A stretch of DNA of 64,000 nucleotides, taken from assembly GCF_030486595.1 (NCBI RefSeq), contig NZ_JAUJZH010000038.1, forward strand, positions 1-64,000, read 5' to 3'. Below, one piece after another: positions 1 to 64,000 of the stretch. Below the pieces are notes generated by a model. That model made no database searches. It worked only from the letters and a program-made list of their open reading frames with translations, and was not told the origin of the DNA. Numbering within the stretch: position 1 is the first letter of the stretch; each line of letters begins with the position of its first letter. Source of the stretch: Variovorax ginsengisoli (lineage in GTDB: Bacteria; Pseudomonadota; Gammaproteobacteria; Burkholderiales; Burkholderiaceae_C). The translations under genes were made by a program, and so were the position numbers.

Positions 1-310
1 GCAGCAGCAGTCGGTGTTGAGATTCTCAAGGAGCTATTCAGCCGACGTGTTCGATCATTCCGATCCAACGCGGTGGCTCGGCGTTTGACAAACTGAGGGA
101 AGCCCTTGTAGGGCCTTCATGCCGGAATACCACTGATTACCCTTCTTGGCCTGATGCATCTCGGGGTCACGCTCGCCTTCAGCGTTCTTGGTCGAACTGG
201 ACGCGGCGATCAGCGTGGCATCCACAGCAGTGCCGGTACGCAGCAACAGGCCTTTGGCTTGAAGGATGTCGTTGACCACGCGCAGCATGCCAACGGCTAG
301 GTATGAAGGC
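1..310 (-). pseudogene. IS5-family transposase fragment
   Basis: The readable piece at 55-288 resembles the middle of an IS5-group DDE transposase. It carries the first catalytic Asp region (VDATLIAASSSTKN) and the DPEMHQAKKGNQW block, after which the frame runs into unrelated sequence. The same blocks occur in the intact IS5 copy at 45.3 kb, but the residues differ enough that this is another IS5 member. The remnant is cut by the window edge or by decay, and no inverted repeat is visible. Not functional. Confidence 0.7.
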
Positions 311-398
311 CCAATAGGTTATTGCGGGTGTTCACCCGGAGAAGTTTTGAGAGACTGGAAATCGCCAAACCCCCAATCGACTCACAACTCTGAACCGG

Positions 399-785
399 AT
401 GAACACCCATAAGAATGCCCGATTGACGTACCTGCGCCGCCTGGAGATGGTTCAAGACATCACTGAGCGTGGCGTCAGCGCATCAGATGCCGCTGCCGCG
501 CATGGTGTCAGTGCCGTCACCGCCCGCAAGTGGCTCGCCCGTCACCTGGTCGATGGCGCGTCGGGCCTGCTGGACAAATCCTCTCGCCCCGAGAAGTCAC
601 CTCGGTCCATCGCGCCTCATGTAGCTCTGGCCATCGTTGAGCTGCGCCGCAAGCTGTACACGAAGCTCCCGCTCGGTGTTCTCGTCCAACTCAATCGTCT
701 TGGCAACCCGCATCGCTCCAACCTCCTGGGCGATTGGAGTATGCCGGAGCAATTACGTTCTGATACTTTGCGCGCACTGCACTAG
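399..785 (+). pseudogene. IS481-family transposase N-terminal remnant
   Basis: The first roughly 90 residues match the helix-turn-helix start of IS481 transposases (MNTHKNARLTYLRRLEMV, then GVSASDAAAAHGVSAVTARKW). After the LAIVELRRK block the sequence leaves the family, and the DDE catalytic core is absent. The flank at 329-398 contains two facing copies of a TTCACCCGG/CCGGATGAA-like end, probably the decayed IS terminus. It cannot transpose by itself. The family call is by motif memory, not by search. Confidence 0.7.
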
Positions 786-868
786 GAGGCGGATATCAGG
801 GAAAAAGAGGCCCCGGCACGGTGCCGCACTGGCAGTGTGTCGATCAGGCAGCCGTGGCTGGCCGAGAG

Positions 869-1765
869 CTAGCTGGGGTGGTTCGCCGCGGCACCCGAAG
901 GCACGGTCGGTGGCATGGTCGCGCTGAAGAACTCGCGGAAATGCTGCTGCACCGTGGCCGCACAGTCCACACAGCCCGTGCTCTCGGGGTCGTACAGCGC
1001 CTTCGGCCAGTTCGAAGCACTGGGCAGAACGCTGCTCGTGACCTCGATGCCCGCCGCACGCAGGCGGCCCGCGAAGGTCAGCGCTTCGTCGCGCATGGCG
1101 TCGTCCGCCCCCACCAGCACCAGCGCGGGCGCCAGCGACGACAGCCGCAACGAGCCGCTCGGCACCGCATAGGGATGCACGGTGCTCGAGGGGCCGTTCA
1201 AGTACTTTTTCCAGCCGCTGGCCCAGCGGCATTCGGGCTCGTCGCTGGTGGCGTTGCGCAGCGAGGCAGTGCCGGCGCACGGGTCGAGCATCGGCGAAAG
1301 CAGGATCTGGCCCGCCACCGGCGGATAGGCCCGGTCGCGGGCGATCAGCGCCACTGCGGCCGTCAGGTTGCCGCCGGCTTCCTCGCCAGCCAGGTACACC
1401 TTCGCGCCCTTGCCGCCGAGCTTGGTGCGCTGCTTGTAGAGCCATTCGAGGGCGGCATAGCCCACCTCGATGGGCTCCGGGAATGGCGACTGGGGCGCCA
1501 GCGGGTAGGCGAGCGACACCACCACCGCACCCGCTCCAGCCAGCAGCCGCGCCACATTGCGGCCGTTGTCAAGGCCGCCGCAGACGAAGGTGCCGCCGTG
1601 AAAATGCAGCACCAGCGGCGCCACGTCTCCCTTGGCGCGCTGTCCGTACGCACGAGCACTGACCGGTTCGCGGCCGGGCAGCTCGATCGACAGATCGGCT
1701 TCCACGCCTTGTGCCACCGCGCGGGCAGCGGCTTCGGCAGAACGGGGCGATGGAACGGTAGACAT
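869..1765 (-). CDS. alpha/beta hydrolase (HSL-like) lacking the catalytic Ser
   Basis: This 298-aa protein has the fold signature of the hormone-sensitive-lipase/acetyl-esterase family. The oxyanion-hole HGG motif is at residues 56-58, a YPLAPQSPFPEP lid strand follows, and the acid Asp region is LVGADDAM. The nucleophile elbow, normally GDSAGG, reads GEEAGG at residues 127-132, so the serine is a glutamate, and the region expected to carry the catalytic His reads SASNW. Seen in the bases, this is no frameshift artefact. It may be a non-esterase homologue. I chose the ATG at 1765 because GAGG precedes it and the family starts there; the open frame extends upstream to 1864 without homology. 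It stands alone between IS remnants. Confidence 0.75.
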   Translation of the reverse strand: MSTVPSPRSAEAAARAVAQGVEADLSIELPGREPVSARAYGQRAKGDVAPLVLHFHGGTFVCGGLDNGRNVARLLAGAGAVVVSLAYPLAPQSPFPEPIEVGYAALEWLYKQRTKLGGKGAKVYLAGEEAGGNLTAAVALIARDRAYPPVAGQILLSPMLDPCAGTASLRNATSDEPECRWASGWKKYLNGPSSTVHPYAVPSGSLRLSSLAPALVLVGADDAMRDEALTFAGRLRAAGIEVTSSVLPSASNWPKALYDPESTGCVDCAATVQQHFREFFSATMPPTVPSGAAANHPS

Positions 1766-1931
1766 AGGCGACCTCGGGAGGGTGGGCGATGGTTCAAATA
1801 TAAGTCGCCCAGTGAGACATTGAACAGGCAAGCCGCCCCCGCGCCGTTTCCAAACCGACAACAATCGAAGCCCTCCGCTGGGGAATGGCTGCTTGTGTGA
1901 GAATCCGCTCTCCCCGGTGTGGGCCGGGTAC

Positions 1932-3042
1932 TAGTCCACTGAATCGTTGAAATCGGATGTGTATGCTCCATCTTGAAAGGCATGCACAGGATGAAGTTGA
2001 CGGCCGACGAGCGCGGCGAACTGGAAGCAGTGATTCGCAAGCGCAGTGGCAGTGCAGCGTTGGCGCGGCGCGCGCGTTGCGTTCTGCTGTGGGCCGACGG
2101 GTGAACGTCGGGTAGACATCCGCGCCAAGCTGGCCTGCAACGACGCTTTCGTCACGCGATGGACCAAGGCGTTTGAACTTCAAGGTCTCGCCGGGCTGGT
2201 GTCGCTGCACCCGGGGCCGCGCGCCTGTACGGCCGGTGGCCAAGCTGGAAGCGCGTGTGCTCAACAGGACGCTCAAGCACAAACCGAAAGATGGCTCCAC
2301 GCACTGGAGCAGCCGCAAGCTGGCGGGCGAACTGGGCGACGTATCGTTCTCTGCCGTGCAGCGCATCTGGCGCAAGCACGGACTGCAGCTGCATCGGCTG
2401 GAGCGGCACCTCGTCTCCAACGACCCCAACTTCGAGACCAAGGCTGCGGACGTGATCGGCCTGTACCTGAACCCGCCGGCGCACGCCGCCGTGTTCTGCG
2501 TGGACGAGAAGACGGCGATCCAGGCGCTGGATCGCAAGGACCGCATGCTGCCGCTGGCGCCGGGCCATGCCGAGAGCCACGGGTTCGAGTACAAGCGCAA
2601 CGGCACCCTCAGCCTGTTCGCTGCCCTGAACACCGCTACCGGCGAAGTCCTTGGCATGACCGCCTCGCGCCACACCAGCGAGCAGTTCGTCAGCTTCCTC
2701 GGCGACGTCGTCGGCACTCAGCCGCAGGGCCGCGAGATCCACGTCATCTGCGACAACGTCAGCAGCCACAAGACCGAGCTGGTCGAGGCCTTCCTGGCTG
2801 AACACGAGAACGTGCGGATCCACTACACGCCCACCTACTCGTCGTGGCTCAACCAGGTCGAGAACTGGTTCTCGCGCATCCAGCGCGACGTCATCAGCCG
2901 CGGCATCTTCACCTCGTTCAAGGACCTGGACAAGAAGCTCATGCGATATATCCGTCGGCACAACAAGGACCCCAAGCCGCTGAAGTGTAAGTACGACAAT
3001 CCCCAGCGCCGACACCACCAATTCTTCTGATTCAGTGGACTA
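1932..3042. mobile_element. IS630-family element, copy 1
   Basis: Perfect inverted ends GTCCACTGAATC (1934-1945) and GATTCAGTGGAC (3029-3040) are flanked on both sides by the dinucleotide TA, the target duplication typical of IS630/Tc1 transposons. The TA lies in a CTAG tetranucleotide on each side. The ends are intact, but the transposase inside has two frameshifts, so the copy looks mobile only if transposase is supplied in trans. It separates the alpha/beta hydrolase from a stretch without genes. Confidence 0.9.
1991..3030 (+). pseudogene. IS630 transposase with two frameshifts
   Basis: Translation from the ATG at 1991 runs to a TGA at 2102. The protein resumes in the next frame at ADGERRVDIRAKLACN, then shifts again near 2215 (LHPG to RAPVRPVAKLEA) and stays open to 3030. 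Each shift is explained by one extra G, in GGG at 2099-2101 and GGGG near 2214-2217. The DDE catalytic core is complete: FCVDEK, ICDNVSSHKT and WLNQVENWF. Two +G changes in G runs could be real decay or homopolymer sequencing errors. If they are errors the gene would encode about 345 aa. Confidence 0.85.
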
Positions 3043-3359
3043 GCAATGCTCGACGAAGGCATCGGGTTCAGTCTGGCGCCGTGAACTTGAATGACTGCGC
3101 CGCGCCAGTCGCCTCGACGGTGCCTGATCAATGCGACAAAATGTCTTGCGCCGATCGGCAAGGCGTCGTTGAAGTTGCGGCTTGCGTTGTGGAGGGGACG
3201 CCGCGTTTCGAACCAACAGCGCTGATACCGATGAACGCTGTGGCACATGGATCGACTGTCAGCAAAGCGCCGAAATCCTCTGAATTCATCGTCGGGCGAG
3301 AGTTGCCGTCAACATTGCCACTCCCGACGACTTTTGTCGCGCTGGTGACTCGCGTCAGC
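3043..3359. other. Intergenic, no gene recognised
   Basis: About 300 bases between IS630 copy 1 and the amidohydrolase remnant. Short open frames occur on both strands, but none has a recognisable motif, a plausible start or a family match. No repeat or terminator hairpin stands out. Confidence 0.5.
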
Positions 3360-4235
3360 TCAGCCGACCTCTAGGCGCCGCTGCACCACGTCCAGCAGCA
3401 CCTGAGCGCCCTGGACGAGTTGCTGCTCTTCCGTGTGCTCGCGCGGGTTGTGGCTGATGCCTTCGTGACTCGGCACAAAAATCATGGCTGCCGGTGCGAT
3501 GCGCGAGATCATCTGGGCGTCGTGGCCAGCTCCCGATGTCATGCGGCGGTACGTGAAACCAAAACGAAGCGCTGATGCTTCGATTTCGTCGGCCAGACTG
3601 GGATCGAACACCACCGGCTCGAAGCGCACGAGCCGCTCGGTTTCGATCTTCACCCCTCCTGCACCGCAGTTTTCGCTAAGAAGGCAGCCAGAAGTTTCTC
3701 CGCCGCTTGCAAACGTTGTTCGTCGGGATCGCGCAGGTCTACCGTGATGACTGCCTTGCGGGGGATAACGTTGATAACGTCGGGCTCGAGACGCAGCGAG
3801 CCAACCGTGGCCAATGTCGTTTCGGGAGCTGCACCTGACCACCTGCTCACGCAGGAAAGCCACGATCGCGGCGGCCACATAACCCGCGTCATGGCGCAAG
3901 CGAGTAGGCGTGGTTCCAGCGTGGTTCGCTGTGCCTTGAACCGTGATCTTTTGCCCGGATATTCCTTGGCGACTTTCGACCACTCCGATGAGTCGACCTT
4001 CAGCCCCCAAGAATGGGGCCTTGCTCGATATGCAGTACCAGATACTCACGAGGGATGATGGCGCCTGGGCTCCATCTCGCCTGCGTACCCGATGCGGGCC
4101 AATTCATCGCCCAACCGCGTCCCATCAGTTCCGATCGCGTCGAGAGCGGCTTCCGCCGAACCTGACTCTGCACCGATGTCCTGAACATCGCCACGAACTC
4201 ATGTGTGGAGGTTGGCGAGCTAGGGTGGCCGGGCC
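3360..4235 (-). pseudogene. M20 amidohydrolase (N-carbamoyl-amino-acid hydrolase type), frameshifted
   Basis: Pieces of a Zn-dependent M20 amidase can be followed across at least three frames. They are LDAIGTDGTRLGDELARIGYAG (about 4110-4175), YLVLHIEQGP (about 4020-4045), GVVESRQGISGQKITVQG with NHAGTTPTR, then LEPDVINVIPRKAVITVDLR, and finally TSGAGHDAQMISRIAPAAMIFVPS, ending at 3360. These are the HIEQGP metal-site, dimer-domain and GAGHDA signatures of N-carbamoyl-L-amino-acid hydrolase or allantoate amidohydrolase. The N-terminal third is missing or unreadable beyond 4235. Several indels make it non-functional. Confidence 0.8.
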
Positions 4236-4464
4236 CTGGTCTTACTTCTAAGGGTTTCGTCCATGGGTCGACTGCCGAACTCGGGGTCGGCGCTCTCTTG
4301 GCGACGTCGGACCTGGCGGTTTGAGCGCATCCACTGCCCCTTCAGCAATGACGCGGCTCCTCCGCAACATCACAGCCGACTGGGGCACGCGGCCATGGAC
4401 TAGAAGGAAGCGAGGAGCCAGTTCCCCTTAGGTCACTCCCAATGTCGGTTGCATTGAAATCGGC

Positions 4465-5526
4465 TCACAGGGCCCGCAGGAACGCCAGAAGTTCCCGGTT
4501 GACCGCCAAGGGTTGCTCCTGCTGAATCCAGTGCCCGCAATTCGGAATAATGATCGATCCGCGCAGGTCCATGAGCACCTCTGGCGCGCGAGCGATCGCC
4601 TGCTGACTCCAGATGGTGACAATGTCGCGATCACCGCCGATGTAAAGCGCTGGTACTTCGATCGGCTTGCCTTGATGCTGACCGAGAATCTCCCAATCTA
4701 GATCTGAGTTCCGGTAGTAATTCAGCGGACCGGTTAGTCCACCATATTCAAGTTCTGCCAGACAGACTTCTAGGATGTCTTCGCTGAGCCAAGCCGGCAG
4801 CTTCTCTGGTTGCTCGAGTAGCGCATTGAAGGTTCCGGATCGAGGCACGGACATGACGGCACGAACAAAATCGCGGAGCATATCCTCGGGCAACCTTGTT
4901 AAGTCCACACCTGCAAGCTCTGGAGGCAAGGGCCGGTCAGCAGATAGAGTGTAAAACGCACTCGTCAGCCAACTCCGCAGATCCCGCTCTGCTTCACGCG
5001 CCGCGATATCGCCGGGGAGGGAGAAATATTCGTGATAGAACATCGAGTCAGGACCAGCCAGCTGGCGGTTCGCCACGCTCGGCCGCAATTCGCCGAAGGG
5101 GTTACCCGGTAGACAAGCCAAGCCACGCGCGCCGAACGGAACACTAAGCCCGACCACTGCGCGAAATATATCTGGTCGCGTCCACGCTGCGGTCCAAGCC
5201 ACCGGCGCTCCTAGGTCGTGGCCGACGATAACTGCGCTCGATTCACCCAGAGCCTCGACCACGCCGACGCAGTCTGCAACCAGTTCTGTGATTCGGTATG
5301 CGACGGCTTCAGCGGGCTTGGACGATCTCCCGTAGCCCCGCATATCCATGGCGACCGCGCGATATCCTGCCGCCGCTAACGCGTCGAGTTGGTGTCGCCA
5401 AGAGTACGACGATTCGGGGAATCCGTGACACAACAGCACCATCGGCCCTGACGATCCGGCAATCTTCAGGCGAATGCGCTGGCCATTGGATTGAACACTT
5501 CTCGATTCCCAGTCAGCTATAGACAT
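4465..5526 (-). CDS. Epoxide hydrolase-like alpha/beta hydrolase
   Basis: A 353-aa soluble alpha/beta hydrolase. It has HGFPES (34-39, the HGxP oxyanion motif of epoxide hydrolases), the nucleophile elbow GHDLGA with Asp104, the acid region YIGGDRD and the catalytic His in NCGHW near the C-terminus. An Asp rather than Ser nucleophile points to an epoxide hydrolase or haloalkane-type enzyme. The ATG at 5526 has GGAGAG eight bases upstream; an in-frame extension to 5589 lacks homology. It is the last gene of the leftward set that starts with the cupin at 7600, though 140 bases separate it from the small gene upstream, so co-transcription is likely, not certain. Confidence 0.85.
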   Translation of the reverse strand: MSIADWESRSVQSNGQRIRLKIAGSSGPMVLLCHGFPESSYSWRHQLDALAAAGYRAVAMDMRGYGRSSKPAEAVAYRITELVADCVGVVEALGESSAVIVGHDLGAPVAWTAAWTRPDIFRAVVGLSVPFGARGLACLPGNPFGELRPSVANRQLAGPDSMFYHEYFSLPGDIAAREAERDLRSWLTSAFYTLSADRPLPPELAGVDLTRLPEDMLRDFVRAVMSVPRSGTFNALLEQPEKLPAWLSEDILEVCLAELEYGGLTGPLNYYRNSDLDWEILGQHQGKPIEVPALYIGGDRDIVTIWSQQAIARAPEVLMDLRGSIIIPNCGHWIQQEQPLAVNRELLAFLRAL

Positions 5527-5666
5527 AGTCCACTCTCCAATTAACTCTAGATGCGCCAAGCAGCTTTGTACTTGTTCGCATCTGCTCAATGAAATTCCTC
5601 CCCAGACCCATACGCCCGGGGAGCGAAGCAGCCAAACGATTGGACCCTTGAGCCCCCACTACAATG

Positions 5667-5930
5667 TCAAGCGACGAATGTGGACGGCATGGAAGGGTCA
5701 CAATGCGCATCCGAAGCGCGCCGCAAGCCAAGCATCTCGACACCGCGCTTGCGCAGCAACTCTGAGTCACTAGTCAGAGCGCGTTGCAGACACTCGTCGA
5801 TGTAGGCCTCGTCACTCTGCAGGCGCGACAGATCGACGCGCCAGCCCATGCCAGCCATCAGCCATTTAAAGGAGACCAGATTGAGGAAGCGGGTGCTTCC
5901 TTCCGGGTCTCTGGTGTGTGCCGCATTCAT
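5667..5930 (-). CDS. Small conserved hypothetical protein
   Basis: An 87-aa protein starting MNAAHTRDPEGSTRFLNLV, with a hydrophobic KWLMAGMGW patch followed by a charged helical tail (DEAYIDECLQRALTSDSELL). I recall similar short proteins from Burkholderiales with the same STRFLNLVSFKWLMAG start, without known function. No signal peptide or enzyme motif is seen. It lies 51 bases downstream of the alcohol dehydrogenase on the same strand, which supports membership in the AraC-linked operon. The Met at 5930 is followed immediately by the conserved region, favouring this start. Confidence 0.6.
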   Translation of the reverse strand: MNAAHTRDPEGSTRFLNLVSFKWLMAGMGWRVDLSRLQSDEAYIDECLQRALTSDSELLRKRGVEMLGLRRASDAHCDPSMPSTFVA

Positions 5931-5981
5931 AGGTAAAACAGCTGCTAGTGCCGATCACTAGTTGGACGGTGCGCGGCTGGG

Positions 5982-7064
5982 CTATGGAACGATGATGATC
6001 TTGGCATCACGTTCTGGATCGGCCAATCGGGCAAAGGCGTCCGGTACCCCGTCGAGTCCTACATGGCTGGTGATAAGCGCACCGACCTGCAATCGGCCGG
6101 AAACGATATGCGAGAACGCCTCTGCGAATTCCTCGATCGTGTAGGCGATACTGAAGGCCAGATCAACCTCCTTCATGATGGCGAACGTGGGGTAGAAGGT
6201 GTCCAGTTCCATGCAAAGGCCAGCTACAACGATCTTGGAACACGGAGGGGCACCGGCCAGAATCTTCTGGATAATGCCGGGTACGCCGACGCACTCGAAG
6301 ATGATTGAAGGGCGAAATGAAAACGCTGGGAACATCGGCGTTTGGCGACCAAAGCGCGTTGGGTCCGGAGCGGCGGCGACAGATCGCCACGAGTCGTAGG
6401 GCGACGTTTCGCGTGGGTCGACCACAATGTCGGCCCCAAGAGCGGCGGCCATCGCACGACGCGATGGCGAAAAATCCGCCGCGACGATCGGGCCAACGCC
6501 GCGCATCTTGAGCACGGCAATAACTGCCAGCCCGATGGGGCCACAGCCAATGACGATCGGCACGTCATCGGATCCCAGCCCACCCCGATTGACGGCATGC
6601 AAGGCCACCGCGAGCGGCTCGGCCAAGGTAGCCATGTCACTGGGCACGTCGTCGGGCACCGGCATGAGGAGATCTTCCGACAGCACCATGTATTCGGCAA
6701 ATCCGCCAGGCGTGTCCAAGCCGCCAAATCCGAGTGTCACCGGCTGCGGTCGGAGGAGGAAGGGTGCCGAGACGACGCGCGTGCCGACCTTTTGTGCCCC
6801 ACGACTTCCCGGCCCGTGCTCAACCACCTCTGCACAGAATTCGTGACCAAGAACTACTGGCTTGCTGGGATCGAAGAGCTCTATGCCTGCCACCTCGCGT
6901 GCACTAGCGAGCAATTTTCCGCCGTGCGCAACACAGTGCAGGTCGCTCCCACAAATTCCGCACGCCAGAGTCTTGACGAGGACCTCGCCCGATCCGGGTT
7001 GAGGAATTGGTGCGTCGGCCATCGCAAGGCCTCCGCCTTGCATGACAACAGCGCGCATCGTCAT
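5982..7064 (-). CDS. Zinc-type alcohol dehydrogenase (MDR family)
   Basis: A 360-aa medium-chain dehydrogenase. The catalytic zinc ligands sit in CGICGSDLHC and GHEFCAEV, and the nucleotide-binding turn is VIGCGPIGLAV. The structural-zinc loop with four cysteines is absent, which suits several MDR branches. Reaction inferred: NAD(P)-dependent oxidation of an alcohol or reduction of a carbonyl, substrate unknown. The start at 7064 overlaps the cupin stop as ATGA and has AAGGAG eight bases upstream, indicating translational coupling. A longer frame to 7145 would run inside the cupin gene and is rejected. Confidence 0.85.
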   Translation of the reverse strand: MTMRAVVMQGGGLAMADAPIPQPGSGEVLVKTLACGICGSDLHCVAHGGKLLASAREVAGIELFDPSKPVVLGHEFCAEVVEHGPGSRGAQKVGTRVVSAPFLLRPQPVTLGFGGLDTPGGFAEYMVLSEDLLMPVPDDVPSDMATLAEPLAVALHAVNRGGLGSDDVPIVIGCGPIGLAVIAVLKMRGVGPIVAADFSPSRRAMAAALGADIVVDPRETSPYDSWRSVAAAPDPTRFGRQTPMFPAFSFRPSIIFECVGVPGIIQKILAGAPPCSKIVVAGLCMELDTFYPTFAIMKEVDLAFSIAYTIEEFAEAFSHIVSGRLQVGALITSHVGLDGVPDAFARLADPERDAKIIIVP

Positions 7065-7600
7065 TTTTGACTCCTTTCGACGGCATAGTGGGCCGAGCCA
7101 CCCTTCAAGTACTGAACGGCATCGAGGCCCTGAGCCTTTGCACACGTCTTGATCAGGTTTTGAAATGTGATGGCATCGAGAACTGAGATGAACTTGCCTT
7201 CTTCATCGAAGTGCACGTTTCCGCCGAAGACGATGAAGAAGACGACCGTATCCTCGGTGTTGGTTTCCGGGACGCAGAAGGTGTGCATCGACGAGGAGGG
7301 CTCGTACAGGTAGGAGCCCGGGGTCTGCACCTGGTCCGGATATTCCTTGTAGAACCAGCTGCCCTTCAGCGTATATCCGTGGACGGCGCCCGTGTGCAGG
7401 TGGGACGGCACCACAATCCCGGGCGCAAAGATGCCGATTACTGCCGAAACCCCGGCTTCGGGATCGGCCAACAGCGGCTGGAAGTGAATCCCCGGTCCTA
7501 GCGCGTCTTTCATGACCGGGATGTCCTTGACGTTGAGCGTTAGAAGCTCGTCCTGCGGAAGCGTGAAGACGGGTGCCTTGAATGCAGCGTGGGTGGTCAT
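7061..7600 (-). CDS. Cupin, 2,4'-dihydroxyacetophenone dioxygenase-like
   Basis: A 179-aa single-domain cupin. Metal-binding motif 1 is VVPSHLHTGAVHGYTLKGSW and motif 2 includes EPSSSMHTF. The overall pattern resembles 2,4'-dihydroxyacetophenone dioxygenase, a non-haem iron enzyme cleaving the side chain of hydroxyacetophenones, but the substrate here is unproven. It is the first gene of the leftward operon, directly coupled to the dehydrogenase by a 4-base overlap and divergent from the AraC regulator. A clear GGAGAATTC precedes the ATG. Confidence 0.75.
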   Translation of the reverse strand: MTTHAAFKAPVFTLPQDELLTLNVKDIPVMKDALGPGIHFQPLLADPEAGVSAVIGIFAPGIVVPSHLHTGAVHGYTLKGSWFYKEYPDQVQTPGSYLYEPSSSMHTFCVPETNTEDTVVFFIVFGGNVHFDEEGKFISVLDAITFQNLIKTCAKAQGLDAVQYLKGGSAHYAVERSQK

Positions 7601-7744
7601 TGAATTCTCCTGTGGTTGTAAATTTCGGTGTGACTTGAATCGGTTTGTAGTGCACGAGCGCTAGTTCGGTTCCACCGCGCTCGAGGGAAATCATGACAGG
7701 GCATGGTTTCTCCGACTTGCCTTTGAGCGAAGTTTGCTTAGCAT
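7601..7744. promoter_or_regulatory. Divergent promoter region between cupin operon and araC-type gene
   Basis: A 144-base gap between two divergent genes must hold both promoters and probably the AraC-type binding sites. I see no confident palindrome; AraC-family sites are usually direct repeats. A short CGAGCGCTAGTTCG stretch is the most symmetric element. Assignment rests on gene layout only. Confidence 0.45.
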
Positions 7745-8848
7745 TTGACGACTATGACGGATCTGATCCGGGGCTTGGCGTTGCTCCACTTTGCAAACTT
7801 GGTGTCGACTCTCGGTGGCGACGCCGACTCGCTTTTGCGAGCGCACGGCGTCGATCCAGACGCGGCAGGTAGCTATGAGCGGTTCGTCACCTACAGGGGC
7901 TTCGCCGAAGTTATCGGTTCGGCGGCGGTTGAACTTGATTGCCCCGACTTCGGTATGCGTCTCGGCCGCAAGCAGGGGATCGAAATCCTCGGTCCCGTCG
8001 CGCTCCTGATTCGCCATTCCGAGACCGTCGCCCACGCACTTGACAGGGTGTCGCGATATCTATATTTCTGCGCGCCGCCTGATACCACTTTGCTCACCCG
8101 TGGATCGCGATCGGCAGAATTCACCTTCGGAATCGCCCGGCGGCAAATTGCGTATCGGGATCAGATGGTCGAAAAGAGCCTCAGTATCGCGATGGATGCC
8201 TTCCGACTTATGCTCGGCGAAGGTTTTGTGCCGCTTCGTGTCACCTTTCAGCATCGTCGCATCTCGGCTTCCGAGAGGTATAGCGACGTGTTCGGCTGCC
8301 CAGTCCAGTTCGGAAGCGATGTGAACTCTATTCATCTGCCCAGCGGCGCGCTGAATGAACCAATCCGCGGGAGGGACGCGATGGTGCTCTCATTGGCAGA
8401 AAACTACCTCGCCCAGACCGGCCCCACTTTTTCCCTGAGCCATCACGTTGAGGAAATGATCCATCGGCTTTTGAACCTGAACCGAGCCACCCTCGTAGAG
8501 GTCGCACACGAGATGGCCGTTCATCCTCGTGTACTTCAGCGCAGACTTGCCGAATCAGACACGTCATTCGAGGAAATCTTGGACGACGTGCGGCGCGCCC
8601 TAGCCTGGCAGCTGTCGACGACGGGCATGCAGATTTCGCAGATCGCGGAAAAGCTCGGATACTCTGAACAGAGCAGCTACGCTCGAGCTTGCCGGCGGTG
8701 GTACGGCGAATCACCCCGGCAACTGATCGAGCGCCGTCGGAGCCTGACGGACGCAAGTGGACCCGCCCAGAGGTTTGAGAACGCGCGCGTTGTTAGGACG
8801 ACGAAACAGGCGGCCGCCAATGACATGGTTCGAATAGCCCGCTGGTAG
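7745..8848 (+). CDS. AraC-family transcriptional regulator
   Basis: About 365 aa. The N-terminal half resembles the arabinose-binding-like effector domain of the OruR/ArgR-type branch (LLRAHGVDPDAAGSYERFV, CPDFGMRLG). The C-terminal 90 residues form the double helix-turn-helix (VHPRVLQRRLAESDTSFEEI and QISQIAEKLGYSEQSSYARA). It probably activates the divergent cupin-dehydrogenase-epoxide hydrolase genes in response to an aromatic or related substrate; that link is inference from position. The start may be the TTG at 7745 or the ATG at 7754; neither has a strong ribosome site, and the ATG fits the family better. Confidence 0.85.
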   Translation: MTTMTDLIRGLALLHFANLVSTLGGDADSLLRAHGVDPDAAGSYERFVTYRGFAEVIGSAAVELDCPDFGMRLGRKQGIEILGPVALLIRHSETVAHALDRVSRYLYFCAPPDTTLLTRGSRSAEFTFGIARRQIAYRDQMVEKSLSIAMDAFRLMLGEGFVPLRVTFQHRRISASERYSDVFGCPVQFGSDVNSIHLPSGALNEPIRGRDAMVLSLAENYLAQTGPTFSLSHHVEEMIHRLLNLNRATLVEVAHEMAVHPRVLQRRLAESDTSFEEILDDVRRALAWQLSTTGMQISQIAEKLGYSEQSSYARACRRWYGESPRQLIERRRSLTDASGPAQRFENARVVRTTKQAAANDMVRIARW

Positions 8849-9318
8849 TGCAATGAGGGCGACTCGTCCGCTTTTGGCGCAGGTGCGCTGAAGTCGAAGT
8901 CGCGGGGCGGCCCACGGCCCCGCTGCGCGTCGATGAGTAAGGAAGTCGCCTACCTTGGCCGGCAGCGACAGTCATGCGTAAGGCCGCCGCCCCTAGTTGG
9001 GCCTGGCCTGCTAGCCCTCCGCGGGCTGGAAAAGGCGGTCGCGACCGCGGAAGGCCAGGCTGTGCTCGACCCACACCGATCCCGATGCGAGCCGGCGTCA
9101 TACTCCTCCCGAACGAGCGATGCGCGGCTGGGCGGGCGATGCTGCGCGCGGGGACTCCAATCTTTCGCGTAGCTCGGCGCCCAGTAGGGCACCCTCTGTG
9201 TTCGGACGACTCGACTCGACACGCAGCGACCGTTGATCGTATCGCCGACATCGCGGGCAGCCCCGCGCCACAGGTCGAACCACGCGGCGTTGAACCCTTT
9301 TAGGATTGCGGATTCCTG
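8849..9318. other. Intergenic, only a faint coding remnant
   Basis: Nearly 470 bases without a convincing gene. On the minus strand around 9030-9085 one frame reads SGSVWVEHSLAFRGRDR, which looks like part of a real protein but ends quickly in a stop; I cannot name the family. The frame usage and many interrupted pieces suggest a decayed gene. Confidence 0.35.
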
Positions 9319-10355
9319 TCATGGCTCCTTGGTCTGCAGCACCACCGCACCCGTCCGTTTTTCTGTCTCGACGATCTCATGAGCCTGGGCGCATGCTTCT
9401 AGAGGGAGGATGTTGGCGACGGGGACCTCCAGCGCACCGCGCGTCAGCATCTCGTTGATTCGTCTGGCCGCAGCATGTCTTTCCTGCGGGGTGAGAAGGT
9501 ACACCAGCAAGAACTCCAAACGTACGCCCTTGAACATCAGTGCATAAAACGGCAGCGGCGGCTGTTGGTTCCTGCTGGAGCCATACGCCACGATCACGCT
9601 TCGCTCGGACACGAGTTCCGAGACGGCCGGAATGTTAGTGCCGAACTCTACTTCGACCACATGCTCCAGCCTTCTCCCATTCGTAGCACGCAGCACTTCG
9701 TCGACCAAGTGTTCGCTTGTGTAGTCGACGAAGGCATCCGCGCCGAGGCGAAGGACCCGGACCTTGTCGGCCCCGCGGCCTGATGCGACGACGAAAGCAC
9801 CGGATTGCTTTGCGATCTGGACAGCCAGGCTGCCCACGGTTCCACCGCCCCCACTGACAAACACGACCTTCGAATCGACTGGGCCGTAGCCCGTAACTGC
9901 ATGGCAGGCTGTCAGGGCAGGGATGCCGAGCGCTGCACCTACCTCGAAAGGAACATTCGCTGGCAGTGGGAAGACCAAGGCCTCGTTGATGCTGATGAAT
10001 TCCGCCGCGGTTCCACAGGCTCGATGCCATTGAGCATTGGCGATCCAGACGCGATCACCAGTAGCAAAGCGGCTCGACCGGCTGCCCAAACCTGCCACGA
10101 CTCCTGCTCCATCGCTGTGAGGGATGATCTGCGGGTAAGCCATTGCACTCTTGCCGCCACGCAAGCCGGCGCGTGCCTTGACGTCGGATGGGTTGACGCC
10201 CAATGCCTGAAGCCGGACGAGCACTTCTCCGGGCGCGGGCGTCGGCGTGGGCTTCACGCCATACCGCAGTGTGTCACGCGCAGGCCCCACGCTTGTCAAG
10301 CGACATCAGGAACTGGTCCCCTGGCGACATGAAGAACTGACCCCCGGGTTGTTGA

Positions 10356-11173
<818 letters not shown>

Positions 11174-11177
<4 letters not shown>

Positions 11178-12502
11178 CAGCGGCCTCCGAGCGCGCTCTC
11201 GTACTCGGCCAGCGGGCGCAGCAGTTCGGCGGGCATTGCCGGCGGCAAGGTCGCGGGCGAGCCGTCGGCCGGTGGCCTGACCAGCCAGCTCACGCCCACG
11301 AGGTTCGCGCCGACGATGCCAGCGAGGTGTGTGCGCTCGATGACGGTGGTTCGCCGGCCAGCGTTCTGCGCGTGACAGGCGATCTCCTGGCCCGCATAGA
11401 GCACTCGGACCTGCCGCTCGGAGACGACGACAGTCACGCTCTCGCCGATGAGCTTCCACGGCACGCTGTAGCGGTTGGTGTCCAGCTCGATGCAAGCGTC
11501 GCTGTGCACGCGCCGGGTGAGCTCGCGTACCTGCAGGAAGGGAGCGCGGGCAGCCAGCGGAGCGAGTGCCTGGCGCTCGTCGCGCTCGAAGCGTTGCGCC
11601 GGCGGCTCCGCAGTCGTGCCGTGCACGCGCAGGTCGGCAACCTCCCGCATCCAGCGCGCGAGGTGGGCCTGCAGGTGTTCTGTCGACGCGAAGCGATGCC
11701 CTGCGATGGCGTTGCGCTTGACGTAGCCGACACCGCGTTCGTCCTTCCCCTTGGTCTGTGCGCGATACGGCGCACAAGCCCGGGGCGTCACCTTCCAGTA
11801 CCGGCAGAAGGCGTGGAAGCGGTCGTTGAAGCGAACCTCCCGGGTCTGCATGTCGTGCTCGTTGACGAGGGCCCGGGCGTTGTCCACGAGCACCTCCTGC
11901 GTCGTGCCGCCGAAGTGCCTGAAGGCGCCTTCCAGGCCCTGCAGCCAAGCCGACTGGCGCTCGTGCAGGAACATGGCGACGAAGGTGCGCCGGGAGTAGC
12001 CCAGCGTTGCGACGAACAGGTGCACCTTCAGCGGTTCGTCGGCCACCGGAACGCGCACGGTGCCGAAGTCGATCTGCAACTGACGGCCGGGCGGCGTCTC
12101 GTAGCGCACGGTCGCCACGCTCTGGGCCAGGAGCTCTCGGCGCAGATGCGCCACCGCGCGTTCGACCGTGCGCAGGCTGACCGCGACGCCGTGCACGCGC
12201 AGTAGCTCTTTGCGCACGACATCGCAGTTGCCTCGGTGCTGGCGGAACTGGCCTGCCAACCACTCGGCGTGCTCGGTCAAGCGACCGACTCTCGGAGGCG
12301 ATTCGTAGGGCTGCCAGCCGCCTTGGCGCAGGTATCGCCGCACGGTGTTGCGGCTGCACCCCAACTCGTTGGCGATGCGCTTGGCGCCCCAGCCGAGCGA
12401 CGCCAGTTTGAGCATCGCCTCCACGTCCTCCGGTGCCTGCATCGCCTGTCTCCAATCGATCCGTTCGGATCGCGGAGCTTGCTCGAACACGTTGCCTTCC
12501 AT
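11174..12502 (-). CDS. istA: IS21 transposase IstA
   Basis: A 442-aa transposase. The N-terminal helix-turn-helix (GWGAKRIANELGCSRNTVRRY) binds the terminal repeats. The retroviral-type catalytic core shows LQIDFGT, VLVDNARALV and a downstream acidic residue near KGKDERGVGYVKRN. The start ATG at 12502 has AGGAGG seven bases upstream. Full length and uninterrupted. It is transcribed with istB away from the 12573 end. Confidence 0.95.
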
Positions 12503-12599
12503 CTTGGCCTCCTGCCATGAGGGGGGTCAATTCCTCATGTCGTCAGGGGGGCAGTTTGTCGTGTCGCCTGACAACGCTGTCGTACCAAATGGCTTTCAT

Positions 12600-13139
12600 A
12601 CTAGTAGTCAGTCGTTCCACCGCACTTGGCGGGATCCACGACCCATGACGGCATGCCCCTAGCGGGGGGCGGCGTCCGGCACAGAGGTCGGTTTGTACTT
12701 GGGGCCTCGAACCCGTCTATCAGTTGGACCCGCGGGTTCACGAGAACCCCGGACGATCGCCTGGAGCATTGCTCCCCTGAGCACGCATCGCAGACTTCGA
12801 TGACAAGGGCCGCATGCCGATGTTGCCGCACAATGTTGGCGACCATTCAAGTTATTTATATGCGCTGTACGGGCATGAACCTTCAAAAGAAAACCGTGAT
12901 GACCTGCGTTAGCATCGCGGGCGGCGGCCCTGTGCCTGGGCGTAAGACCGACGACGCGATGCGGCCGGCCGATCTGCTCGCCGCGAGGCCACGTCCAAGA
13001 GGTTTTGGGACGCTTGCACATAGTGCCGATGCCCGCGGCGCCGTCTTGTTGATAGCCGGCTGTTTTCATTGGATTCTCACGGACAAAGCGGTTTGAAAGG
13101 GCCGGCTCTCACTGAACGCTATCGCAATGTCGTGGGCTC
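12600..13139. other. Intergenic, no gene recognised
   Basis: About 540 bases between the interrupted oxidoreductase and the symporter. It includes the upstream region of the oxidoreductase ATG at 12599. A 156-residue open frame on the plus strand (12626-13096) has no recognisable motif, an unlikely composition and no ribosome site. No hairpin terminator is evident after the symporter stop at 13140. Confidence 0.45.
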
Positions 13140-14843
13140 TCAGTGTGACACGATTGCGGTCACTGGACGTCCTATCCCGATTTCGGCGCGAACCAGTTGA
13201 GCATCGAACGCGTTGCGCTCTGAAGCTGCACGGACGCTCCGGTCCAGGCTCGAGATCAGCCAGATGCCGAGAAACGCCAGCGGCATCGAGACGATCGCGG
13301 GGTTGTCGTATGGAAAGATCGCTGCCTTGAAGTGGAATACATCCACCCATACCGTTTTGCTCAATCCGACGAGAACCACCGAGCTCGCGAGGCCGAGCCC
13401 GCCTCCGCCCAGCGCACCCCAAGTCGTCATGCCACGCCAGTACAACGACATGACAAGCACCGGGAAGTTGCAGCTTGCCGCAACGGCGAGGGCCAGGCCG
13501 ACCATGAACGCGATGTTCTGGTTCTCGAACAAGAGAGCGAGCAATGCGGAAATGAGCCCGATAGCGATCGCAGAAATCTTGGAGACCCAGATCTCTGTCC
13601 GCTCGGACACACGCCCCTTGGCGATGACCTGCGCATACAAGTCATGACTGACAGCCGAGGCCGCTGCGAGCGTCAGTCCAGCGACTACGGCCAGGATCGT
13701 TGCAAATGCCACTGCCGCAATAAAGCCAAAGAACAATGGGCCGCCCATGGCATTTGCGAGATGCAGCGCAGCCATGTTGGTGCCACCGATCAGGCCTGTG
13801 GTCCTGGACGCCGAAGGGCTGGTGAAGTAGCTCGGGTCATTCATCAGAATCGCCGCGGCTCCAAACCCGATCAACGGAATTACAAGGCAGAAGTAAGCGA
13901 CGAAGCACCCCGCATAGAAGACCGATTTGCGCGCTCCCTGTGCATCACGCACGGTATAGAAACGCATCAGAATGTGGGGAAGCCCGGCTGTTCCGAACAT
14001 CAAGGCCAGGCCAAGCGAGATCGCAGATACAGGATTGCTGAACAGCCCGCCCGGGAGCAGGATAGCGCTGCCCTTTGGATGCACTTGCGTTACATCGGCC
14101 ATCAAGCGATCGATACTGAGGCCATAGTGCCAGAGGACTGAAAACCCCAGCAGAGTGCCGCCGATCAGCAGGAGCGCGGCCTTGATGATCTGCACCCAAG
14201 TAGTGGCTTGCATGCCCCCGACCGTCACATAGACCACCGTCAGGACACCCACAATGACGACCGCGTAAACATAGTGGAGACCGAACAGCAATTGCACGAC
14301 CTTGCCTGCTCCCACCATCTGTGGGATCAGGTAGAACGCGACGACGATGAGGCTGCTGATCGACGAAAAGACGCGAACGTGCTTCCTGTCGAGTCGGAAC
14401 GATGTCACGTCCGAGACCGTGTAGAGCCCCAGGTTACGCAAGCGCTCGGAAATCAGGAACAGGACAATCGGCCATCCCGCTAGAAAGCCGATGGCATAGA
14501 GCATGCCGTCGAATCCGTTCGCGTAGACCAGGGCGGATATCCCTAGGAAGGCGGCAGCGGAGAGAAAGTCACCTGCGATTGCGAAGCCGTTCTGAAGTGG
14601 CGTGATTCCACCGCCAGCCGCGTAGAAATCTGCGGCTGATTTTGTCTTGTGGGACGAGCGCCACGTGATGACAAGCGTCGCGGCAACGAACAACAAGAAC
14701 ATCGCCAGGGCGATGGCGGACGTTCCAGATGTGTGCGGCGTCGTCGAAGGCATGCCGTCGGCGTGGGCTACTCTCGATCCGATGAGAGCCAGTGCCACGG
14801 CTCCAAACAGAGAGCCCAACCGGGAATGGGTTTGTGGGTTCAC
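13140..14843 (-). CDS. actP: Sodium:solute symporter, ActP-like
   Basis: A 567-aa SSS-family permease. A cleavable-looking N-terminal segment ending AHADG is followed by about 13 hydrophobic segments. Family landmarks include SAADFYAAGGGITPLQNGFAIAGD, FLSAAAFLGISAL and the sodium-site region around AAASAVSHDLYAQ. ActP proteins take up acetate and other short monocarboxylates with sodium or protons; the exact substrate here is inferred. It starts with a GTG at 14843 that overlaps the stop of the DUF485 gene (GTGA), with GAGGAGATGG just upstream. The order DUF485-actP is the classic yjcH-actP arrangement. Confidence 0.88.
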   Translation of the reverse strand: MNPQTHSRLGSLFGAVALALIGSRVAHADGMPSTTPHTSGTSAIALAMFLLFVAATLVITWRSSHKTKSAADFYAAGGGITPLQNGFAIAGDFLSAAAFLGISALVYANGFDGMLYAIGFLAGWPIVLFLISERLRNLGLYTVSDVTSFRLDRKHVRVFSSISSLIVVAFYLIPQMVGAGKVVQLLFGLHYVYAVVIVGVLTVVYVTVGGMQATTWVQIIKAALLLIGGTLLGFSVLWHYGLSIDRLMADVTQVHPKGSAILLPGGLFSNPVSAISLGLALMFGTAGLPHILMRFYTVRDAQGARKSVFYAGCFVAYFCLVIPLIGFGAAAILMNDPSYFTSPSASRTTGLIGGTNMAALHLANAMGGPLFFGFIAAVAFATILAVVAGLTLAAASAVSHDLYAQVIAKGRVSERTEIWVSKISAIAIGLISALLALLFENQNIAFMVGLALAVAASCNFPVLVMSLYWRGMTTWGALGGGGLGLASSVVLVGLSKTVWVDVFHFKAAIFPYDNPAIVSMPLAFLGIWLISSLDRSVRAASERNAFDAQLVRAEIGIGRPVTAIVSH

Positions 14844-15190
14844 AGTCCCATCTCCTCTACAAGTTCGTCGGTCATGCGTCCGAAAAGGCTGCTTGCCCTG
14901 TGCACGTAGATGCCGGTGAGCCCTACCACAGAGAGCACCATACCGATCGCAAGATAGAACCCAAGGGGGAATGGGCCATCGCCTAATCTCGTTTCTAGGA
15001 ATTTCCTGGCAAAGCCAACCATCAAGACGAATCCGAAGAACAGCCCGACAATGGTTGCGGACAAGGCCCATCGAAAGCGCGCTCGCGCGTTCACCAGAGC
15101 GATGAATCGCGGATTCGCCGTGATGAGCCGGACCGACGTTTCAGTCAGTGATTCCATTTCTTCTTTCCGTTGCATGTCTGGGTGACTCAT
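14840..15190 (-). CDS. DUF485 (YjcH-type) inner-membrane protein
   Basis: About 116 aa with two membrane segments (WALSATIVGLFFGFVLMVGF and GFYLAIGMVLSVVGLTGIYV) and short charged ends, the DUF485 pattern found beside ActP symporters. The frame opens at 15190, but the Met at 15157 has a far better ribosome site (GGAAAGAAG) and matches the usual family start before TANPRFIALV, so the protein may be about 105 aa. It is translationally coupled to actP. Role unknown; presumed small partner of the symporter. Confidence 0.82.
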   Translation of the reverse strand: MSHPDMQRKEEMESLTETSVRLITANPRFIALVNARARFRWALSATIVGLFFGFVLMVGFARKFLETRLGDGPFPLGFYLAIGMVLSVVGLTGIYVHRASSLFGRMTDELVEEMGL

Positions 15191-15451
15191 GATGGTTGGC
15201 GCTATGTCGCCGGTATGCAGTTAGCGCGCATTCCGAATTCGATTGGGGGGAGGACCTCGCGTTTACACAAACCCTTCGGTTGAGGCGGCCCCCGCCCTAA
15301 AGAAAGTTGTAGGCGATCGGCACGCAATTATTGAGGGCGAGAGGTCTTCGCATCGTGACGACTCCAAGGGTGTAGCCATACCGTGGCTATGGATGTCATA
15401 TTTGCTCCTGTCCGAGCCTCATCGCGCATCGGAATTTGTTGTTATCGCCAA

Positions 15452-15491
15452 GGATAACGATGTTAACTTTGGCGAAGATACGGTGTTAACC
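15452..15491. promoter_or_regulatory. Paired palindromic operator, site A
   Basis: Two related 16-base boxes, GGATAACGATGTTAAC (15452-15467) and AGATACGGTGTTAACC (15476-15491), start 24 bases apart. Both fit the pattern GGTWAAC-N3-GTTWACC seen more exactly at 34280 and 49680. An overlapping inverted repeat GTTATC/GATAAC lies at 15441-15458. The site is 86 bases before the TetR gene at 15578 and about 260-300 bases before the DUF485-actP genes on the other strand. The likely ligand is that TetR or its paralogue. Confidence 0.65.
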
Positions 15492-15577
15492 CTAGGAGTG
15501 GATAATCAGTGGACAGGGAATGCGGGAACCTTTTCCCGCCCTGAGCCACCTAGCTGAGTTCAACGAGAAGGACACCG

Positions 15578-16330
15578 ATGGCGAAGAAGCAAGCAGTCAC
15601 CGCAGGAAAGCCAACAGGACCGAAGCGTGGAGTGGCTAGCCCAATGGTTGCGGCGAAAACGCAAGGAACCACTTACGCGCCTGGGACGCTTCGGCATGCC
15701 CTCGTCGCGGAGGGGCGCAAGATGTTCGAGGAGAAGGGTGCCGTCGAACTCAGCCTGCGTGAGTTGGCCAGACGCGTTGGTGTTTCGGAAGCTGCTCCAT
15801 CAAAACACTTCAGGGGAAAGGAGGAACTCCTGGCGGCGATCGCTAGCGCCGGATTTCGTGAATTGGTTTCGCAGCGCGAAGCCATATCCGGTAAGAAGTT
15901 GGCGCCACGATCGAAAGCTCGCGAAATGATGCTCAGCTACGTGCGCTTCGCGCAGATGCACGAGGGGTTATTCGATCTGATGATCGGGCCTCGTGTGCTG
16001 CCCGAGTTCCGGCGTGGCGAGTTCACCGATACTGGCGACAAGTCCTATGCCTACTTCGCGAATTCGATCTTTGATCTGGCCCTTGCGCAGGGTTGGGCAA
16101 AAGAGTCGTTGGAGTACCTGTCCCATTCGGCATGGGCAATGGAACATGGCGTTGCGGCGCTGATCCTTGCGCGGCGAGTTCCGCGAGAAGGCAGCCAGCT
16201 CGAACTCCAGAAACTGATCGAATTCTCAATTGATTTCTTCCTGGATTCAGTGTCTGCGGGCCCGCGCCAAGAGAGCAGTTCAGAGTCGGCTCACAGGACA
16301 CGCAGCCGCACAGCATCCCTCGGGCGTTAG
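15578..16330 (+). CDS. TetR-family regulator beside actP
   Basis: A 250-aa regulator. After a basic tail of about 40 residues comes the TetR helix-turn-helix: GRKMFEEKGAVELSLREL, then VGVSEAAPSKHFRGKEELLAAI. The C-terminal ligand domain (LFDLMIGPRVLPEF, YFANSIFDLALAQGW) is closely similar to the TetR at 34432. GAGAAGGACACCG precedes the ATG. It diverges from DUF485-actP, and a paired palindrome lies between, so repression of the symporter and of itself is likely. The effector could be an acyl-CoA or organic acid; that is inference. Confidence 0.88.
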   Translation: MAKKQAVTAGKPTGPKRGVASPMVAAKTQGTTYAPGTLRHALVAEGRKMFEEKGAVELSLRELARRVGVSEAAPSKHFRGKEELLAAIASAGFRELVSQREAISGKKLAPRSKAREMMLSYVRFAQMHEGLFDLMIGPRVLPEFRRGEFTDTGDKSYAYFANSIFDLALAQGWAKESLEYLSHSAWAMEHGVAALILARRVPREGSQLELQKLIEFSIDFFLDSVSAGPRQESSSESAHRTRSRTASLGR

Positions 16331-16853
16331 CCGTGACTGACATCGCACACGCCGAGGAGAAGCAGCCGAGTCGACGCGGATCCCCTTTCAAATCGCGTTT
16401 GATGGCGTCGAATAGCAGGCCGTTAATGGCTATCTGGTCGATCAGTTTCTGAACTCCGATGTGGACCAGCACACTGGCGCCTACGACCTAGGCATGCGGG
16501 AGTGGTTCACCCTGCGAGTGGCGTCGATTCCAGGTAGTTTGGTAGACGCGAGACAGGTGCGGCGTGTTCATGCTACTGGACTTGACCCTGTTGCGCGGAC
16601 GGGTTGGGACTTCATTCTCAAGTCGCGTGACGTCCCGCGCCTTCACAGATCCCCGCGGCGGGCGGGGCTGCGTGCAGCTGCGTTTCAGCGCGGGCCCCGT
16701 CTGACGTTCATGCATATTGTTTCCAACGCGGAAACTCAGTTTTGCATCCGATGGCGTGGTGCTTCCCGTCAGGACTTTGACAATCCGAACGTGCGCACCC
16801 TGCGCACCCTGTGCGCCCTACGCACCCAGGGCTCTCATCAATGGGAAGAACCA
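16331..16853. other. Intergenic between TetR and nitroreductase
   Basis: A 520-base stretch with no assignable gene. The nitroreductase frame stays open back to 16461, but that segment has no homology and is GC-driven. It holds the short minisatellite listed separately. A promoter for the nitroreductase should lie here, though I see no clear -35/-10 pair. Confidence 0.4.
16792..16827. repeat. 9-bp minisatellite, four imperfect units
   Basis: Four consecutive 9-base units: TGCGCACCC, TGCGCACCC, TGTGCGCCC, TACGCACCC. They end 26 bases before the nitroreductase ATG, so copy number changes could alter the spacing of promoter or leader elements. Function unknown. Confidence 0.75.
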
Positions 16854-17564
16854 ATGACCAACTTCGCACCTACTGCTGCCACTGCGCTCGGCACTTTGAA
16901 TCCACAAACTGCCACCGACGAACCCAACGCGTTGAAGCTGCTCGATCGCCTGCGCTGGCGCTATGCGACTAAGAAGATGAACCCGACGCTCAAAGTATCG
17001 AAAGAGAAGGTAGAGCGCATCCTGGAGGCCGCGCGCCTTGCGCCTACATCCAGTGGGCTGCAGCCTTTCGAAATCTTCATGGTGAACGACCCGCAGACCC
17101 GTGAAAGGATCAAGCCGATTGCGTGGAATCAAGGGCAGATCACCGAGTCCTCGCACTTGCTTGTATTTGCTGCGTGGGACGACTACACGGTCGAGCGAAT
17201 CAACCTGATGTTCGACTTAACCAACACCGTGCGTGGCACCAAGCACGAGGGCTGGGAGAACTACCGTGCCCAGGTGCTCGGCAGCTATCCGCAGAGGGGT
17301 GCCGAGGTGAACTTTGCGCACGCGGCCAGGCAGGTATACATCGCGCTGGGCGCGGCCTTGATTGCTGCTGCACATGAAGAGGTGGATAGCACCCCGATCG
17401 AAGGGTTTGACCCTGTAGCCCTGGACGAGATCCTTGACCTGCGCGCACGTGGCCTTCGCAGCGTTGCCATCCTTGCTCTGGGGTACAGGGAAGCAGACCA
17501 GGATTGGCTGGTCAATCTCAAGAAAGTGCGCCGTGCGCGCGACCAATTCGTGACCGAAATCTGA
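16854..17564 (+). CDS. NAD(P)H-dependent nitroreductase family protein
   Basis: A 236-aa flavoprotein of the FMN nitroreductase/dihydropteridine reductase family (NfsB-like). The FMN-binding start is LLDRLRWRYATKKMNP, the ARLAPTSSGLQPFEIFMV strand follows, and the C-terminal ARGLRSVAILALGYR carries the FMN phosphate contacts. Such enzymes reduce nitro groups, quinones or enones using NAD(P)H. The ATG at 16854 is preceded by GGGAAGAA. It sits alone after the TetR gene; no operon partner. Substrate not deducible. Confidence 0.85.
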   Translation: MTNFAPTAATALGTLNPQTATDEPNALKLLDRLRWRYATKKMNPTLKVSKEKVERILEAARLAPTSSGLQPFEIFMVNDPQTRERIKPIAWNQGQITESSHLLVFAAWDDYTVERINLMFDLTNTVRGTKHEGWENYRAQVLGSYPQRGAEVNFAHAARQVYIALGAALIAAAHEEVDSTPIEGFDPVALDEILDLRARGLRSVAILALGYREADQDWLVNLKKVRRARDQFVTEI

Positions 17565-17952
17565 CGTGGCGTTGCTGGGGTTCATGGAGGTGCAGTCCTT
17601 GGGGATATTTGACGAAGACCCGCTGGGAACGGCCGACCTGTGCGGCGAAAATATGCCGATGGCCCAAGGCAACCAGTACGGTCCCAGGAGCTGATGCTGG
17701 GGGCAGAGCTCTTCGTTCAGCACGCCAAAGGAATGCGCCTTCCGGAGCTTGAGGTCGCGTCCCATTCCGTGGTTTAGCTCCACAGCGCGGAGAGAGCTGA
17801 GTTGCACGGTACTCAGCGCGCCACGCGGACAGCGGAGTGGGCGCAGTGTCGTTCAGGGTCTGCAAGCCTTTGAGATGCTATGTGGGCTGCCCAACCGACA
17901 CCCGTTCGGCTAGAACGGGATTTCCTGAACTTCTTTTGTAAAGGAGACGGAA
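17565..17952. other. Intergenic before IS110 remnant
   Basis: About 390 bases with only overlapping non-homologous frames. The last 70 bases (CGTTCGGCTAGAACGGGA and a following AAAGGAGACGG) look like the left flank and ribosome site of the IS110-type transposase at 17953. Confidence 0.4.
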
Positions 17953-19100
17953 ATGCAGGCGACGCAGACCAGCCCCCAAGTGAAGGTTGCGGCGATCCGG
18001 AGCGAGCTATTTATCAGCTTCGAGCTCAGCGACAAGTCCTGGAAGGTGACGGTAAGCGATGGCCATCGCGGCCCGAGCCGCTACAGCGTTGATGCCGGCG
18101 ACAAAGACGCGGTGGCGCACTGCATAGAAAGGGCCAGAGAGCGCGGCAAGCTCGATGTGCCGCCCCAGGTGCACTCTCGCTACGAGGCCGGTCGCGACAG
18201 CTGGTGGTTACACCGCTGGCTGACCGGTCAGGGGATCGACAACATCGTGGTCGACTCCGCGAGCAAAGATGTGAACGGCGCGCCAGGCGGGCGAAGACGC
18301 ATCGTCTCGATAAGACAAGCTTCTGACGATGATGCAGCGTCACCAATTTCGGCGAGCGAGTCTGGTCAGTGTTGCACGAGCTGACCCTTGAGGACGAAGA
18401 CGCGCGCCGCACACACCGCGAACTCGAGCGCCTGATAAAAAAGCGCACTGCGCGCATAAATCGTATTGGTTCGCTGCTGGTGGTGTATAACTTGCGCCCG
18501 AACGTCGTCATAGGCGGGCGGGACTGGGCCGCCTGGTGGACACGCCACGGCGCCCGGGTACCCCAAATGCTGCGCGCCGGGATCGAGCGCGAATGGGCGC
18601 GGTTGGCACTGGTCAGGCAGCAGGTTAAGGCCCTGGAAGCTGAGTAGCGCCTGGAGCTGGCTGATGGCAAACATCCGCAAGTAGCGCAGTTGGTTCAGTT
18701 GCGCACTATCGGACCGAAGAGCGCATGGGTTCTGGTGAAGGAGTTGTTTGGCTGGCGGCGCTTTGCCAACCGGCGCGAATTGGCCGGTTGTCTGGGGCTT
18801 GCGCCCACACCCTACGCAAGCGGCGACCGTCAAATTGAACGAGGCATCAGCAAGGTAGGCAACAAACGAGCCAGAACGTTTCTGGTGGAGCTCGCGTGGA
18901 GCTGGTTGCGCTTGCAGCCCGACAGCGCCCTGACCCAGTGGTTCAATCGCCGCTTCGCCAGGGGGGGCAAGCGCAAGCGCATGCGCATGCGCAAAGTGGG
19001 CGTCGTCGCCTTGGCACAGCGATTGGCTGTTGCGCTGTGGCGCTACCTCGAGCACGGCGAGATTCCCGCCGGGGCCACGCTCAAGCCCTTTATCGTTTGA
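17953..19100 (+). pseudogene. IS110-family (IS1111-like) transposase, broken
   Basis: Three open pieces together make one DEDD transposase. The N-terminal piece (17953-18270) includes GIDNIVVDSAS. After a frameshift near 18275 the line RRARRAKTHRLDK follows, with stops at 18310-18320. The middle piece (18369-18645: EDEDARRTHRELERLI, INRIGSLLVVYNLRPN) ends at a TAG in EAE-stop-RLELADGKHPQ. The C-terminal piece to 19100 contains the transposase_20 motif LRTIGPKSAWVL and CLGLAPTPYASG. At least one frameshift and one nonsense codon make it inactive. Confidence 0.85.
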
Positions 19101-19270
19101 GGACCTGACAGCCTTCTACAGTTATGGCTTGGGAACAGGAGAAATCATCATCATGATCAAAGTCGACACGCCCGATACATGCGCGGGCCATTGAACGATG
19201 ACCGTCCTTCAAGATGGGGCGCGTCGAGAATCGGGGTTTGCCAGTGCGCTTTGCGCGCATGGAGCATGCG

Positions 19271-19294
19271 GTGCAGGGCGTCCACGCCCTGCAC
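19271..19294. repeat. Near-perfect 24-bp palindrome
   Basis: GTGCAGGGCGT and its exact complement ACGCCCTGCAC are separated by two bases (CC). It could form a tight hairpin. It lies in an unassigned stretch where one minus-strand frame reads VQGVDALHRMLHARKAHW, so it may simply be part of a decayed coding sequence. Confidence 0.5.
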
Positions 19295-19369
19295 GGATAG
19301 AAGTTCGTCCGAGCACTGGTTCGTAGATCTGCGTCCAGTGCGCCCGCGGGAAGGTCATGAATGCCAGCA

Positions 19370-19545
19370 CATGGCCGCAGACATCGCACTGCTCGACGTT
19401 GGCCGCCCAGCGCTGCCGTGCGGCAGCGCTCGATGGCGCGCATGACACCACGCTGCCCACTGCTGATCGCGTCAACGTGGTCCCGACGGTAGGCAGGCCC
19501 GACCTGGCGGAAGATGTCCACCACTTCGAGCCCGGTGGCTCGCAT
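19370..19545 (-). pseudogene. IS91-family transposase N-terminal scrap
   Basis: Starts MRATGLEVVDIFRQVGPAY and continues ERCRTAALGG, typical of the IS91 Y2 transposase. After a frameshift the zinc-finger start VEQCDVCGHV is visible, then homology stops near 19370. It lies directly downstream of a tyrosine recombinase remnant on the same strand, an arrangement seen in some IS91-type elements. Truncated and frameshifted. Confidence 0.7.
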
Positions 19546-19555
19546 CGACGACGAC

Positions 19556-20140
19556 TCAGAACACCGGAGTCGGAGTCGGCTCGGACGGCAGCGGCGCGAC
19601 CTCAGGCAACAGGTCCCGCGGACTGGTCGTCGCGCAGACCGTGCTGGTCGCGAGCTTCAGATAGCGCGAGGTGGTGGCCAAGCTGCGGTGGCCGAGCAGC
19701 AGCTGGATGCGACGCACGTCGGTGCCCGACTCCAGCAGATGCGTGGCGAATGCGTGGCGTAGCGAATGTGGAGTGATCGGCTTGGCGATGCAGGCCGCCC
19801 GGTGTGCTTTCTGGCAGGCCAGTTCCACGGCACCAGTCGTGATCGCCTGGCCGGGAATGTCGCCCGGAAACAGCCAGGTCTTGAGGCGCACCACCTTCCA
19901 GTATTCGCGCAGCACCCCAGCAATCGCTGGCGAGAGCATCACGTAGCGATCGCGATGGCCCTTGCCTTGACTGATTCGAAGCATCATGCGCTGGCTATCG
20001 ATGTCGGTCACCTTCAGGTGCGTCGCCTCGGACACGCGCAGTCCGGTGGCATAGGCGGTCGTGAGAATCGTGCGTTGCTTGAGGCTGTCGACGCAGGCCA
20101 GGAAATGCACGACTTCCTCGGGGCACGAACGCTCACCCTG
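19556..20140 (-). pseudogene. Tyrosine recombinase, C-terminal catalytic part
   Basis: The XerC-like catalytic domain is preserved: ATGLRVSEATHL (first Arg), GKGHRDRYVMLSP (Lys), HSLRHAFATHLLESG (HxxR), LLGHRSLATT and the nucleophile Tyr in SRYLKLA. The N-terminal core-binding domain is missing; upstream of about 20140 the frame is unrelated. This recombinase type accompanies IS91-family transposases, and an IS91 scrap follows at once. The catalytic set alone is unlikely to recombine DNA. Confidence 0.8.
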
Positions 20141-20540
20141 CAGCGCGCTGCAAGCTCGTTGTGCACGAGCGCCGACGCAGAAAGGGGGAGGCGTCCATAC
20201 CATTCGGTGGTCATTGTGATTTCCTTCATGGACAGGGTTGGTGGGTCGCACCTCAACGCTATCCGGACTTCACGATGGCCACTCCCGAAGGGAGCAGCCG
20301 CTGCGTGGCAAGTCGCCTCGGGCTACGCCCTACGCGTCTTGCCGAGCGAGTGAAGGAAGACCTACACCACTTCCTGGGACATCAACATGCCGTCAAGGAA
20401 AGATTGTTCCTTTATTAGAAACACGGTGTACTTTATTGGAGTGATCTGATCGTTTGTTCAACTGCGAAACTGACCTCGCATACGGATCGAAAAAGATCCC
20501 CTGCTAGCTCTACCTCACTTCCAACTCTGAAATCACCGAC
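20141..20540. other. Intergenic, no gene recognised
   Basis: About 400 bases between the recombinase remnant and the small secreted protein. The frames found are short and lack motifs. An AT-richer stretch at 20400-20470 (TTCCTTTATTAGAAACACGG, TGTACTTTATTGGAG) may hold the promoter of the gene at 20541. Confidence 0.4.
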
Positions 20541-20885
20541 ATGAAGACCATGAACATTCTCTCCTATGCTGCATTGACCCTCTTGGTTGCAACTGGCGCT
20601 CAAGCCGAACCGTACGACGGTGTTCACCCCGCCGTATCCTCAAAGTCGCGGCAGGACGTTAACGCTGAAGCAGTGCGCACGGCTTCGGCTCCGAATCAGA
20701 ACGTAGCCCGTGGTTCCCGCGGCCCGGAAACAGTCGCCGCATCAAAGGATCGCGCAATCGTTGAAGCCGAAGCAATTCGCACTGCTTCTGCTCCTGACCA
20801 GAACGTCGCATCGGGCTCGCGCGTCAACAGCAAGGTCGTCTCGACGATGCCTCACCCAGCGGAAGCACGTGCACAAGCGAAATAA
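20541..20885 (+). CDS. Small secreted protein with internal repeat (DUF4148-like)
   Basis: A 114-aa protein. Residues 1-22 form a signal peptide (ILSYAALTLLVATGAQA, cut before EPYDGV). The mature part contains two copies of a repeat about 36 residues apart: VNAEAVRTASAPNQNVARGS and VEAEAIRTASAPDQNVASGS. Short proteins of this kind are common in Variovorax and relatives, some grouped as DUF4148; no function is known. It is predicted periplasmic and soluble. No operon partners. The start is the only Met giving a proper signal peptide, apart from the Met at codon 4. Confidence 0.75.
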   Translation: MKTMNILSYAALTLLVATGAQAEPYDGVHPAVSSKSRQDVNAEAVRTASAPNQNVARGSRGPETVAASKDRAIVEAEAIRTASAPDQNVASGSRVNSKVVSTMPHPAEARAQAK

Positions 20886-21249
20886 CGTCTACGCCAGTCG
20901 GTCAAGGACATCGGACTAGCTTTCTCCGAGACCAAGGAGCTTCGCGATAGCGAGGGATTTTTTCTTGGCTCGGATCTTGACCAAACTGCGGGAAGCTTCA
21001 CCGCTAGAGCAATGGTTTACAAGTTCAAGTCATATGCCACTGATGGTGGCGCTCTCATTCTTCAAGCGATTGGCACGGCCGGCGGAATTCGACTTGGCTG
21101 AGCGGTGCGCTTACTCTAACATCCATCCCTGCGAATCCGTCGCCTGTTCTCCTCGGAGATACTTGCGGTTCACCCTGTCTAAACATCTCGTGGCGCCAGT
21201 CTTCCGACTGGGAAAGGCGAGTTCGCATGAGGAGGCGCTGGTGGTGATG
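20886..21249. other. Unassigned stretch
   Basis: About 360 bases after the small secreted protein gene. A minus-strand frame continues from the reductase remnant (MFRQGEPQVSPRRTGDG) but I recognise no family. Nothing regulatory stands out. Confidence 0.35.
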
Positions 21250-21776
21250 ACGTCCGGTCAAAGCGGCCGCGCGATAGCCCAGATCGGACAGGATCGAGAT
21301 GGCGATCGAGCCGGTGCCGCCGGCTCGAGTCACCACGTGTCGCCCCGGTCGGGCTCGATGCCGCCGTATTCGAGGGTCAAGACACTCAGCGCACTACGTT
21401 CCGCCATTTGCGTGTTGACGTACTAGCCGCCGTTCCGTTTAGCCGCGCTCTTTGGGTGAGCCCGCCGTGACGTGATGCGTCTGACCCAATCCCCAGCAGC
21501 GGCAACGACGCGGTCGCCGACTTCGATACCAAGATAGGACGAGGCTTCAACTCTGCGGCAAGATCGGCACCCGGTGTCAGCGGAAGCTGCTGGATGTCGG
21601 CGCGCGACCGGTGATGGCCAATCCGTTTTTGTATTTCACGGTCGCGTGATTGACGGCGATCGCGACGTCCCACGGCAGAAGTCGCGTTCACCGAGCAGGT
21701 CAAGATCCGTTGGTATCCTCTCGTCTGTTCTGGTCGCCAGAAGCGCTTTGAAAGTCGGAGACTCAGCCTCTTTCGA
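21250..21776 (-). pseudogene. AcuI/YhdH-type acrylyl-CoA reductase remnant 1
   Basis: Readable in several frames: TFKALLATRTDERIPTDLD at the N-terminus (about 21755), DVAIAVNHATVKYKNGLAITGR (about 21610-21680), and the nucleotide motif GGTGSIAISILSDLGYRAA ending in LTGR at 21250. These are signatures of the YhdH/AcuI medium-chain reductase family. The middle is largely deleted and frames shift repeatedly. A second remnant of the same family lies at 25605-26215. The 3' part is lost. It abuts the SDR gene at 21802 on the same strand. Confidence 0.7.
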
Positions 21777-21801
21777 TTTGAAGAAGTGTTCTGGCAGCGC
21801 T

Positions 21802-22593
21802 TCAGGCGGCCGCCTGCTGGTAGCGCTCCGCGGCATGAGCCTGCCTGATGTCCGAAAGAAGGAGCTGTCGCGCGGTGTCAAGGGCGTCCCAACGTACGGC
21901 GTCGTGCAATGGCGGGATCGTCACGACTTCGCGGCGGTCGAAGCCCACTAGTGCTGCATCCACCAGTTCGCCCACTTCCATCATCTCGGGCAGTGCGTTG
22001 ATGTCAGCACCTGCACGCTCCCAGATCTCCGTACGGGTCGCCGCAGGGAGCACCGCCTGGACATAGACGCCCTTGGGCACAAGCTCCAGGCTAAGCCCTT
22101 GGGAGAGGAATTGCACGAACGCCTTGGTCGCGCCGTAGACCGACATGCCGAATTCCGGCGCCAGCCCGACCACTGACCCGATATTGATGATTGCGCCCTC
22201 GCCAGCTTGCGCAAGCCGCGGGGCGACCGCGCTGGCAAGCCGCAAGAGCGCGATCGTGTTGAGCGCGACGAGTCGCTCGACATCGTCGGTCGCCTGGTCG
22301 ATGAAGCTGCCGAACATGCTGGCGCCTGCGTTGTTGACGAGGACGCCGATGCGGGTGTCCTCGCGGAGCCGGGTCTCGACGGCGGCCAAGTCTCTGGACT
22401 GAGTCAGGTCGGCCTGAATGATGTCGACTGCGACGCCATGCTCTTGGCGTAGTTGCGCTGCCAAGGCATCCAGCCGCGCCTTGTCGCGGGCAACCAGTAC
22501 AAGATCATGGCCGCGCCCTGCGAAGCGCTTGGCGTAGGTGGCGCCGATGCCGGAGGAGGCTCCGGTTATGAGAACAGAGGAACGAGTGGACAT
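21802..22593 (-). CDS. Short-chain dehydrogenase/reductase
   Basis: A 263-aa classical SDR. The cofactor turn is TGASSGIG, followed by VLVNNAGASMFG, the catalytic Ser region INIGSVVG and YGATK for the Tyr-Lys pair. An Arg-rich loop after beta-2 (ARDKARLD) suggests NADP(H). The substrate is unknown. It diverges from the TetR gene at 22806 with a 212-base promoter region that contains palindromes, so local repression is likely. The C-terminus overlaps the edge of the AcuI-like remnant. Confidence 0.85.
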   Translation of the reverse strand: MSTRSSVLITGASSGIGATYAKRFAGRGHDLVLVARDKARLDALAAQLRQEHGVAVDIIQADLTQSRDLAAVETRLREDTRIGVLVNNAGASMFGSFIDQATDDVERLVALNTIALLRLASAVAPRLAQAGEGAIINIGSVVGLAPEFGMSVYGATKAFVQFLSQGLSLELVPKGVYVQAVLPAATRTEIWERAGADINALPEMMEVGELVDAALVGFDRREVVTIPPLHDAVRWDALDTARQLLLSDIRQAHAAERYQQAAA

Positions 22594-22705
22594 GTACAGC
22601 TCTCTTTTAGGGCGAAGCCCAAGTTGGAATGTGCGTTGTGAATCGGGTGGGCGCGGTCAGGTGGGTTCGATCGCGGATTAGCCCAATGGCTGGAGACTTT
22701 GTCTA

Positions 22706-22763
22706 CTATGATGGCGACCATCATCATAGATGTCAAGGGTTTGATGGTGATTGACATCAATGT
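22706..22763. promoter_or_regulatory. Palindromes between SDR and TetR genes
   Basis: ATGATGGCGACCATCAT (22708-22724) is a perfect 7-base inverted repeat around CGA. About 20 bases further right TTGAT and ATCAA enclose GGTGATTGAC (about 22739-22758). Such paired dyads between a TetR gene and a divergent dehydrogenase are typical TetR operators. The binding protein is presumed to be the adjacent TetR. Confidence 0.6.
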
Positions 22764-22805
22764 ATATTCTTCGGTAAGGGCGGAGCCCGGAAGGAGTACA
22801 CGCAC

Positions 22806-23450
22806 ATGAGAGTCACCAAGGCACAGGCGCAGGAAAACCGTACGCGCATCATCGAAACGGCCGCCACGCTTTTTCGTGAACGCGGCTACGACGGCGTGAG
22901 TGTGGCGGAGTTGATGTCAATCGCTGGCTTTACCCACGGCGGTTTCTACAATCACTTCAGATCCAAGGCCGATTTGGTGACGGAATCGGCAGCGCTCGGG
23001 TTCTCGCGAATTGCCGCGGGGGCAGGGGAGATCGACCTCGTTGAGTTCGTGAACCGCTACGTTTCCAGGGCTCACCGTGATGCGCGCGGCTCCGGATGTA
23101 CGGTAGCGGCCCTCTGCGGCGATGCCGCGCGGCAGTCGGATGATGTCAAGGCCATGTTTAAGGCCGGTATCGAAGCCTTTGTCACCGTTCTGGCGGGCGA
23201 ATGTGGCAGAACGGAGGATGAGGAGCCGGGCGCGGCGCGCGCGAAGGCAATCAACATACTCGCTCATTCGATTGGCGCCATGGTGTTATCGAGGGCCTGC
23301 CCGGATGCATCCTCTCTTGCGGATGAAATCCTGGACGTCAGCCGCACTCAGATTCTTGAAGCGTTGCCGAAGACTGTTGCTGCAGGCTCGCCTCAACCTA
23401 GGCATGATGGTCACCTTGCCCAGATAGGCGGCCGGTCTCCAAGATCGTAG
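22806..23450 (+). CDS. TetR-family regulator divergent from SDR
   Basis: A 214-aa TetR protein. The N-terminal helix-turn-helix is clear (RIIETAATLFRERGYDGVSV, then MSIAGFTHGGFYNHFRSKADL). The C-terminal domain has the RGSGCTVAALCGDAARQ pattern of the branch that includes regulators of SDR and quinone-stress genes. GGAAGGAG lies a few bases before the ATG. It probably represses the divergent SDR gene through the dyads in between. Confidence 0.88.
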   Translation: MRVTKAQAQENRTRIIETAATLFRERGYDGVSVAELMSIAGFTHGGFYNHFRSKADLVTESAALGFSRIAAGAGEIDLVEFVNRYVSRAHRDARGSGCTVAALCGDAARQSDDVKAMFKAGIEAFVTVLAGECGRTEDEEPGAARAKAINILAHSIGAMVLSRACPDASSLADEILDVSRTQILEALPKTVAAGSPQPRHDGHLAQIGGRSPRS

Positions 23451-23516
23451 GTTGCACGCCGAGGCGTGTAGAGCTACATCCTGTGACTTGCGTCGTCAGC
23501 AACAAGGAGACCGACC

Positions 23517-23970
23517 ATGGAAGAGCGTATCAAGTTTCGCGTGGGCTTGGACATCCACAAGGACAACATCAGCGTCGCGGCAGCGGAGCGTGGCCGGGCG
23601 CCGGGACGGTTGATCGCAAAGGTCACGCATGACGTGGTCAAGCTACTAAGGGTGCTGGTCAGGATCGGCACGCCAGAGCAACTGCACATCGTCTACGAGG
23701 CCGGACCGACAGGTTTCGGGCCGCAACGTGCCTTGAACGCCAAGAGCTATCTGTGCGAGATCATCGCGCATCGCGCCCTCGCAGATCCCGCGACTTCCGG
23801 GCGACCGAGTCAAGACGGACGGGCGGGGCTGCGTGAAACTGGCCGAGTGCTCGCGTGCCGGCCAGTTGAGCGCCGCATGGATTCCCGACCCGGAGGACGA
23901 GGCTTGGCGCGGGCCGTTGACGACCCCCGCCTTTCCGATGCGCTGCGCGAGGCGGCGCTCAACCACCTAA
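23517..23970 (+). pseudogene. IS110-family transposase N-terminal remnant
   Basis: Starts MEERIKFRVGLDIHKDNISV, the DEDD transposase N-terminus, and continues to GTPEQLHIVYEAGPTGFG. A frameshift near 23800 moves the homology to GDRVKTDGRGCVKLAEC and IPDPEDEAW, which ends by about 23910. The C-terminal transposase_20 domain is missing. A ribosome site (CAAGGAGACCG) still precedes the ATG. It is a different IS110 member from the remnant at 17953. Confidence 0.8.
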
Positions 23971-24030
23971 TCCCCGTCCTCAACGACTGACCTTATGTGA
24001 ACCATTGCGGCGCGGATCTCGATTAAAAAT

Positions 24031-24846
24031 ATGATGAATATCATGCGATCCAGCACGATGATTGATGCCAATGTTGAGCACCCGGGTCCCGAACAGATCG
24101 CACACGCCTTTCTGACGCCACGGCTTCCGCCGCAGCGCCTGCCGCTACTGCTCGATGGCGGTGAGGCGCTGCGCATCGCGACGCTGGAGGGCGAGGCTGC
24201 GCTGCAGCGCGCCGGTAGCGGCCCTGCGGTGCTGCTTCTTCACGGCTGGGAGGGCCACAAGCCTCCGATCTGGCTGCCTTCGCGCCCCCCGCTGCTCGAC
24301 GCTGGCTTCAGCGTGCTCGCGATGGATCTGCCAGCACACGGAGACTCCGCCGGGCGGCAAACGTCAATCTCACAGTCCGCCCGGGCGTTGGGCGCTGTGG
24401 GCGAAGCGTTGGAACCGTCGCACGCGGTGATCGCGCACTCGATCGGCTCAGCGGTGCTGGCGGAAGCACTGCACGCCGGGCTGGCGGCGCAGCGTGCGGT
24501 GCTAGTTTCTGCACCAGCCCACTATGAACGCTATGCGCGGGGCTTCGCCGCCGCGGCCGGCCTGGACCGCACAGCGACCGAAGTCATGTTGGCGCTGTTG
24601 CGCAGCGCAGTCGGGGTTGACGTGCGTGAGAAATCGCTGCTGCGTCGCGCGCCTCAACTGCGCCAGCGGGCGCTCTTCATCCATTCCACCGACGATCGCG
24701 TCGTCGCAATCGAAGACAGCCTGCCTGGCGCCAGCGCGTGGCCCGGCCCTCGGCACCTGCGAGTCGAGGGATTGGGCCACCGGCCACTGCTCGGCAACCC
24801 AGCGGTCGTCGCGGCGGCGATTGATTTCGTCGCCACCACCCACTGA
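24031..24846 (+). CDS. Alpha/beta hydrolase
   Basis: A 271-aa serine hydrolase. LLLHGWEGH forms the oxyanion turn, IAHSIGSA is the nucleophile elbow with Ser, HSTDDRVV carries the acid and GLGHRPLL the His, so the triad is complete. The substrate is unknown; esterase or lipase-like. Starts at 24031, 24034 or 24058 are possible; none has a strong ribosome site. It is followed 13 bases later by a decayed SDR on the same strand, suggesting an old operon. Confidence 0.8.
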   Translation: MMNIMRSSTMIDANVEHPGPEQIAHAFLTPRLPPQRLPLLLDGGEALRIATLEGEAALQRAGSGPAVLLLHGWEGHKPPIWLPSRPPLLDAGFSVLAMDLPAHGDSAGRQTSISQSARALGAVGEALEPSHAVIAHSIGSAVLAEALHAGLAAQRAVLVSAPAHYERYARGFAAAAGLDRTATEVMLALLRSAVGVDVREKSLLRRAPQLRQRALFIHSTDDRVVAIEDSLPGASAWPGPRHLRVEGLGHRPLLGNPAVVAAAIDFVATTH

Positions 24847-24859
24847 AAAGGGAGCTCCC

Positions 24860-25590
24860 ATGAAGATCGAAATACCCGTCGCGCTCGTCACGGACGCCCC
24901 GTCGAGCATTGGCCAAGCCACGGCGCAGCGACTCGCCAAGGCCGGCTACAAGGTCTATGGCACCAGCCGCCGAGGAGGCCAAGAGGGGCGGGGATCGTTC
25001 GAGATGCTCCGGCTCGACGTAACCAACGACGAGTCAGTCGAGGCGGCCGTCACAGCCGTGCTGCGGCTACGCGGCCGTATCGACGTCCTCGTGAACAACG
25101 CCGGCTTCGGCGTTGCGCCCGGCGGAACGGAAGAGAGTTCGATCGAGCAAGCCAGGGCGATTTTTGACACGAGCTTCTTCGGGCTGATCCGCATGACTCG
25201 TGCCGTCTTGCCTCAGATGCGACGCCAGGGGAGCGGCCGCATCATTAACATCAGTTCGGTGCTTGGTTTCCCTCCGATGCCATTCGCGGCACTCTATGCC
25301 GCAAGCAATCGTGCCGTCGAAGGCTATTCGGAATCGCTCGATCACGAGTTGCGCACCAAAAGCATCCGTGTGTCAGTCATTCGGATCAAAGAAGCTACGG
25401 CAACTGCTGGACAGCCCGGCGTCGTGGCGAAAGTGGTGCTGGAAGCGGCCGTCGTCGCCCAGCCAAAACTCCAGTACATGCCCGGCGGTCTCGCGAACCG
25501 TTTGCGGCTGCTTCGCAGATTTTCGCCGACCGGACTCTAGTGGATGCCGGCGTTCGAAAGGATTTGCGGGTCGACGCGCCGACGGTGTCG
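24860..25590 (+). pseudogene. Short-chain dehydrogenase, degenerate
   Basis: The open part (24860-25540) reads as an SDR, but the key motifs are altered. The cofactor turn TGASSGIG is TDAPSSIG, and the catalytic YxxxK is YAASN with Asn in place of Lys. About 25 residues are missing between VSVI and the PGVVAKVV block, compared with relatives as I remember them. Just before the end a TAG at 25538 is followed, two bases out of frame, by VDAGVRKDLRVDA, the expected C-terminus. NNAGFGV and the Ser region INISSVLG remain. Almost certainly inactive. Confidence 0.75.
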
Positions 25591-25604
25591 CTGCCTAGTA
25601 CCTC

Positions 25605-26215
25605 GGGCAGAGGTCATTCGCCAGTTCCCTTTGATCGCGGGCATCGATCTGGCCGGAACCGTCGAGGCGTCGGCGGATCGCTGCACTGCAGTTGGAGACC
25701 GGGTTGTCGTCAACGGCTGGGGCCTAAGCCAGACTCACCACGGCGTATTCGCTCAGAAAGCCCGCGAAGGCGAATGGGTGATCAATATTCCGGCATTGCC
25801 GCCGACTCGTTAAGCCAGTCCCCCCTTACGGCAATTCGTATAGGTTTCTCGGTGAACTCGACTCATCGGGCCACTCTTCGCCGGTTGCCCGGCGCCTCCT
25901 TTTCGACCGAGGATGCCATGGCGATCGGCAATGCTGTCCGTGCTAGCACTCGAACATGGCTGCCTCACCCCGCAGCGCGGAGACATCCTCGTCACCGGCG
26001 CCAATGGCGGTGTTGGGTCCATCGCGATCGCGATTCTCTCGGACTTGGGCTGCCGGGTCGTGGCGTCGACGGGGCGTCTCGAAGAGAAAGACTACTTGCG
26101 CAGCCTCGGCGCGACAGAAGTCATTGACCGCCGGACGCTGTCGGAGACAGGAGCGCCTCTCGCGAGCGAACGGTGGGCCGGCGCCGTGGACTCGGTCGGC
26201 AGCCGCACGCTGATC
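25605..26215 (+). pseudogene. AcuI/YhdH-type reductase remnant 2
   Basis: The N-terminal part reads EVIRQFPLIAGIDLAGTVEA and VVVNGWGLSQTHHG, running to a TAA at 25811. The central part resumes in another frame at MLSVLALEHGCLTPQRGD, with the nucleotide motif TGANGGVGSIAIAILSDLG, then STGRLEEKDYLRSLGATEVIDR and ERWAGAVDSVGS, after which homology stops. A linking segment, FSTEDAMAIG, is in yet another frame. Both ends are lost. It is clearly related to the remnant at 21250-21776, but that lies on the opposite strand. Confidence 0.78.
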
Positions 26216-26689
26216 AGGCGCGTGCCGTACGCGAGCCGGCGCGTTCGATCTCATTCGGGACGCGATTTCTTCCCGATGATTCCGCCGACAGCGACAGCAT
26301 CAAATGGCATTCGATGTTGGCGAACTCATCAGCAGTCGTCTGCTCACCCAAAGCAGGGCAAAAAATGCGCCGAGGCGCAGCGAGGTTGCGTGCAGCTCAA
26401 CAGGAACTCAACGCGATGCTCGGCGTAGAGCGAGTGTTTCAGTTGCATTTGCTTGTCAACGAGAGCATCGAACTACTCCGCAATGCAGACGGGATGTGCA
26501 AGGATAAGAATGACGCCGATGAGTGAAATGACCAAGAATCTTGCGGGCCTGCTGGCTACGCCGTCTGGCTGGTGCTGCTGGTAGCGGCCGGCACATCGAG
26601 AATTCAAAGCGCGTAGCGCTGCTACTTCTTCACCAGCTGATCTCGTATTGCATACAAGTGTTCGAGGAACGCGCGCGGCTCCCCGAGGT
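26216..26689. other. Unassigned stretch
   Basis: About 470 bases after the reductase remnant. A plus-strand frame reads RLRAAQQELNAMLGVERVFQ and LHLLVNESIELL before a TGA at 26524; it is helix-rich and looks coding, but I do not recognise it and see no start codon with a ribosome site. It may be a fragment left by rearrangement. Confidence 0.35.
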
Positions 26690-27646
26690 TCATGTCGCCA
26701 CGACGTTGACCGGCGATCCGGCGACGAACGCTTCGATGTTGTCGACGAGTTGATCTGCCAGACCTTGGATTGCCTCTTCCGCCGCCCATGCCACGTGCGG
26801 CGTGAGGATGAAGTTCGGTAGATCCAGCAGACCCATGAATGGGTGTTCCGGAGGAGGGGGCTCTGACGTGACCACGTCGAAGCCCGCGCCACCGAGCTGG
26901 CCGTTGCGCAGCGCCTGCGCCAGCGACGTCTCGTCCACGAGGCCGCCACGCGCCGTGTTGATCAGAAGCGGCCGGCGCTTCATCTGAGCAAACTCCGCTT
27001 CGCCGATCATGTTGCGGGTGCTCGGCATCAGCGGGCAATGCAACGTGATCACATCCGACTGTTTCAGCACCGCTTCGAACGGCGTGTAAAGGGTTCCCAT
27101 GCCCGTACTGCCCTTGTAGGCAGAGAACAGAACACTCATGCCCAGGGCGCGGCCGATGTCCGCTACAGCCGTGCCCAAGGCCCCGTCGCCGATGATGCCC
27201 AGCGTGGAGCCGTGCAAGTCGCGGATCGGAAAGTCGAAGTAGCAGAACTGGTTGGTCTTTTGCCAACGACCCTGCTGCACCGAACGGTGGTAGGCCAGGA
27301 TGCTGCGGCGGAGCGCGAAGATCAGCGCAAAGGTGTGCTCGGGCACCGTGCGACCGGCGTAGCCTCGGATGTTGCTCACGACGATGCTGCGCTCGGCACA
27401 GGCGCGCAAGTCGATGTTATCCGTGCCGGTAGCAGCCACCGCGATCATCTTGAGCTTTGGGGCTGCAGCAATCGCCTCGCGGGTCAGGCGCACTTTGTTG
27501 GTCACGATGACATCCGCATTTCGCACACGCTCGGCGAGCGTATCGGGGCTGGTGTGCTCGTGGCACTCCAGATCATGAGCGAAGCTCGGCGAGCGAAGCT
27601 TTGTGGACGGCGACAGCGTCCCACGGTCCAAGAAAACGATCTTCAT
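26690..27646 (-). CDS. D-isomer-specific 2-hydroxyacid dehydrogenase
   Basis: A 318-aa NAD(P)-dependent dehydrogenase of the glycerate/hydroxypyruvate reductase branch. The nucleotide fold is GIIGDGALGTAVADI. The catalytic Arg is in NTARGGLVDE, Glu in VVTSEPPP and His in ILTPHVAWAA. It interconverts 2-oxoacids and D-2-hydroxyacids. It continues the direction of the catabolic operon at 28.9-34.2 kb, but an IS630 element now lies 4 bases upstream of its ATG (27646), removing its native leader. Expression may depend on an outward promoter of the IS or be lost. Confidence 0.88.
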   Translation of the reverse strand: MKIVFLDRGTLSPSTKLRSPSFAHDLECHEHTSPDTLAERVRNADVIVTNKVRLTREAIAAAPKLKMIAVAATGTDNIDLRACAERSIVVSNIRGYAGRTVPEHTFALIFALRRSILAYHRSVQQGRWQKTNQFCYFDFPIRDLHGSTLGIIGDGALGTAVADIGRALGMSVLFSAYKGSTGMGTLYTPFEAVLKQSDVITLHCPLMPSTRNMIGEAEFAQMKRRPLLINTARGGLVDETSLAQALRNGQLGGAGFDVVTSEPPPPEHPFMGLLDLPNFILTPHVAWAAEEAIQGLADQLVDNIEAFVAGSPVNVVAT

Positions 27647-27650
27647 GCTA

Positions 27651-28819
27651 GTGTAGTGCGCTCGATATAGTTGAACTTATTTGATGCGGCACACTCCGAC
27701 CTCGACGGAGGTCGTTGTGCGCATTGCTCCAAGACTCGAACTGAGTGCCGCTGTTCAACGAGAGTTGACGGCCCTGGCGTGCCGAGGCCGCGTCGAGGCT
27801 CGCGCGCAGCAAAGGGCCAAGATCGTGTTGCTGGCCGCTCAAGGCTGGCAGAACAAGGACATCGCCGCCGAGGTCGATCTGGGTCGGAGCCAGGTGGCCT
27901 TGTGGCGCCAGCGCTTCCTGGACGGCGGGGTGGAGTCCCTGATGCACGATGCACCGCGTCCCGGGCGCACCCCGAGCGTGACCGCGGAGCTTGAATCGAG
28001 CATCGTGGACAAGTCGCTTCACGACAAACCCATCGCCGCCACGCACTGGAGCACGCGCACGTTTGCCGCGCAGCTCGGGGTGGGGCCGACGACGATCCGC
28101 CGCGTGTGGCAGAGCAACGGCCTGAAGCCGCATCGCCAGAGCAGCTTCAAGTTCTCGCACGACCCGCGCTTCGAGGACAAGCTGCTGGACGCCGTGGGGC
28201 TGTATCTGAACCCGCGCGAGCGCGCCCTGGTACTCAGCTACGATGAAAAGATCCAGATCCAGGCGCTCAACCGCACCCAGTCGGGCCTGCCGATGAAGAA
28301 AGGTCGCGCCGGCACCGTCACGCATGACTACAAGCGCCATGGCACGACCACGCTGTTTGCCGCCTTGAACACCCTGGACGGCACCGTGATCTCGATGTGT
28401 CAGCAGCAACACCGGCACGAGGAGTGGCTGAGCTTCCTGCGCCTGATCCAGAGGCGCGCACCCAAGCACCTGCAACTGATGATGGACAACTACGGCACCC
28501 ACACCCATCCGGAGGTCCGAGCCTGGCTGGCCCGGCGCCCGCGGTTCGTCATGCACTTCACGGCCACCAGCGCGTCGTGGCTGAACATGGTTGAGCGCTT
28601 CTTCCGCGACGTCTCGGAGAGCCGCATCCGGCGCGACAGCTTCACCAGCGTGCTTGAGCTGGAATTGGCCATCGATCTGTATGTCGCCCACCACAACGCC
28701 AATCCCAAACCCTTCATCTGGACCAAGAGCGCGACTGACATCCTGGCCAAGGTCACGCGAGCCTAGGCCGCGCTGGAAACGAGTACAAGATAGGTACATA
28801 TCTGAGAGGCGCACTACAC
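27651..28819 (+). mobile_element. IS630-family element, copy 2, intact
   Basis: The 1169-base element has perfect 11-base inverted ends GTGTAGTGCGC (27651-27661 and complement 28809-28819). TA is duplicated at 27649-27650 and 28820-28821, again inside CTAG on both sides. The transposase is full length. It sits between the beta-keto acid cleavage enzyme and the 2-hydroxyacid dehydrogenase of one operon and is oriented against them. Two truncated relatives lie at 57946 and 59948. Confidence 0.93.
27681..28766 (+). CDS. IS630 transposase
   Basis: A 361-aa transposase. The N-terminal part has a helix-turn-helix (GWQNKDIAAEVDLGRSQVAL) and a second winged segment (HWSTRTFAAQLGVGPTTIRR). The DDE core is complete: VLSYDEK, LMMDNYGTHTH and WLNMVERFF. 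No frameshift. Probably active, able also to mobilise the truncated copies if their ends survive. Confidence 0.93.
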   Translation: MMRHTPTSTEVVVRIAPRLELSAAVQRELTALACRGRVEARAQQRAKIVLLAAQGWQNKDIAAEVDLGRSQVALWRQRFLDGGVESLMHDAPRPGRTPSVTAELESSIVDKSLHDKPIAATHWSTRTFAAQLGVGPTTIRRVWQSNGLKPHRQSSFKFSHDPRFEDKLLDAVGLYLNPRERALVLSYDEKIQIQALNRTQSGLPMKKGRAGTVTHDYKRHGTTTLFAALNTLDGTVISMCQQQHRHEEWLSFLRLIQRRAPKHLQLMMDNYGTHTHPEVRAWLARRPRFVMHFTATSASWLNMVERFFRDVSESRIRRDSFTSVLELELAIDLYVAHHNANPKPFIWTKSATDILAKVTRA

Positions 28820-28930
28820 TAGTTTGAGCCGGCGTTGCAGCACCCGCTTGGTCCCCGTATTGACTGGCCGGTTCTGGACCAAGGCAAGAACGTCGGGGTA
28901 AGCCGGAAGCCCCGAAAGGTTCGCCAGCTG

Positions 28931-29872
28931 TCAAAATTCCACGCTGCTTGCCCCTTTGAGGCCCAAAAGTTGCCGGGCTTCAGACGGCGTTGCGACCTCC
29001 AGATCGAGCGCCTCGATTACTTTGCGGACTTTACGAACTTGCGCTGCACTGGACTCCGCAAGCTTTCCCGGGCCAAGCCAGAGAGAATCCTCCAGACCGA
29101 CACGCACATTGGCGCCCATGGCCAAGCCAATCGTCGCCAGCGTCATCTGATTGCGTCCCGCACCCAGAATCGACCACAGATAGGAATCTCCGAACAAGCG
29201 ATCGGCGGTACGACGCATGTGCATCAGGTCCTCGACGTGCCCGCCGATACCACCGAGGATGCCAAAAACCGACTGGATAAAAAGCGGCCCTTTGACAAGC
29301 TGACGGTCCATGAAATGTGCCAGGTTGTAGAGATGACTGATGTCGTAGCACTCGAACTCGAAACGCGTCCCGTTCTCTGCACCCAGCTGCAGAATTCGTT
29401 CTATGTCTGCAAAGGTATTTTTGAAAACCAGATTCTTGCTGTTTTCCAGATGCTGGCGCTCCCAGTCGTGGCGTAGGACAGGAAATCGCTGAAGCATCGG
29501 GAACAAGCCGAAATTCATTGACCCCATATTCAGCGATGCGAGTTCGGGCTTGAAGAACGTTGCTGGCTGCATACGCTCTTCAACCGTCATGTGCGGACTG
29601 CCGCCAGACGTGAGATTTATCACGGCATCTGTCTGTCCGCGAATTTCCGTCAGGAAAGGCTTGAAGAGTTTGGGATCCTGCGACGGGCGTCCATCCACCG
29701 GATCTCGCGCATGAAGATGCAGGATTGCCGCGCCTTCGCGGGCTGCGGCAATCGACGCCTCCGCTATCTCTGCTGCAGTCACTGGCAAATGGGGCGACAT
29801 GCTTGGCGTGTGAATTGCACCCGTGGGTGCACAGGTAATGATGACTTTTCTGGAACGGCTCAAGGGGTTCAC
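28931..29872 (-). CDS. Beta-keto acid cleavage enzyme (BKACE, DUF849)
   Basis: A 313-aa Zn-dependent enzyme. The metal motif HLHAR lies at residues 52-56, preceded by TCAPTGAIHTPSMSPHLPVT, the family hallmark. BKACE proteins condense a beta-keto acid with acetyl-CoA and split it into acetoacetate and a CoA ester (3-keto-5-aminohexanoate cleavage enzyme being the model). The specificity pocket cannot be read reliably. It starts at a GTG (29872), 96 bases after the SDR stop, in the same leftward operon. An IS630 copy begins about 110 bases downstream. Confidence 0.9.
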   Translation of the reverse strand: MNPLSRSRKVIITCAPTGAIHTPSMSPHLPVTAAEIAEASIAAAREGAAILHLHARDPVDGRPSQDPKLFKPFLTEIRGQTDAVINLTSGGSPHMTVEERMQPATFFKPELASLNMGSMNFGLFPMLQRFPVLRHDWERQHLENSKNLVFKNTFADIERILQLGAENGTRFEFECYDISHLYNLAHFMDRQLVKGPLFIQSVFGILGGIGGHVEDLMHMRRTADRLFGDSYLWSILGAGRNQMTLATIGLAMGANVRVGLEDSLWLGPGKLAESSAAQVRKVRKVIEALDLEVATPSEARQLLGLKGASSVEF

Positions 29873-29968
29873 CTGATATATAAAAATAGGAGCGACTTTT
29901 CTTGCGGTTTGAATGCGAGGTTGGCGTGCCGATGGCGCGCCCCAACCTACTGCCGTCGCTACCGGTTA

Positions 29969-30751
29969 TCAGCTCAGTTGCTGCGTGTGCCCATCGACAG
30001 CCATTTCTTGGCCGGTGATGCTGGCGGCTGCATCGCTGGCTAGAAACATGACCATGTTTGCCACGTCCATTGCACTCACCATGCGACCCAGCGCCGCCTG
30101 TCCCGAATAGGCCTTGGCAACGTCTTCGATGGGCACGTTTCGCTCAAGAGCCTTCGCCTGGATGACTGCCCGGATGCGAGGGCCATCGACCGCCCCAGGC
30201 AAAACGGCGTTCACGCGAATCCCTTCATGACCGAGTTCGATCGCAAGCGTCTTCGTGAAACCGATCACCGCCCACTTTGAGGCGCTGTAGGCGACGCGAC
30301 CCGGCATTCCCAAATGGCCCGCAGCCGAGGACAGATTGATGATGCTGGCACCGGCCTGCTTTCGCAGCAACCGAACGGCTGCACGTGCGCACAGAAATTG
30401 CCCCGTCATGTTGACCGCAAACGTCTGCTCCCATTCGGGAAGAGAAACATCTTCGAATCGCCTGGTAGGTCCGGCAACGCCTGCATTGTTGACGAGTACA
30501 TCGACACCTCGCATCTTCTGTTCCGCGTACGTAAAAAGGGCCTCAACGTCGCTTTCACTAGACACGTCGGCGTACATTGAATGTACTGTCGGCATCTCGG
30601 TGCCCAAGCGCTCGAGTGCAGAGCGATCAACATCACAGACTGTTAGCTGCGCACCGGCGCTGTGAAAGCTGCGCGCCATCTCAAGGCCAAGTCCGCTCGC
30701 TCCCGCGGTGATAAGGACGCGCTTCCGCGCGAAATCGGTCTTGTTCCACAT
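29969..30751 (-). CDS. Short-chain dehydrogenase (operon enzyme)
   Basis: A 260-aa SDR with TAGASGLG as cofactor turn, an Asp after beta-2 (VCDVDRSAL) that favours NAD, VLVNNAGVAGP, the Ser in INLSSAAG and YSASK with Tyr and Lys intact. It likely oxidises a 3-hydroxy acid or 3-hydroxyacyl intermediate to the beta-keto acid used by the BKACE downstream; this is inference from operon order. The ATG at 30751 lies 43 bases after the hydrolase stop. A longer frame to 31111 overlaps the hydrolase and is rejected. Confidence 0.88.
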   Translation of the reverse strand: MWNKTDFARKRVLITAGASGLGLEMARSFHSAGAQLTVCDVDRSALERLGTEMPTVHSMYADVSSESDVEALFTYAEQKMRGVDVLVNNAGVAGPTRRFEDVSLPEWEQTFAVNMTGQFLCARAAVRLLRKQAGASIINLSSAAGHLGMPGRVAYSASKWAVIGFTKTLAIELGHEGIRVNAVLPGAVDGPRIRAVIQAKALERNVPIEDVAKAYSGQAALGRMVSAMDVANMVMFLASDAAASITGQEMAVDGHTQQLS

Positions 30752-30794
30752 CTGAGTTTCCTGTGCGCTTAAGAAGATTCTGGTTCGAAGCGCC

Positions 30795-32177
30795 TCACAC
30801 CGAGAGATGTTCCGGCGTCTCGCCGCGCGACGCACCCGCCGTGTCGATTGACGGTGCGACCGCTGGCAAAACCCTTCCGTAATTTTTGCCAAAGCCAATG
30901 CGTACGAAGCCGTCTCGTTCGCAATGGCCCTCGAAAATGACCGCATCCCCGTCGGCCAAGAATCCGCGCTCCTCTCCATCGCCAAGTTGAACGGGTTCTC
31001 TTCCCGCCAACCCGAGCTCGATGAGTGCGCCTGCCTCGATGCGTGTAGGCCCGGAGATGGTGCCGGTACCCAGCAGATCGCCGGGGCGAAGTGCGCAACC
31101 CCCTGCGGCATGGTGTGTCACCATCTGCGCGAGGGTCCAATACTGGTGCTCAAAGCTGGTTGCCGAAACGAGCGGAGCCTTACGGCCGTTAGCTCTCATC
31201 GTTTCAGATTCAATAAAGACTTCCAGCCGGATATCAAACGCACCACTCGATCGGTTTTCGGTGGAGTCTAGGTAGGAGAGCGGCTGAGGCTCGGAGTCTG
31301 CGCGCACCGCCGGCTTCCTGTAAGGGGCTAGTGCCTCCATCGTTACGATCCAAGGCGAGATGGTTGTCGCGAAGTTCTTGGCATGAAAAGGGCCCAGCGG
31401 GTTCATCTCCCAAGCCTGGATATCACGGGCCGACCAGTCGTTCAACATGCATAGGCCGAAGATGTGGTTCTCTGCATCGTCAATTGATATGCGTTCGCCG
31501 GCCTGGTTGCCGGGACCGATGAACATACCCAATTCGCATTCGTAGTCGAGCTTCAGGGTGGGCTGATAGATCGGCTCCCTGGAGCCAGTGGGTAGAAACT
31601 GCCCCTTCGGACGACGAAATGTCTGCCCGGCTACGCCAATGGTCGAAACACGCCCGTGGTACGCCATTGGGATCCATCGAAAGCTGGGCGGCAGTTCGTT
31701 TGCGGGGTCGAAAAGCCGCCCGCAGTTAACCGCGTGATCGAGCGAAGTGAAATAGTCGGTGTAGTCACCAATCCTCGCCGGGAGGTTGTATTCTGCATCT
31801 GCTTGCTCAACTAGGCATTCGCGCAGAGTCGACATTTGCGTATCGCTTGGCCCACCCTGCCGCATCAACGCGAACAAGGCATGGCGCAGCGCCTGCCAAG
31901 CTGATGGTCCAAGCGCGAACAAATCGTTGAACGCCTCTTGAGAGGCCGCCGAAGCTGCGTCTCGCGCCGCGCCCGCAAAGAGATTGCGGTGGTAGGCGTT
32001 CGCGATGTCCAGGATCTGGTCACCGATCGCCACGCCGCCGCGCCAACGCTCGCCAGACGCCTTCCTTCGAAAGATGGCAAAAGGCAGGTTTTGCACCGGG
32101 AAATGACTTTCGGCTGCATTGGCGGAAGTCACCCAGCTGCTCGCATTGATATCGTGCGTATGGTTTAGGTATTCCAT
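30795..32177 (-). CDS. Fumarylacetoacetase-like hydrolase
   Basis: A 460-aa protein with the two-part layout of fumarylacetoacetase (FahA). An N-terminal domain has DYTDFFTSLDHAVNCGRLF. The catalytic FAH fold has MAYHGRVSTIGV, RRPKGQF, LDYECELGMF for metal ligands, and LNDWSARDIQAWE. The family hydrolyses C-C bonds of 1,3-diketo acids with Mg/Ca. Here it stands with CoA-transferase and BKACE genes, not with homogentisate genes, so the substrate is probably another diketo acid. The start at 32177 follows AAGGAAAA; the extension to 32471 overlaps the CoA-transferase and is rejected. Confidence 0.87.
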   Translation of the reverse strand: MEYLNHTHDINASSWVTSANAAESHFPVQNLPFAIFRRKASGERWRGGVAIGDQILDIANAYHRNLFAGAARDAASAASQEAFNDLFALGPSAWQALRHALFALMRQGGPSDTQMSTLRECLVEQADAEYNLPARIGDYTDYFTSLDHAVNCGRLFDPANELPPSFRWIPMAYHGRVSTIGVAGQTFRRPKGQFLPTGSREPIYQPTLKLDYECELGMFIGPGNQAGERISIDDAENHIFGLCMLNDWSARDIQAWEMNPLGPFHAKNFATTISPWIVTMEALAPYRKPAVRADSEPQPLSYLDSTENRSSGAFDIRLEVFIESETMRANGRKAPLVSATSFEHQYWTLAQMVTHHAAGGCALRPGDLLGTGTISGPTRIEAGALIELGLAGREPVQLGDGEERGFLADGDAVIFEGHCERDGFVRIGFGKNYGRVLPAVAPSIDTAGASRGETPEHLSV

Positions 32178-32187
32178 TGCGTTTTCC

Positions 32188-33417
32188 TTAGTCGAATGAG
32201 CCGGCAGCGCTGCGACGAGAGCGAATGACGCCGCGATGATGCAAGTCGTTGATGGCGGCGGGTGACAGGCCCTGCTCTGCCAGCACCTCTGCGTTGCTTT
32301 CGCCTTGAAAATAGGGAAGTCCGGCGGCAGGCAGTGTGGAGCGCCCGAACTTCCATGGTGGCCCAGGCATGCGTACAGTGCCTCCGTTGCGATCGTCCAC
32401 ATCGACAACCGCGCCCCACTCGGCGGCCCATTCTGACTCGGCAAGTTCTTGGGTCGTCCGCAGGACGCCAATCGCCAATCCGGCCTCGCTCACCTGCGCC
32501 TGGAGTTCGTCCAGGTCGCTGAAGGTCAGAATCCAGGCCCGGACCTCCAGCATCAAACTGTCAATGTTTGCTCGCCGAAGCGTTGCCGTGGCATAGCGCG
32601 GATCGCTCAAGAGGTCAGTGCGCCGCATCATGGCGCAGTAGCTCACAAAAGACGGTGAGAAGATCGGGCTGGACGCGATGGTGAGCCGACGACCGTCAGG
32701 GAGGTCGAAGATCGGCGATTCAGTTGCGCTGAGTGCGTACGGTTCGCCGTCGACGTCGAGGCCCGACATCAGTGCGCCAGCCCGCTCGTTCACTGACAGC
32801 ATCGTTGCCGCCATCGAAACGTCCACATGTTGTCCGAGGCCGGTCTTGTGTCGATCTTCCAGCGCAGCCAGCACGGCGATCACTCCCTGCAAGCCGGTGT
32901 ACACGTCCGCGTGGCTGCAAGCGTCATTGCGAACTTCACTGAGCGCTTCGCCATAGTGCTCAATGAGGATTTCGGTCAATCCGGTTTCAGCCTGAATGGT
33001 GGGCGCAAATGCAGGGCGGTTCCTCCATACTCCCGTCTGCCCATAGCCGCTCATGGAAACATAGATCGCCTTGGTGTTGAACTTGACCACATCCGAATAG
33101 CCCAGCCCGTAGCGCGCAAGCGTGCCAGGGCGAAAGTTTTCCACGATGACGTCGGCGTCGCGACATAGATCCACTGCGATCTTGCGTGCCTCAGGCCAGT
33201 TCAAGTCCAGGCTGATGTTTCGCTTGCCGGCGTTCTGCTGCACGTAATACAGGGACATTGGGCCGACAAGCGGCACTCCAGAGCGACCCACATCGCCAGC
33301 CGGTGGCTCGATCTTGGTCACGTCGGCGCCGAGGTCGCGCAGTGTCTTACTGCAATGGGGCCCCGCCAACACGCGGGTGAAATCGACGACCCGGAGACCT
33401 TTCAACGGTGCAGCCAT
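32188..33417 (-). CDS. Class III CoA-transferase (CaiB/BaiF)
   Basis: A 409-aa transferase. It begins APLKGLRVVDFTRVLAGPHCSKTLRDLGADV, shows DVIVENFRPGTLARYGLGY, and the catalytic Asp is in HADVYTGLQGVIAVLAAL (equivalent to Asp169 of formyl-CoA transferase). These enzymes move CoA between acids and would activate the operon substrate. The ATG at 33417 is one base after the hydratase stop (TGA-G-ATG), indicating coupling. Ten bases separate its stop from the next start. Confidence 0.92.
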   Translation of the reverse strand: MAAPLKGLRVVDFTRVLAGPHCSKTLRDLGADVTKIEPPAGDVGRSGVPLVGPMSLYYVQQNAGKRNISLDLNWPEARKIAVDLCRDADVIVENFRPGTLARYGLGYSDVVKFNTKAIYVSMSGYGQTGVWRNRPAFAPTIQAETGLTEILIEHYGEALSEVRNDACSHADVYTGLQGVIAVLAALEDRHKTGLGQHVDVSMAATMLSVNERAGALMSGLDVDGEPYALSATESPIFDLPDGRRLTIASSPIFSPSFVSYCAMMRRTDLLSDPRYATATLRRANIDSLMLEVRAWILTFSDLDELQAQVSEAGLAIGVLRTTQELAESEWAAEWGAVVDVDDRNGGTVRMPGPPWKFGRSTLPAAGLPYFQGESNAEVLAEQGLSPAAINDLHHRGVIRSRRSAAGSFD

Positions 33418-33418
33418 C

Positions 33419-34180
33419 TCAGTTACCCTCAAAAATCGCCGTTGCCGGCTTGCCCGTGGCATTGAACGCATCCAGACCGCGTTGCTGATCGGCAGAGGCC
33501 CACATCGACGCGTTGACCTCGGACTGCTTTGCGTCTGCGCCGGCGATACCTTCGCGCACTGTCAAGTTGGCCAGCTTCTTGATGCCCGTGAATGCCACCG
33601 TAGGCCCTGATGCAAGTTGCCGGGCCCAGGACATGGAAACCGTCCCCAATTCCGCTTCTGGAGTGACCAGATTGACCGCGCCCCAGCGCTCCATGGCGCG
33701 TGGATCATGGCGTCGCCCAAACATTGCAAGCTCCTTCGCCCGAGCCGGACCAACGCGCTGGACCATCCGCTGCACGCCGCCCAGCAGCGGGAGCAGTCCG
33801 ATGGAAGCCTCGGCCATGCTGAACGATGCCGTGTCGGCAGCGATGATCATGTCGCACATAAGAGCGAGCTCGAGCCCACCACCCAAGGCGGCGCCGTGCA
33901 CCGCGACAACGATCGGAATCGGCACATCCTCCAGCGCAGCCCACAGAGCAACAAGGCGCTGTTGGTCGGGCCGCTCCGCAAAGATCACGTCGAGGTCCGC
34001 TCCAGCGCAAAAGTGGCGCATAGAGCTCCTCAACAGGATGGCACGACATCCGCTGTCGACGGCGGCCGTGTATGCGGTGAACAGATCCGCCAGCATGGCG
34101 TTGTCCATCAGGTTGTGGGGCGGCTTGCAAAGCGTGACGACGCCGACGGCGCCATCTTTTTCGAACGTGACGGTGGTCAT
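33419..34180 (-). CDS. Enoyl-CoA hydratase/isomerase
   Basis: A 253-aa crotonase-fold protein. The oxyanion-hole segments are HFCAGADLDVIF and VAVHGAALGGGLELALMCD. The second catalytic region, SMAEASIGLLPLLGG, has a Glu at the position of Glu144-type acids. Hydration or isomerisation of an enoyl-CoA is expected. First gene of the leftward operon, 100 bases from a paired palindrome shared with a divergent TetR gene. The ATG at 34180 has GGAG just upstream; a longer frame to 34279 would run into the operator. Confidence 0.9.
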   Translation of the reverse strand: MTTVTFEKDGAVGVVTLCKPPHNLMDNAMLADLFTAYTAAVDSGCRAILLRSSMRHFCAGADLDVIFAERPDQQRLVALWAALEDVPIPIVVAVHGAALGGGLELALMCDMIIAADTASFSMAEASIGLLPLLGGVQRMVQRVGPARAKELAMFGRRHDPRAMERWGAVNLVTPEAELGTVSMSWARQLASGPTVAFTGIKKLANLTVREGIAGADAKQSEVNASMWASADQQRGLDAFNATGKPATAIFEGN

Positions 34181-34279
34181 GGCTCCAGGAATCCTTCTTG
34201 AGATCAATGATTGCCGGCCAGCCGGGTGTGTCCCGTCGGGCCGCTCTTGCAGTCGCTTGCGGCGAGTGCAACACCACAA

Positions 34280-34319
34280 GGTTAACGCCGTTTACCAGTC
34301 GATGGTAACAGTGTTTACC
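34280..34319. promoter_or_regulatory. Paired palindromic operator, site B
   Basis: Two boxes, GGTTAACGCCGTTTACC (34280-34296) and GGTAACAGTGTTTACC (34304-34319), start 24 bases apart; each is an inverted repeat of GGTWAAC. The reverse complement of the right half shares the block GGGTAAACACTGTTA with the site at 49680. It lies between the enoyl-CoA hydratase (ATG 34180) and the TetR gene (ATG 34432), placed to control both. Confidence 0.8.
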
Positions 34320-34431
34320 CGAATCGTCTGCGGCATGTCTGAGCGGGTCAGTCCATCGGGCCGAGCTTTGCTTTGATGTCAAAGCCACGCACCGCTATAA
34401 GATCCAAGTCAGATCACTTTCACGAAGTTCC

Positions 34432-35169
34432 ATGATGAGTACGCGAAGTTTGCCTCCTGCCGACGCCGAGTTGGCTCAACAAGCGGTACGTCGCGGTGGC
34501 GATTTACGCGAGGCGTTCGTCTCAGAAGGCCGCAAGATGTTTGAGGAGAACGGTGCGACGGAACTGAGCATTCGCGCCATCGGGCGCCGCCTCGGGGTTT
34601 CAGAGGCAGCTCCCTTCAAACATTTCAAAAGCAAGGAGCATTTGTTGGCCGCCATCGCCAGTAGCGGCTTCAGGGAGCTGGCTGAACTGCGCAAAGGTAT
34701 CGTCGACTCGATGGCCGAGCCTGCGGCTCGCTCACGGGAAATGATGTTGAGCTATGTTGATTTTGCGCGTGCACATGAGGGCCTGTTCGACCTGATGATC
34801 GGCCCGCGGCTGTTGCCAGAAGTCCGGGTCGGCGAATTGGAGGATGCCGGCGACGCGTCCTTCAGCTATTTCGCCAATTCGATCCACGCACTCGCCATCG
34901 AAAGTGGTTGGGCCAAGGAACGGCTAGACGTCCTGGCACATGCGGCCTGGACCGTAGAACACGGTATCGCATCACTGATCCTCGCTCGCCAACTTCCTCG
35001 CAAACGAGCCAATCTCACGCAACAGCAGACCGTCAGTTTTTCGATTGACATGTTTCTGAGTGCGATAGCAGCCGGACCGACCCAGTTCAGAAAGTTTTTT
35101 CCGGCCCGAACCGGACGAACGTCAGCGCAAAGATCTCCAGCAGGGACTGGCCGGGCGTGTCTCACCTAG
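34432..35169 (+). CDS. TetR-family regulator of the CoA operon
   Basis: A 245-aa regulator, a close paralogue of the TetR at 15578. Shared blocks include GRKMFEE, GVSEAAP-KHF-K-LLAAIAS-GFREL, REMMLSYV and LFDLMIGPR-LPE. The recognition helix differs by only one or two residues (APSKHF versus APFKHF), so both may bind the same operator type. It diverges from the hydratase operon over site B. Two Met codons open the frame; either could start. Likely a repressor released by an acyl-CoA intermediate (inference). Confidence 0.88.
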   Translation: MMSTRSLPPADAELAQQAVRRGGDLREAFVSEGRKMFEENGATELSIRAIGRRLGVSEAAPFKHFKSKEHLLAAIASSGFRELAELRKGIVDSMAEPAARSREMMLSYVDFARAHEGLFDLMIGPRLLPEVRVGELEDAGDASFSYFANSIHALAIESGWAKERLDVLAHAAWTVEHGIASLILARQLPRKRANLTQQQTVSFSIDMFLSAIAAGPTQFRKFFPARTGRTSAQRSPAGTGRACLT

Positions 35170-35189
35170 TCTGATGCGAGAGACTATAT

Positions 35190-35730
35190 AAACTCAGGAG
35201 GATTTCGTTCGCCCCTCCAGACCGTTCCCAATGCGGCCAGTGTCCAAAGCCCTCCATGCCAACGATGCCTGGCAGGCCGGGCAAAGCACGGCGCAACGTT
35301 TTGGGTGCATCGCGGGGAAGTTCGTTGAGGTTGACGTCTCTCCCGTAGAGGTGGAAAGATGGGGGCCAACGGTCGTGACAATAGCCTTGGTTCGCTCGAA
35401 CATCGCGGAGAGCTGAGCCGTGTCGTTCGCGTCGGCCTCCTCCAGCAGAGTGTCCTTCGGCGCCCCGAGCTGATCGCGCACCTTTGCCAGTTTGGCTTGA
35501 CTGCGACCGGCCATGGCCCACTTCACCTTACCGCCCACGCCATAGCGCCGCGCGAAGTGTTCCGCGACGAGTCGGCCTGTGTAGCCGCTCGCCCCATAGA
35601 CAAGAATGTCGACCTCCGCCGCCGGAGGCTCCCTTCAGAGAATCGCACCTGCTTCATGCTCTTCGGTCCAATTCGTCTGCGCTGGCGAGCGTTCTTCGTA
35701 GGCTTTATCGGCGCGGCCCATTGCGAAATG
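35190..35730 (-). pseudogene. 5' part of a saccharopine-dehydrogenase-like gene, inverted partial copy
   Basis: The minus strand from about 35625 reads VDILVYGASGYTGRLVAEHF, then GGKVKWAMAGRSQAKL and DANDTAQLSAMFERTKAIVTTVGP, before the homology ends at about 35340. It is almost identical in bases to the start of the intact gene at 47284, and the upstream 100 bases (35625-35725) also align with the leader at 47190-47283. The start codon and a few bases are missing (CCTCCGGCGGCGG instead of CCTGCCATGAACCCGGCGGCGG). It is a dead duplicate. Confidence 0.88.
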
Positions 35731-35744
35731 ATCCGGCATGCCAG

Positions 35745-36287
35745 TTCGATCCCACGGGCCTGTTCAACCCCGGCAAGATCATCGACACGCCGAAAATGGA
35801 CGACGGGTCTCTCTTTCGGTTCGCCCCTCCCGGGCCACCCAAGCCTTACAAGCGCATTCCCATCCAGCCGGTGTTGGACTGGTCAGCTTGGAACGTGCAG
35901 GCCGACCCAGTCACCGAAGTCACGACGACGCCAGGCACGGGCGGTGACGTCACCGGCGGCTTTGCTAAGGCTGTCGAGATGTGCAACAACAACGGACACT
36001 GCCGCAAGTTCGACGCCGGCACGATGTGTCCGAGCTACCGCGTTACGCGCGACGAGCAGCACCTGACCCGCGGCCGCGCCAACACACTGCGTCTCGCGGT
36101 CTCCGGCCAGCTGGCACAGGATGCGTTCAGCGTCTCCGACTATTTCCGTGCGAACAAGTTGGAGATGAAACCGGTGGTCATCGAGAAGATCGAGCAGCTG
36201 CGCGACGCGCTTGTTGGCGGTCGTTGCGACGCCTATACGAACGACGCATCGCAACTTGGTTCGTTCAAGCTCTCGCTGGGTGCCTAG
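35745..36287 (+). pseudogene. Chimeric ORF: FAD-linked oxidase piece fused to amino-acid-binding protein piece
   Basis: The first part (CQFDPTGLFNPGKI, PIQPVLDWSAWNVQADP, VEMCNNNGHCRKFDAGTMCP, SYRVTRDEQHLTRGRANTLR) is the junction between the FAD domain and the iron-sulfur domain of a large glycolate/lactate oxidase-type FAD-FeS protein. After GQLAQDAFSVS the frame continues without a stop into SDYFRANKLEMKPVVIEKIE and LVGGRCDAYTNDASQLGSFK, which belongs to an AapJ/BztA-type periplasmic amino-acid-binding protein. Both partners lack their remaining parts. The fusion point is near 36135. It is a by-product of deletion; a functional protein is unlikely. Confidence 0.8.
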
Positions 36288-36317
36288 CGCCGTAACAGCA
36301 GAGGTCGAGCATTCGCC

Positions 36318-37247
36318 CTAGCGCACATATGCTTGCGTCAGATACGCGGGTGAACTCTGCCGGCCGACGAGTCCACCGACGGCTAGCAGCGCCATCAGAT
36401 AGGGAAGCATGATCAACAGCGCATTCGGCAGCTGAATACCGAGGGCTGGTAGCTGAAATTGCAAGGCCGTGGCCCCACCGAACAACAAGCAGGCCAGGAG
36501 CATGCGGCCCACCTTCCAGTTGCCAAAAATTACGGCGGCGATGGCCAGGTAGCCGGCGCCGCTCGTCATGCCCTCAGTGAACGTGTGAATGTCGCCGATC
36601 GACAGGAAGCATCCGCCGATCGCTGAAAGAACACCGGTGAACAGAACGGCGCCGTAGCGCACCGCCATCACTGACATGCCGGACTTCTCGACCGCTTTCG
36701 GCTCCGAGCCGGCTGAATGCACTGCAAGGCCGATCGCGGTGGCGCCCAGCACCCATGCCAACAAGGCGACGAGCGCGAGTGCCAGGTACACCAGCCACAC
36801 CTGGCTGAACACCGCTTCGCCGAACACGGGAATCTGAGACAGCAGGGGCGGATGCCACTTGTCAAAGCCGGGAACCTCTGCGCGCGAGCGACCACCGAAA
36901 ATCTCTCGGTAGGCGAGCGTGGTCGCGCCCAGCACCAGGATGTTGATGCCAATGCCCGTCACGACCTGGTTGGCGCGCAACGTGATGCTCAGGAAGGCCT
37001 GCAGCAAGGCCACAGGAAGCACGGCCAGGATGCCAATCAGCAGGCCCAGCATAGGGCTGCGGGTTGCGACGGCGCCGGTGGCCCCGGCAAAGGCGCCGGT
37101 GAGCATCATTCCTTCGACGCTCATGTTGAGTACGCCGGCGCGTTCGCTCACCAGTTCACCCGTGGCGCCGAGCACCAGCGGTATCGCGAGACGCAGGGTC
37201 GAGCCCGCGAAGACGGCAAGCATCGCGCCGTCGGACATGTCGCTCAT
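36318..37247 (-). CDS. ABC transporter permease, BMP/nucleoside type (second permease)
   Basis: A 309-aa membrane protein with about eight to ten hydrophobic segments. It starts with LAIPLVLGATGELVSERAGVLNMSVEGMML, the signature of the YufQ/NupQ-like permease that pairs with BMP-family binding proteins. It forms the channel with the permease upstream. The ATG at 37247 overlaps the preceding stop (ATGA), so the two are translated together. Substrates of the family include nucleosides and related heterocycles; specificity here is inferred only. Confidence 0.9.
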   Translation of the reverse strand: MSDMSDGAMLAVFAGSTLRLAIPLVLGATGELVSERAGVLNMSVEGMMLTGAFAGATGAVATRSPMLGLLIGILAVLPVALLQAFLSITLRANQVVTGIGINILVLGATTLAYREIFGGRSRAEVPGFDKWHPPLLSQIPVFGEAVFSQVWLVYLALALVALLAWVLGATAIGLAVHSAGSEPKAVEKSGMSVMAVRYGAVLFTGVLSAIGGCFLSIGDIHTFTEGMTSGAGYLAIAAVIFGNWKVGRMLLACLLFGGATALQFQLPALGIQLPNALLIMLPYLMALLAVGGLVGRQSSPAYLTQAYVR

Positions 37248-38323
37248 CGGGTGCCTCCCTTGCTGCCGTCAATCCACCGCGCCGAACCTGCCAGCGCCAC
37301 GACGATCACGCCCTGAATCACCAGCACCAGTGAATTGGGCACGTTGGCGACCATCTCCATGTTGATGCCGCCGGACCGGATGAAGCCGAAAAGCATCGCG
37401 CCGGCGATCACGCCGGTGACTGAGCCGCGGGCCAGCAGCCCGACCACGAGCCCGTCGAAGCCGTAGCCGGACGAGAAACCGGCCTTTAGGCTGTACTGCT
37501 CGCCCTGCAGCATCATCGAGCCGGCAAGCCCGCCCAGTGCACCGGCCGCGAAGAACACACCGACGATCGAGGGCGCAATCGCAATGCCGGCCTTGCGCGC
37601 CGCCAAGGGATTGAGGCCCACCGCACGCAATCGCAAACCGAACACGGTGCGGTGTAGGAGCACGGCGGCGAGCAGCGCCAGCACCAGCGCGAGCGGCAGC
37701 CCGACGTGCATCGGCATGGCCGCATCGCCGGTCAGCAGTGGCAGCTTGGTCGTGTCGGGAATATCCAGCGATTCGGGCAAGGTGCTCGAGGTGGTCATGG
37801 GCTGGCGCAGCAGCGACACGCTCTGCACGCTGCCATACAGCATCCACACGCCAATGAACGACAGCATCAGGCTGCTGATCACCTCGTTCGTCCCGACCTG
37901 GATCTTGAGCATGCCCACGATGGCGCCCCAGAGCCCGCCCACGACGCAAGCGGCCAGCATCGGCAGTACGAAGCCCAGTCCAGCCGGCAGATCGACAACG
38001 CCGCCGTGCAGGCAGACGGCTGTGGCCGCAATGGCCCCGACTGCAATCTGCCCCTCGCCGCCGACGTTGGTGAGATTGGCCCGGTTCGCCAATACGAAGC
38101 CCAGTCCGACCAACGCGAAAACGAGGCTGCGGTTGATCGACGCCGCCAGTGCATAGGGAGAGCCCCAGGCACCTTCGGCAAACGCGGACACCGCATCGGC
38201 GATCGGCACGCCGATGGCCGCCACCAGAACCAGACCGCACAACAGCGCGACCACCACGGCAGCCAGTGAGAGAGCGACGGCGCGCTGGTCGCGCATGGCT
38301 GTCACGAGATTTGTTCGCGTCAT
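37244..38323 (-). CDS. ABC transporter permease, BMP/nucleoside type (first permease)
   Basis: A 359-aa permease (YufP/NupP-like). The family core includes LVGLGFVLANRANLTNVGGEGQ and QVGTNEVISSLMLSFIGVW, with the LNPLAARKAGI loop that contacts the ATPase. About nine membrane segments. The ATG at 38323 overlaps the stop of the ATPase gene (ATGA). A frame extension to 38383 lies inside the ATPase gene and is rejected. Confidence 0.9.
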   Translation of the reverse strand: MTRTNLVTAMRDQRAVALSLAAVVVALLCGLVLVAAIGVPIADAVSAFAEGAWGSPYALAASINRSLVFALVGLGFVLANRANLTNVGGEGQIAVGAIAATAVCLHGGVVDLPAGLGFVLPMLAACVVGGLWGAIVGMLKIQVGTNEVISSLMLSFIGVWMLYGSVQSVSLLRQPMTTSSTLPESLDIPDTTKLPLLTGDAAMPMHVGLPLALVLALLAAVLLHRTVFGLRLRAVGLNPLAARKAGIAIAPSIVGVFFAAGALGGLAGSMMLQGEQYSLKAGFSSGYGFDGLVVGLLARGSVTGVIAGAMLFGFIRSGGINMEMVANVPNSLVLVIQGVIVVALAGSARWIDGSKGGTR

Positions 38324-39849
38324 TGTGTGTGTCCCGCCATCCAGGCGCCAATGCGCTCGCGCTGCGAAGGGCGTGCGTCGCACTGCCCCATGATCCGGCC
38401 GCGATACAGAACCACGATACGGTCGGCGACCTTCAGCAGTTCATCGATTTCGGAAGAGATCAAAAGCACGCCGATGCCGCACTCACACGCGCCGACGATG
38501 TGACCGTAGACAGCCTCGACGGCACCCACATCGAGCCCCCGGGTCGGCTGGGCGGCCAACAGGAAGCGCAGCCTTTCGGTGGTCAATTCGCGCGCCAGCA
38601 CCGCTTTTTGCTGATTGCCGCCCGACAGGCCAGCGAATGCCACTTCGGGGCTCGCTGCGCGCACGTCGTAGGTCTTCATGAGTTCCCGCGCGTCGCGCAG
38701 CATTGCTGCGCGATCGAGCAGGCCCCAGCGGCGGTAGTTGCCGAGCCGGTTGAGCAGGATGTTCTCGGCCACGCTCATCGCGACGACGCAGCCCGAGGCG
38801 TGCCGGTCCTCGGGCACAATGCCCACGCCGGCCGCCGTGACAGCCTTGGCACCCTTGCCGGTGAGTTCGGTGCCGCCCACGAAAAAGCGGCCCTCGGTGG
38901 CCGCAGCCAATCCGGACAGCACGGCGGCCAACTCGACCTGCCCATTGCCCTCAACACCGGCTACACCGACGATCTCGCCGGGCGCCACCAGCACGGTGAA
39001 CTTGTCCAGCCGGGTCACGCCCTGGGCGTCACGCACGGTCAGCCCGTCCACCATCAGCGCGGGCGTCGGCACGGCTTCGCCAATTGGCGTGGCAGCTCGG
39101 CGCGGCGACGCCGGGACAGCATCGCAGGGATCGGACAGGTCGCGCTGGATCATTGCGTGAACCAGCGATTGGATCTCCTGCGCCGGAGCGTCCGAGCGCG
39201 CGACGACACGGCCCGCGCGAAGCACCGTGGCACGCCGCGCGATCTGGCGTATCTCTGCCAGCTTGTGGGTGACGAGCACTACGCCGCACCCTTTTGCTGC
39301 GACCTTCTCGCAAACCTGCAGCAGCGCGCGGATTTCGTCGGGCAACAGCACCGCCGTCGGCTCGTCTAACACCAGCAGGCGGGGTTCCCGCATGAGGCAC
39401 TTCACGATCTCGACGCGTTGGCGCTCGCCCACCGACAGGCCACTGACGAGTGCGTGCGGGTCCAGCTGCATGCCGTAGCGCTCGCCAAGTTCCCGCATGC
39501 GCGCGGCACATTCCGCGCGCTTCAGAATGCCGCGCGACTGGCCAAGAAGAAGATTGTCCACGACGCTCACGTCGGGCACCAGGCTGAAGTGCTGGTGGAC
39601 CATGGCGATACCTTGTGCCAGTGCATCGGCCGGGCGGCCCGGACGGTAGTCCGCACCAGACAGCCGCATGGTCCCGGCATCCGGCGCGTGCACGCCGAAC
39701 ACAAGGTTGCACAGCGTCGACTTGCCCGCCCCGTTTTCGCCGAGCAGGCAATGCACCTCGCCCGCCTCCAGCGTGAGCGAGACATCGTCGAGCACCTGGT
39801 GCGTGCCGAAGCGCTTGCCCAGACCCGACAGTTCCAGCAGCGGCGTCAC
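38320..39849 (-). CDS. ABC transporter ATPase with two nucleotide-binding domains
   Basis: A 509-aa tandem ATPase of the YufO/RbsA-like type. Domain 1 has Walker A GENGAGKS, the signature LSVGERQ and Walker B LLVLDEPTAVL. Domain 2 has the degenerate Walker A GVEGNGQVEL, the signature LSGGNQQ and FLLAAQPTRGLD. One competent and one degenerate site is normal for this class. It energises the BMP-type importer. The ATG at 39849 is seven bases from the stop of the binding-protein gene. Confidence 0.93.
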   Translation of the reverse strand: MTPLLELSGLGKRFGTHQVLDDVSLTLEAGEVHCLLGENGAGKSTLCNLVFGVHAPDAGTMRLSGADYRPGRPADALAQGIAMVHQHFSLVPDVSVVDNLLLGQSRGILKRAECAARMRELGERYGMQLDPHALVSGLSVGERQRVEIVKCLMREPRLLVLDEPTAVLLPDEIRALLQVCEKVAAKGCGVVLVTHKLAEIRQIARRATVLRAGRVVARSDAPAQEIQSLVHAMIQRDLSDPCDAVPASPRRAATPIGEAVPTPALMVDGLTVRDAQGVTRLDKFTVLVAPGEIVGVAGVEGNGQVELAAVLSGLAAATEGRFFVGGTELTGKGAKAVTAAGVGIVPEDRHASGCVVAMSVAENILLNRLGNYRRWGLLDRAAMLRDARELMKTYDVRAASPEVAFAGLSGGNQQKAVLARELTTERLRFLLAAQPTRGLDVGAVEAVYGHIVGACECGIGVLLISSEIDELLKVADRIVVLYRGRIMGQCDARPSQRERIGAWMAGHTQ

Positions 39850-39856
39850 GAGAGGA

Positions 39857-40831
39857 TCAACCTTCGAGCACCTTGATCTTGCCGCTCTCGATGTCCTTCT
39901 TGATCGCGTCGATCTTCGCCTTCATGTCGGGTGTTGCGCCGCAGATCACCATGTCGGACGCCTTCGGACCCATGGCGAGGCCAAACGGCTTGTAGCCGGC
40001 TTTCCAGTTGCCGGACTGGGCTTCCTTGATTGCGTATTCCACCTGGTAACCCACGCCAGTGATGCTGTATGCCGGGTAGAGAGGATCGGTGCCGCAGCGG
40101 TCGGTGTAGCTGCCGATGATGCGCGTGTTCTTTTCCTTCGCGGCCTGCTCCATGCCGCGCAGGCCCAGGTTCAGGATGTGATAGTGTATGTCTGCACCTT
40201 GCGCGATGGCGGCCAGCGTGGCTTCCTTCGACTTCGCGACGTTGTCGAAATCTCCGGTGTAGTTCTCCACGTACTTGATTTTCGGGTTGACATAGGCGGC
40301 GCCTTTGCCGAACTCCTTGCCGGCATTGACGATCGACGGGATCTCCATGCCGCCCACGTAGCTCACCACGCCGGTCTTGCTGAGCATGGCCGCCGTAGCG
40401 CCTGCAACGAACGCGATCTCGGCCTGCTTCACGTCGTAGCCAGCCACGTTGGGCACGGTGTCGCCCTTGTTGCCGCCGACGATGGAAAACTTGGTCTTGG
40501 GAAAGCGTTTGGCGACCTTAGTGACCGCCGCCTGCGTCTGGCCGCCGACACCGATCACCAGTTGGTTCTTGGATGCCAGGTTGACCAGCGCCTGCTCCAT
40601 GTCGGCGTAGTTGATGTTCTCGATCATCTGGACCTTGATCTTGTCGCCATAGGCCTTTTGCGCTGCAGCCAGACCGTCGTAGCCTGACTCCATCCAGCCT
40701 TTATCGGATTTGGAGCCAGGAATCAGCACGCCCACGGTGAGTGGATCGGCGGCGTGCGCCACACCGGCCAGCATGAGCGCGGCGGTCGCAGCCCACGCAA
40801 ACGATGCAAGGGAGGAGTGAGTTCTCGGCAT
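39857..40831 (-). CDS. BMP-family periplasmic binding protein
   Basis: A 324-aa lipoprotein-family relative with a signal peptide (FAWAATAALMLAGVAHA, cut before ADPLTVGV). The fold landmarks GSKSDKGWMESGYDGL, LVIGVGGQTQAAV and IVGGNKGDTVPNVAGYD are those of BMP (basic membrane protein) binding proteins, which bind nucleosides and nucleobase-like ligands. The start at 40831 has AAAGGA six bases upstream; the in-frame ATG six bases earlier overlaps that ribosome site and is less likely. First gene of the transporter operon. Confidence 0.9.
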   Translation of the reverse strand: MPRTHSSLASFAWAATAALMLAGVAHAADPLTVGVLIPGSKSDKGWMESGYDGLAAAQKAYGDKIKVQMIENINYADMEQALVNLASKNQLVIGVGGQTQAAVTKVAKRFPKTKFSIVGGNKGDTVPNVAGYDVKQAEIAFVAGATAAMLSKTGVVSYVGGMEIPSIVNAGKEFGKGAAYVNPKIKYVENYTGDFDNVAKSKEATLAAIAQGADIHYHILNLGLRGMEQAAKEKNTRIIGSYTDRCGTDPLYPAYSITGVGYQVEYAIKEAQSGNWKAGYKPFGLAMGPKASDMVICGATPDMKAKIDAIKKDIESGKIKVLEG

Positions 40832-40859
40832 TGGCATTCCTTTCGCTAGGTAGATGGAA

Positions 40860-40883
40860 TTAAGTAACTGAACGATTACTAAA
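40860..40883. promoter_or_regulatory. Palindromic operator before the BMP transporter operon
   Basis: TTAAGTAA (40860-40867) and TTACTAAA (40876-40883) form a dyad with 7 of 8 matching positions around CTGAACGA. It lies 29 bases upstream of the binding-protein ATG and about 200 bases upstream of the divergent hydrolase. The likely ligand is the TetR encoded at 41913. Confidence 0.55.
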
Positions 40884-41079
40884 TGGACACGAATGGTGCG
40901 GGCGTATGCAAGAACGATGCCATCGGCTCGGCGGCAGCCTTTGCCCTCGGCGCAAACGCCGGGAGCGGTGGCTGCGCGCAAGCGTTTCGGATATCGGCCG
41001 ATCCATCGAGGCACCGTCCGGGCGCCGATTGCGGCACCATTGCGGTGCTTGTTCACTCACCAACTTGGAGTCATTGACC

Positions 41080-41916
41080 ATGCCAACCCAGCCAGAATCG
41101 GGCAGCAGACCGCTCGGCATCGCCCCTCATTACCATTGGCGCGCCGCGCGGAACGAGGTCGACATGGCGATGCCCGCACCCGCGCCGAGAGCCCTTCGGC
41201 TCCGCGCCGAGCCGCAAAACGTGATGATCGATCTGCGCCGCACGGCCAACGTCGTGATCGACATGCAGAACGATTTCTGCACGGCTGGCGGCTGGGTCGA
41301 CCACATCGGTGGCGACTTCGCTGCCGACCGCGCAGCCATCGCGCCACCGCAGGCGTTGCTGCCCGCGTTGCGCGACGCCGAAGTTCCTGTGATCTGGGTC
41401 AACTGGGGCAATCGCCCCGACCTCGCCAACATGCCGCCAAACCAGTTTCACCTGTACAAGAACAGCGGTACGGGTACCGGCTTGGGCGATCCGCTACCCG
41501 AAGGTCGAGGCAACGTGCTGGAAAAGGACTCGTGGGCCGCAGCTGTCGTCGACGAACTCGCGCCCCTGCTAAGCGACATAAGGGTCGACAAGCACCGCAT
41601 CAGCGGCTTCTGGGACACGCCGCTCGACAGCATCCTGCGCAACCTCGGCGTGAAGACGATGCTGTTTGCGGGTTGCAACACCGACCAGTGCGTTCTGCAC
41701 TCCCTGACCGATGCAAACTTCCTGGGCTACGGCTACGGCTACGGCTACGGCTACGGCTACGGCTACGGCTACGGCTGCGTCATGCTGGAAGATTGCTGCG
41801 CCACGTCGTCGCCTCCCTTCTGCACGGAGGCGACGGTGTGGAACGTCAAGAAATGCTTCGGCTTCGTCAGTGACTCCAAACAGCTGCTGACGGCACTGGC
41901 GAACCTGCGCGCATGA
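41080..41916 (+). CDS. Isochorismatase-family cysteine hydrolase with Gly-Tyr repeat insertion
   Basis: A 278-aa cysteine hydrolase of the RutB/biuret-hydrolase superfamily. The triad Asp61 is in NVVIDMQNDFC, the Lys in VDKHRISGFWD, and nucleophile Cys204 in NTDQCVLHS. FWDTPLDSILRNLGV is a shared family block. Residues 216-231 are eight Gly-Tyr units where relatives have a single LGY before the VMLEDC strand, coded by a perfect hexanucleotide repeat. GGAG lies ten bases before the ATG. Divergent from a BMP transporter and coupled to TetR and amidase genes, it probably hydrolyses an imported amide or ureide. Confidence 0.85.
   Translation: MPTQPESGSRPLGIAPHYHWRAARNEVDMAMPAPAPRALRLRAEPQNVMIDLRRTANVVIDMQNDFCTAGGWVDHIGGDFAADRAAIAPPQALLPALRDAEVPVIWVNWGNRPDLANMPPNQFHLYKNSGTGTGLGDPLPEGRGNVLEKDSWAAAVVDELAPLLSDIRVDKHRISGFWDTPLDSILRNLGVKTMLFAGCNTDQCVLHSLTDANFLGYGYGYGYGYGYGYGYGCVMLEDCCATSSPPFCTEATVWNVKKCFGFVSDSKQLLTALANLRA
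41725..41778 (+). repeat. In-frame hexanucleotide microsatellite (GGCTAC)8 plus GGCTGC
   Basis: Eight perfect copies of GGCTAC at 41725-41772, followed by one variant GGCTGC. Each unit encodes Gly-Tyr, so slippage changes protein length by two residues without shifting the frame. It lies 12 codons after the catalytic Cys codon. Confidence 0.95.
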
Positions 41917-42623
41917 CGAACCTCGACGGGCTCTACAACGAACAGATGGCTTCTCATTCCGAGTCCGCCTCCGCTAAGAAGATCGTTCCGCGCGACCCGG
42001 CCCGCACGCGCGCGCGCATCCTGAAGGCCGCCATCGCGGAGTTCTCCGCAAAGGGGTACAGCGGCGCGCGAACCGTTCAGATCGCCAGCCGCGCCAAGTC
42101 GAACATTCGCATGCTTTACCACTACTTCGGTGGCAAGGATGCGCTCTACGTCTGCGTGCTCGAGGAGGTGCTGTCCAAGCTGAGGGCGGCAGAGTTGCAA
42201 CTCGACTTCGATGCCCTCGCACCCACCGCAGGCATCCTGCAGATGTTCGACTTCATCGACACGCACTTCGGCGCGCGGCCCGAGTTGCGCCGGCTCCTGG
42301 CCTACGAGAATATGAACCAGGCCCGGCACCTCAAGCGCTCGGCGCTGATCCGCGAGGGTGCATCGCCGGTGCTCGACTTGATCGGCAACCTGTTGCGTCG
42401 AGGCGAAGCGATCGGCCTCTTCCGGCCGGGCGTCGACCCGCTGCATCTGTACGTTGCGATGGTGAGTATGGCTTACTACAGCCGGGCTCACGGCCCGACG
42501 CTTTCGCGCATCTTCGAAACCGATCTGCTCGCCGACGACTGGCAGGCGGCGCATCGCACACAGTCGCACGAGATGCTGATGGGTTTTCTGGCGCCTGTCA
42601 TCAAGAAGGGAAGAAAGGCATGA
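41913..42623 (+). CDS. TetR-family regulator (RutR-like)
   Basis: A 236-aa regulator. The helix-turn-helix region is ARILKAAIAEFSAKGYSGAR, then ASRAKSNIRMLYHYFGGKDAL, the pattern of RutR-type regulators of pyrimidine and nitrogen metabolism. The C-terminal domain includes YENMNQARHLKRSALI. The ATG overlaps the hydrolase stop and its own stop overlaps the amidase start, both as ATGA, so all three are made together. It probably senses the transported compound and acts at the dyad near 40860. Confidence 0.87.
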   Translation: MTNLDGLYNEQMASHSESASAKKIVPRDPARTRARILKAAIAEFSAKGYSGARTVQIASRAKSNIRMLYHYFGGKDALYVCVLEEVLSKLRAAELQLDFDALAPTAGILQMFDFIDTHFGARPELRRLLAYENMNQARHLKRSALIREGASPVLDLIGNLLRRGEAIGLFRPGVDPLHLYVAMVSMAYYSRAHGPTLSRIFETDLLADDWQAAHRTQSHEMLMGFLAPVIKKGRKA

Positions 42624-44053
42624 CCGTAGCATCCATGGCCGAAGCGGTGAAAAGCGGACGCACGAGCGCCGCGGAGAGGGTCGAAGCGACCTTCCGCTGC
42701 ATCGCCGCGCTGGATCCGTCGCTGCATGCCTTCTGCACCCTCGACGAAGCGGGTGCGCGCGCGGCCGCCAAAGCGCTCGACGAGCGCCTGGGTCGCAACC
42801 AACCGGTCGGCCCGCTGGCCGGCGTGCCGGTGGCGATCAAGGATTTGATCTGCACGAAGGGCTTGCGCACCACCTTCGGCTCGCGCCTTTACGCCGGACA
42901 CGTGCCGCAGGAAGACGACGTTGTGGTCGAGCGGCTGCGTGCGGCGGACGCCATCATCGTTGGCAAAACCAACACTTCAGAATTCGGCTATGGCGCCTTC
43001 GGTCATAACGCGCTGTTTCCAACCACACGCAACCCGTGGAATCCCGATCTCGCGCCAGGTGGATCCAGCGCTGGCTCGGCGGCAGCGGTCGCCGCCGGCA
43101 TGGTCCCGTTGGCGATTGGCAGCGATGGTGGCGGCTCGGTGCGGGTGCCGGCCGCGCTCTGCGGCATCTTTGGGCTCAAGCCCTCAATGGGACGTGTACC
43201 GGCCTACCCTGGTTGTCGGGACGAGCGGCACCCGGGTATATCGAGTTGGGAATCGCTCGAACACATCGGGCCCATGACGCGGACGGTGGCCGACGCCGCA
43301 CTTGCCATGTCCGTCCTCGCTGGCCCGACGCCGAAGGACAGGTTTTCACTGCCAAACGACATCCTGCAGTGGGCGGTGCCACCGGTCGAGACGTTGCGTC
43401 GTGTTCGGATCGCGTTCAGTCCGGATCTCGGCTTTGCGGCGGTCGATCCCGAAGTGCGCGCGAGGACGGAGGCCGCGGTTCACAGGCTGGAGCAAGTGCT
43501 GGGCTGTGTCGTCCAAGTCGTACAGCCGGATGTCGGCAACTACTCCGCCGTGTTCGAAACCCTTGTCGCCATGGACACGGACCGGCAGGGCCTGAGGCGC
43601 ATGGCAGCCGAACAACGCATCGAACTGCAGGGCTGGCTGGCCAGTCTGCTGTCGCGCGATTGGAGCGCCGACACATTCACGCACGCACTGATGGAACGAA
43701 AGCGCATCGCGAACACGGTCTGGCGCTTTATGGAACACCATGACTTCCTGATAACGCCGACGACCGCGTGCGCGGCTTTCGGACTGGACATCCCCGGGCC
43801 CGACACCATCAACGGCAGAGCGGTGGAGGCGGGTAGCGCCTGGATCGCTTTCTCCGCGCTCGCAAACTTGACCGGTGCGCCGGCCGCGTCGGTTCCTATT
43901 GGATTGACTGTTGACGGTCGGCCGGTCGGCCTGCAGATCATGGGTCGTCACCTCGACGATCTGGGTGTGATGGCGTTGTCGGCGGTTGTCGAATCGCTTT
44001 TTCCAACATCCTGGCCACCGTTGGCCATCTCTGGGGACACAATGTCCCGCTGA
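42620..44053 (+). CDS. Amidase-signature hydrolase (AtzE/AtzF-like)
   Basis: A 477-aa amidase. The Ser-cisSer-Lys triad is visible: Lys in [14 protein letters not shown], cis-Ser in [16 protein letters not shown] and the nucleophile Ser in [16 protein letters not shown]. The amidase-signature family includes allophanate and 1-carboxybiuret hydrolases as well as general amidases. Position after a cysteine hydrolase suggests it takes the product of that step. It overlaps the TetR stop by four bases. Substrate unproven. Confidence 0.9.
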
Positions 44054-44423
44054 GTTCGATCAACTGCCGGCTTGCAGACCTGAAGCGTCCTGACTGCCCA
44101 ACATCCACGTCAGCGTTGCTCACTTCGCGAGATGTTGCGGGTCACCAATTGGTTTTTGACCCGGTTTCCGAGCGTGTGGGGCGAAGCAAGGGATTCAGTT
44201 GATCCGCGCCGGCCCCCTGACGCCGCACACACAACTCATCAGAAGGCAGCGTCGTTGTCACGCCTGAGGTACTCCGCGAGCAGCAGCTCGTCCACTGCGA
44301 CCGGCGCATTGGCCACGCGACTGATCAGGTTCAAACGGAGAAGCCGGTCGATGGTGGCTCGTACCTTGGCAACGGTGGCCGGGCTGCCGGGCTTGCCGAG
44401 TCGCTGCAACGTTTCACGACCGA
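44054..44423. other. Unassigned stretch with a minus-strand open frame
   Basis: About 370 bases between amidase and the GGT remnant. On the minus strand 44239-44451 a frame reads KVRATIDRLLRLNLISRVAN and APVAVDELLLAEYLRR; it looks like the end of a real protein, but I do not recognise it. The N-terminal half of the GGT gene has been lost here. Confidence 0.4.
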
Positions 44424-45230
44424 ATGGCGGCAAGCCGCCCAGTCCTGCCACCCGTCACTTCGCATGCCATCCTGGAGCACCTCGACTACGAAGTGCTCCC
44501 CGCGGCGCATGCGTCCATGCGTCTGGAAATCGAAGCGATGCGGATGGCGTTCGGAGACCTCTACGCACATAACTCAGATCCCGCAACCATGCGCATGTCG
44601 GTGTCCGATCTCCTGGACATGCAGCGCCTGACTGCCCTTGCGAACACCATCGAGACGTCGGCCGCCTCGCCCAGAGCCAGAGTCGCTCCCACGAGTTCAG
44701 GAACCGTCTACCTCTGCGCTGCCGACAAGGAGGGCCGGATGGTGTCGTACATCCAATCCAACTACCGCGGATTTGGATCCGGCTTGGTGGTGCCAGGCAC
44801 CGGCATTGCATTGCAGAACCGCGGTGCTGGCTTCACCTTGCAGCCTGGCCACGCGAACGAAGCGGCCGGCGGCAAGCTTCCGTCGCACACCATCCTGCCG
44901 GGCTTCCTTTTCCAGGACGAGAAGCCCGTCATGGCCTTTGGTGTGATGGGCGCCAACATGCAATCTCAGGGCCACGTCCAGATGGTGATTCATTCCGTTG
45001 AGGGACTCAATCCGCAGGCGAGTTCGGATGCTCCCCGCTGGCGCATCGATGACCAGGGACAACTCATCGTGGAAGCATCGATGCCCACCGAATGCGTGCA
45101 AGGGTTGCGCACGATGGGCCACGATGCGAAAGTGATGCCGGCCGACACGCTCGAGTTCGGCAGCGCTCAGTTGGTTCAACGTCTACCGGGTGACGACATT
45201 GCGTATGTCGCGGGTTCAACAGTGCCTTAA
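44424..45230 (+). pseudogene. Gamma-glutamyltransferase, N-terminally truncated
   Basis: The C-terminal half of a GGT-family hydrolase: LEIEAMRMAFGDLYAH, then SSGTVYLCAADKEGRMVSYI around the autoprocessing Thr, SNYRGFGSGLVVPGTGI, LQNRGAGFTLQPGHANEAAG and FGVMGANMQSQGHVQ. The residue before the Thr is Gly where relatives have Asp-Thr, and the large-subunit half is missing. The stop TAA lies within the TTAA duplicated by the adjoining IS5 insertion, so that insertion did not alter the end. Inactive as it stands. It may once have belonged with the amidase operon. Confidence 0.8.
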
Positions 45231-46427
45231 GGAAACGCTGATCAATAGGTTGCGGCGGGCACGGCCCGTGCATGCGTGAAGACACCGCAAGTCACAGCAC
45301 CACCGAGATGAACCAACGCAGCTTTGCCAGCGCCGAGTACGCGATGAAGAAGAAGCGCACGCGGCGCGAGAAGTTCTTGGCTGACATGGAGCGCGTCGTG
45401 CCGTGGTCTCGTCTGATTGCCGTCATCGAGCCGCTGTACCCCACTCGCGGGCGCGTCGGCCGACAGCCGATCGGCGTGCCCCGGATGCTGCGCATGTACT
45501 GCCTTCAACAGTGGTACGGCCTGGCCGACGAGGCGCTCGAAGACGCGCTGTATGACAGTCAGGCGCTGCGCGACTTCGTGGGCATCGACCTGTCGCGCGA
45601 GTCGGTGCCCGACGCCACCACGCTGCTGAAGTTCAGGCGCCTGCTGCTGGACAACGACCTCACCAAGGCGCTGTTCGAGGAGATCAACGCCCATCTTGCC
45701 GAGCAAGGTCTTCTGATGCGCGCGGGCACCATCGTGGACGCCACCATCATTGCGGCGCCCAGCTCGACCAAGAACGCGGGCAATGCTCGAGACCCGGAGA
45801 TGCATCAGACCAAGAAGGGAAACACCTGGCACTTTGGCCTCAAGGCCCATATTGGCGTGGATGCCGAATCGGGGCTCGTGCACACCGTGATCGCCACGGC
45901 GGCCAACGTCAACGACGTGACGCAAGCTCGCGCGCTTTTGCACGGCGAGGAGACGGCGGCCTTCGGCGACGCTGGGTATCGGGGCGTGCACAAGCGCGAG
46001 GAAGCGCAAGGGCCGCAGTGGCACGTGACGATGCAGCCAGGCAAGCGGCGGCAACTCGACCCGACGCGCAAGTGGGCCCGCCTGCTCGAGAAGGCCGAGC
46101 AGTTGAAGGCTAGCATCCGAGCCAAGGTCGAGCATCCGTTCCACGTGATCAAGAACCTGTTTCGTCACAAGAAGACCCGCTACAAGGGCCTGGCGAAGAA
46201 CGAGGCACAGCGGTTCAGCCTGTTCGGGTTGGCCAATCTGGTCATCGCCAAGCGGTCGTTGCTGATCGCTCATGGCCGAGGTGCGTCTTGAACATCGAAA
46301 GTGGCCTCGCAAGAGGTGCAAAGCGCCCGGCCGGCGGGCCTCACCGCGCAAAGTCGACCGGAATCGCGACCGCATCGCTTCGTGATGTCCTCAGATCCGA
46401 CGACGTCGTTCATTGATCAGCATCTCC
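45231..46427 (+). mobile_element. Complete IS5-family element with TTAA duplication
   Basis: The 1197-base element has ends GGAAACGCTGATCAAT (45231-45246) and, on the other strand, GGAGATGCTGATCAAT ending at 46427; 14 of 16 positions match. The host TTAA is present at 45227-45230 and 46428-46431, a four-base duplication as expected for IS5. The transposase is intact. Confidence 0.93.
45308..46291 (+). CDS. IS5-family transposase
   Basis: About 327 aa from the Met at 45308 (MNQRSFASAEYAMKKKRTRR); the frame opens at 45272, but the usual start of this IS5 group is here. The DDE residues are in VDATIIAAPSSTKN, FGDAGYRGVHK and KVEHPFHVIKNLF. Full length, no frameshift, probably active. The fragment at 55-288 is a distant relative. 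Confidence 0.92.
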   Translation: MNQRSFASAEYAMKKKRTRREKFLADMERVVPWSRLIAVIEPLYPTRGRVGRQPIGVPRMLRMYCLQQWYGLADEALEDALYDSQALRDFVGIDLSRESVPDATTLLKFRRLLLDNDLTKALFEEINAHLAEQGLLMRAGTIVDATIIAAPSSTKNAGNARDPEMHQTKKGNTWHFGLKAHIGVDAESGLVHTVIATAANVNDVTQARALLHGEETAAFGDAGYRGVHKREEAQGPQWHVTMQPGKRRQLDPTRKWARLLEKAEQLKASIRAKVEHPFHVIKNLFRHKKTRYKGLAKNEAQRFSLFGLANLVIAKRSLLIAHGRGAS

Positions 46428-46488
46428 TTAACTTCCAATTCCCGCGACTCGAGCAAATTTTGCCTTCGATTGCTCATGAGTCAGGCGC

Positions 46489-46995
46489 TCATTTTCTTAG
46501 CGGATCCCCTTGACTCAGGGCGGTTGAGGAAGGATCTCTGTCTCCTCGTTCGAGCGCGCGCGAAACGAAGTCGTGCGGGCCGAGCGTGCGGCCGTCCTGT
46601 GACTTCAACTCAAGTGGGCGGAGTTTTTCGTGCGTTTGTCGGTCCACCAGATCGTAGGAGAGTTGCCCGGGAGGGAAACAGAATTCTTCTCCCCATTGCC
46701 AAAGCGAGGCGACCACTAGGTAGAGCCGTTCACCTTTCTCGGTCAAGACATACTCTCTATAGGAGGATCCATCGGAGGCGGGTGCCGTGGTGAGAACGCC
46801 GCAGGCCACCAGCTTCCGCAGACGCGTGGTCAAGATGTTCTTTGCTAGTCCTAAGCTCCGCTGAAACTCCCCAAAACGCCGCGTTCCCGCCAAAGCGTCA
46901 CGAACAATCAGCAGCGACCACCAGTCACCAATTGACTCGAGGGATCGCGCGATCGCGCAAGTGCTGGTTTCCAGCGTTGTACGCTTGCCCTTCAT
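46489..46995 (-). CDS. HxlR-family transcriptional regulator
   Basis: A 168-aa winged-helix regulator. CAIARSLESIGDWWSLLIVRD and FGEFQRSLGLAKNILTTRLRKL are the HxlR DNA-binding fold, followed by YVLTEKGERLYLV. Cys13 is the only N-terminal Cys and could sense electrophiles as in some family members. AGGAG precedes the ATG at 46995. It diverges from the reductase gene at 47284, with two direct repeats in the shared promoter region. Confidence 0.9.
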   Translation of the reverse strand: MKGKRTTLETSTCAIARSLESIGDWWSLLIVRDALAGTRRFGEFQRSLGLAKNILTTRLRKLVACGVLTTAPASDGSSYREYVLTEKGERLYLVVASLWQWGEEFCFPPGQLSYDLVDRQTHEKLRPLELKSQDGRTLGPHDFVSRALERGDRDPSSTALSQGDPLRK

Positions 46996-47114
46996 CTCAC
47001 TCCTTCATGCTGGTGTGTGCATGCCAGCGGCTTGTTGCTATAGACGATCCAAGTCCGACAGCGCCGAAGTCACTGTGGTGTCGTGTTTTGTATCAATTCG
47101 TATTCAAGCTGTGA

Positions 47115-47170
47115 GTTGCAAAAATAAACCAGGCAGAGTACCATGTCGGTTGTAGTTGCAAAGTTAAACT
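47115..47170. promoter_or_regulatory. Tandem direct-repeat operator, copy 1 (near HxlR)
   Basis: GTTGCAAAAATAAACC (47115-47130) and GTTGCAAAGTTAAACT (47155-47170) lie exactly 40 bases apart, four helical turns. The same pair with the same spacing occurs at 60524-60579. Located midway between the HxlR gene (ATG 46995) and the reductase gene (ATG 47284); the likely ligand is HxlR. Confidence 0.75.
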
Positions 47171-47283
47171 GATCTGTTGAGACATTTCCTGGTGGGGCGC
47201 CCCGATGAGGCCTGCGAGGAATGCTTGCCAGCTCGGACAAATTGGAGCGAAGAACAAGTGCGATTAGCTAAAGGGAGCCTGCC

Positions 47284-48423
47284 ATGAACCCGGCGGCGGA
47301 GTTCGACATTATTGTCTATGGGGCGAGCGGCTACACAGGCCGACTCGTCGCGGAACACTTCGCGCGGCGCTATGGCGTGGGCGGTAAGGTGAAGTGGGCC
47401 ATGGCCGGTCGCAGCCAAGCCAAACTGGCAGAGGTGCGCGATCAGCTCGGGGCGCCGAAGGACATGCCGCTGGTGGAGGCCGACGCGAACGACACGGCTC
47501 AACTCGCCGCGATGATCGAGCGGACCAAGGCGATTGTGACGACCGTTGGCCCCTATCAGTTCTACGGCTCGAACTTGGTGGCCGCCTGCGCGGCTGCGGG
47601 GGTTGACTACCTGGACTTGTGCGGCGAGCCCGGCTGGATCCGCCAGATGATCGATGCGCACGAGGCGACGGCGAAGGCGTCCGGCGCCCGGATCTTATTC
47701 TCATGCGGATTCGATTCTTTGGTGTTCGAGCTGGGGGTTTATTGCGTCCAGGAGAGGGCGAAGGCGAAGCTGGGCGCCCATGCGCCGCGCGTGAAGGCCC
47801 GGCTACGAGGCATGCAAGGCGGCCCCTCAGGGGGCTCGGTCGCGAGCGTGATGGCCACGATGGCGGCGGTTCAGAATGACGCTATGCAGCACGCGGTCAT
47901 GATGAGCCCGTTCGGCCTGACGCCTGGCTTCGAGGGGCCAGCTCAGCCATCTGGCAACGAGGTCGGAAATGACCCTGACGTGGGGCCCGTCGGGCCGTTC
48001 ATCATGGCGATGCTCGACACCAAGAACGTCCATCGTTCGAACCTGCTGATGGGCCATCCCTATGGCAGGGATTTCCTCTACGACGAAATGGTAGTCGGCG
48101 GCGGCGAATTACCGAACGTCGAGGATATGGGACCCCTGCCCAAACCCGGCGAGGGGCCGACTAAGGAGGAGCGCGAGGCCGGCTTCTACGACATCCTGTT
48201 CATCGGAATTGGGGCGGATGGGCGACAAGTACGCACGTCAGTGAAGGGCGACATCGACCCGGGCTATGGCGCGTCATCGAAGATGCTGGCCGAAACGGCG
48301 ATCGCTCTGGTCGACGCGCAGGACGTGCCGGGTGGCATCTGGACCCCTGGTGCTGCGCTGCAAGGCAGCCTGATTGAGCGGCTGCAGAAGCACGCAGGCG
48401 TGCGTTTCAGCATCGAGGATTAG
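47284..48423 (+). CDS. Saccharopine dehydrogenase-like NAD(P)-binding oxidoreductase
   Basis: A 379-aa protein of the saccharopine dehydrogenase NADP-binding family, the branch that includes mycobacterial trans-acting enoyl reductases. The Rossmann start is DIIVYGASGYTGRLVAEHF. Further blocks are KAIVTTVGPYQFYGSNLVAA, YLDLCGEPGWIRQMID and RILFSCGFDSLVFELG. GGGAGCC precedes the ATG. Likely an HxlR-controlled reductase acting on an enone or lipid-like substrate; substrate unknown. A dead partial copy exists at 35190-35730. Confidence 0.87.
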   Translation: MNPAAEFDIIVYGASGYTGRLVAEHFARRYGVGGKVKWAMAGRSQAKLAEVRDQLGAPKDMPLVEADANDTAQLAAMIERTKAIVTTVGPYQFYGSNLVAACAAAGVDYLDLCGEPGWIRQMIDAHEATAKASGARILFSCGFDSLVFELGVYCVQERAKAKLGAHAPRVKARLRGMQGGPSGGSVASVMATMAAVQNDAMQHAVMMSPFGLTPGFEGPAQPSGNEVGNDPDVGPVGPFIMAMLDTKNVHRSNLLMGHPYGRDFLYDEMVVGGGELPNVEDMGPLPKPGEGPTKEEREAGFYDILFIGIGADGRQVRTSVKGDIDPGYGASSKMLAETAIALVDAQDVPGGIWTPGAALQGSLIERLQKHAGVRFSIED

Positions 48424-48515
48424 CCATCCAAGCCACCGTGGCCGCACAAGAATGCCACTCTCCTATTCGTTTCTCGCCTACACAACCCAGAGCCACAGAA
48501 AGAGGAAAAAAGATC

Positions 48516-48917
48516 ATGCCACTCGTACGCGTTACTATGATTAAAGGCAAGCCCGCCGAATATATTAAGCAGCTATCACAGAGCATTTATGACACCCTCG
48601 TTGAGGAATATCTCATGCCTAAGAACGACATGTTCCAAATCATTGAACAGTTGGAGCCTGGGGCGCTCATATACGATCGGCAGTTCGGGATCGACGGCGA
48701 ACGAAGCGACGATTTCATCCTCATCAACATCGAGTCCGACGCAAGGCGACGCGATGAGAAGCAGGCGTTCGTGGCCCGGCTCGTCGAGAAGCTTGCGGCG
48801 TCGCCAGGCCTGTCGCCGGACGACGTTTTCGTCCGCCTCTCGGCGAACACCGTAATGGACGATTGGTCGTTCGGGGGCGGCAAAGTCGCCTCCGATATCG
48901 AATATCCAGCGGGATGA
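48516..48917 (+). CDS. Tautomerase-family protein
   Basis: A 133-aa protein beginning MPLVRVTMIKGKPAEYIKQL. After Met removal the N-terminal Pro is the general base of the tautomerase superfamily. The QFGIDGERSDDFILINIE strand-helix layout is that of the MSAD-like/tautomerase_2 group. AAAGAGGAAAAAAG precedes the ATG at 48516; the frame extends to 48438 without homology. It follows the HxlR-linked reductase by about 90 bases and probably belongs to the same transcript. Confidence 0.87.
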   Translation: MPLVRVTMIKGKPAEYIKQLSQSIYDTLVEEYLMPKNDMFQIIEQLEPGALIYDRQFGIDGERSDDFILINIESDARRRDEKQAFVARLVEKLAASPGLSPDDVFVRLSANTVMDDWSFGGGKVASDIEYPAG

Positions 48918-49438
48918 GAAGGGGATGGCAGGCGGCTCCATAAGGCGATCGGAACATCAACCGCAAGCTGATCGACGAGTTGCGCACCTTTTTCGACGTG
49001 CTTTCGGTGTTTGAGGATCCTCACGGCAACGATCTGATGAGGCTCGAGACGCATTTATCACCTCGAAGTCGAAAGTCGCTACGCCATCGCACCAAGCGCC
49101 GCACAACCCGCGCCGTTAGTTCGAAACAGGGTAGTAGTCCGCTCAAGGCCGTGGTTGACCCTCGTGAGGCTCAGGGCGTTACGTCGATGATGTGCTGGAG
49201 CAGAGCGAACGCCACTCGCCAGGCGTGGCCGTCGCAGTGAACCGTCACTGTGCGCTGGTTGATGTGCACGACCTCCCCGACATGTCGCTTCAGATTCTGG
49301 TCTGCGAAGCAGACCCGTTGTCCTACGCGGAAGTCCTCTTTGCGGTGAAGATCGGCCGGCGCCAACACTCCACGACTTCACTTCCGACAGCTTGTGCTCA
49401 AGGCGCGGATCGCGCGAGAGCTTGAAGCCGCTTCAGGC
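48918..49438. other. Mostly non-coding, one small minus-strand ORF
   Basis: About 520 bases. The minus frame 49171-49368 (65 aa) reads FRVGQRVCFADQNLKRHVGE and VVHINQRTVTVHCDGHAWRV, which resembles small SH3-like proteins, but it lacks a clear ribosome site; probably a remnant. The rest shows no gene. Confidence 0.45.
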
Positions 49439-49516
49439 CGCCGTTGCGCTTGATCGGGCGTGTGTCGGCCAAGTCTGAACTCGCGCGAGCCATTGGCTAC
49501 ACGCTCACGCGTAAGC
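49439..49516 (+). pseudogene. Possible IS66 transposase C-terminal scrap
   Basis: The frame AKSELARAIGYTLTRKRAA resembles the conserved end of IS66 TnpC (a SxLAxAixYxLxRW pattern), with the Trp missing. Only about 25 residues are visible. Low confidence. Confidence 0.35.
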
Positions 49517-49546
49517 GTGCGGCCGAGTGCGGCCGAGTGCGGCCGA
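49517..49546. repeat. 10-bp tandem repeat, three perfect units
   Basis: GTGCGGCCGA occurs three times in a row at 49517-49526, 49527-49536 and 49537-49546. It follows the IS66-like scrap and lies 130 bases before operator site C. No function apparent. Confidence 0.85.
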
Positions 49547-49679
49547 GGCCCTCTTGACAGGCCGTTAGCCCGTCAGTTGCCTCATAGCTTGATCGCTTGA
49601 TCTGGGCGAGACGGTCGCAACCGGGCTCCGGGGTCCCGTCGAGGCCGGACTGACCACAGTGGGTTTCGGCGAGAGTTGG

Positions 49680-49718
49680 GGTAAACACTGTTAGCGACTC
49701 CTGGTTAACAGCGTTACC
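49680..49718. promoter_or_regulatory. Paired palindromic operator, site C
   Basis: GGTAAACACTGTTAGC (49680-49695) and GGTTAACAGCGTTACC (49703-49718) start 23 bases apart. The block GGGTAAACACTGTTA (49679-49693) is identical to the reverse complement of 34306-34320 in site B. It lies 55 bases before the ATG of the Bug-type binding protein, where a repressor would block transcription. No TetR gene is adjacent, so control by a distant TetR (34432 or 15578) is implied. Confidence 0.75.
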
Positions 49719-49772
49719 ATCTGGGGCGGAAGTCTCACGGTGATCTTCCGCCTTTAACAACAGGAGACCGCA

Positions 49773-50792
49773 ATGAACTTACGTTTGGATTGGTATGGAA
49801 CGGTTCGCAGCGCAGCAACGGCGCTGATCTTGGCAACTTGTGCTTGGCATGCTTCAGCACAGTCCGGTTACCCGAACCGGCCGGTTGTGGTACGGATGGC
49901 CTATCCCGCAGGTGGACCTGCAGATTCCGCTCTTCGCGATGTGCTGCCGGTGCTGCAACGTGAAATCGGGCAGCCAGTGGTTGTTGAGAACATGCCGGGA
50001 GCCAACGGCTCTATTGCAGCGATGAATGTGCAGCATGCAGCAGCAGACGGCTACATGCTTTTGGGTACGGTGACGAGCGATCTGATCTTGGCGCCTCTGA
50101 TTATTCCAACTGCGAAGTACAAGCCTCAGGCGTTCCAACCTGTTGGACTGCTCGGTTCGGGTGACCTCGTTTTGCTCAGCAGTCCAGCGTACAATTTCAA
50201 GAGCGCTGACCAATTGATCGAATACGCGAAGTCCAGCGGGAAGGAGATGTCGATCGGCAATTGGGGCGCGGGCTCTCTGACACACGTTGTTGCTGCGGAC
50301 TTCGCCGTAAGGGGTGGCATCAAGCTACTGCATGTGCCCTACAAGGGCGCCGCACCCATTATTCCGGATCTTGGTAGCGGGCAGATCGATCTGACTTTCG
50401 CGCCGATGGGCGGCTCGCTCGTGGGTTTGATCAAAGCAGGGATCGTGAAGCCAGTCGCGATTGCTGCAGACAAACGCAATCCGTTGTTACCGGATGTGCC
50501 CACCATCAATGAAAGCAAGCACGTCAAGGATTTTGCCTATGCTGCGCGCTCCGCAGTCTTCGCTCCGCCCGGCACGCCAGAAGCCGTGATTGCACGCCTC
50601 AATAAGGCCATGAACGTCTACATTGCCAGCGCAGAAGGGCGTGCGCGTCAGGAGACCATTGGTGCATCGCCGCTAGAGCCGTTGTCGGTGAAACAGATGA
50701 ACGAACTATTTCAGGCGGAGTCCACAACTATGATGCGCGCGGCAAGTGCGATAAAGCCCCAAACCGGCCGCCAGGAAGGACGAGCTGAATGA
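49773..50792 (+). CDS. Bug/TctC-type tripartite tricarboxylate transporter binding protein
   Basis: A 339-aa periplasmic binding protein. A signal peptide ends in CAWHASA before QSGYPNRPV. The Bug fold blocks are VVVRMAYPAGGPADSALRD, QPVVVENMPGANGSIAAM, LLHVPYKGAAPIIPDLGSGQ and LPDVPTINE. Bug proteins bind carboxylates and often lack their own membrane partners, as here (no TctA/TctB). Its stop overlaps the next start (ATGA), linking ligand capture to a 3-hydroxyacyl-CoA dehydrogenase. GGAGACCGCA precedes the ATG. Controlled by operator site C. Confidence 0.92.
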   Translation: MNLRLDWYGTVRSAATALILATCAWHASAQSGYPNRPVVVRMAYPAGGPADSALRDVLPVLQREIGQPVVVENMPGANGSIAAMNVQHAAADGYMLLGTVTSDLILAPLIIPTAKYKPQAFQPVGLLGSGDLVLLSSPAYNFKSADQLIEYAKSSGKEMSIGNWGAGSLTHVVAADFAVRGGIKLLHVPYKGAAPIIPDLGSGQIDLTFAPMGGSLVGLIKAGIVKPVAIAADKRNPLLPDVPTINESKHVKDFAYAARSAVFAPPGTPEAVIARLNKAMNVYIASAEGRARQETIGASPLEPLSVKQMNELFQAESTTMMRAASAIKPQTGRQEGRAE

Positions 50793-51769
50793 AAGTAGCA
50801 GTTGTCGGTGCTGGTCTGATTGGACAGGCGTGGGCCATCGTCTTTGCCCGTGGTGGCTGCGAGGTGAGTCTGTGGGATGGGAACTCACGCGCTCTTGAAA
50901 GCGCCGTGCCAGCCATCGCCCGGCGACTGTCCGATCTGAAAGATTATGGACTCGTGAGCGATGTAGATGAAGTGCTAAAGAAGCTGCTGCCAACTTCCAA
51001 TTTGGCGGATGCCTTGGTCGGTTCGCACTATGTCCAGGAAAGCTTGCCCGAAGTGCTCGAGTTGAAGGTCGAGATATTCGGCCGCTTGGATGCGCTCGCA
51101 CCCGGTGGTGCCATTTTGGCAAGCTCCACTTCCGGCTTCCCTGCATCCGCCTTCACGCAAGGCCTCCCTGGGTGTCAGCGATGCCTGATTGCGCATCCGG
51201 TCAATCCGCCGTACCTGATTCCCGTCGTCGAGTTGTGCGGAGCACCGTGGACTTCATCAGCGGCGATCGAAGGTGCACGTTCCTTGATGGAGAGCATCGG
51301 CCAGCGGCCTGTGGTGGTGAAACGCGAAATCGATGGTTTCATTCTCAATCGCTTGCAGGGTGCTTTGCTGCAGGAAGCGTTCTGGCTGGTCGAAAACGGG
51401 TATGTTGACGCCGCCGGACTGGATGCGACGGTGAGTGAAGGATTGGGTCTGAGGTGGGCATTTATGGGACCCTTTGAAACCATTGACCTCAATGCGCCTT
51501 CCGGGCTGTCTGACTACTGTAAGCGCTACGGCGGCATGTACCAGTCGTTCGAGCAGTCCACGAATTCACGAAAAATGGGCCAGGGTTGGTCGCCGGAACT
51601 GGTAGAGACGCTCAACGGCCAACGTCGGGAGACTCTCCCGAGCTCAGAGTTGGCTGAGCGCCAAGCTTGGCGTGACCGTCGGCTCATGCAATTGATGGTA
51701 CATAAGCAGAAGGCCGCACATGCTGAGAACGTCACCAAACTGTCTCCAGAGGCCGAGCGTGGACGCTAG
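50789..51769 (+). CDS. 3-hydroxyacyl-CoA dehydrogenase-type oxidoreductase
   Basis: A 326-aa protein of the 3-hydroxyacyl-CoA dehydrogenase superfamily, lambda-crystallin/carnitine dehydrogenase branch. The NAD turn is VAVVGAGLIGQAWA. The catalytic His-Asn region is RCLIAHPVNPPYLIPVVELC, with the Ser in LASSTSGFP. Free-standing domain, no fused hydratase. It oxidises a beta-hydroxy acid or its CoA ester. Translationally coupled to the Bug protein, so it may act on the same imported acid. Confidence 0.9.
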   Translation: MKVAVVGAGLIGQAWAIVFARGGCEVSLWDGNSRALESAVPAIARRLSDLKDYGLVSDVDEVLKKLLPTSNLADALVGSHYVQESLPEVLELKVEIFGRLDALAPGGAILASSTSGFPASAFTQGLPGCQRCLIAHPVNPPYLIPVVELCGAPWTSSAAIEGARSLMESIGQRPVVVKREIDGFILNRLQGALLQEAFWLVENGYVDAAGLDATVSEGLGLRWAFMGPFETIDLNAPSGLSDYCKRYGGMYQSFEQSTNSRKMGQGWSPELVETLNGQRRETLPSSELAERQAWRDRRLMQLMVHKQKAAHAENVTKLSPEAERGR

Positions 51770-51790
51770 GCTCTTGGCACCACATCGCCG

Positions 51791-52130
51791 GTGAATGAGA
51801 TGAAGCATGCGCACGTTGAAACCAATGGCATCACGCTGAACGTCGTTGAGGCAGGGGATGGCAAGCCAGTCTCTTTTGCGAGGGGCTCCCCAACACGTGG
51901 CTTGATTGGCGGTTGCAGTCGGAAGAGCTACCGCGCAGCATATCGACGGATCTGCGCAGTTGCGGCAAGTCGAGCGCGCTGCCTGAACGTATGCCTATAC
52001 CGTCCTGCACACCGTGGTTGAGTTCATGAGTCTGCTCGATGCGTTAAATCTTCCCGGTGCGGTCCTGGTCGGATGGGGCACTCAACCTGCTCTTTACGCC
52101 GATCAGGCGTTCGCCTCTCACCAAGGCATA
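51791..52130 (+). pseudogene. Epoxide hydrolase N-terminal remnant
   Basis: The start MKHAHVETNGITLNVVEAGD is the N-terminus of a soluble epoxide hydrolase. After GKPVSFARGSP the frame is lost; later pieces EVMSLLDALNLPGAVLVGWG and QPALYADQAF appear in another frame, but the nucleophile elbow GHDWGA is destroyed (GWGTQ). Roughly one third of a gene remains. It runs directly into the next epoxide hydrolase gene. Confidence 0.7.
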
Positions 52131-52150
52131 TTCATTCTCGGAGAACGGAC

Positions 52151-53287
52151 TTGATTAAGCCTTTCCACATCGACATCCCCAAAGTCCGGATCGATCAGAT
52201 CCGAGAGCGCATCGAACAATATAACTGGGACGGACTGGCAGACGCAGGCGGATGGCGGTCCGGGGTCGGCCTGGCCGATCTGCGTCGCCTCACGGACTAT
52301 TGGTTGAGCCAATACGACTGGAGGGCCGCGGAGGCGCAATTGAATGCGCAACCGCACTTCCTCGCCACTATTGACGGCCAAGATATTCATTTCCTCCACA
52401 GCAAGGGCGATGGGAGCAGGGCGCCAGTCATCCTGCTGCACGGTTGGCCGGGATCGTTCCTTGAGTTCAGGCATATCGTCGACCATCTCGTCGCGGACGG
52501 GCACGATGTGGTGGTCCCATCGCTGCCCGGTTTCGCATTTTCGGGGCGTCCTCATTCTCCGATTGGTTCGCGTCGGACTGCTATGTTGTGCAACGAGATC
52601 ATGGAGAGGCTCTTTGGCACCAAGCGCTATCTGGTACAGGGGGGAGATTGGGGCGCTGCGGTCGCTGCATGGATCGCTCACGATTTTCCCGAACGCTGTT
52701 ACGGCCTACATCTCAATATGATCATGGTTCAAGCCAGAGATGCGATACCTGAAACCCAAGAAGAGCGCGGGTGGGCGGAGGCTCGTCAGCGGACGACCGC
52801 CGACGAAATGGGCTACGCCATCGAACAGGGAACCCGGCCCCAGACACTGTCTGTTGCGCTTGCGGACAGCCCGGTCGGGGTGGCGGGTTGGATCCTTGAA
52901 AAGTTCGCCGTATGGTCCGACGTGCCACGCGATGCCGAAGGGCGTCCCGACGTCTGGAAGGCATTCAGTGAGGAGTTTCTGGTCACCAATCTCATGTTGT
53001 ATCTCGTGACGAACGCGATCGTCACGTCAACCTGGTTCTACCGGGGCAATATCCTCGAGGGCGCGCGCCTGTTCGACCCAGGCAACCGCGTCACGGTTCC
53101 GACCGCCGTCGCCGCGTTTCGAGATCCCGTTTTCCTGATGCCTCCGCGTTCACTAGTTGAAAAAAGCTACAACATCGTCCAATGGAGTGACATGCCCGCG
53201 GGTGGTCACTTTGCGGCGTTGGAGCAACCAATGCTGCTGCTGGCCGATCTTCGTCGGTTTTTCGATGCGCTCGAACATGGGAAATAG
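52151..53287 (+). CDS. Epoxide hydrolase with EHN domain
   Basis: A 378-aa epoxide hydrolase of the juvenile-hormone/microsomal type. The N-terminal EHN domain (IPKVRIDQIRERIEQYNWDG) wraps the alpha/beta core. HGWPGSFLEF is the oxyanion motif, GGDWGA carries the nucleophile Asp, STWFYRGN supplies a lid Tyr, and DMPAGGHFAALEQP has the catalytic His. It hydrolyses epoxides to diols. I chose the TTG at 52151, with GGAGAA about seven bases upstream; the ATG at 52073 lies inside the upstream remnant. The start is therefore uncertain, the rest secure. Confidence 0.85.
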   Translation: MIKPFHIDIPKVRIDQIRERIEQYNWDGLADAGGWRSGVGLADLRRLTDYWLSQYDWRAAEAQLNAQPHFLATIDGQDIHFLHSKGDGSRAPVILLHGWPGSFLEFRHIVDHLVADGHDVVVPSLPGFAFSGRPHSPIGSRRTAMLCNEIMERLFGTKRYLVQGGDWGAAVAAWIAHDFPERCYGLHLNMIMVQARDAIPETQEERGWAEARQRTTADEMGYAIEQGTRPQTLSVALADSPVGVAGWILEKFAVWSDVPRDAEGRPDVWKAFSEEFLVTNLMLYLVTNAIVTSTWFYRGNILEGARLFDPGNRVTVPTAVAAFRDPVFLMPPRSLVEKSYNIVQWSDMPAGGHFAALEQPMLLLADLRRFFDALEHGK

Positions 53288-53546
53288 ACGGCTCAAGGCC
53301 GATTGCGGGTCAACCGTCGGCCTTGTTCCACCGCGCGCCAAAGAGGGCATCGAACTTGAGGGAGCCACAGTGTTCACAATCGCTCGGCGCAATCCGGCCG
53401 GCAAGGGGCCATCGTCAACATCGGATCGGTCGTCGACCTAAGCACCGGAGATCGGTCTGGGCGAAGCCCTGCAGAACGGCTTTCATGGGCTCACGGGGCA
53501 CGCGATCAATCTCTGACTCGATCACTTTCGTATAAGGATTCTTTGA
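53288..53546. other. Spacer with a short SDR-like scrap
   Basis: About 260 bases before the old yellow enzyme gene. At 53405-53440 a plus frame reads GAIVNIGSVVDL, matching the Ser-loop strand of a short-chain dehydrogenase, with nothing else of the gene. No terminator seen. Confidence 0.4.
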
Positions 53547-54659
53547 ATGACCCAGGTTCTGTTCTCGCCGCTGAAGCTCGGCGCATTGACGCTTTCGCAT
53601 CGCGTGGTGATGGCGCCGGTCACCCGGATGCGCTCGTCCCAACCAGGCAACGTGCCACACGCTCTCAATGCGGAGTACTACCGCCAGCGAGCCTCGCGCG
53701 GCGGATTGATCATCACCGAGGGCGCGCAGATCTCGCCGACCGCCCAGGGGATGCCGGCCACGCCGGGCATCCACAGCCAGGCACAGGTCGAGGGTTGGAA
53801 AGCCGTCACGCAGGCCGTGCACGACAAGGGTGGCTTGATCTTTCTGCAGCTCTGGCATGTCGGACGCATCTCGCATTCGTCGCTCCTGGGTGGCGAACTT
53901 CCCGTGGCGCCGTCCGCCGTCGCGGCCCCCGGCAATGCGTTCAAGGCGAACTTTGAACGCGCTCCGTTCGAGACTCCGAGAGCGCTGGAAACGGCAGAGA
54001 TCGCTTCGGTGATCGCCGACTATGCCCAAGCGGCGCGCAATGCGAAGCAGGCCGGCTTCGATGGCGTGGAAGTCCACGGGGCCAACGGATACTTGCTGGA
54101 GCAGTTCCTGCAAAGGCGCAGCAACCGGCGCACCGACGCTTACGGCGGCTCGATCGAGAACCGCAGCCGCATCGTGCTGGAGGTGGTTGAGGCCGTGTCT
54201 GCCGTATTTGGCGCCGATCGCGTCGGCATCCGTCTGTCCCCCTTCGGCGTGGCCAACGGCAGCGGCGAGGACGAGCCGCTGCCGTTGTATACCTACCTGA
54301 TTCAAAGCCTCGCACGCTTGGACCTGGCTTATCTGCACCTGATCGAGCCGCGGGCCAGTGGCGCGGGCCAGGCCGACGTTGATCACCAGAACGTGCCTTT
54401 TGCGTCCGAGCTGTTCCGACCGCACTGGCCGAAAGCCCTGATCGCGGCCGGGAACTACAGGCCCTACACCGCGGCGGCGGCCATCGAATCGGGCCGCGTA
54501 AACGCGATCGCGTTCGGACGCCTGTTCATCGCGAACCCTGATCTCCCCGAGCGCGCACGACGGGGCACCGACCTCAATACCTACGACCGTGCCACCTTCT
54601 ATGGTGGCGGCGTCGAAGGCTACGTGGACTATCCGACGCTCGAAGCGCTGGACCAGTGA
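53547..54659 (+). CDS. Alkene reductase, old yellow enzyme family (NemA-like)
   Basis: A 370-aa FMN TIM barrel. FSPLKLGALTLSHRVVMAPVTRMR starts the barrel, GGLIITEGAQIS follows, the substrate pair is in VEVHGANGYLLEQFL, and RRTDAYGGSIENRSR and FGRLFIANPDL complete the FMN site. It reduces activated C=C bonds, nitro compounds or nitrate esters with NAD(P)H. It starts a rightward set with the MFS exporter, coupled by a GTGA overlap. Confidence 0.92.
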   Translation: MTQVLFSPLKLGALTLSHRVVMAPVTRMRSSQPGNVPHALNAEYYRQRASRGGLIITEGAQISPTAQGMPATPGIHSQAQVEGWKAVTQAVHDKGGLIFLQLWHVGRISHSSLLGGELPVAPSAVAAPGNAFKANFERAPFETPRALETAEIASVIADYAQAARNAKQAGFDGVEVHGANGYLLEQFLQRRSNRRTDAYGGSIENRSRIVLEVVEAVSAVFGADRVGIRLSPFGVANGSGEDEPLPLYTYLIQSLARLDLAYLHLIEPRASGAGQADVDHQNVPFASELFRPHWPKALIAAGNYRPYTAAAAIESGRVNAIAFGRLFIANPDLPERARRGTDLNTYDRATFYGGGVEGYVDYPTLEALDQ

Positions 54660-55897
54660 GCGGTAGACACGTGACGCGCGCATCACCGCCAGCACCCCGA
54701 TTTCCAGTCGAATCTACCGTTCAGTTGGAGGGGCGTTCACTCACTGGAGGCGTGCTGTTCCTGCTGGCCGCACTGGCAGCCTTGGGCGCACTGGCCACCA
54801 ACATCATCCTTCCAGCATTCCCCTCGATGGGCGAGGACCTTGGCGTCTCGGTCCGGGATCTCGGCGCTACGCTGAGCAGCTTTTTCGTAGCCTTCGCGCT
54901 GGGTCAGTTGTTCGTCGGACCGCTTTCGGACCGGTTTGGACGCCAGCGGCTGGTGCTGATCGGCTTGGCCATCTTCATCGTTGGCAGCCTGGTCTGTGCG
55001 ATAGCGAGCACGCTGCCGCAGCTCATCGGTGGCCGGGTGGTCCAGGCGCTGGGCGTGTGCGCGACGTCGGTGCTGTCCCGCGCCATCGCGCGCGACCTAT
55101 TCGAGGGCCAGGAACTGGCGCGTGCGCTTTCCTTGACTATGGTGGCCATGGCGGCTGCGCCGGGATTTTCTCCGCTGATAGGCAGCGCCCTGGACAGCCT
55201 CTTCGGCTGGCGGTCTGCCTTTTTCGTGATTTCAGCGCTGGCATTCGCGCTGGCCGTTGGATACATCGCCAAGCTGGGTGAGACGCACGCGCCGGACCGG
55301 CGATCCGCGCTCTCGCCCACAAGCGTCGCTGCAAGCTACAAGCAGCTGGCCTTTGATCCTCGTCTCATGGCGCCCGCCCTGTCTGTGAGTCTGGTCGTCG
55401 GGGCGCTCTATGCCTTCTTTTCTATGGCTCCCGCCATTCTGATCACCGGCTTCAGGCTCTCGCCGCTGACGTTCGGGTTGTTCTTTGCATCGACAACTTT
55501 CGTCGTGTTCGGGTCAGGCCTACTGGCGCCGCGTCTCGCCAAACGATGGGGACCGGTCGTGGCGGCTCGTGCTGGTGTTTCCATCGCACTTGTTGGAAGT
55601 GCGGCATTGCTGTTCGGCAGAACAGAGTTCGTCTCCTTCAGCGTGTATCTGACCATCTTCCTGTTCGGGATGGGCATCTTCAATCCACTCGGAACGGCCA
55701 TCACGCTGCAACCCTTTGCACAGCAAGCAGGAGCCGCTTCGGCGTTGCTGGGATTCCTTCAGATGGGGTGCGCGGCGCTGGCCATCACCTTTGGAGGGAT
55801 GCTGATCTTGCCAGCGTATACCGCTTTGGGTGTCGTATTGTTTACATCGCTTGCGGCGTCCTTTCTATGCTTTTTGTCCGTACGAACGACGAGGTGA
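54656..55897 (+). CDS. MFS drug transporter, Bcr/CflA type
   Basis: A 413-aa permease with 12 predicted membrane segments. ATNIILPAFPSMGEDLGVS and FALGQLFVGPLSDRFGRQRL (motif A of the DHA1 family) match the Bcr/CflA multidrug exporters. The start GTG at 54656 overlaps the stop of the reductase gene; a Met does not occur until about codon 50, inside the first transmembrane region, so the GTG is preferred. It probably exports a compound related to the OYE reaction, or simply a toxic electrophile. Confidence 0.87.
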   Translation: MSGRHVTRASPPAPRFPVESTVQLEGRSLTGGVLFLLAALAALGALATNIILPAFPSMGEDLGVSVRDLGATLSSFFVAFALGQLFVGPLSDRFGRQRLVLIGLAIFIVGSLVCAIASTLPQLIGGRVVQALGVCATSVLSRAIARDLFEGQELARALSLTMVAMAAAPGFSPLIGSALDSLFGWRSAFFVISALAFALAVGYIAKLGETHAPDRRSALSPTSVAASYKQLAFDPRLMAPALSVSLVVGALYAFFSMAPAILITGFRLSPLTFGLFFASTTFVVFGSGLLAPRLAKRWGPVVAARAGVSIALVGSAALLFGRTEFVSFSVYLTIFLFGMGIFNPLGTAITLQPFAQQAGAASALLGFLQMGCAALAITFGGMLILPAYTALGVVLFTSLAASFLCFLSVRTTR

Positions 55898-55906
55898 GGC
55901 TGACGT

Positions 55907-56149
55907 ATGTCGGCGGATCACCCAGGGAGAAATGCACTGAGCTCCCAAAAGGAGAAATCATTCAAGTCTGTCGCAGGGCTTGTCGGGGGGCTGGCGCTGG
56001 CGGGACTCTGGTTCGTATTTGTCTATTGGGGCTGTCGCGACGACGGTAAATGGACTATGTGTTCGGTAGACGGTTTCCTCGGGGAGTTAGTCGAAATGTC
56101 AGACTGGATGACAGCCCGCAGGCATCTGCAGATACCCAAGCTCGAGTAG
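55907..56149 (+). CDS. Small single-pass membrane protein
   Basis: An 80-aa protein with one hydrophobic segment (VAGLVGGLALAGLWFVFVYW) and short charged ends; Cys residues follow in WGCRDDGKWTMCSVD. I do not recognise a family. It starts 10 bases after the MFS stop on the same strand, so it may be co-transcribed with the exporter. No ribosome site is obvious. Real gene plausible but not certain. Confidence 0.5.
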   Translation: MSADHPGRNALSSQKEKSFKSVAGLVGGLALAGLWFVFVYWGCRDDGKWTMCSVDGFLGELVEMSDWMTARRHLQIPKLE

Positions 56150-56254
56150 CGGCGATGAGCCGTTCGACGCCTTTCGAGCCGTGACTCTGCCCTGGCGTCA
56201 ATTCATCCATCGGATCCCACTGGCATGCCTGTCGAATTTGCCGAGTAAGACATC

Positions 56255-57406
56255 GTGAGCATCATCACCACAATTGAAGACCTGCGAGTGCTGGCACAAC
56301 GCCGAGTGCCGCGCATGTTCTACGACTACGCCGATTCGGGCTCTTGGACAGAGAGCACCTATCGAGCTAACGAAAGCGAATTCCAGAAAATCAAGCTTCG
56401 CCAGCGTGTGGCAATCAATATGCAAGGGCGGAGCACCCGAACGACAATGATCGGACAAGAGGTGGCGATGCCGGTGGCCATAGCCCCGACCGGATTTACC
56501 GGCATGCAGCATGCAGATGGGGAGATTCTTGCGGCACGCGCGGCTGAGGCTTTCGGAGTGCCTTTTTGCTTATCGACCATGAGCATCTGCTCCATGGAGG
56601 ATGTAGCAGCAAACAGCACTGCATCATTCTGGTTCCAGCTATACGTGATGCGCGACCGAGATTTTGTCACGCGACTGATCGAGCGCGCCAAGGCTGTGCA
56701 CTGTTCCGCTCTTGTTCTAACCCTCGATTTGCAAGTCCTGGGCCAGCGTCACAAGGATTTGAAGAACGGGCTATCTGCGCCTCCGAAGCCGACCTTGGCC
56801 AACCTGATCAACCTTGCAACCAAACCACGCTGGTGCCTTGGGATGCTCGGCACCCCACGGCGCACCTTCGGCAACATCGTTGGTCACGCGAAAGGAGTGG
56901 GTGATCTTTCGTCGCTCAGTTCTTGGACCGCAGAACAGTTTGACCCTGGGCTGAACTGGGCCGATGTGGAGCGCATCAAAAAGCTTTGGGGTGGCAAGTT
57001 GATTCTCAAAGGGATCATGGATGCACAAGATGCACGACTCGCGGTCAGCAGCGGCGCAGATGCGCTGATCGTGAGCAATCATGGCGGACGCCAACTTGAC
57101 GGCGCGCCGGCGAGTATCGAAGCGCTTCCGGCTATCGTCGAGGCCGTTGGCTCGCAAATTGAGGTCTGGCTGGACAGCGGTATCCGTTCAGGCCAGGACG
57201 TGCTCAAGTCCGTGGCCCTCGGCGCACGAGGCACGATGATTGGGCGCGCGTTTTTGTATGGACTGGGGGCCATGGGCCAAGCCGGCGTTACAAAGGCGCT
57301 CGAAATCATCCACAAGGAGCTGGACATCACGATGGCTTTCTGTGGTTGTCGGGACATCGGTGATGTGGATAGAAGCATCCTATTCGCCGGAAGCTTTCCG
57401 CGATAG
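56255..57406 (+). CDS. FMN-dependent alpha-hydroxy-acid oxidase/dehydrogenase
   Basis: A 383-aa protein of the glycolate oxidase/lactate dehydrogenase family. PRMFYDYADSGSWTE opens the fold, PVAIAPTGFTGMQHADGE binds FMN, STMSICSMEDVA follows, and the active-site Lys is in GKLILKGIMDA. VSNHGGRQLDG carries the catalytic His and Arg, and the phosphate site is WLDSGIRSGQDVLKSVALGA. Oxidises L-2-hydroxy acids such as lactate or mandelate. It starts at a GTG (56255). It stands about 100 bases after the small membrane protein and could share its transcript. Confidence 0.92.
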   Translation: MSIITTIEDLRVLAQRRVPRMFYDYADSGSWTESTYRANESEFQKIKLRQRVAINMQGRSTRTTMIGQEVAMPVAIAPTGFTGMQHADGEILAARAAEAFGVPFCLSTMSICSMEDVAANSTASFWFQLYVMRDRDFVTRLIERAKAVHCSALVLTLDLQVLGQRHKDLKNGLSAPPKPTLANLINLATKPRWCLGMLGTPRRTFGNIVGHAKGVGDLSSLSSWTAEQFDPGLNWADVERIKKLWGGKLILKGIMDAQDARLAVSSGADALIVSNHGGRQLDGAPASIEALPAIVEAVGSQIEVWLDSGIRSGQDVLKSVALGARGTMIGRAFLYGLGAMGQAGVTKALEIIHKELDITMAFCGCRDIGDVDRSILFAGSFPR

Positions 57407-57825
57407 ATGACTGAGTGAGAACAGAAAAAGTACCGCTGGTGACGAATCAATATTTGCTACTATGAGGTCGACCCGCATTCCCGAGAAAGGCGGTCACGCT
57501 GGTCGCGCTGTTTCACTGCCAGCAGCGGCAGCGACATCAGCGCGCGCATCATCGCGCTGAAGCTCGCCCAGCGCCGGGCAGCAGGTGGCGACAGCGGCGC
57601 CCGACGGCCATGCGTTGATGATGGCGAAGAGCGCCTTCACAATGACGCCGGCGATTTACCTGCAGATGTCCTTCGATGCGTCGCGGAGTTCGCCCCCGTG
57701 GCAAAGCGCGCCGAGGCGTCCTTCGTCGTCTTCGCGGTCATTCCGGCGGTGCCGGTGACCGAGACGAAGCCTACGCCAGGAAAATGCCGGCAAACTCAAC
57801 CTCTTTTCAGTTCTGGGAGTTGAGC
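57407..57825. other. Unassigned stretch
   Basis: About 420 bases with frames on both strands but no recognised motif. Some minus-strand frames look coding in composition ([14 protein letters not shown]), suggesting a decayed gene whose family I cannot name. Confidence 0.35.
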
Positions 57826-57924
57826 ATGAAGATTCTTGTTGTAGGTATCGGCGCGATCGGTGGCTACTACGGTGCACGGCATTTGCAGGCTGGCGCTGAG
57901 GTGACTTTTCTGATCGGGGCATAG
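57826..57924 (+). pseudogene. Ketopantoate reductase (PanE-like) N-terminal scrap
   Basis: The 32-residue frame begins [20 protein letters not shown], the Rossmann start of the ApbA/PanE family, then [12 protein letters not shown] and a TAG. Only about 20 bases further, an IS630 remnant begins. The rest of the gene is lost. Confidence 0.75.
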
Positions 57925-57945
57925 CGGCTGCGTCGCTGGCGTCTA

Positions 57946-58281
57946 GTGTAGAGCGCTCGATAGAGTTGAACTTATTTGATGCGGCACACCCCGACCTCGA
58001 CGGAGGTCGTCGTGCGCATTGCTCCAAGAATCGAACTGAGTGCCACTGTTCAACGAGAGTTGACGGCCCTGGCGCGCCGAGGCCGCGTCGAGGCTCGCGC
58101 GCAGCAAGGGGTCAAGATCGTGTTGCTGGCCGCTCAAGGCTGGCAGAACAAGGACATCGCCGCCGAGGTCGATCTGGATCGGAGCCAGGTGGCCTTGTGG
58201 CGCCAGCGCTTCCTGGACGGCGGGGTGGAGGCCCTGTTGCACGATGCACCGCGTCCCGGGCGCACCCCGAGCGTGACCGCA
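57946..58281 (+). mobile_element. IS630-family remnant, copy 3 (left end only)
   Basis: The left end GTGTAGAGCGC lies in CTAG (57943-57946), like copy 2. The transposase (ATG 57976) follows copy 2 almost base for base until about 58280 (GRTPSVTA), where it switches abruptly to the C-terminal end of an IS1634 transposase on the opposite strand. The DDE core is missing. Confidence 0.88.
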
Positions 58282-59810
58282 GGTGGCGAGCTCGGCCATG
58301 AGGGTGGAGAAGCTGTGCACCGGCGTGCCATCGGCCAGTGTATGGCGCGCTGCCTTGGCCAGCGCCGCCTTGGAGCGCGTGGCTGGCGCGACGGGGTCGC
58401 GCGTGGCCTTGGCAAGTTGGTCGGTGTCGGCGAACATCACCTCGCGCCAGGCCTCGCGCATGTGTGCCACTCGACGAAGTAGGCGAGCATGCACAGGCAG
58501 ATGTGCGCGGTGCGGTGGTGGATCGGGCGCACCTTCACGCGCGCTCAACCTTGTCCAGCGACTTGTAGTGGCGCACGCGGTCGGCCGAGTCCATCTGCGT
58601 GGGTGGCACCGACGTGCGGATGATGTAGAGGCCGTCCAGTGCCGCCTCGCCGGCGATGGCGTGTCTTGCGCGCGAAGGTGAAGGCGTTCTCGCCGATGGC
58701 CAGCTCGAGGTGCTTGGCCATCTTGTACTGGTTGACGACCTTGCCCACGATCTCCTCCTTCCCGGCGAGCTTGCCCGCGTCCACGCGGACCTTGATCGTC
58801 TCCAGGTGAGGCTCGGTGGCCGCGAGCAGTTCCAGCCGCTTGCGCGCGCGCAGCTTGGCCAGCTCTGGATTGCGGCACGCCACCCACCGTTCGCCCGGGT
58901 AGTCCGGCGAGTTCAGCTCGAGCAGATTGCGCTCGTCGAACAAGCCCAGCTGAAGATGGCCCTGCTCGACCAGCGCGCGGATCGACACGCTCTTGAGGGC
59001 CATGATCCAGCCGATACCATCGGCCTCGCGCATCTCGTCAATGGTCTTGTGCGACACCATGCCCCGGTCACCGACCATCACCATGCGCTCGATGCCGAAG
59101 TCCTCGCGCAATTTATGCGCCGCGGGCATGAAGGTTGTGCTGTCGGCCGTATTGCCCTCGTGCACCGACAACGCCACCGGGCAGCCGCGCGCATCGGGAG
59201 CAGGCCGTAGTTGACCTGCCGCGTGCCCTTCCTGCCGTCGCGGCTGTAGCCGAGCTTGGCCAGCGGACAGCAGCTGCCTTCGAAGTAGCTCGACGACAGG
59301 TCAAAGAGCGCCAGGGCGCCTGCGTCCAACTGGCGCGCGGCGAGCCTCTTCTGGGTCGCGCCCTGGCGCGCAAGCAGCCAGTCCATCGCTGCGTACAGGT
59401 CATCCTCGTCGGCGTCGGCGACACCGAAGTCCTCGGCCAGTGTCGTGGTTTGCCACCAGCGCGTGGTCGCGAGCTTGGCGTGCGCGGCGACGTTGCGATG
59501 CGATCATCGCGAGCACCAGGTCGCGCTCGCGCGAGGGCTTGGAGGCGATCAAGCCCGCCAAGCTCAGGCGCTGCATGGTTAGTGCAGCGGCTAGCACATG
59601 GCAATGCGAGCGCGATGCGGTGTTCTCCAAGCACTGCGCCGGCTGCAAGGCTTCGTCCCGTAGGGCGGCTCGAATGGCTTCAATCTACGCGGTCGACAAA
59701 CTTGACAGATTGGCCAGCGTGCGCTTGCCGACCTTGGAGCCTTCGCGATATGACTCGCGCAGCAGCACGGTGGGTGGCGAACCTCGGTTCGGCACAACGT
59801 GGGTATGCAT
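58282..59810 (-). pseudogene. IS1634-family transposase, multiply frameshifted and 3'-truncated
   Basis: Minus-strand pieces follow in order. They are VLLRESYREGSKVGKRTLAN (about 59700-59760), GLIASKPSRERDLVLAMIAS (about 59500-59560), LFDLSSSYFEGSCCPLAKLG (about 59230-59310), the large piece VHEGNTADSTTFMPAAHKLR to 58660 with MVMVGDRGMVSHKTIDEMRE, and MREAWREVMFADTDQLAKAT near 58420. Frames change at least four times and a stop is present near 59675. The C-terminal end is cut where IS630 sequence begins at 58281. Confidence 0.82.
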
Positions 59811-59947
59811 GCCTACTGGTCATATGTAGTGATCATTCAAGTACAAAAACATGCCTACATTCAGCAAGCCGAAAAAACACCTATCTCATTGAATCGAGAG
59901 GGATCATCGGCTCGAACGCCGCGCTGCGGCGCTGAAACTTAGGGCTA

Positions 59948-60410
59948 GTGCGGAATGCGCTCGAAATAGGTGAACATACTTGATGCGGCACACTCCGTTC
60001 TCGATGGAGGTCGCAGCCATACGCATTGCCGCGAAGATCGAACTGGATGCTGTTGCCCAACGAGAGTTGACGGCGTTGGCGCGTCGAGGCTCGTGTGTAG
60101 CAAGGAGCCAAGGTCGTTTTGCTGGCCGCTCAGGGCTGGCAGAACAAGGACATCGCCGTCGAAGTTGATCTGGATCGGCAGCAACTCGCCTTGTGGCGCC
60201 AGCGCTTCCTGGAGGGCGGGTGACGGCCCTCTGATGCACGATGCGCCGCGCCCCGGCGGGGGCGCACCCCCTGCGTGATCGTTGAGCTGGAATCGAGCAT
60301 CGTGGACAAGACGCTTCACGACAAACCCATCGCCGCCACGCACTGGAGCAAGCACGCGTAGGCTGGCCGCGCAGCTTGGGGTGGGTCGACGACGATTCGC
60401 CGCGTTCATG
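59948..60410 (+). mobile_element. IS630-family remnant, copy 4 (left part)
   Basis: Begins in CTAG (59945-59948) with GTGCGGAATGCGC, related to the end of copy 2. The transposase start MMRHTPFSMEVA is followed by diverged, frameshifted versions of AEQGHRRRS/WQNKDIAVEVDL and SSIVDKTLHDKPIAATHWSK; homology stops near 60410. Older and more decayed than copy 3, which argues for separate insertions. Confidence 0.82.
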
Positions 60411-60523
60411 CGGCGGGTGCATGGCCAGGCCTTTTGTTGCTCTCGACATCCAAGACCACCAATGGCGCCGAAATCGATGTGGGATTCGCATTCGGCACCA
60501 AATCGAACCCCTGAAAGATTTAA
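60411..60523. other. Unassigned spacer
   Basis: About 110 bases between the IS630 remnant and the repeat operator. No gene or hairpin recognised. Confidence 0.4.
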
Positions 60524-60579
60524 GTTGCAAAGATAAACCAAGTAAGGTAGCATGACCATAGTTGTTGCAAAGTTAAACT
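60524..60579. promoter_or_regulatory. Tandem direct-repeat operator, copy 2
   Basis: GTTGCAAAGATAAACC (60524-60539) and GTTGCAAAGTTAAACT (60564-60579), again exactly 40 bases apart, match the pair beside HxlR at 47115-47170; the right-hand 16-mer is identical at both loci. It lies about 245 bases upstream of the SnoaL-like gene. Probably bound by the same HxlR protein. Confidence 0.72.
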
Positions 60580-60823
60580 AGCCTGTCGGATCACATTGGC
60601 CCCAACTGCACGCCAGGTGAGCCAAGTCAAAGTCTATCGGGCCTGTTCGCGGCCGGTGCTGATCGGGGATTCACGGAGCTTGACGCGACAGCATGAAAAA
60701 CTGCGATCCCGCCGCAACTGACGTGGCCCTCGTTTACGCGGGGGGCTCGCCTGATGCGTCAATCGCTCGAGTCGTTCGCAATTCGCAACAATGTAACTAC
60801 AAGCAACCGAAAGGGCTAACTTC
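60580..60823. other. Leader region of the SnoaL-like gene
   Basis: About 240 bases between the tandem operator and the ATG at 60824. No ORF of note. A GAAAGGGC near 60810 may be the ribosome site. The long spacing may reflect an undetected promoter closer to the gene. Confidence 0.35.
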
Positions 60824-61213
60824 ATGACGACAACATCAACATCAACAGCCGAAGCCAACAAACACCTCGTCCTCAAGGCGGCGCAAGAACTCTTCGGAAA
60901 TCTGGACCTGACCGCGCTCGATCGCTATTGGGGGGATTCGTACATACAGCACAACCCGCTCTACCCGGACGGGAAGGAACAGATTCGGGCGCTTATCCAA
61001 GGCGCGATCGACAGCGGCATTCCGACGAAGGCAGAAGTAAAGCGAGTGGTCGCAGAGGGCGACCTCGTCTGGATTCACGCGAAGAGCTTCTTCTTCGGCA
61101 AGGAACTGGCGACGGTCGAAATATTCCGTGTCGAGAACGGGAAGATCGTCGAGCATTGGGATGTCATCCAGGAAGTGCCTGCGGAATCGGCCAACAGCAA
61201 TACAATGTTTTAG
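60824..61213 (+). CDS. SnoaL-like nuclear transport factor 2-fold protein
   Basis: A 129-aa single-domain protein: VLKAAQELFGNLDLTALDRY, WGDSYIQHNPLYPDGKEQIR, VAEGDLVWIHAKSFF and FRVENGKIVEHWDVIQEVP. This is the SnoaL/DUF4440 pattern with the conserved YIQHNP and EHWD blocks. Such proteins are cyclases, isomerases or binding proteins; function here is unknown. It is frequently found near HxlR and reductase genes, which fits the shared operator. The ATG is the first Met of a Thr-rich start. Confidence 0.85.
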   Translation: MTTTSTSTAEANKHLVLKAAQELFGNLDLTALDRYWGDSYIQHNPLYPDGKEQIRALIQGAIDSGIPTKAEVKRVVAEGDLVWIHAKSFFFGKELATVEIFRVENGKIVEHWDVIQEVPAESANSNTMF

Positions 61214-61227
61214 TCCTTGCCCGTTAG

Positions 61228-61400
61228 GTGACAGTGAACCAAGTAGGGCACGAGATCACAAAACGGAACAAGAGCATCCAGCCGACGCTAACGATCCGGC
61301 CGGCCTTCACTATGCAGATCATGGTCAGCAAGGACCTAGTGCTGCGGCCGGATCGGCCCTGGATCAGCCCCTGTTCTTTCAGCGGGGATTGTCGCAATGA
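61228..61400 (+). pseudogene. trbI: TrbI conjugation protein, C-terminal remnant
   Basis: The frame VNQVGHEITKRNKSIQPTLT and IRPAFTMQIMVSKDLVLRP is the C-terminal end of TrbI/VirB10 proteins of IncP-like mating systems. A single-base shift then leads to LDQPLFFQRGLSQ and a TGA at 61398 that overlaps the next ATG, the normal trbI end. The first 90% of the gene is absent. It shows that a conjugative element contributed to this region. Confidence 0.75.
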
Positions 61401-61507
61401 GCGCGATCAAGCTGCGGCTGGGATCTTTGCCGAATACCGCGATCATCAAGCTCACGGTGGCCCTGCCAGCCGATTTGAAGCAGCGCCAAATTAGTGTCGT
61501 GAGTTAG
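61397..61507 (+). pseudogene. DUF2274 protein remnant (trb operon)
   Basis: MSAIKLRLGSLPNTAIIKLT then VALPADLKQRQ matches the start of the DUF2274 family, small proteins encoded directly after trbI in Tn4371-like and related integrative conjugative elements. The ATG overlaps the trbI stop (ATGA). The gene is cut after about 30 residues where an IS630-type end begins (TA at 61492). Confidence 0.75.
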
Positions 61508-61829
61508 AAGTTCGCAAACAAAATCTCTCGACGCTTGCAAGGATGTGATCGGCAGTCTTGGACCGGAAGAACGGCTTGGGGTCGCTGTTGTTGACCTTGA
61601 TGCCTGCTGTGGTGCGATGCGTGCCGCGGCGGATGTACTTCTGCGTCAGGGTGGCGAACCAGCGTTCGACTTGGTTCAGCCAGGACGCAGAGGTCGGCGT
61701 GAAGTGCAGCTGAAAGCGCGGATGTCGGGCAAGCCAGTTCCTGCTGGTGGGAGTCTTGTGTGTTCCGTAGTCGTCCACCACGAGGTGGATGTCCAGCACT
61801 GGGCTGCTGCTGGTCTCGTGGACACCGAC
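61494..61829 (-). pseudogene. IS630-type transposase C-terminal remnant (different subgroup)
   Basis: Contains LDIHLVVDDYGTHKTPTSRN and PTSASWLNQVERWFATLTQK, the second and third DDE residues, then a deletion and IKVNNSDPKPFFRSKTADHI. The upstream N-terminal half is missing. A candidate outer end lies at GTGTCGTGAGTTAGAAG (61494), directly after a TA. Different from copies 1-4. Confidence 0.8.
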
Positions 61830-62105
61830 CTAAGCTTTTTGGGCTTTTTCGATCTCTATCGGACTGACGTAGCCCAGCGTCGAATGACGACGCGTCGGAT
61901 TGTAGAAACGCTCGATGTAGTCGAACACGTCAGCGCGTGCATGCTCCCTGGACCTGTACACCTTCCTGGCCGTGCGCTCGGTCTTCATTGAGCTGAAGAA
62001 GCTCTCCATCGCCGAGTTGTCCCAGACCTCGCCCGCGCGACTCATGCTGCAGGTGATGCCTTGCTCCTTGAGCAGCTCCTGGAAGTGCTCGCCGGTGTAC
62101 CGGGC
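61830..62105 (-). pseudogene. IS3-family transposase OrfB C-terminal remnant
   Basis: Reads ESARYTGEHFQELLKEQGIT, CSMSRAGEVWDNSAMESFFS, MKTERTARKVYRSREHARAD and FYNPTRRHSTLGYVSPIEIE, the last part of an IS3-type DDE transposase with the final Glu in NSAMESFF. The rest is missing on the upstream side, where an IS30 scrap begins. Confidence 0.88.
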
Positions 62106-62147
62106 GGATTCAACCGGTCGTCGCAACACCTTCAAACATGGAGGTGT

Positions 62148-62300
62148 TATGGGAAGACCTGCAGGGTGGATGCAGAATTTAACGGTGCGCGGGGCGATGC
62201 GCTCACCCGGTGCTCCTTCGCTTCGGCGAGAGGTGGAGCGGCAGTTCTGGAAGCAGATTGCCACCGGAATCACGAGTGAGAAGGCGGCCAAAGCCGTTGA
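62148..62300 (+). pseudogene. IS30-family transposase N-terminal scrap
   Basis: MGRPAGWMQNLTVRGAMRSP, then REVERQFWKQIATGITSEKA, with the helix-turn-helix start AAKAVDVSQPV, is the N-terminus of a group of IS30 transposases. Homology ends by 62300, where it runs into a thioesterase gene on the other strand. Confidence 0.75.
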
Positions 62301-62309
62301 CGTGTCGCA

Positions 62310-62722
62310 GCCGGTGCCCTCGGGACGAACCAATGGCACGCCATCGTTGAGTGGCCGAACCATGTTCACCTTCAGTTCCAGCGTGGTGAATCCTTTGCCC
62401 CCAGGCAGCGTGGTGTGGATCGAGCACCAACCGCCGAGTCGAGCAAGGTCGCGAACCAGCCGCCATGCACCGTGCCCAACGGGTTGTAGTGCCGGTGCAG
62501 AGGCCGCCCCTGAAGAACAGCCTCGCCAGGCGCCATATGGATTGGGATGAAGTCAAGCGTGTCGCCAATAGGAGGTGGCGGCAGCTCACCTGCAAAGATG
62601 GCCTCGAACACCTCCATACTTGACCGACCGACAACGTCGCCGGCAACGCCGGGCGCGCCAAGGCGAGACCGTACAGCCTCTTCCTGGGCGCGCCAACGGG
62701 CAAGAACCTGATCAACCTCCAT
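62310..62722 (-). pseudogene. PaaI-type thioesterase, 3'-truncated
   Basis: The open part reads HRHYNPLGTVHGGWFATLLD, SAVGARS, the hotdog-fold active-site helix of PaaI thioesterases. A frameshift follows near 62400, after which LKVNMVRPLNDGVPLVRPEG is visible in the next frame before the IS30 scrap begins. The ATG at 62722 has a GGAG upstream. It is divergent from the MarR gene, a common thioesterase/MarR pairing. Truncated, probably inactive. Confidence 0.75.
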
Positions 62723-62781
62723 CTGTCGCTCCTTGTCGAGTCATCATTGCGTACACAACTATTGCAGCTACAATGTAGAAT
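62723..62781. promoter_or_regulatory. Divergent promoter between thioesterase remnant and MarR gene
   Basis: A 59-base AT-richer gap. ATTGCAGCTACAAT (62761-62774) has a small dyad ATTG/CAAT, a plausible MarR site overlapping the start of the marR-type gene, which would give autorepression. Inference from position. Confidence 0.45.
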
Positions 62782-63249
62782 ATGAAGAACGCCATCAATC
62801 CGCTAGGCTGCACGAATTTGAAGCTGCGTCAGCTCAATCGCATGGTGACGCGGCATTACGACCGCCATGTCGCAGAGGCGGGGCTCAAGAACACGCAGTA
62901 CGCATTGCTGTCGCACGTCGTGCGGCTCGGTCCCATCCGCCCCGGTGAGCTCGCGCGGCATATGCAGATGGATGCCTCAACCCTTACGCGCAACCTTCAG
63001 CCGCTCGCTGCCCAAGGGCTCTTAGCCGTTGGCGCAGGATCCGATGCGCGCAGCCGCTTCGTCGAAGCGACCGAGGCAGGCATCGCCAAGCGGGTTGAGG
63101 GACAGCGCGCCTGGAAGGTGGCCCAGACGGCGCTCAACGGTCGCCTAGGCATCGACCGCGTCTGTGCGCTGCATGAGTTGTTGGATGCTTGCATCGCCTG
63201 CATGGATGAAGAAGCCGAGGCCGAGGCCGAGGCCGAGGACATGCCTTGA
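62782..63249 (+). CDS. MarR-family transcriptional regulator
   Basis: A 155-aa winged-helix regulator: LKNTQYALLSHVVRLGPIRP, GELARHMQMDASTLTRNLQP (recognition helix) and LAAQGLLAVGAGSDARSRFV (wing). It ends in an acidic tail EEAEAEAEAEDMP coded by four GCCGAG units. Likely regulator of the divergent thioesterase gene, which is now broken. No upstream partner; the start is the first Met after the promoter. Confidence 0.88.
   Translation: MKNAINPLGCTNLKLRQLNRMVTRHYDRHVAEAGLKNTQYALLSHVVRLGPIRPGELARHMQMDASTLTRNLQPLAAQGLLAVGAGSDARSRFVEATEAGIAKRVEGQRAWKVAQTALNGRLGIDRVCALHELLDACIACMDEEAEAEAEAEDMP
63214..63237 (+). repeat. In-frame hexanucleotide repeat (GCCGAG)4
   Basis: Four perfect GCCGAG units at the 3' end of the MarR gene, coding Ala-Glu repeats. 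Copy-number change would only lengthen or shorten the acidic tail. Confidence 0.9.
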
Positions 63250-63314
63250 AAGAGCCGACTATGAATCGCTCCTCCGTATCACTTCAGGATATGCCGGCGG
63301 CCAGTCACTATTGA

Positions 63315-63880
<566 letters not shown>

Positions 63881-64000
63881 TGCTCGAGATCGACGAACAG
63901 ATGACGCTCACTTACTGGTCGCCTATCGGCGCGGTGACCCTCAACCCCGAACGTGACTGCGTCATTCAGACACATTCGCGGGTATCAGACATACAGCTGC

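Follow-up and report, generated by a model that had tools for sequence, protein, structure and literature searches.

Why should the end of one conjugation gene and the start of the next lie among insertion sequences at the edge of a catabolic region, and did that region once travel on a conjugative element? The window analysed here comprises bases 1-64000 of contig C41 (67,613 bp), which belongs to a draft genome of 7.8 Mb in 86 contigs (G000; C20, C23 and C65 are further contigs of it). A first-pass annotation had read positions 61,228 to 61,507 as a trbI end overlapping a DUF2274 start, and had taken them as a sign that the catabolic region resided on, or received DNA from, a conjugative element.

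The trbI and DUF2274 remnants and their borders

Both family assignments of the first-pass annotation held. Residues 2-39 of the frame opening at 61228 matched the last 38 positions of the Pfam TrbI profile (PF03743; 30.1 bits, E 5e-7), and residues 5-29 of the 36-residue frame at 61397 matched DUF2274 (PF10038; 22.7 bits, E 1.3e-4). Both scores lie slightly below the curated thresholds (35 bits for TrbI, 23.8 bits for DUF2274), which is expected because the pieces are fragments, and for neither piece did Pfam return a further family at E values up to 1. The IncP-type TrbI model was the sole and best NCBIfam match of the TrbI piece (21.1 bits, E 1.3e-4), far below its whole-protein cut-off; the DUF2274 piece gave no NCBIfam match. 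A six-frame search of the genome listed the TrbI piece at 28.1 bits and did not list the DUF2274 piece. At the DNA level, 61231-61480 aligned with the intact trbI-DUF2274 junction of C20 at 77% identity and 195 bits, the top score among 40 triplet-shuffled windows being 31.9 bits. The proposed ATGA overlap was likewise confirmed, the ATG at 61397 overlapping the TGA at 61398-61400. Of 31 loci examined for this arrangement, 7 lack trbI; in the other 24 the end of trbI could be read, and 23 of them show it; it is a standing feature of trbI-DUF2274 operons.

The trbI piece is itself damaged. An 11-bp tandem duplication, missing from all 11 other aligned sequences (including one identical pair), shifts its frame, and downstream of the duplication the native trbI ending returns in another frame and runs to the stop. 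What is left of trbI has neither its start nor its body, DUF2274 lacks its remainder, no other transfer genes were found at this place, and as read from its sequence the stump is predicted to yield no working transfer protein. On the right, the DUF2274 piece ends where AGTGTCGTGAGTTAGAAGTTCG starts, at A61493. From this base the left end of an IS630-type element agrees letter for letter with the terminal inverted repeat (22 bp) of an IS copy found in C65, so that the range originally given, which ran to 61507, has to be shortened by 15 IS bases to about 61492. The IS630-type fragment is in turn cut at about 61801 by a transposase fragment with an rve domain. Within the IS-like region to the left of the SnoaL-like gene, DDE_Tnp_1 matched 58545-59177 at 21.4 bits (cut-off 23), and the remaining two frames tested there gave no family. 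One IS-like sequence occurs three times in the window (27647-28105, 57943-58280 and 59944-60405), the copies being mutually 78-96% identical.

Table 1. Features of the window around the conjugation remnant
Feature	Position	Strand	Basis
Cargo segment with saccharopine-dehydrogenase-like gene (47284-48423)	46480..49009	+	Homologous to C20/G002; Pfam
Catabolic module: TctC receptor, 3-hydroxyacyl-CoA dehydrogenase, epoxide hydrolase, MFS transporter, FMN-dependent dehydrogenase	49619..57700		Pfam
Repeated IS-like sequence between module and SnoaL gene	57943..60405	-	Within-window repeats
Segment colinear with J22R193 contig 8, 13276-13460	60405..60592		85.7% identity
SnoaL-like gene	60824..61213	+	PF07366, 47.3 bits
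Deletion junction, SnoaL flank to 3' part of trbI	61222..61231		AGG common to both sides
trbI 3' remnant, last ~53 codons, frameshifted	61231..61400	+	PF03743 positions 151-188 of 188
11-bp tandem duplication, two units (61350-61360, 61361-61371), 2 differences	61350..61371	+
DUF2274 5' remnant, ATGA overlap with trbI stop	61397..61492	+	PF10038 positions 3-27 of 69
Truncated IS630-type element, DDE_3 transposase C-terminus	61493..61801	-	PF13358, 42.2 bits
Transposase fragment with rve domain, abutting the IS630 fragment	61800..62099	-	rve_3, 47.2 bits; 88% to C23

Counterparts of the two flanks in intact elements

The left neighbour of the remnant is a SnoaL-like gene, which in intact elements is the last cargo gene ahead of a LysR regulator gene in the traR position. 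It is 93% identical to C20:88273-88671 and 94% identical to its counterpart in Variovorax sp. J22R193. In the window, 8 bp separate the SnoaL and trbI flanks, and they join directly, with no IS between the gene and the trbI end. In C20 the trbI match starts at 102339, leaving a SnoaL-to-trbI gap of 13,667 bp; the gap is 13,666 bp in G002 and 13,667 bp in G262, a genome from another genus of the family that was compared for spacing only. At the junction, the left allele reads ...GTTAGG and the right alleles (C20) ...CAGG..., with AGG in common. In C20 the interval between the flanks codes for the LysR regulator, placed like traR, for TraG, which scores 1154 bits against the IncP-type TraG model, for a T2SSE-type ATPase in the TrbB position and for TrbC, TrbJ, TrbL, TrbG and TrbI, with trbD, trbE and trbF assigned by position only.

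The core of the apparently complete element in C20 (32303-102695) runs RepA, ParA, RlxS-type relaxase, cargo, LysR, TraG, trb genes, DUF2274. Over 70 kb it is 98.0-99.7% identical to a region of G002 (C3, about 323440-396307), a near-identity between two species of the genus that, on sequence grounds, suggests recent transfer. The RlxS (DUF3363), RepA and TraG families each had one match in the genome, every one of them in C20, and no match on C41. Of the Tn4371-type int, parA and traG that the first-pass annotation had suggested looking for beyond the window, parA and traG are present in C20, together with RepA and RlxS, and not beside the remnant, and no int of Tn4371 type was identified. 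The nearest integrase found for the C20 core is a tyrosine recombinase (C20:18564-19898) by a tRNA-Phe gene; G002 too has a tyrosine recombinase gene next to tRNA-Phe, and the core faces it with the RepA end in C20 and with the trb end in G002. Between this integrase gene and the core lie four genes (C20:27110-32151) that, by eye, we take to resemble a DNA phosphorothioation (dnd) cluster. A second trbI stump of about 300 bp is found elsewhere in the genome in other surroundings (C23:137014-137310; 82% to C20:102118-102413), and there was no SnoaL match beside it in the C23 stretches compared.

The cargo upstream of the SnoaL gene is also found in relatives. Segment 46480-49009 is 88.7% identical to C20:85269-87797 and 88.6% identical to G002, in both of which the SnoaL gene follows it within 0.5 kb. 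The catabolic module 49619-57700 is 92.3% identical over 8157 columns to positions 1606-9754 of J22R193 contig 8 (NZ_JASZYU010000008.1). On that contig the module is followed by the counterpart of 60405-60592, then by the SnoaL gene (60690-61228 of the window, 88.9%, being next in colinear order) and then by a LysR-traG-trb region (13854-22834) that is 90.7% identical to C20:87897-96910; J22R193 has contig breaks, and no particular trbI could be tied to its contig 8. Judged by these alignments, the window between 46.5 and 61.5 kb contains two stretches, both of which are carried as ICE cargo elsewhere, and the colinearity of contig 8, together with the SnoaL-trbI spacing in C20, G002 and G262, identifies 46.5-61.2 kb as Tn4371-type cargo from which the transfer module has been deleted. 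Descent of the catabolic region from a conjugative element is therefore borne out, through the comparison with C20, G002 and J22R193, for 46.5-61.5 kb, and the claim is limited to that stretch. Further cargo matches between C41 and C20 are scattered (35358-35730, 83%; 62315-63212, 71%; and, beyond the window, C41 64062-64985, 84%). Copies of the SnoaL 3' end occur at two contig starts (L037 1-162, the start of J22R193 contig 8, and L034 1-168), so that the 8.1-kb module in J22R193 appears to be flanked by SnoaL in direct orientation.

We searched 101 genomes of the genus with a 669-bp query (best 5 candidates per genome scored) and 399 genomes of the family (best 2). The SnoaL gene and the trbI end were adjacent in 1 of the 101 and 1 of the 399, our own genome only, and a probe of 3.7 kb from the catabolic module had matches in 2 of the 101, own included (best 2 candidates per genome); these counts describe the best scored candidates per genome and are not proof of absence. 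The 669-bp query matched in 56 of the 101 genus genomes; by eye from the match table, 23 of these matched the trbI-DUF2274 part and the other 33 no more than a short stretch of the SnoaL gene, and the SnoaL gene was matched over its length at 92% or more in three of the 101 (own, G002 and G015). Among plasmids, window 60800-61850 retrieved 541 records, the best 30 of which matched the IS region (16) or trbI-DUF2274 (14). The SnoaL protein retrieved 178, every one below 60% identity, so plasmids are no help in placing this gene. A literature search did not find the term DUF2274 among the matches listed.

Probable loss of the transfer module

We consider it very likely that the trbI-DUF2274 scrap is the right-hand stump of the deleted conjugation module of a Tn4371-type ICE, with 46.5-61.2 kb as its cargo. 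The ancestor would have been an ICE, integrated rather than a plasmid, with a Tn4371-type core (RlxS, catabolic cargo, LysR, traG and trb genes ending in trbI-DUF2274) that carried 46.5-61.2 kb. A deletion of about 13.7 kb between sites with no more than AGG in common would then have taken out all the DNA from just behind the SnoaL-like gene up to the point where ~53 codons of trbI are left; one such event at very short homology is the simplest reading of the loss. The stump may subsequently have gained the 11-bp tandem duplication with its frameshift, an IS630-type element would have cut off DUF2274, and the cargo would have been left unable to transfer itself.

The divergence of the scrap counts against this history. 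Aligned free of gaps, 61231-61487 is 83.3% identical to its nearest relative, on J22R193 C9, and 78.0% identical to C20; another trbI allele of J22R193 stands at 70% to the scrap. The cargo is closer to its relatives (88-94%), so that scrap and cargo need not have one common history. This invites the alternative that the scrap stems from another ICE or from an unrelated conjugative plasmid, and that an IS or illegitimate recombination set it down next to the catabolic genes; trbI-DUF2274 pairs do occur on conjugative plasmids, e.g., pPBL-H3, and an IS abuts the right side of the scrap. However, the SnoaL gene on its left precedes LysR-traG-trb in the same orientation in C20, G002 and J22R193, G262 has the same SnoaL-trbI spacing, and the join is direct and free of IS, which makes an unrelated source improbable. 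Within the trbI stretch (61231-61347) there are 17 differences to C20 and 21 to J22R193 C9, a ranking opposite to that over the whole scrap, and third codon positions hold 11 of the 17 and 15 of the 21. This excess suggests that much of the divergence predates decay, and the overall pattern that the backbone allele of the ancestor differed from that of C20. From these comparisons, cargo and backbone may have been shuffled ahead of the deletion.

Two further explanations bear on whether the junction and its open frame are what they seem. As the genome is a draft in 86 contigs and contains repeated elements, the junction might be an assembly chimera. Yet its flanks differ from the C20 alleles (93% and 77%), which are the sole other copy with both parts in this assembly, so that it is not a misjoined C20, and the scrap bears a duplication and an IS insertion of its own; a chimera is accordingly very improbable. 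Least credible of all is that the 88-codon frame at 61228-61494, open and with a GTG start, is a new functional small protein. It fuses the last TrbI residues to out-of-frame sequence, with no TrbI before profile position 151, a coding ancestor explains its third-position bias, and a match crossing the junction was found in no other genome of the genus among the best 5 candidates per genome.

Having preferred the deletion of a transfer module, we asked what it may mean for the stranded cargo. A decayed ICE is a known and ordinary kind of event; what is new here is the clear before-and-after comparison. It provides a testable series of events, in which catabolic genes become ICE cargo in a traR-proximal slot and the transfer module is then lost, and it implies that catabolic islands without conjugation genes may be ICE-derived, which one stump of the last genes of the operon can show. 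C20 and the stranded region share homologous flanks in one cell (2.5 kb at 89%, SnoaL at 93%, the trbI end at 77%), and the modules upstream of SnoaL differ between C20 and J22R193 contig 8. It is tempting to speculate that recombination between C20 and the stranded cargo could return the module to a working ICE, that dead ICEs serve as a reservoir of cargo at the traR-adjacent slot, and that the differences between the C20 and contig 8 modules are such swaps, although we regard this as rather unlikely.

Comparison with the Tn4371 family

A Tn4371-type ICE would be expected to have its own Tn4371-type tyrosine integrase and TTTTTCAT-like attachment sites. On C41 the only PF00589 match (window 19649-20110) is a short XerC/integron-like frame. 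The corresponding frame, 19556-20251 on the minus strand, was provisionally set aside as a candidate ICE integrase: it resembles XerC and integron integrases, the best model matching residues 45-205. Several plasmid relatives of this frame are annotated as site-specific or tyrosine-type integrases. No remnants of int, repA or a relaxase were found beside the scrap, which weighs against the reading as an ICE stump. Of the family's other features, the window retains trbI followed by DUF2274 with the ATGA overlap, both as fragments. The order cargo-traR (LysR)-traG-trb, kept in C20, G002 and J22R193 and, by spacing only, in G262, has been lost by deletion, and RepA, RlxS and TraG, which in this draft genome occur in C20 only, are missing. 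With its transfer module deleted, the window therefore holds a remnant of a Tn4371-type ICE rather than a member.

Two accounts of the family place the variable region of Tn4371 ahead of TraR and TraG, with the mating-pair genes after traG (PMC2789088, PMC11448139), and the second treats traR downstream of the cargo as a conserved feature (PMC11448139). According to the first, truncated elements were already suspected in 2009 from a missing trbI amplicon (PMC2789088). In the family, as both accounts present it for Tn4371 and ICEKKS102Tn4677, a LysR-type regulator, traG and trb come immediately after the catabolic cargo (PMC2789088, PMC11448139), a likeness to the elements described here that extends in the C20 relative to the RlxS-type relaxase, RepA and ParA, the comparison with Tn4371 being one of layout, not sequence. 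C20 also has the T2SSE ATPase as trbB within the Tn4371-type order. J22R193 contig 8 has the 8.1-kb module of the window, at 92%, with SnoaL next to it but, unlike the window, LysR-traG-trb present. The C20 and G002 elements share with the window the 46480-49009 segment, SnoaL and trbI-DUF2274, at 77-89% in the matching parts of C20 as against 98.0-99.7% between the C20 and G002 cores, and have kept their transfer module. In contrast to the Tn4371 family, the window retains the cargo but, of the transfer module, only the final ~260 bp.
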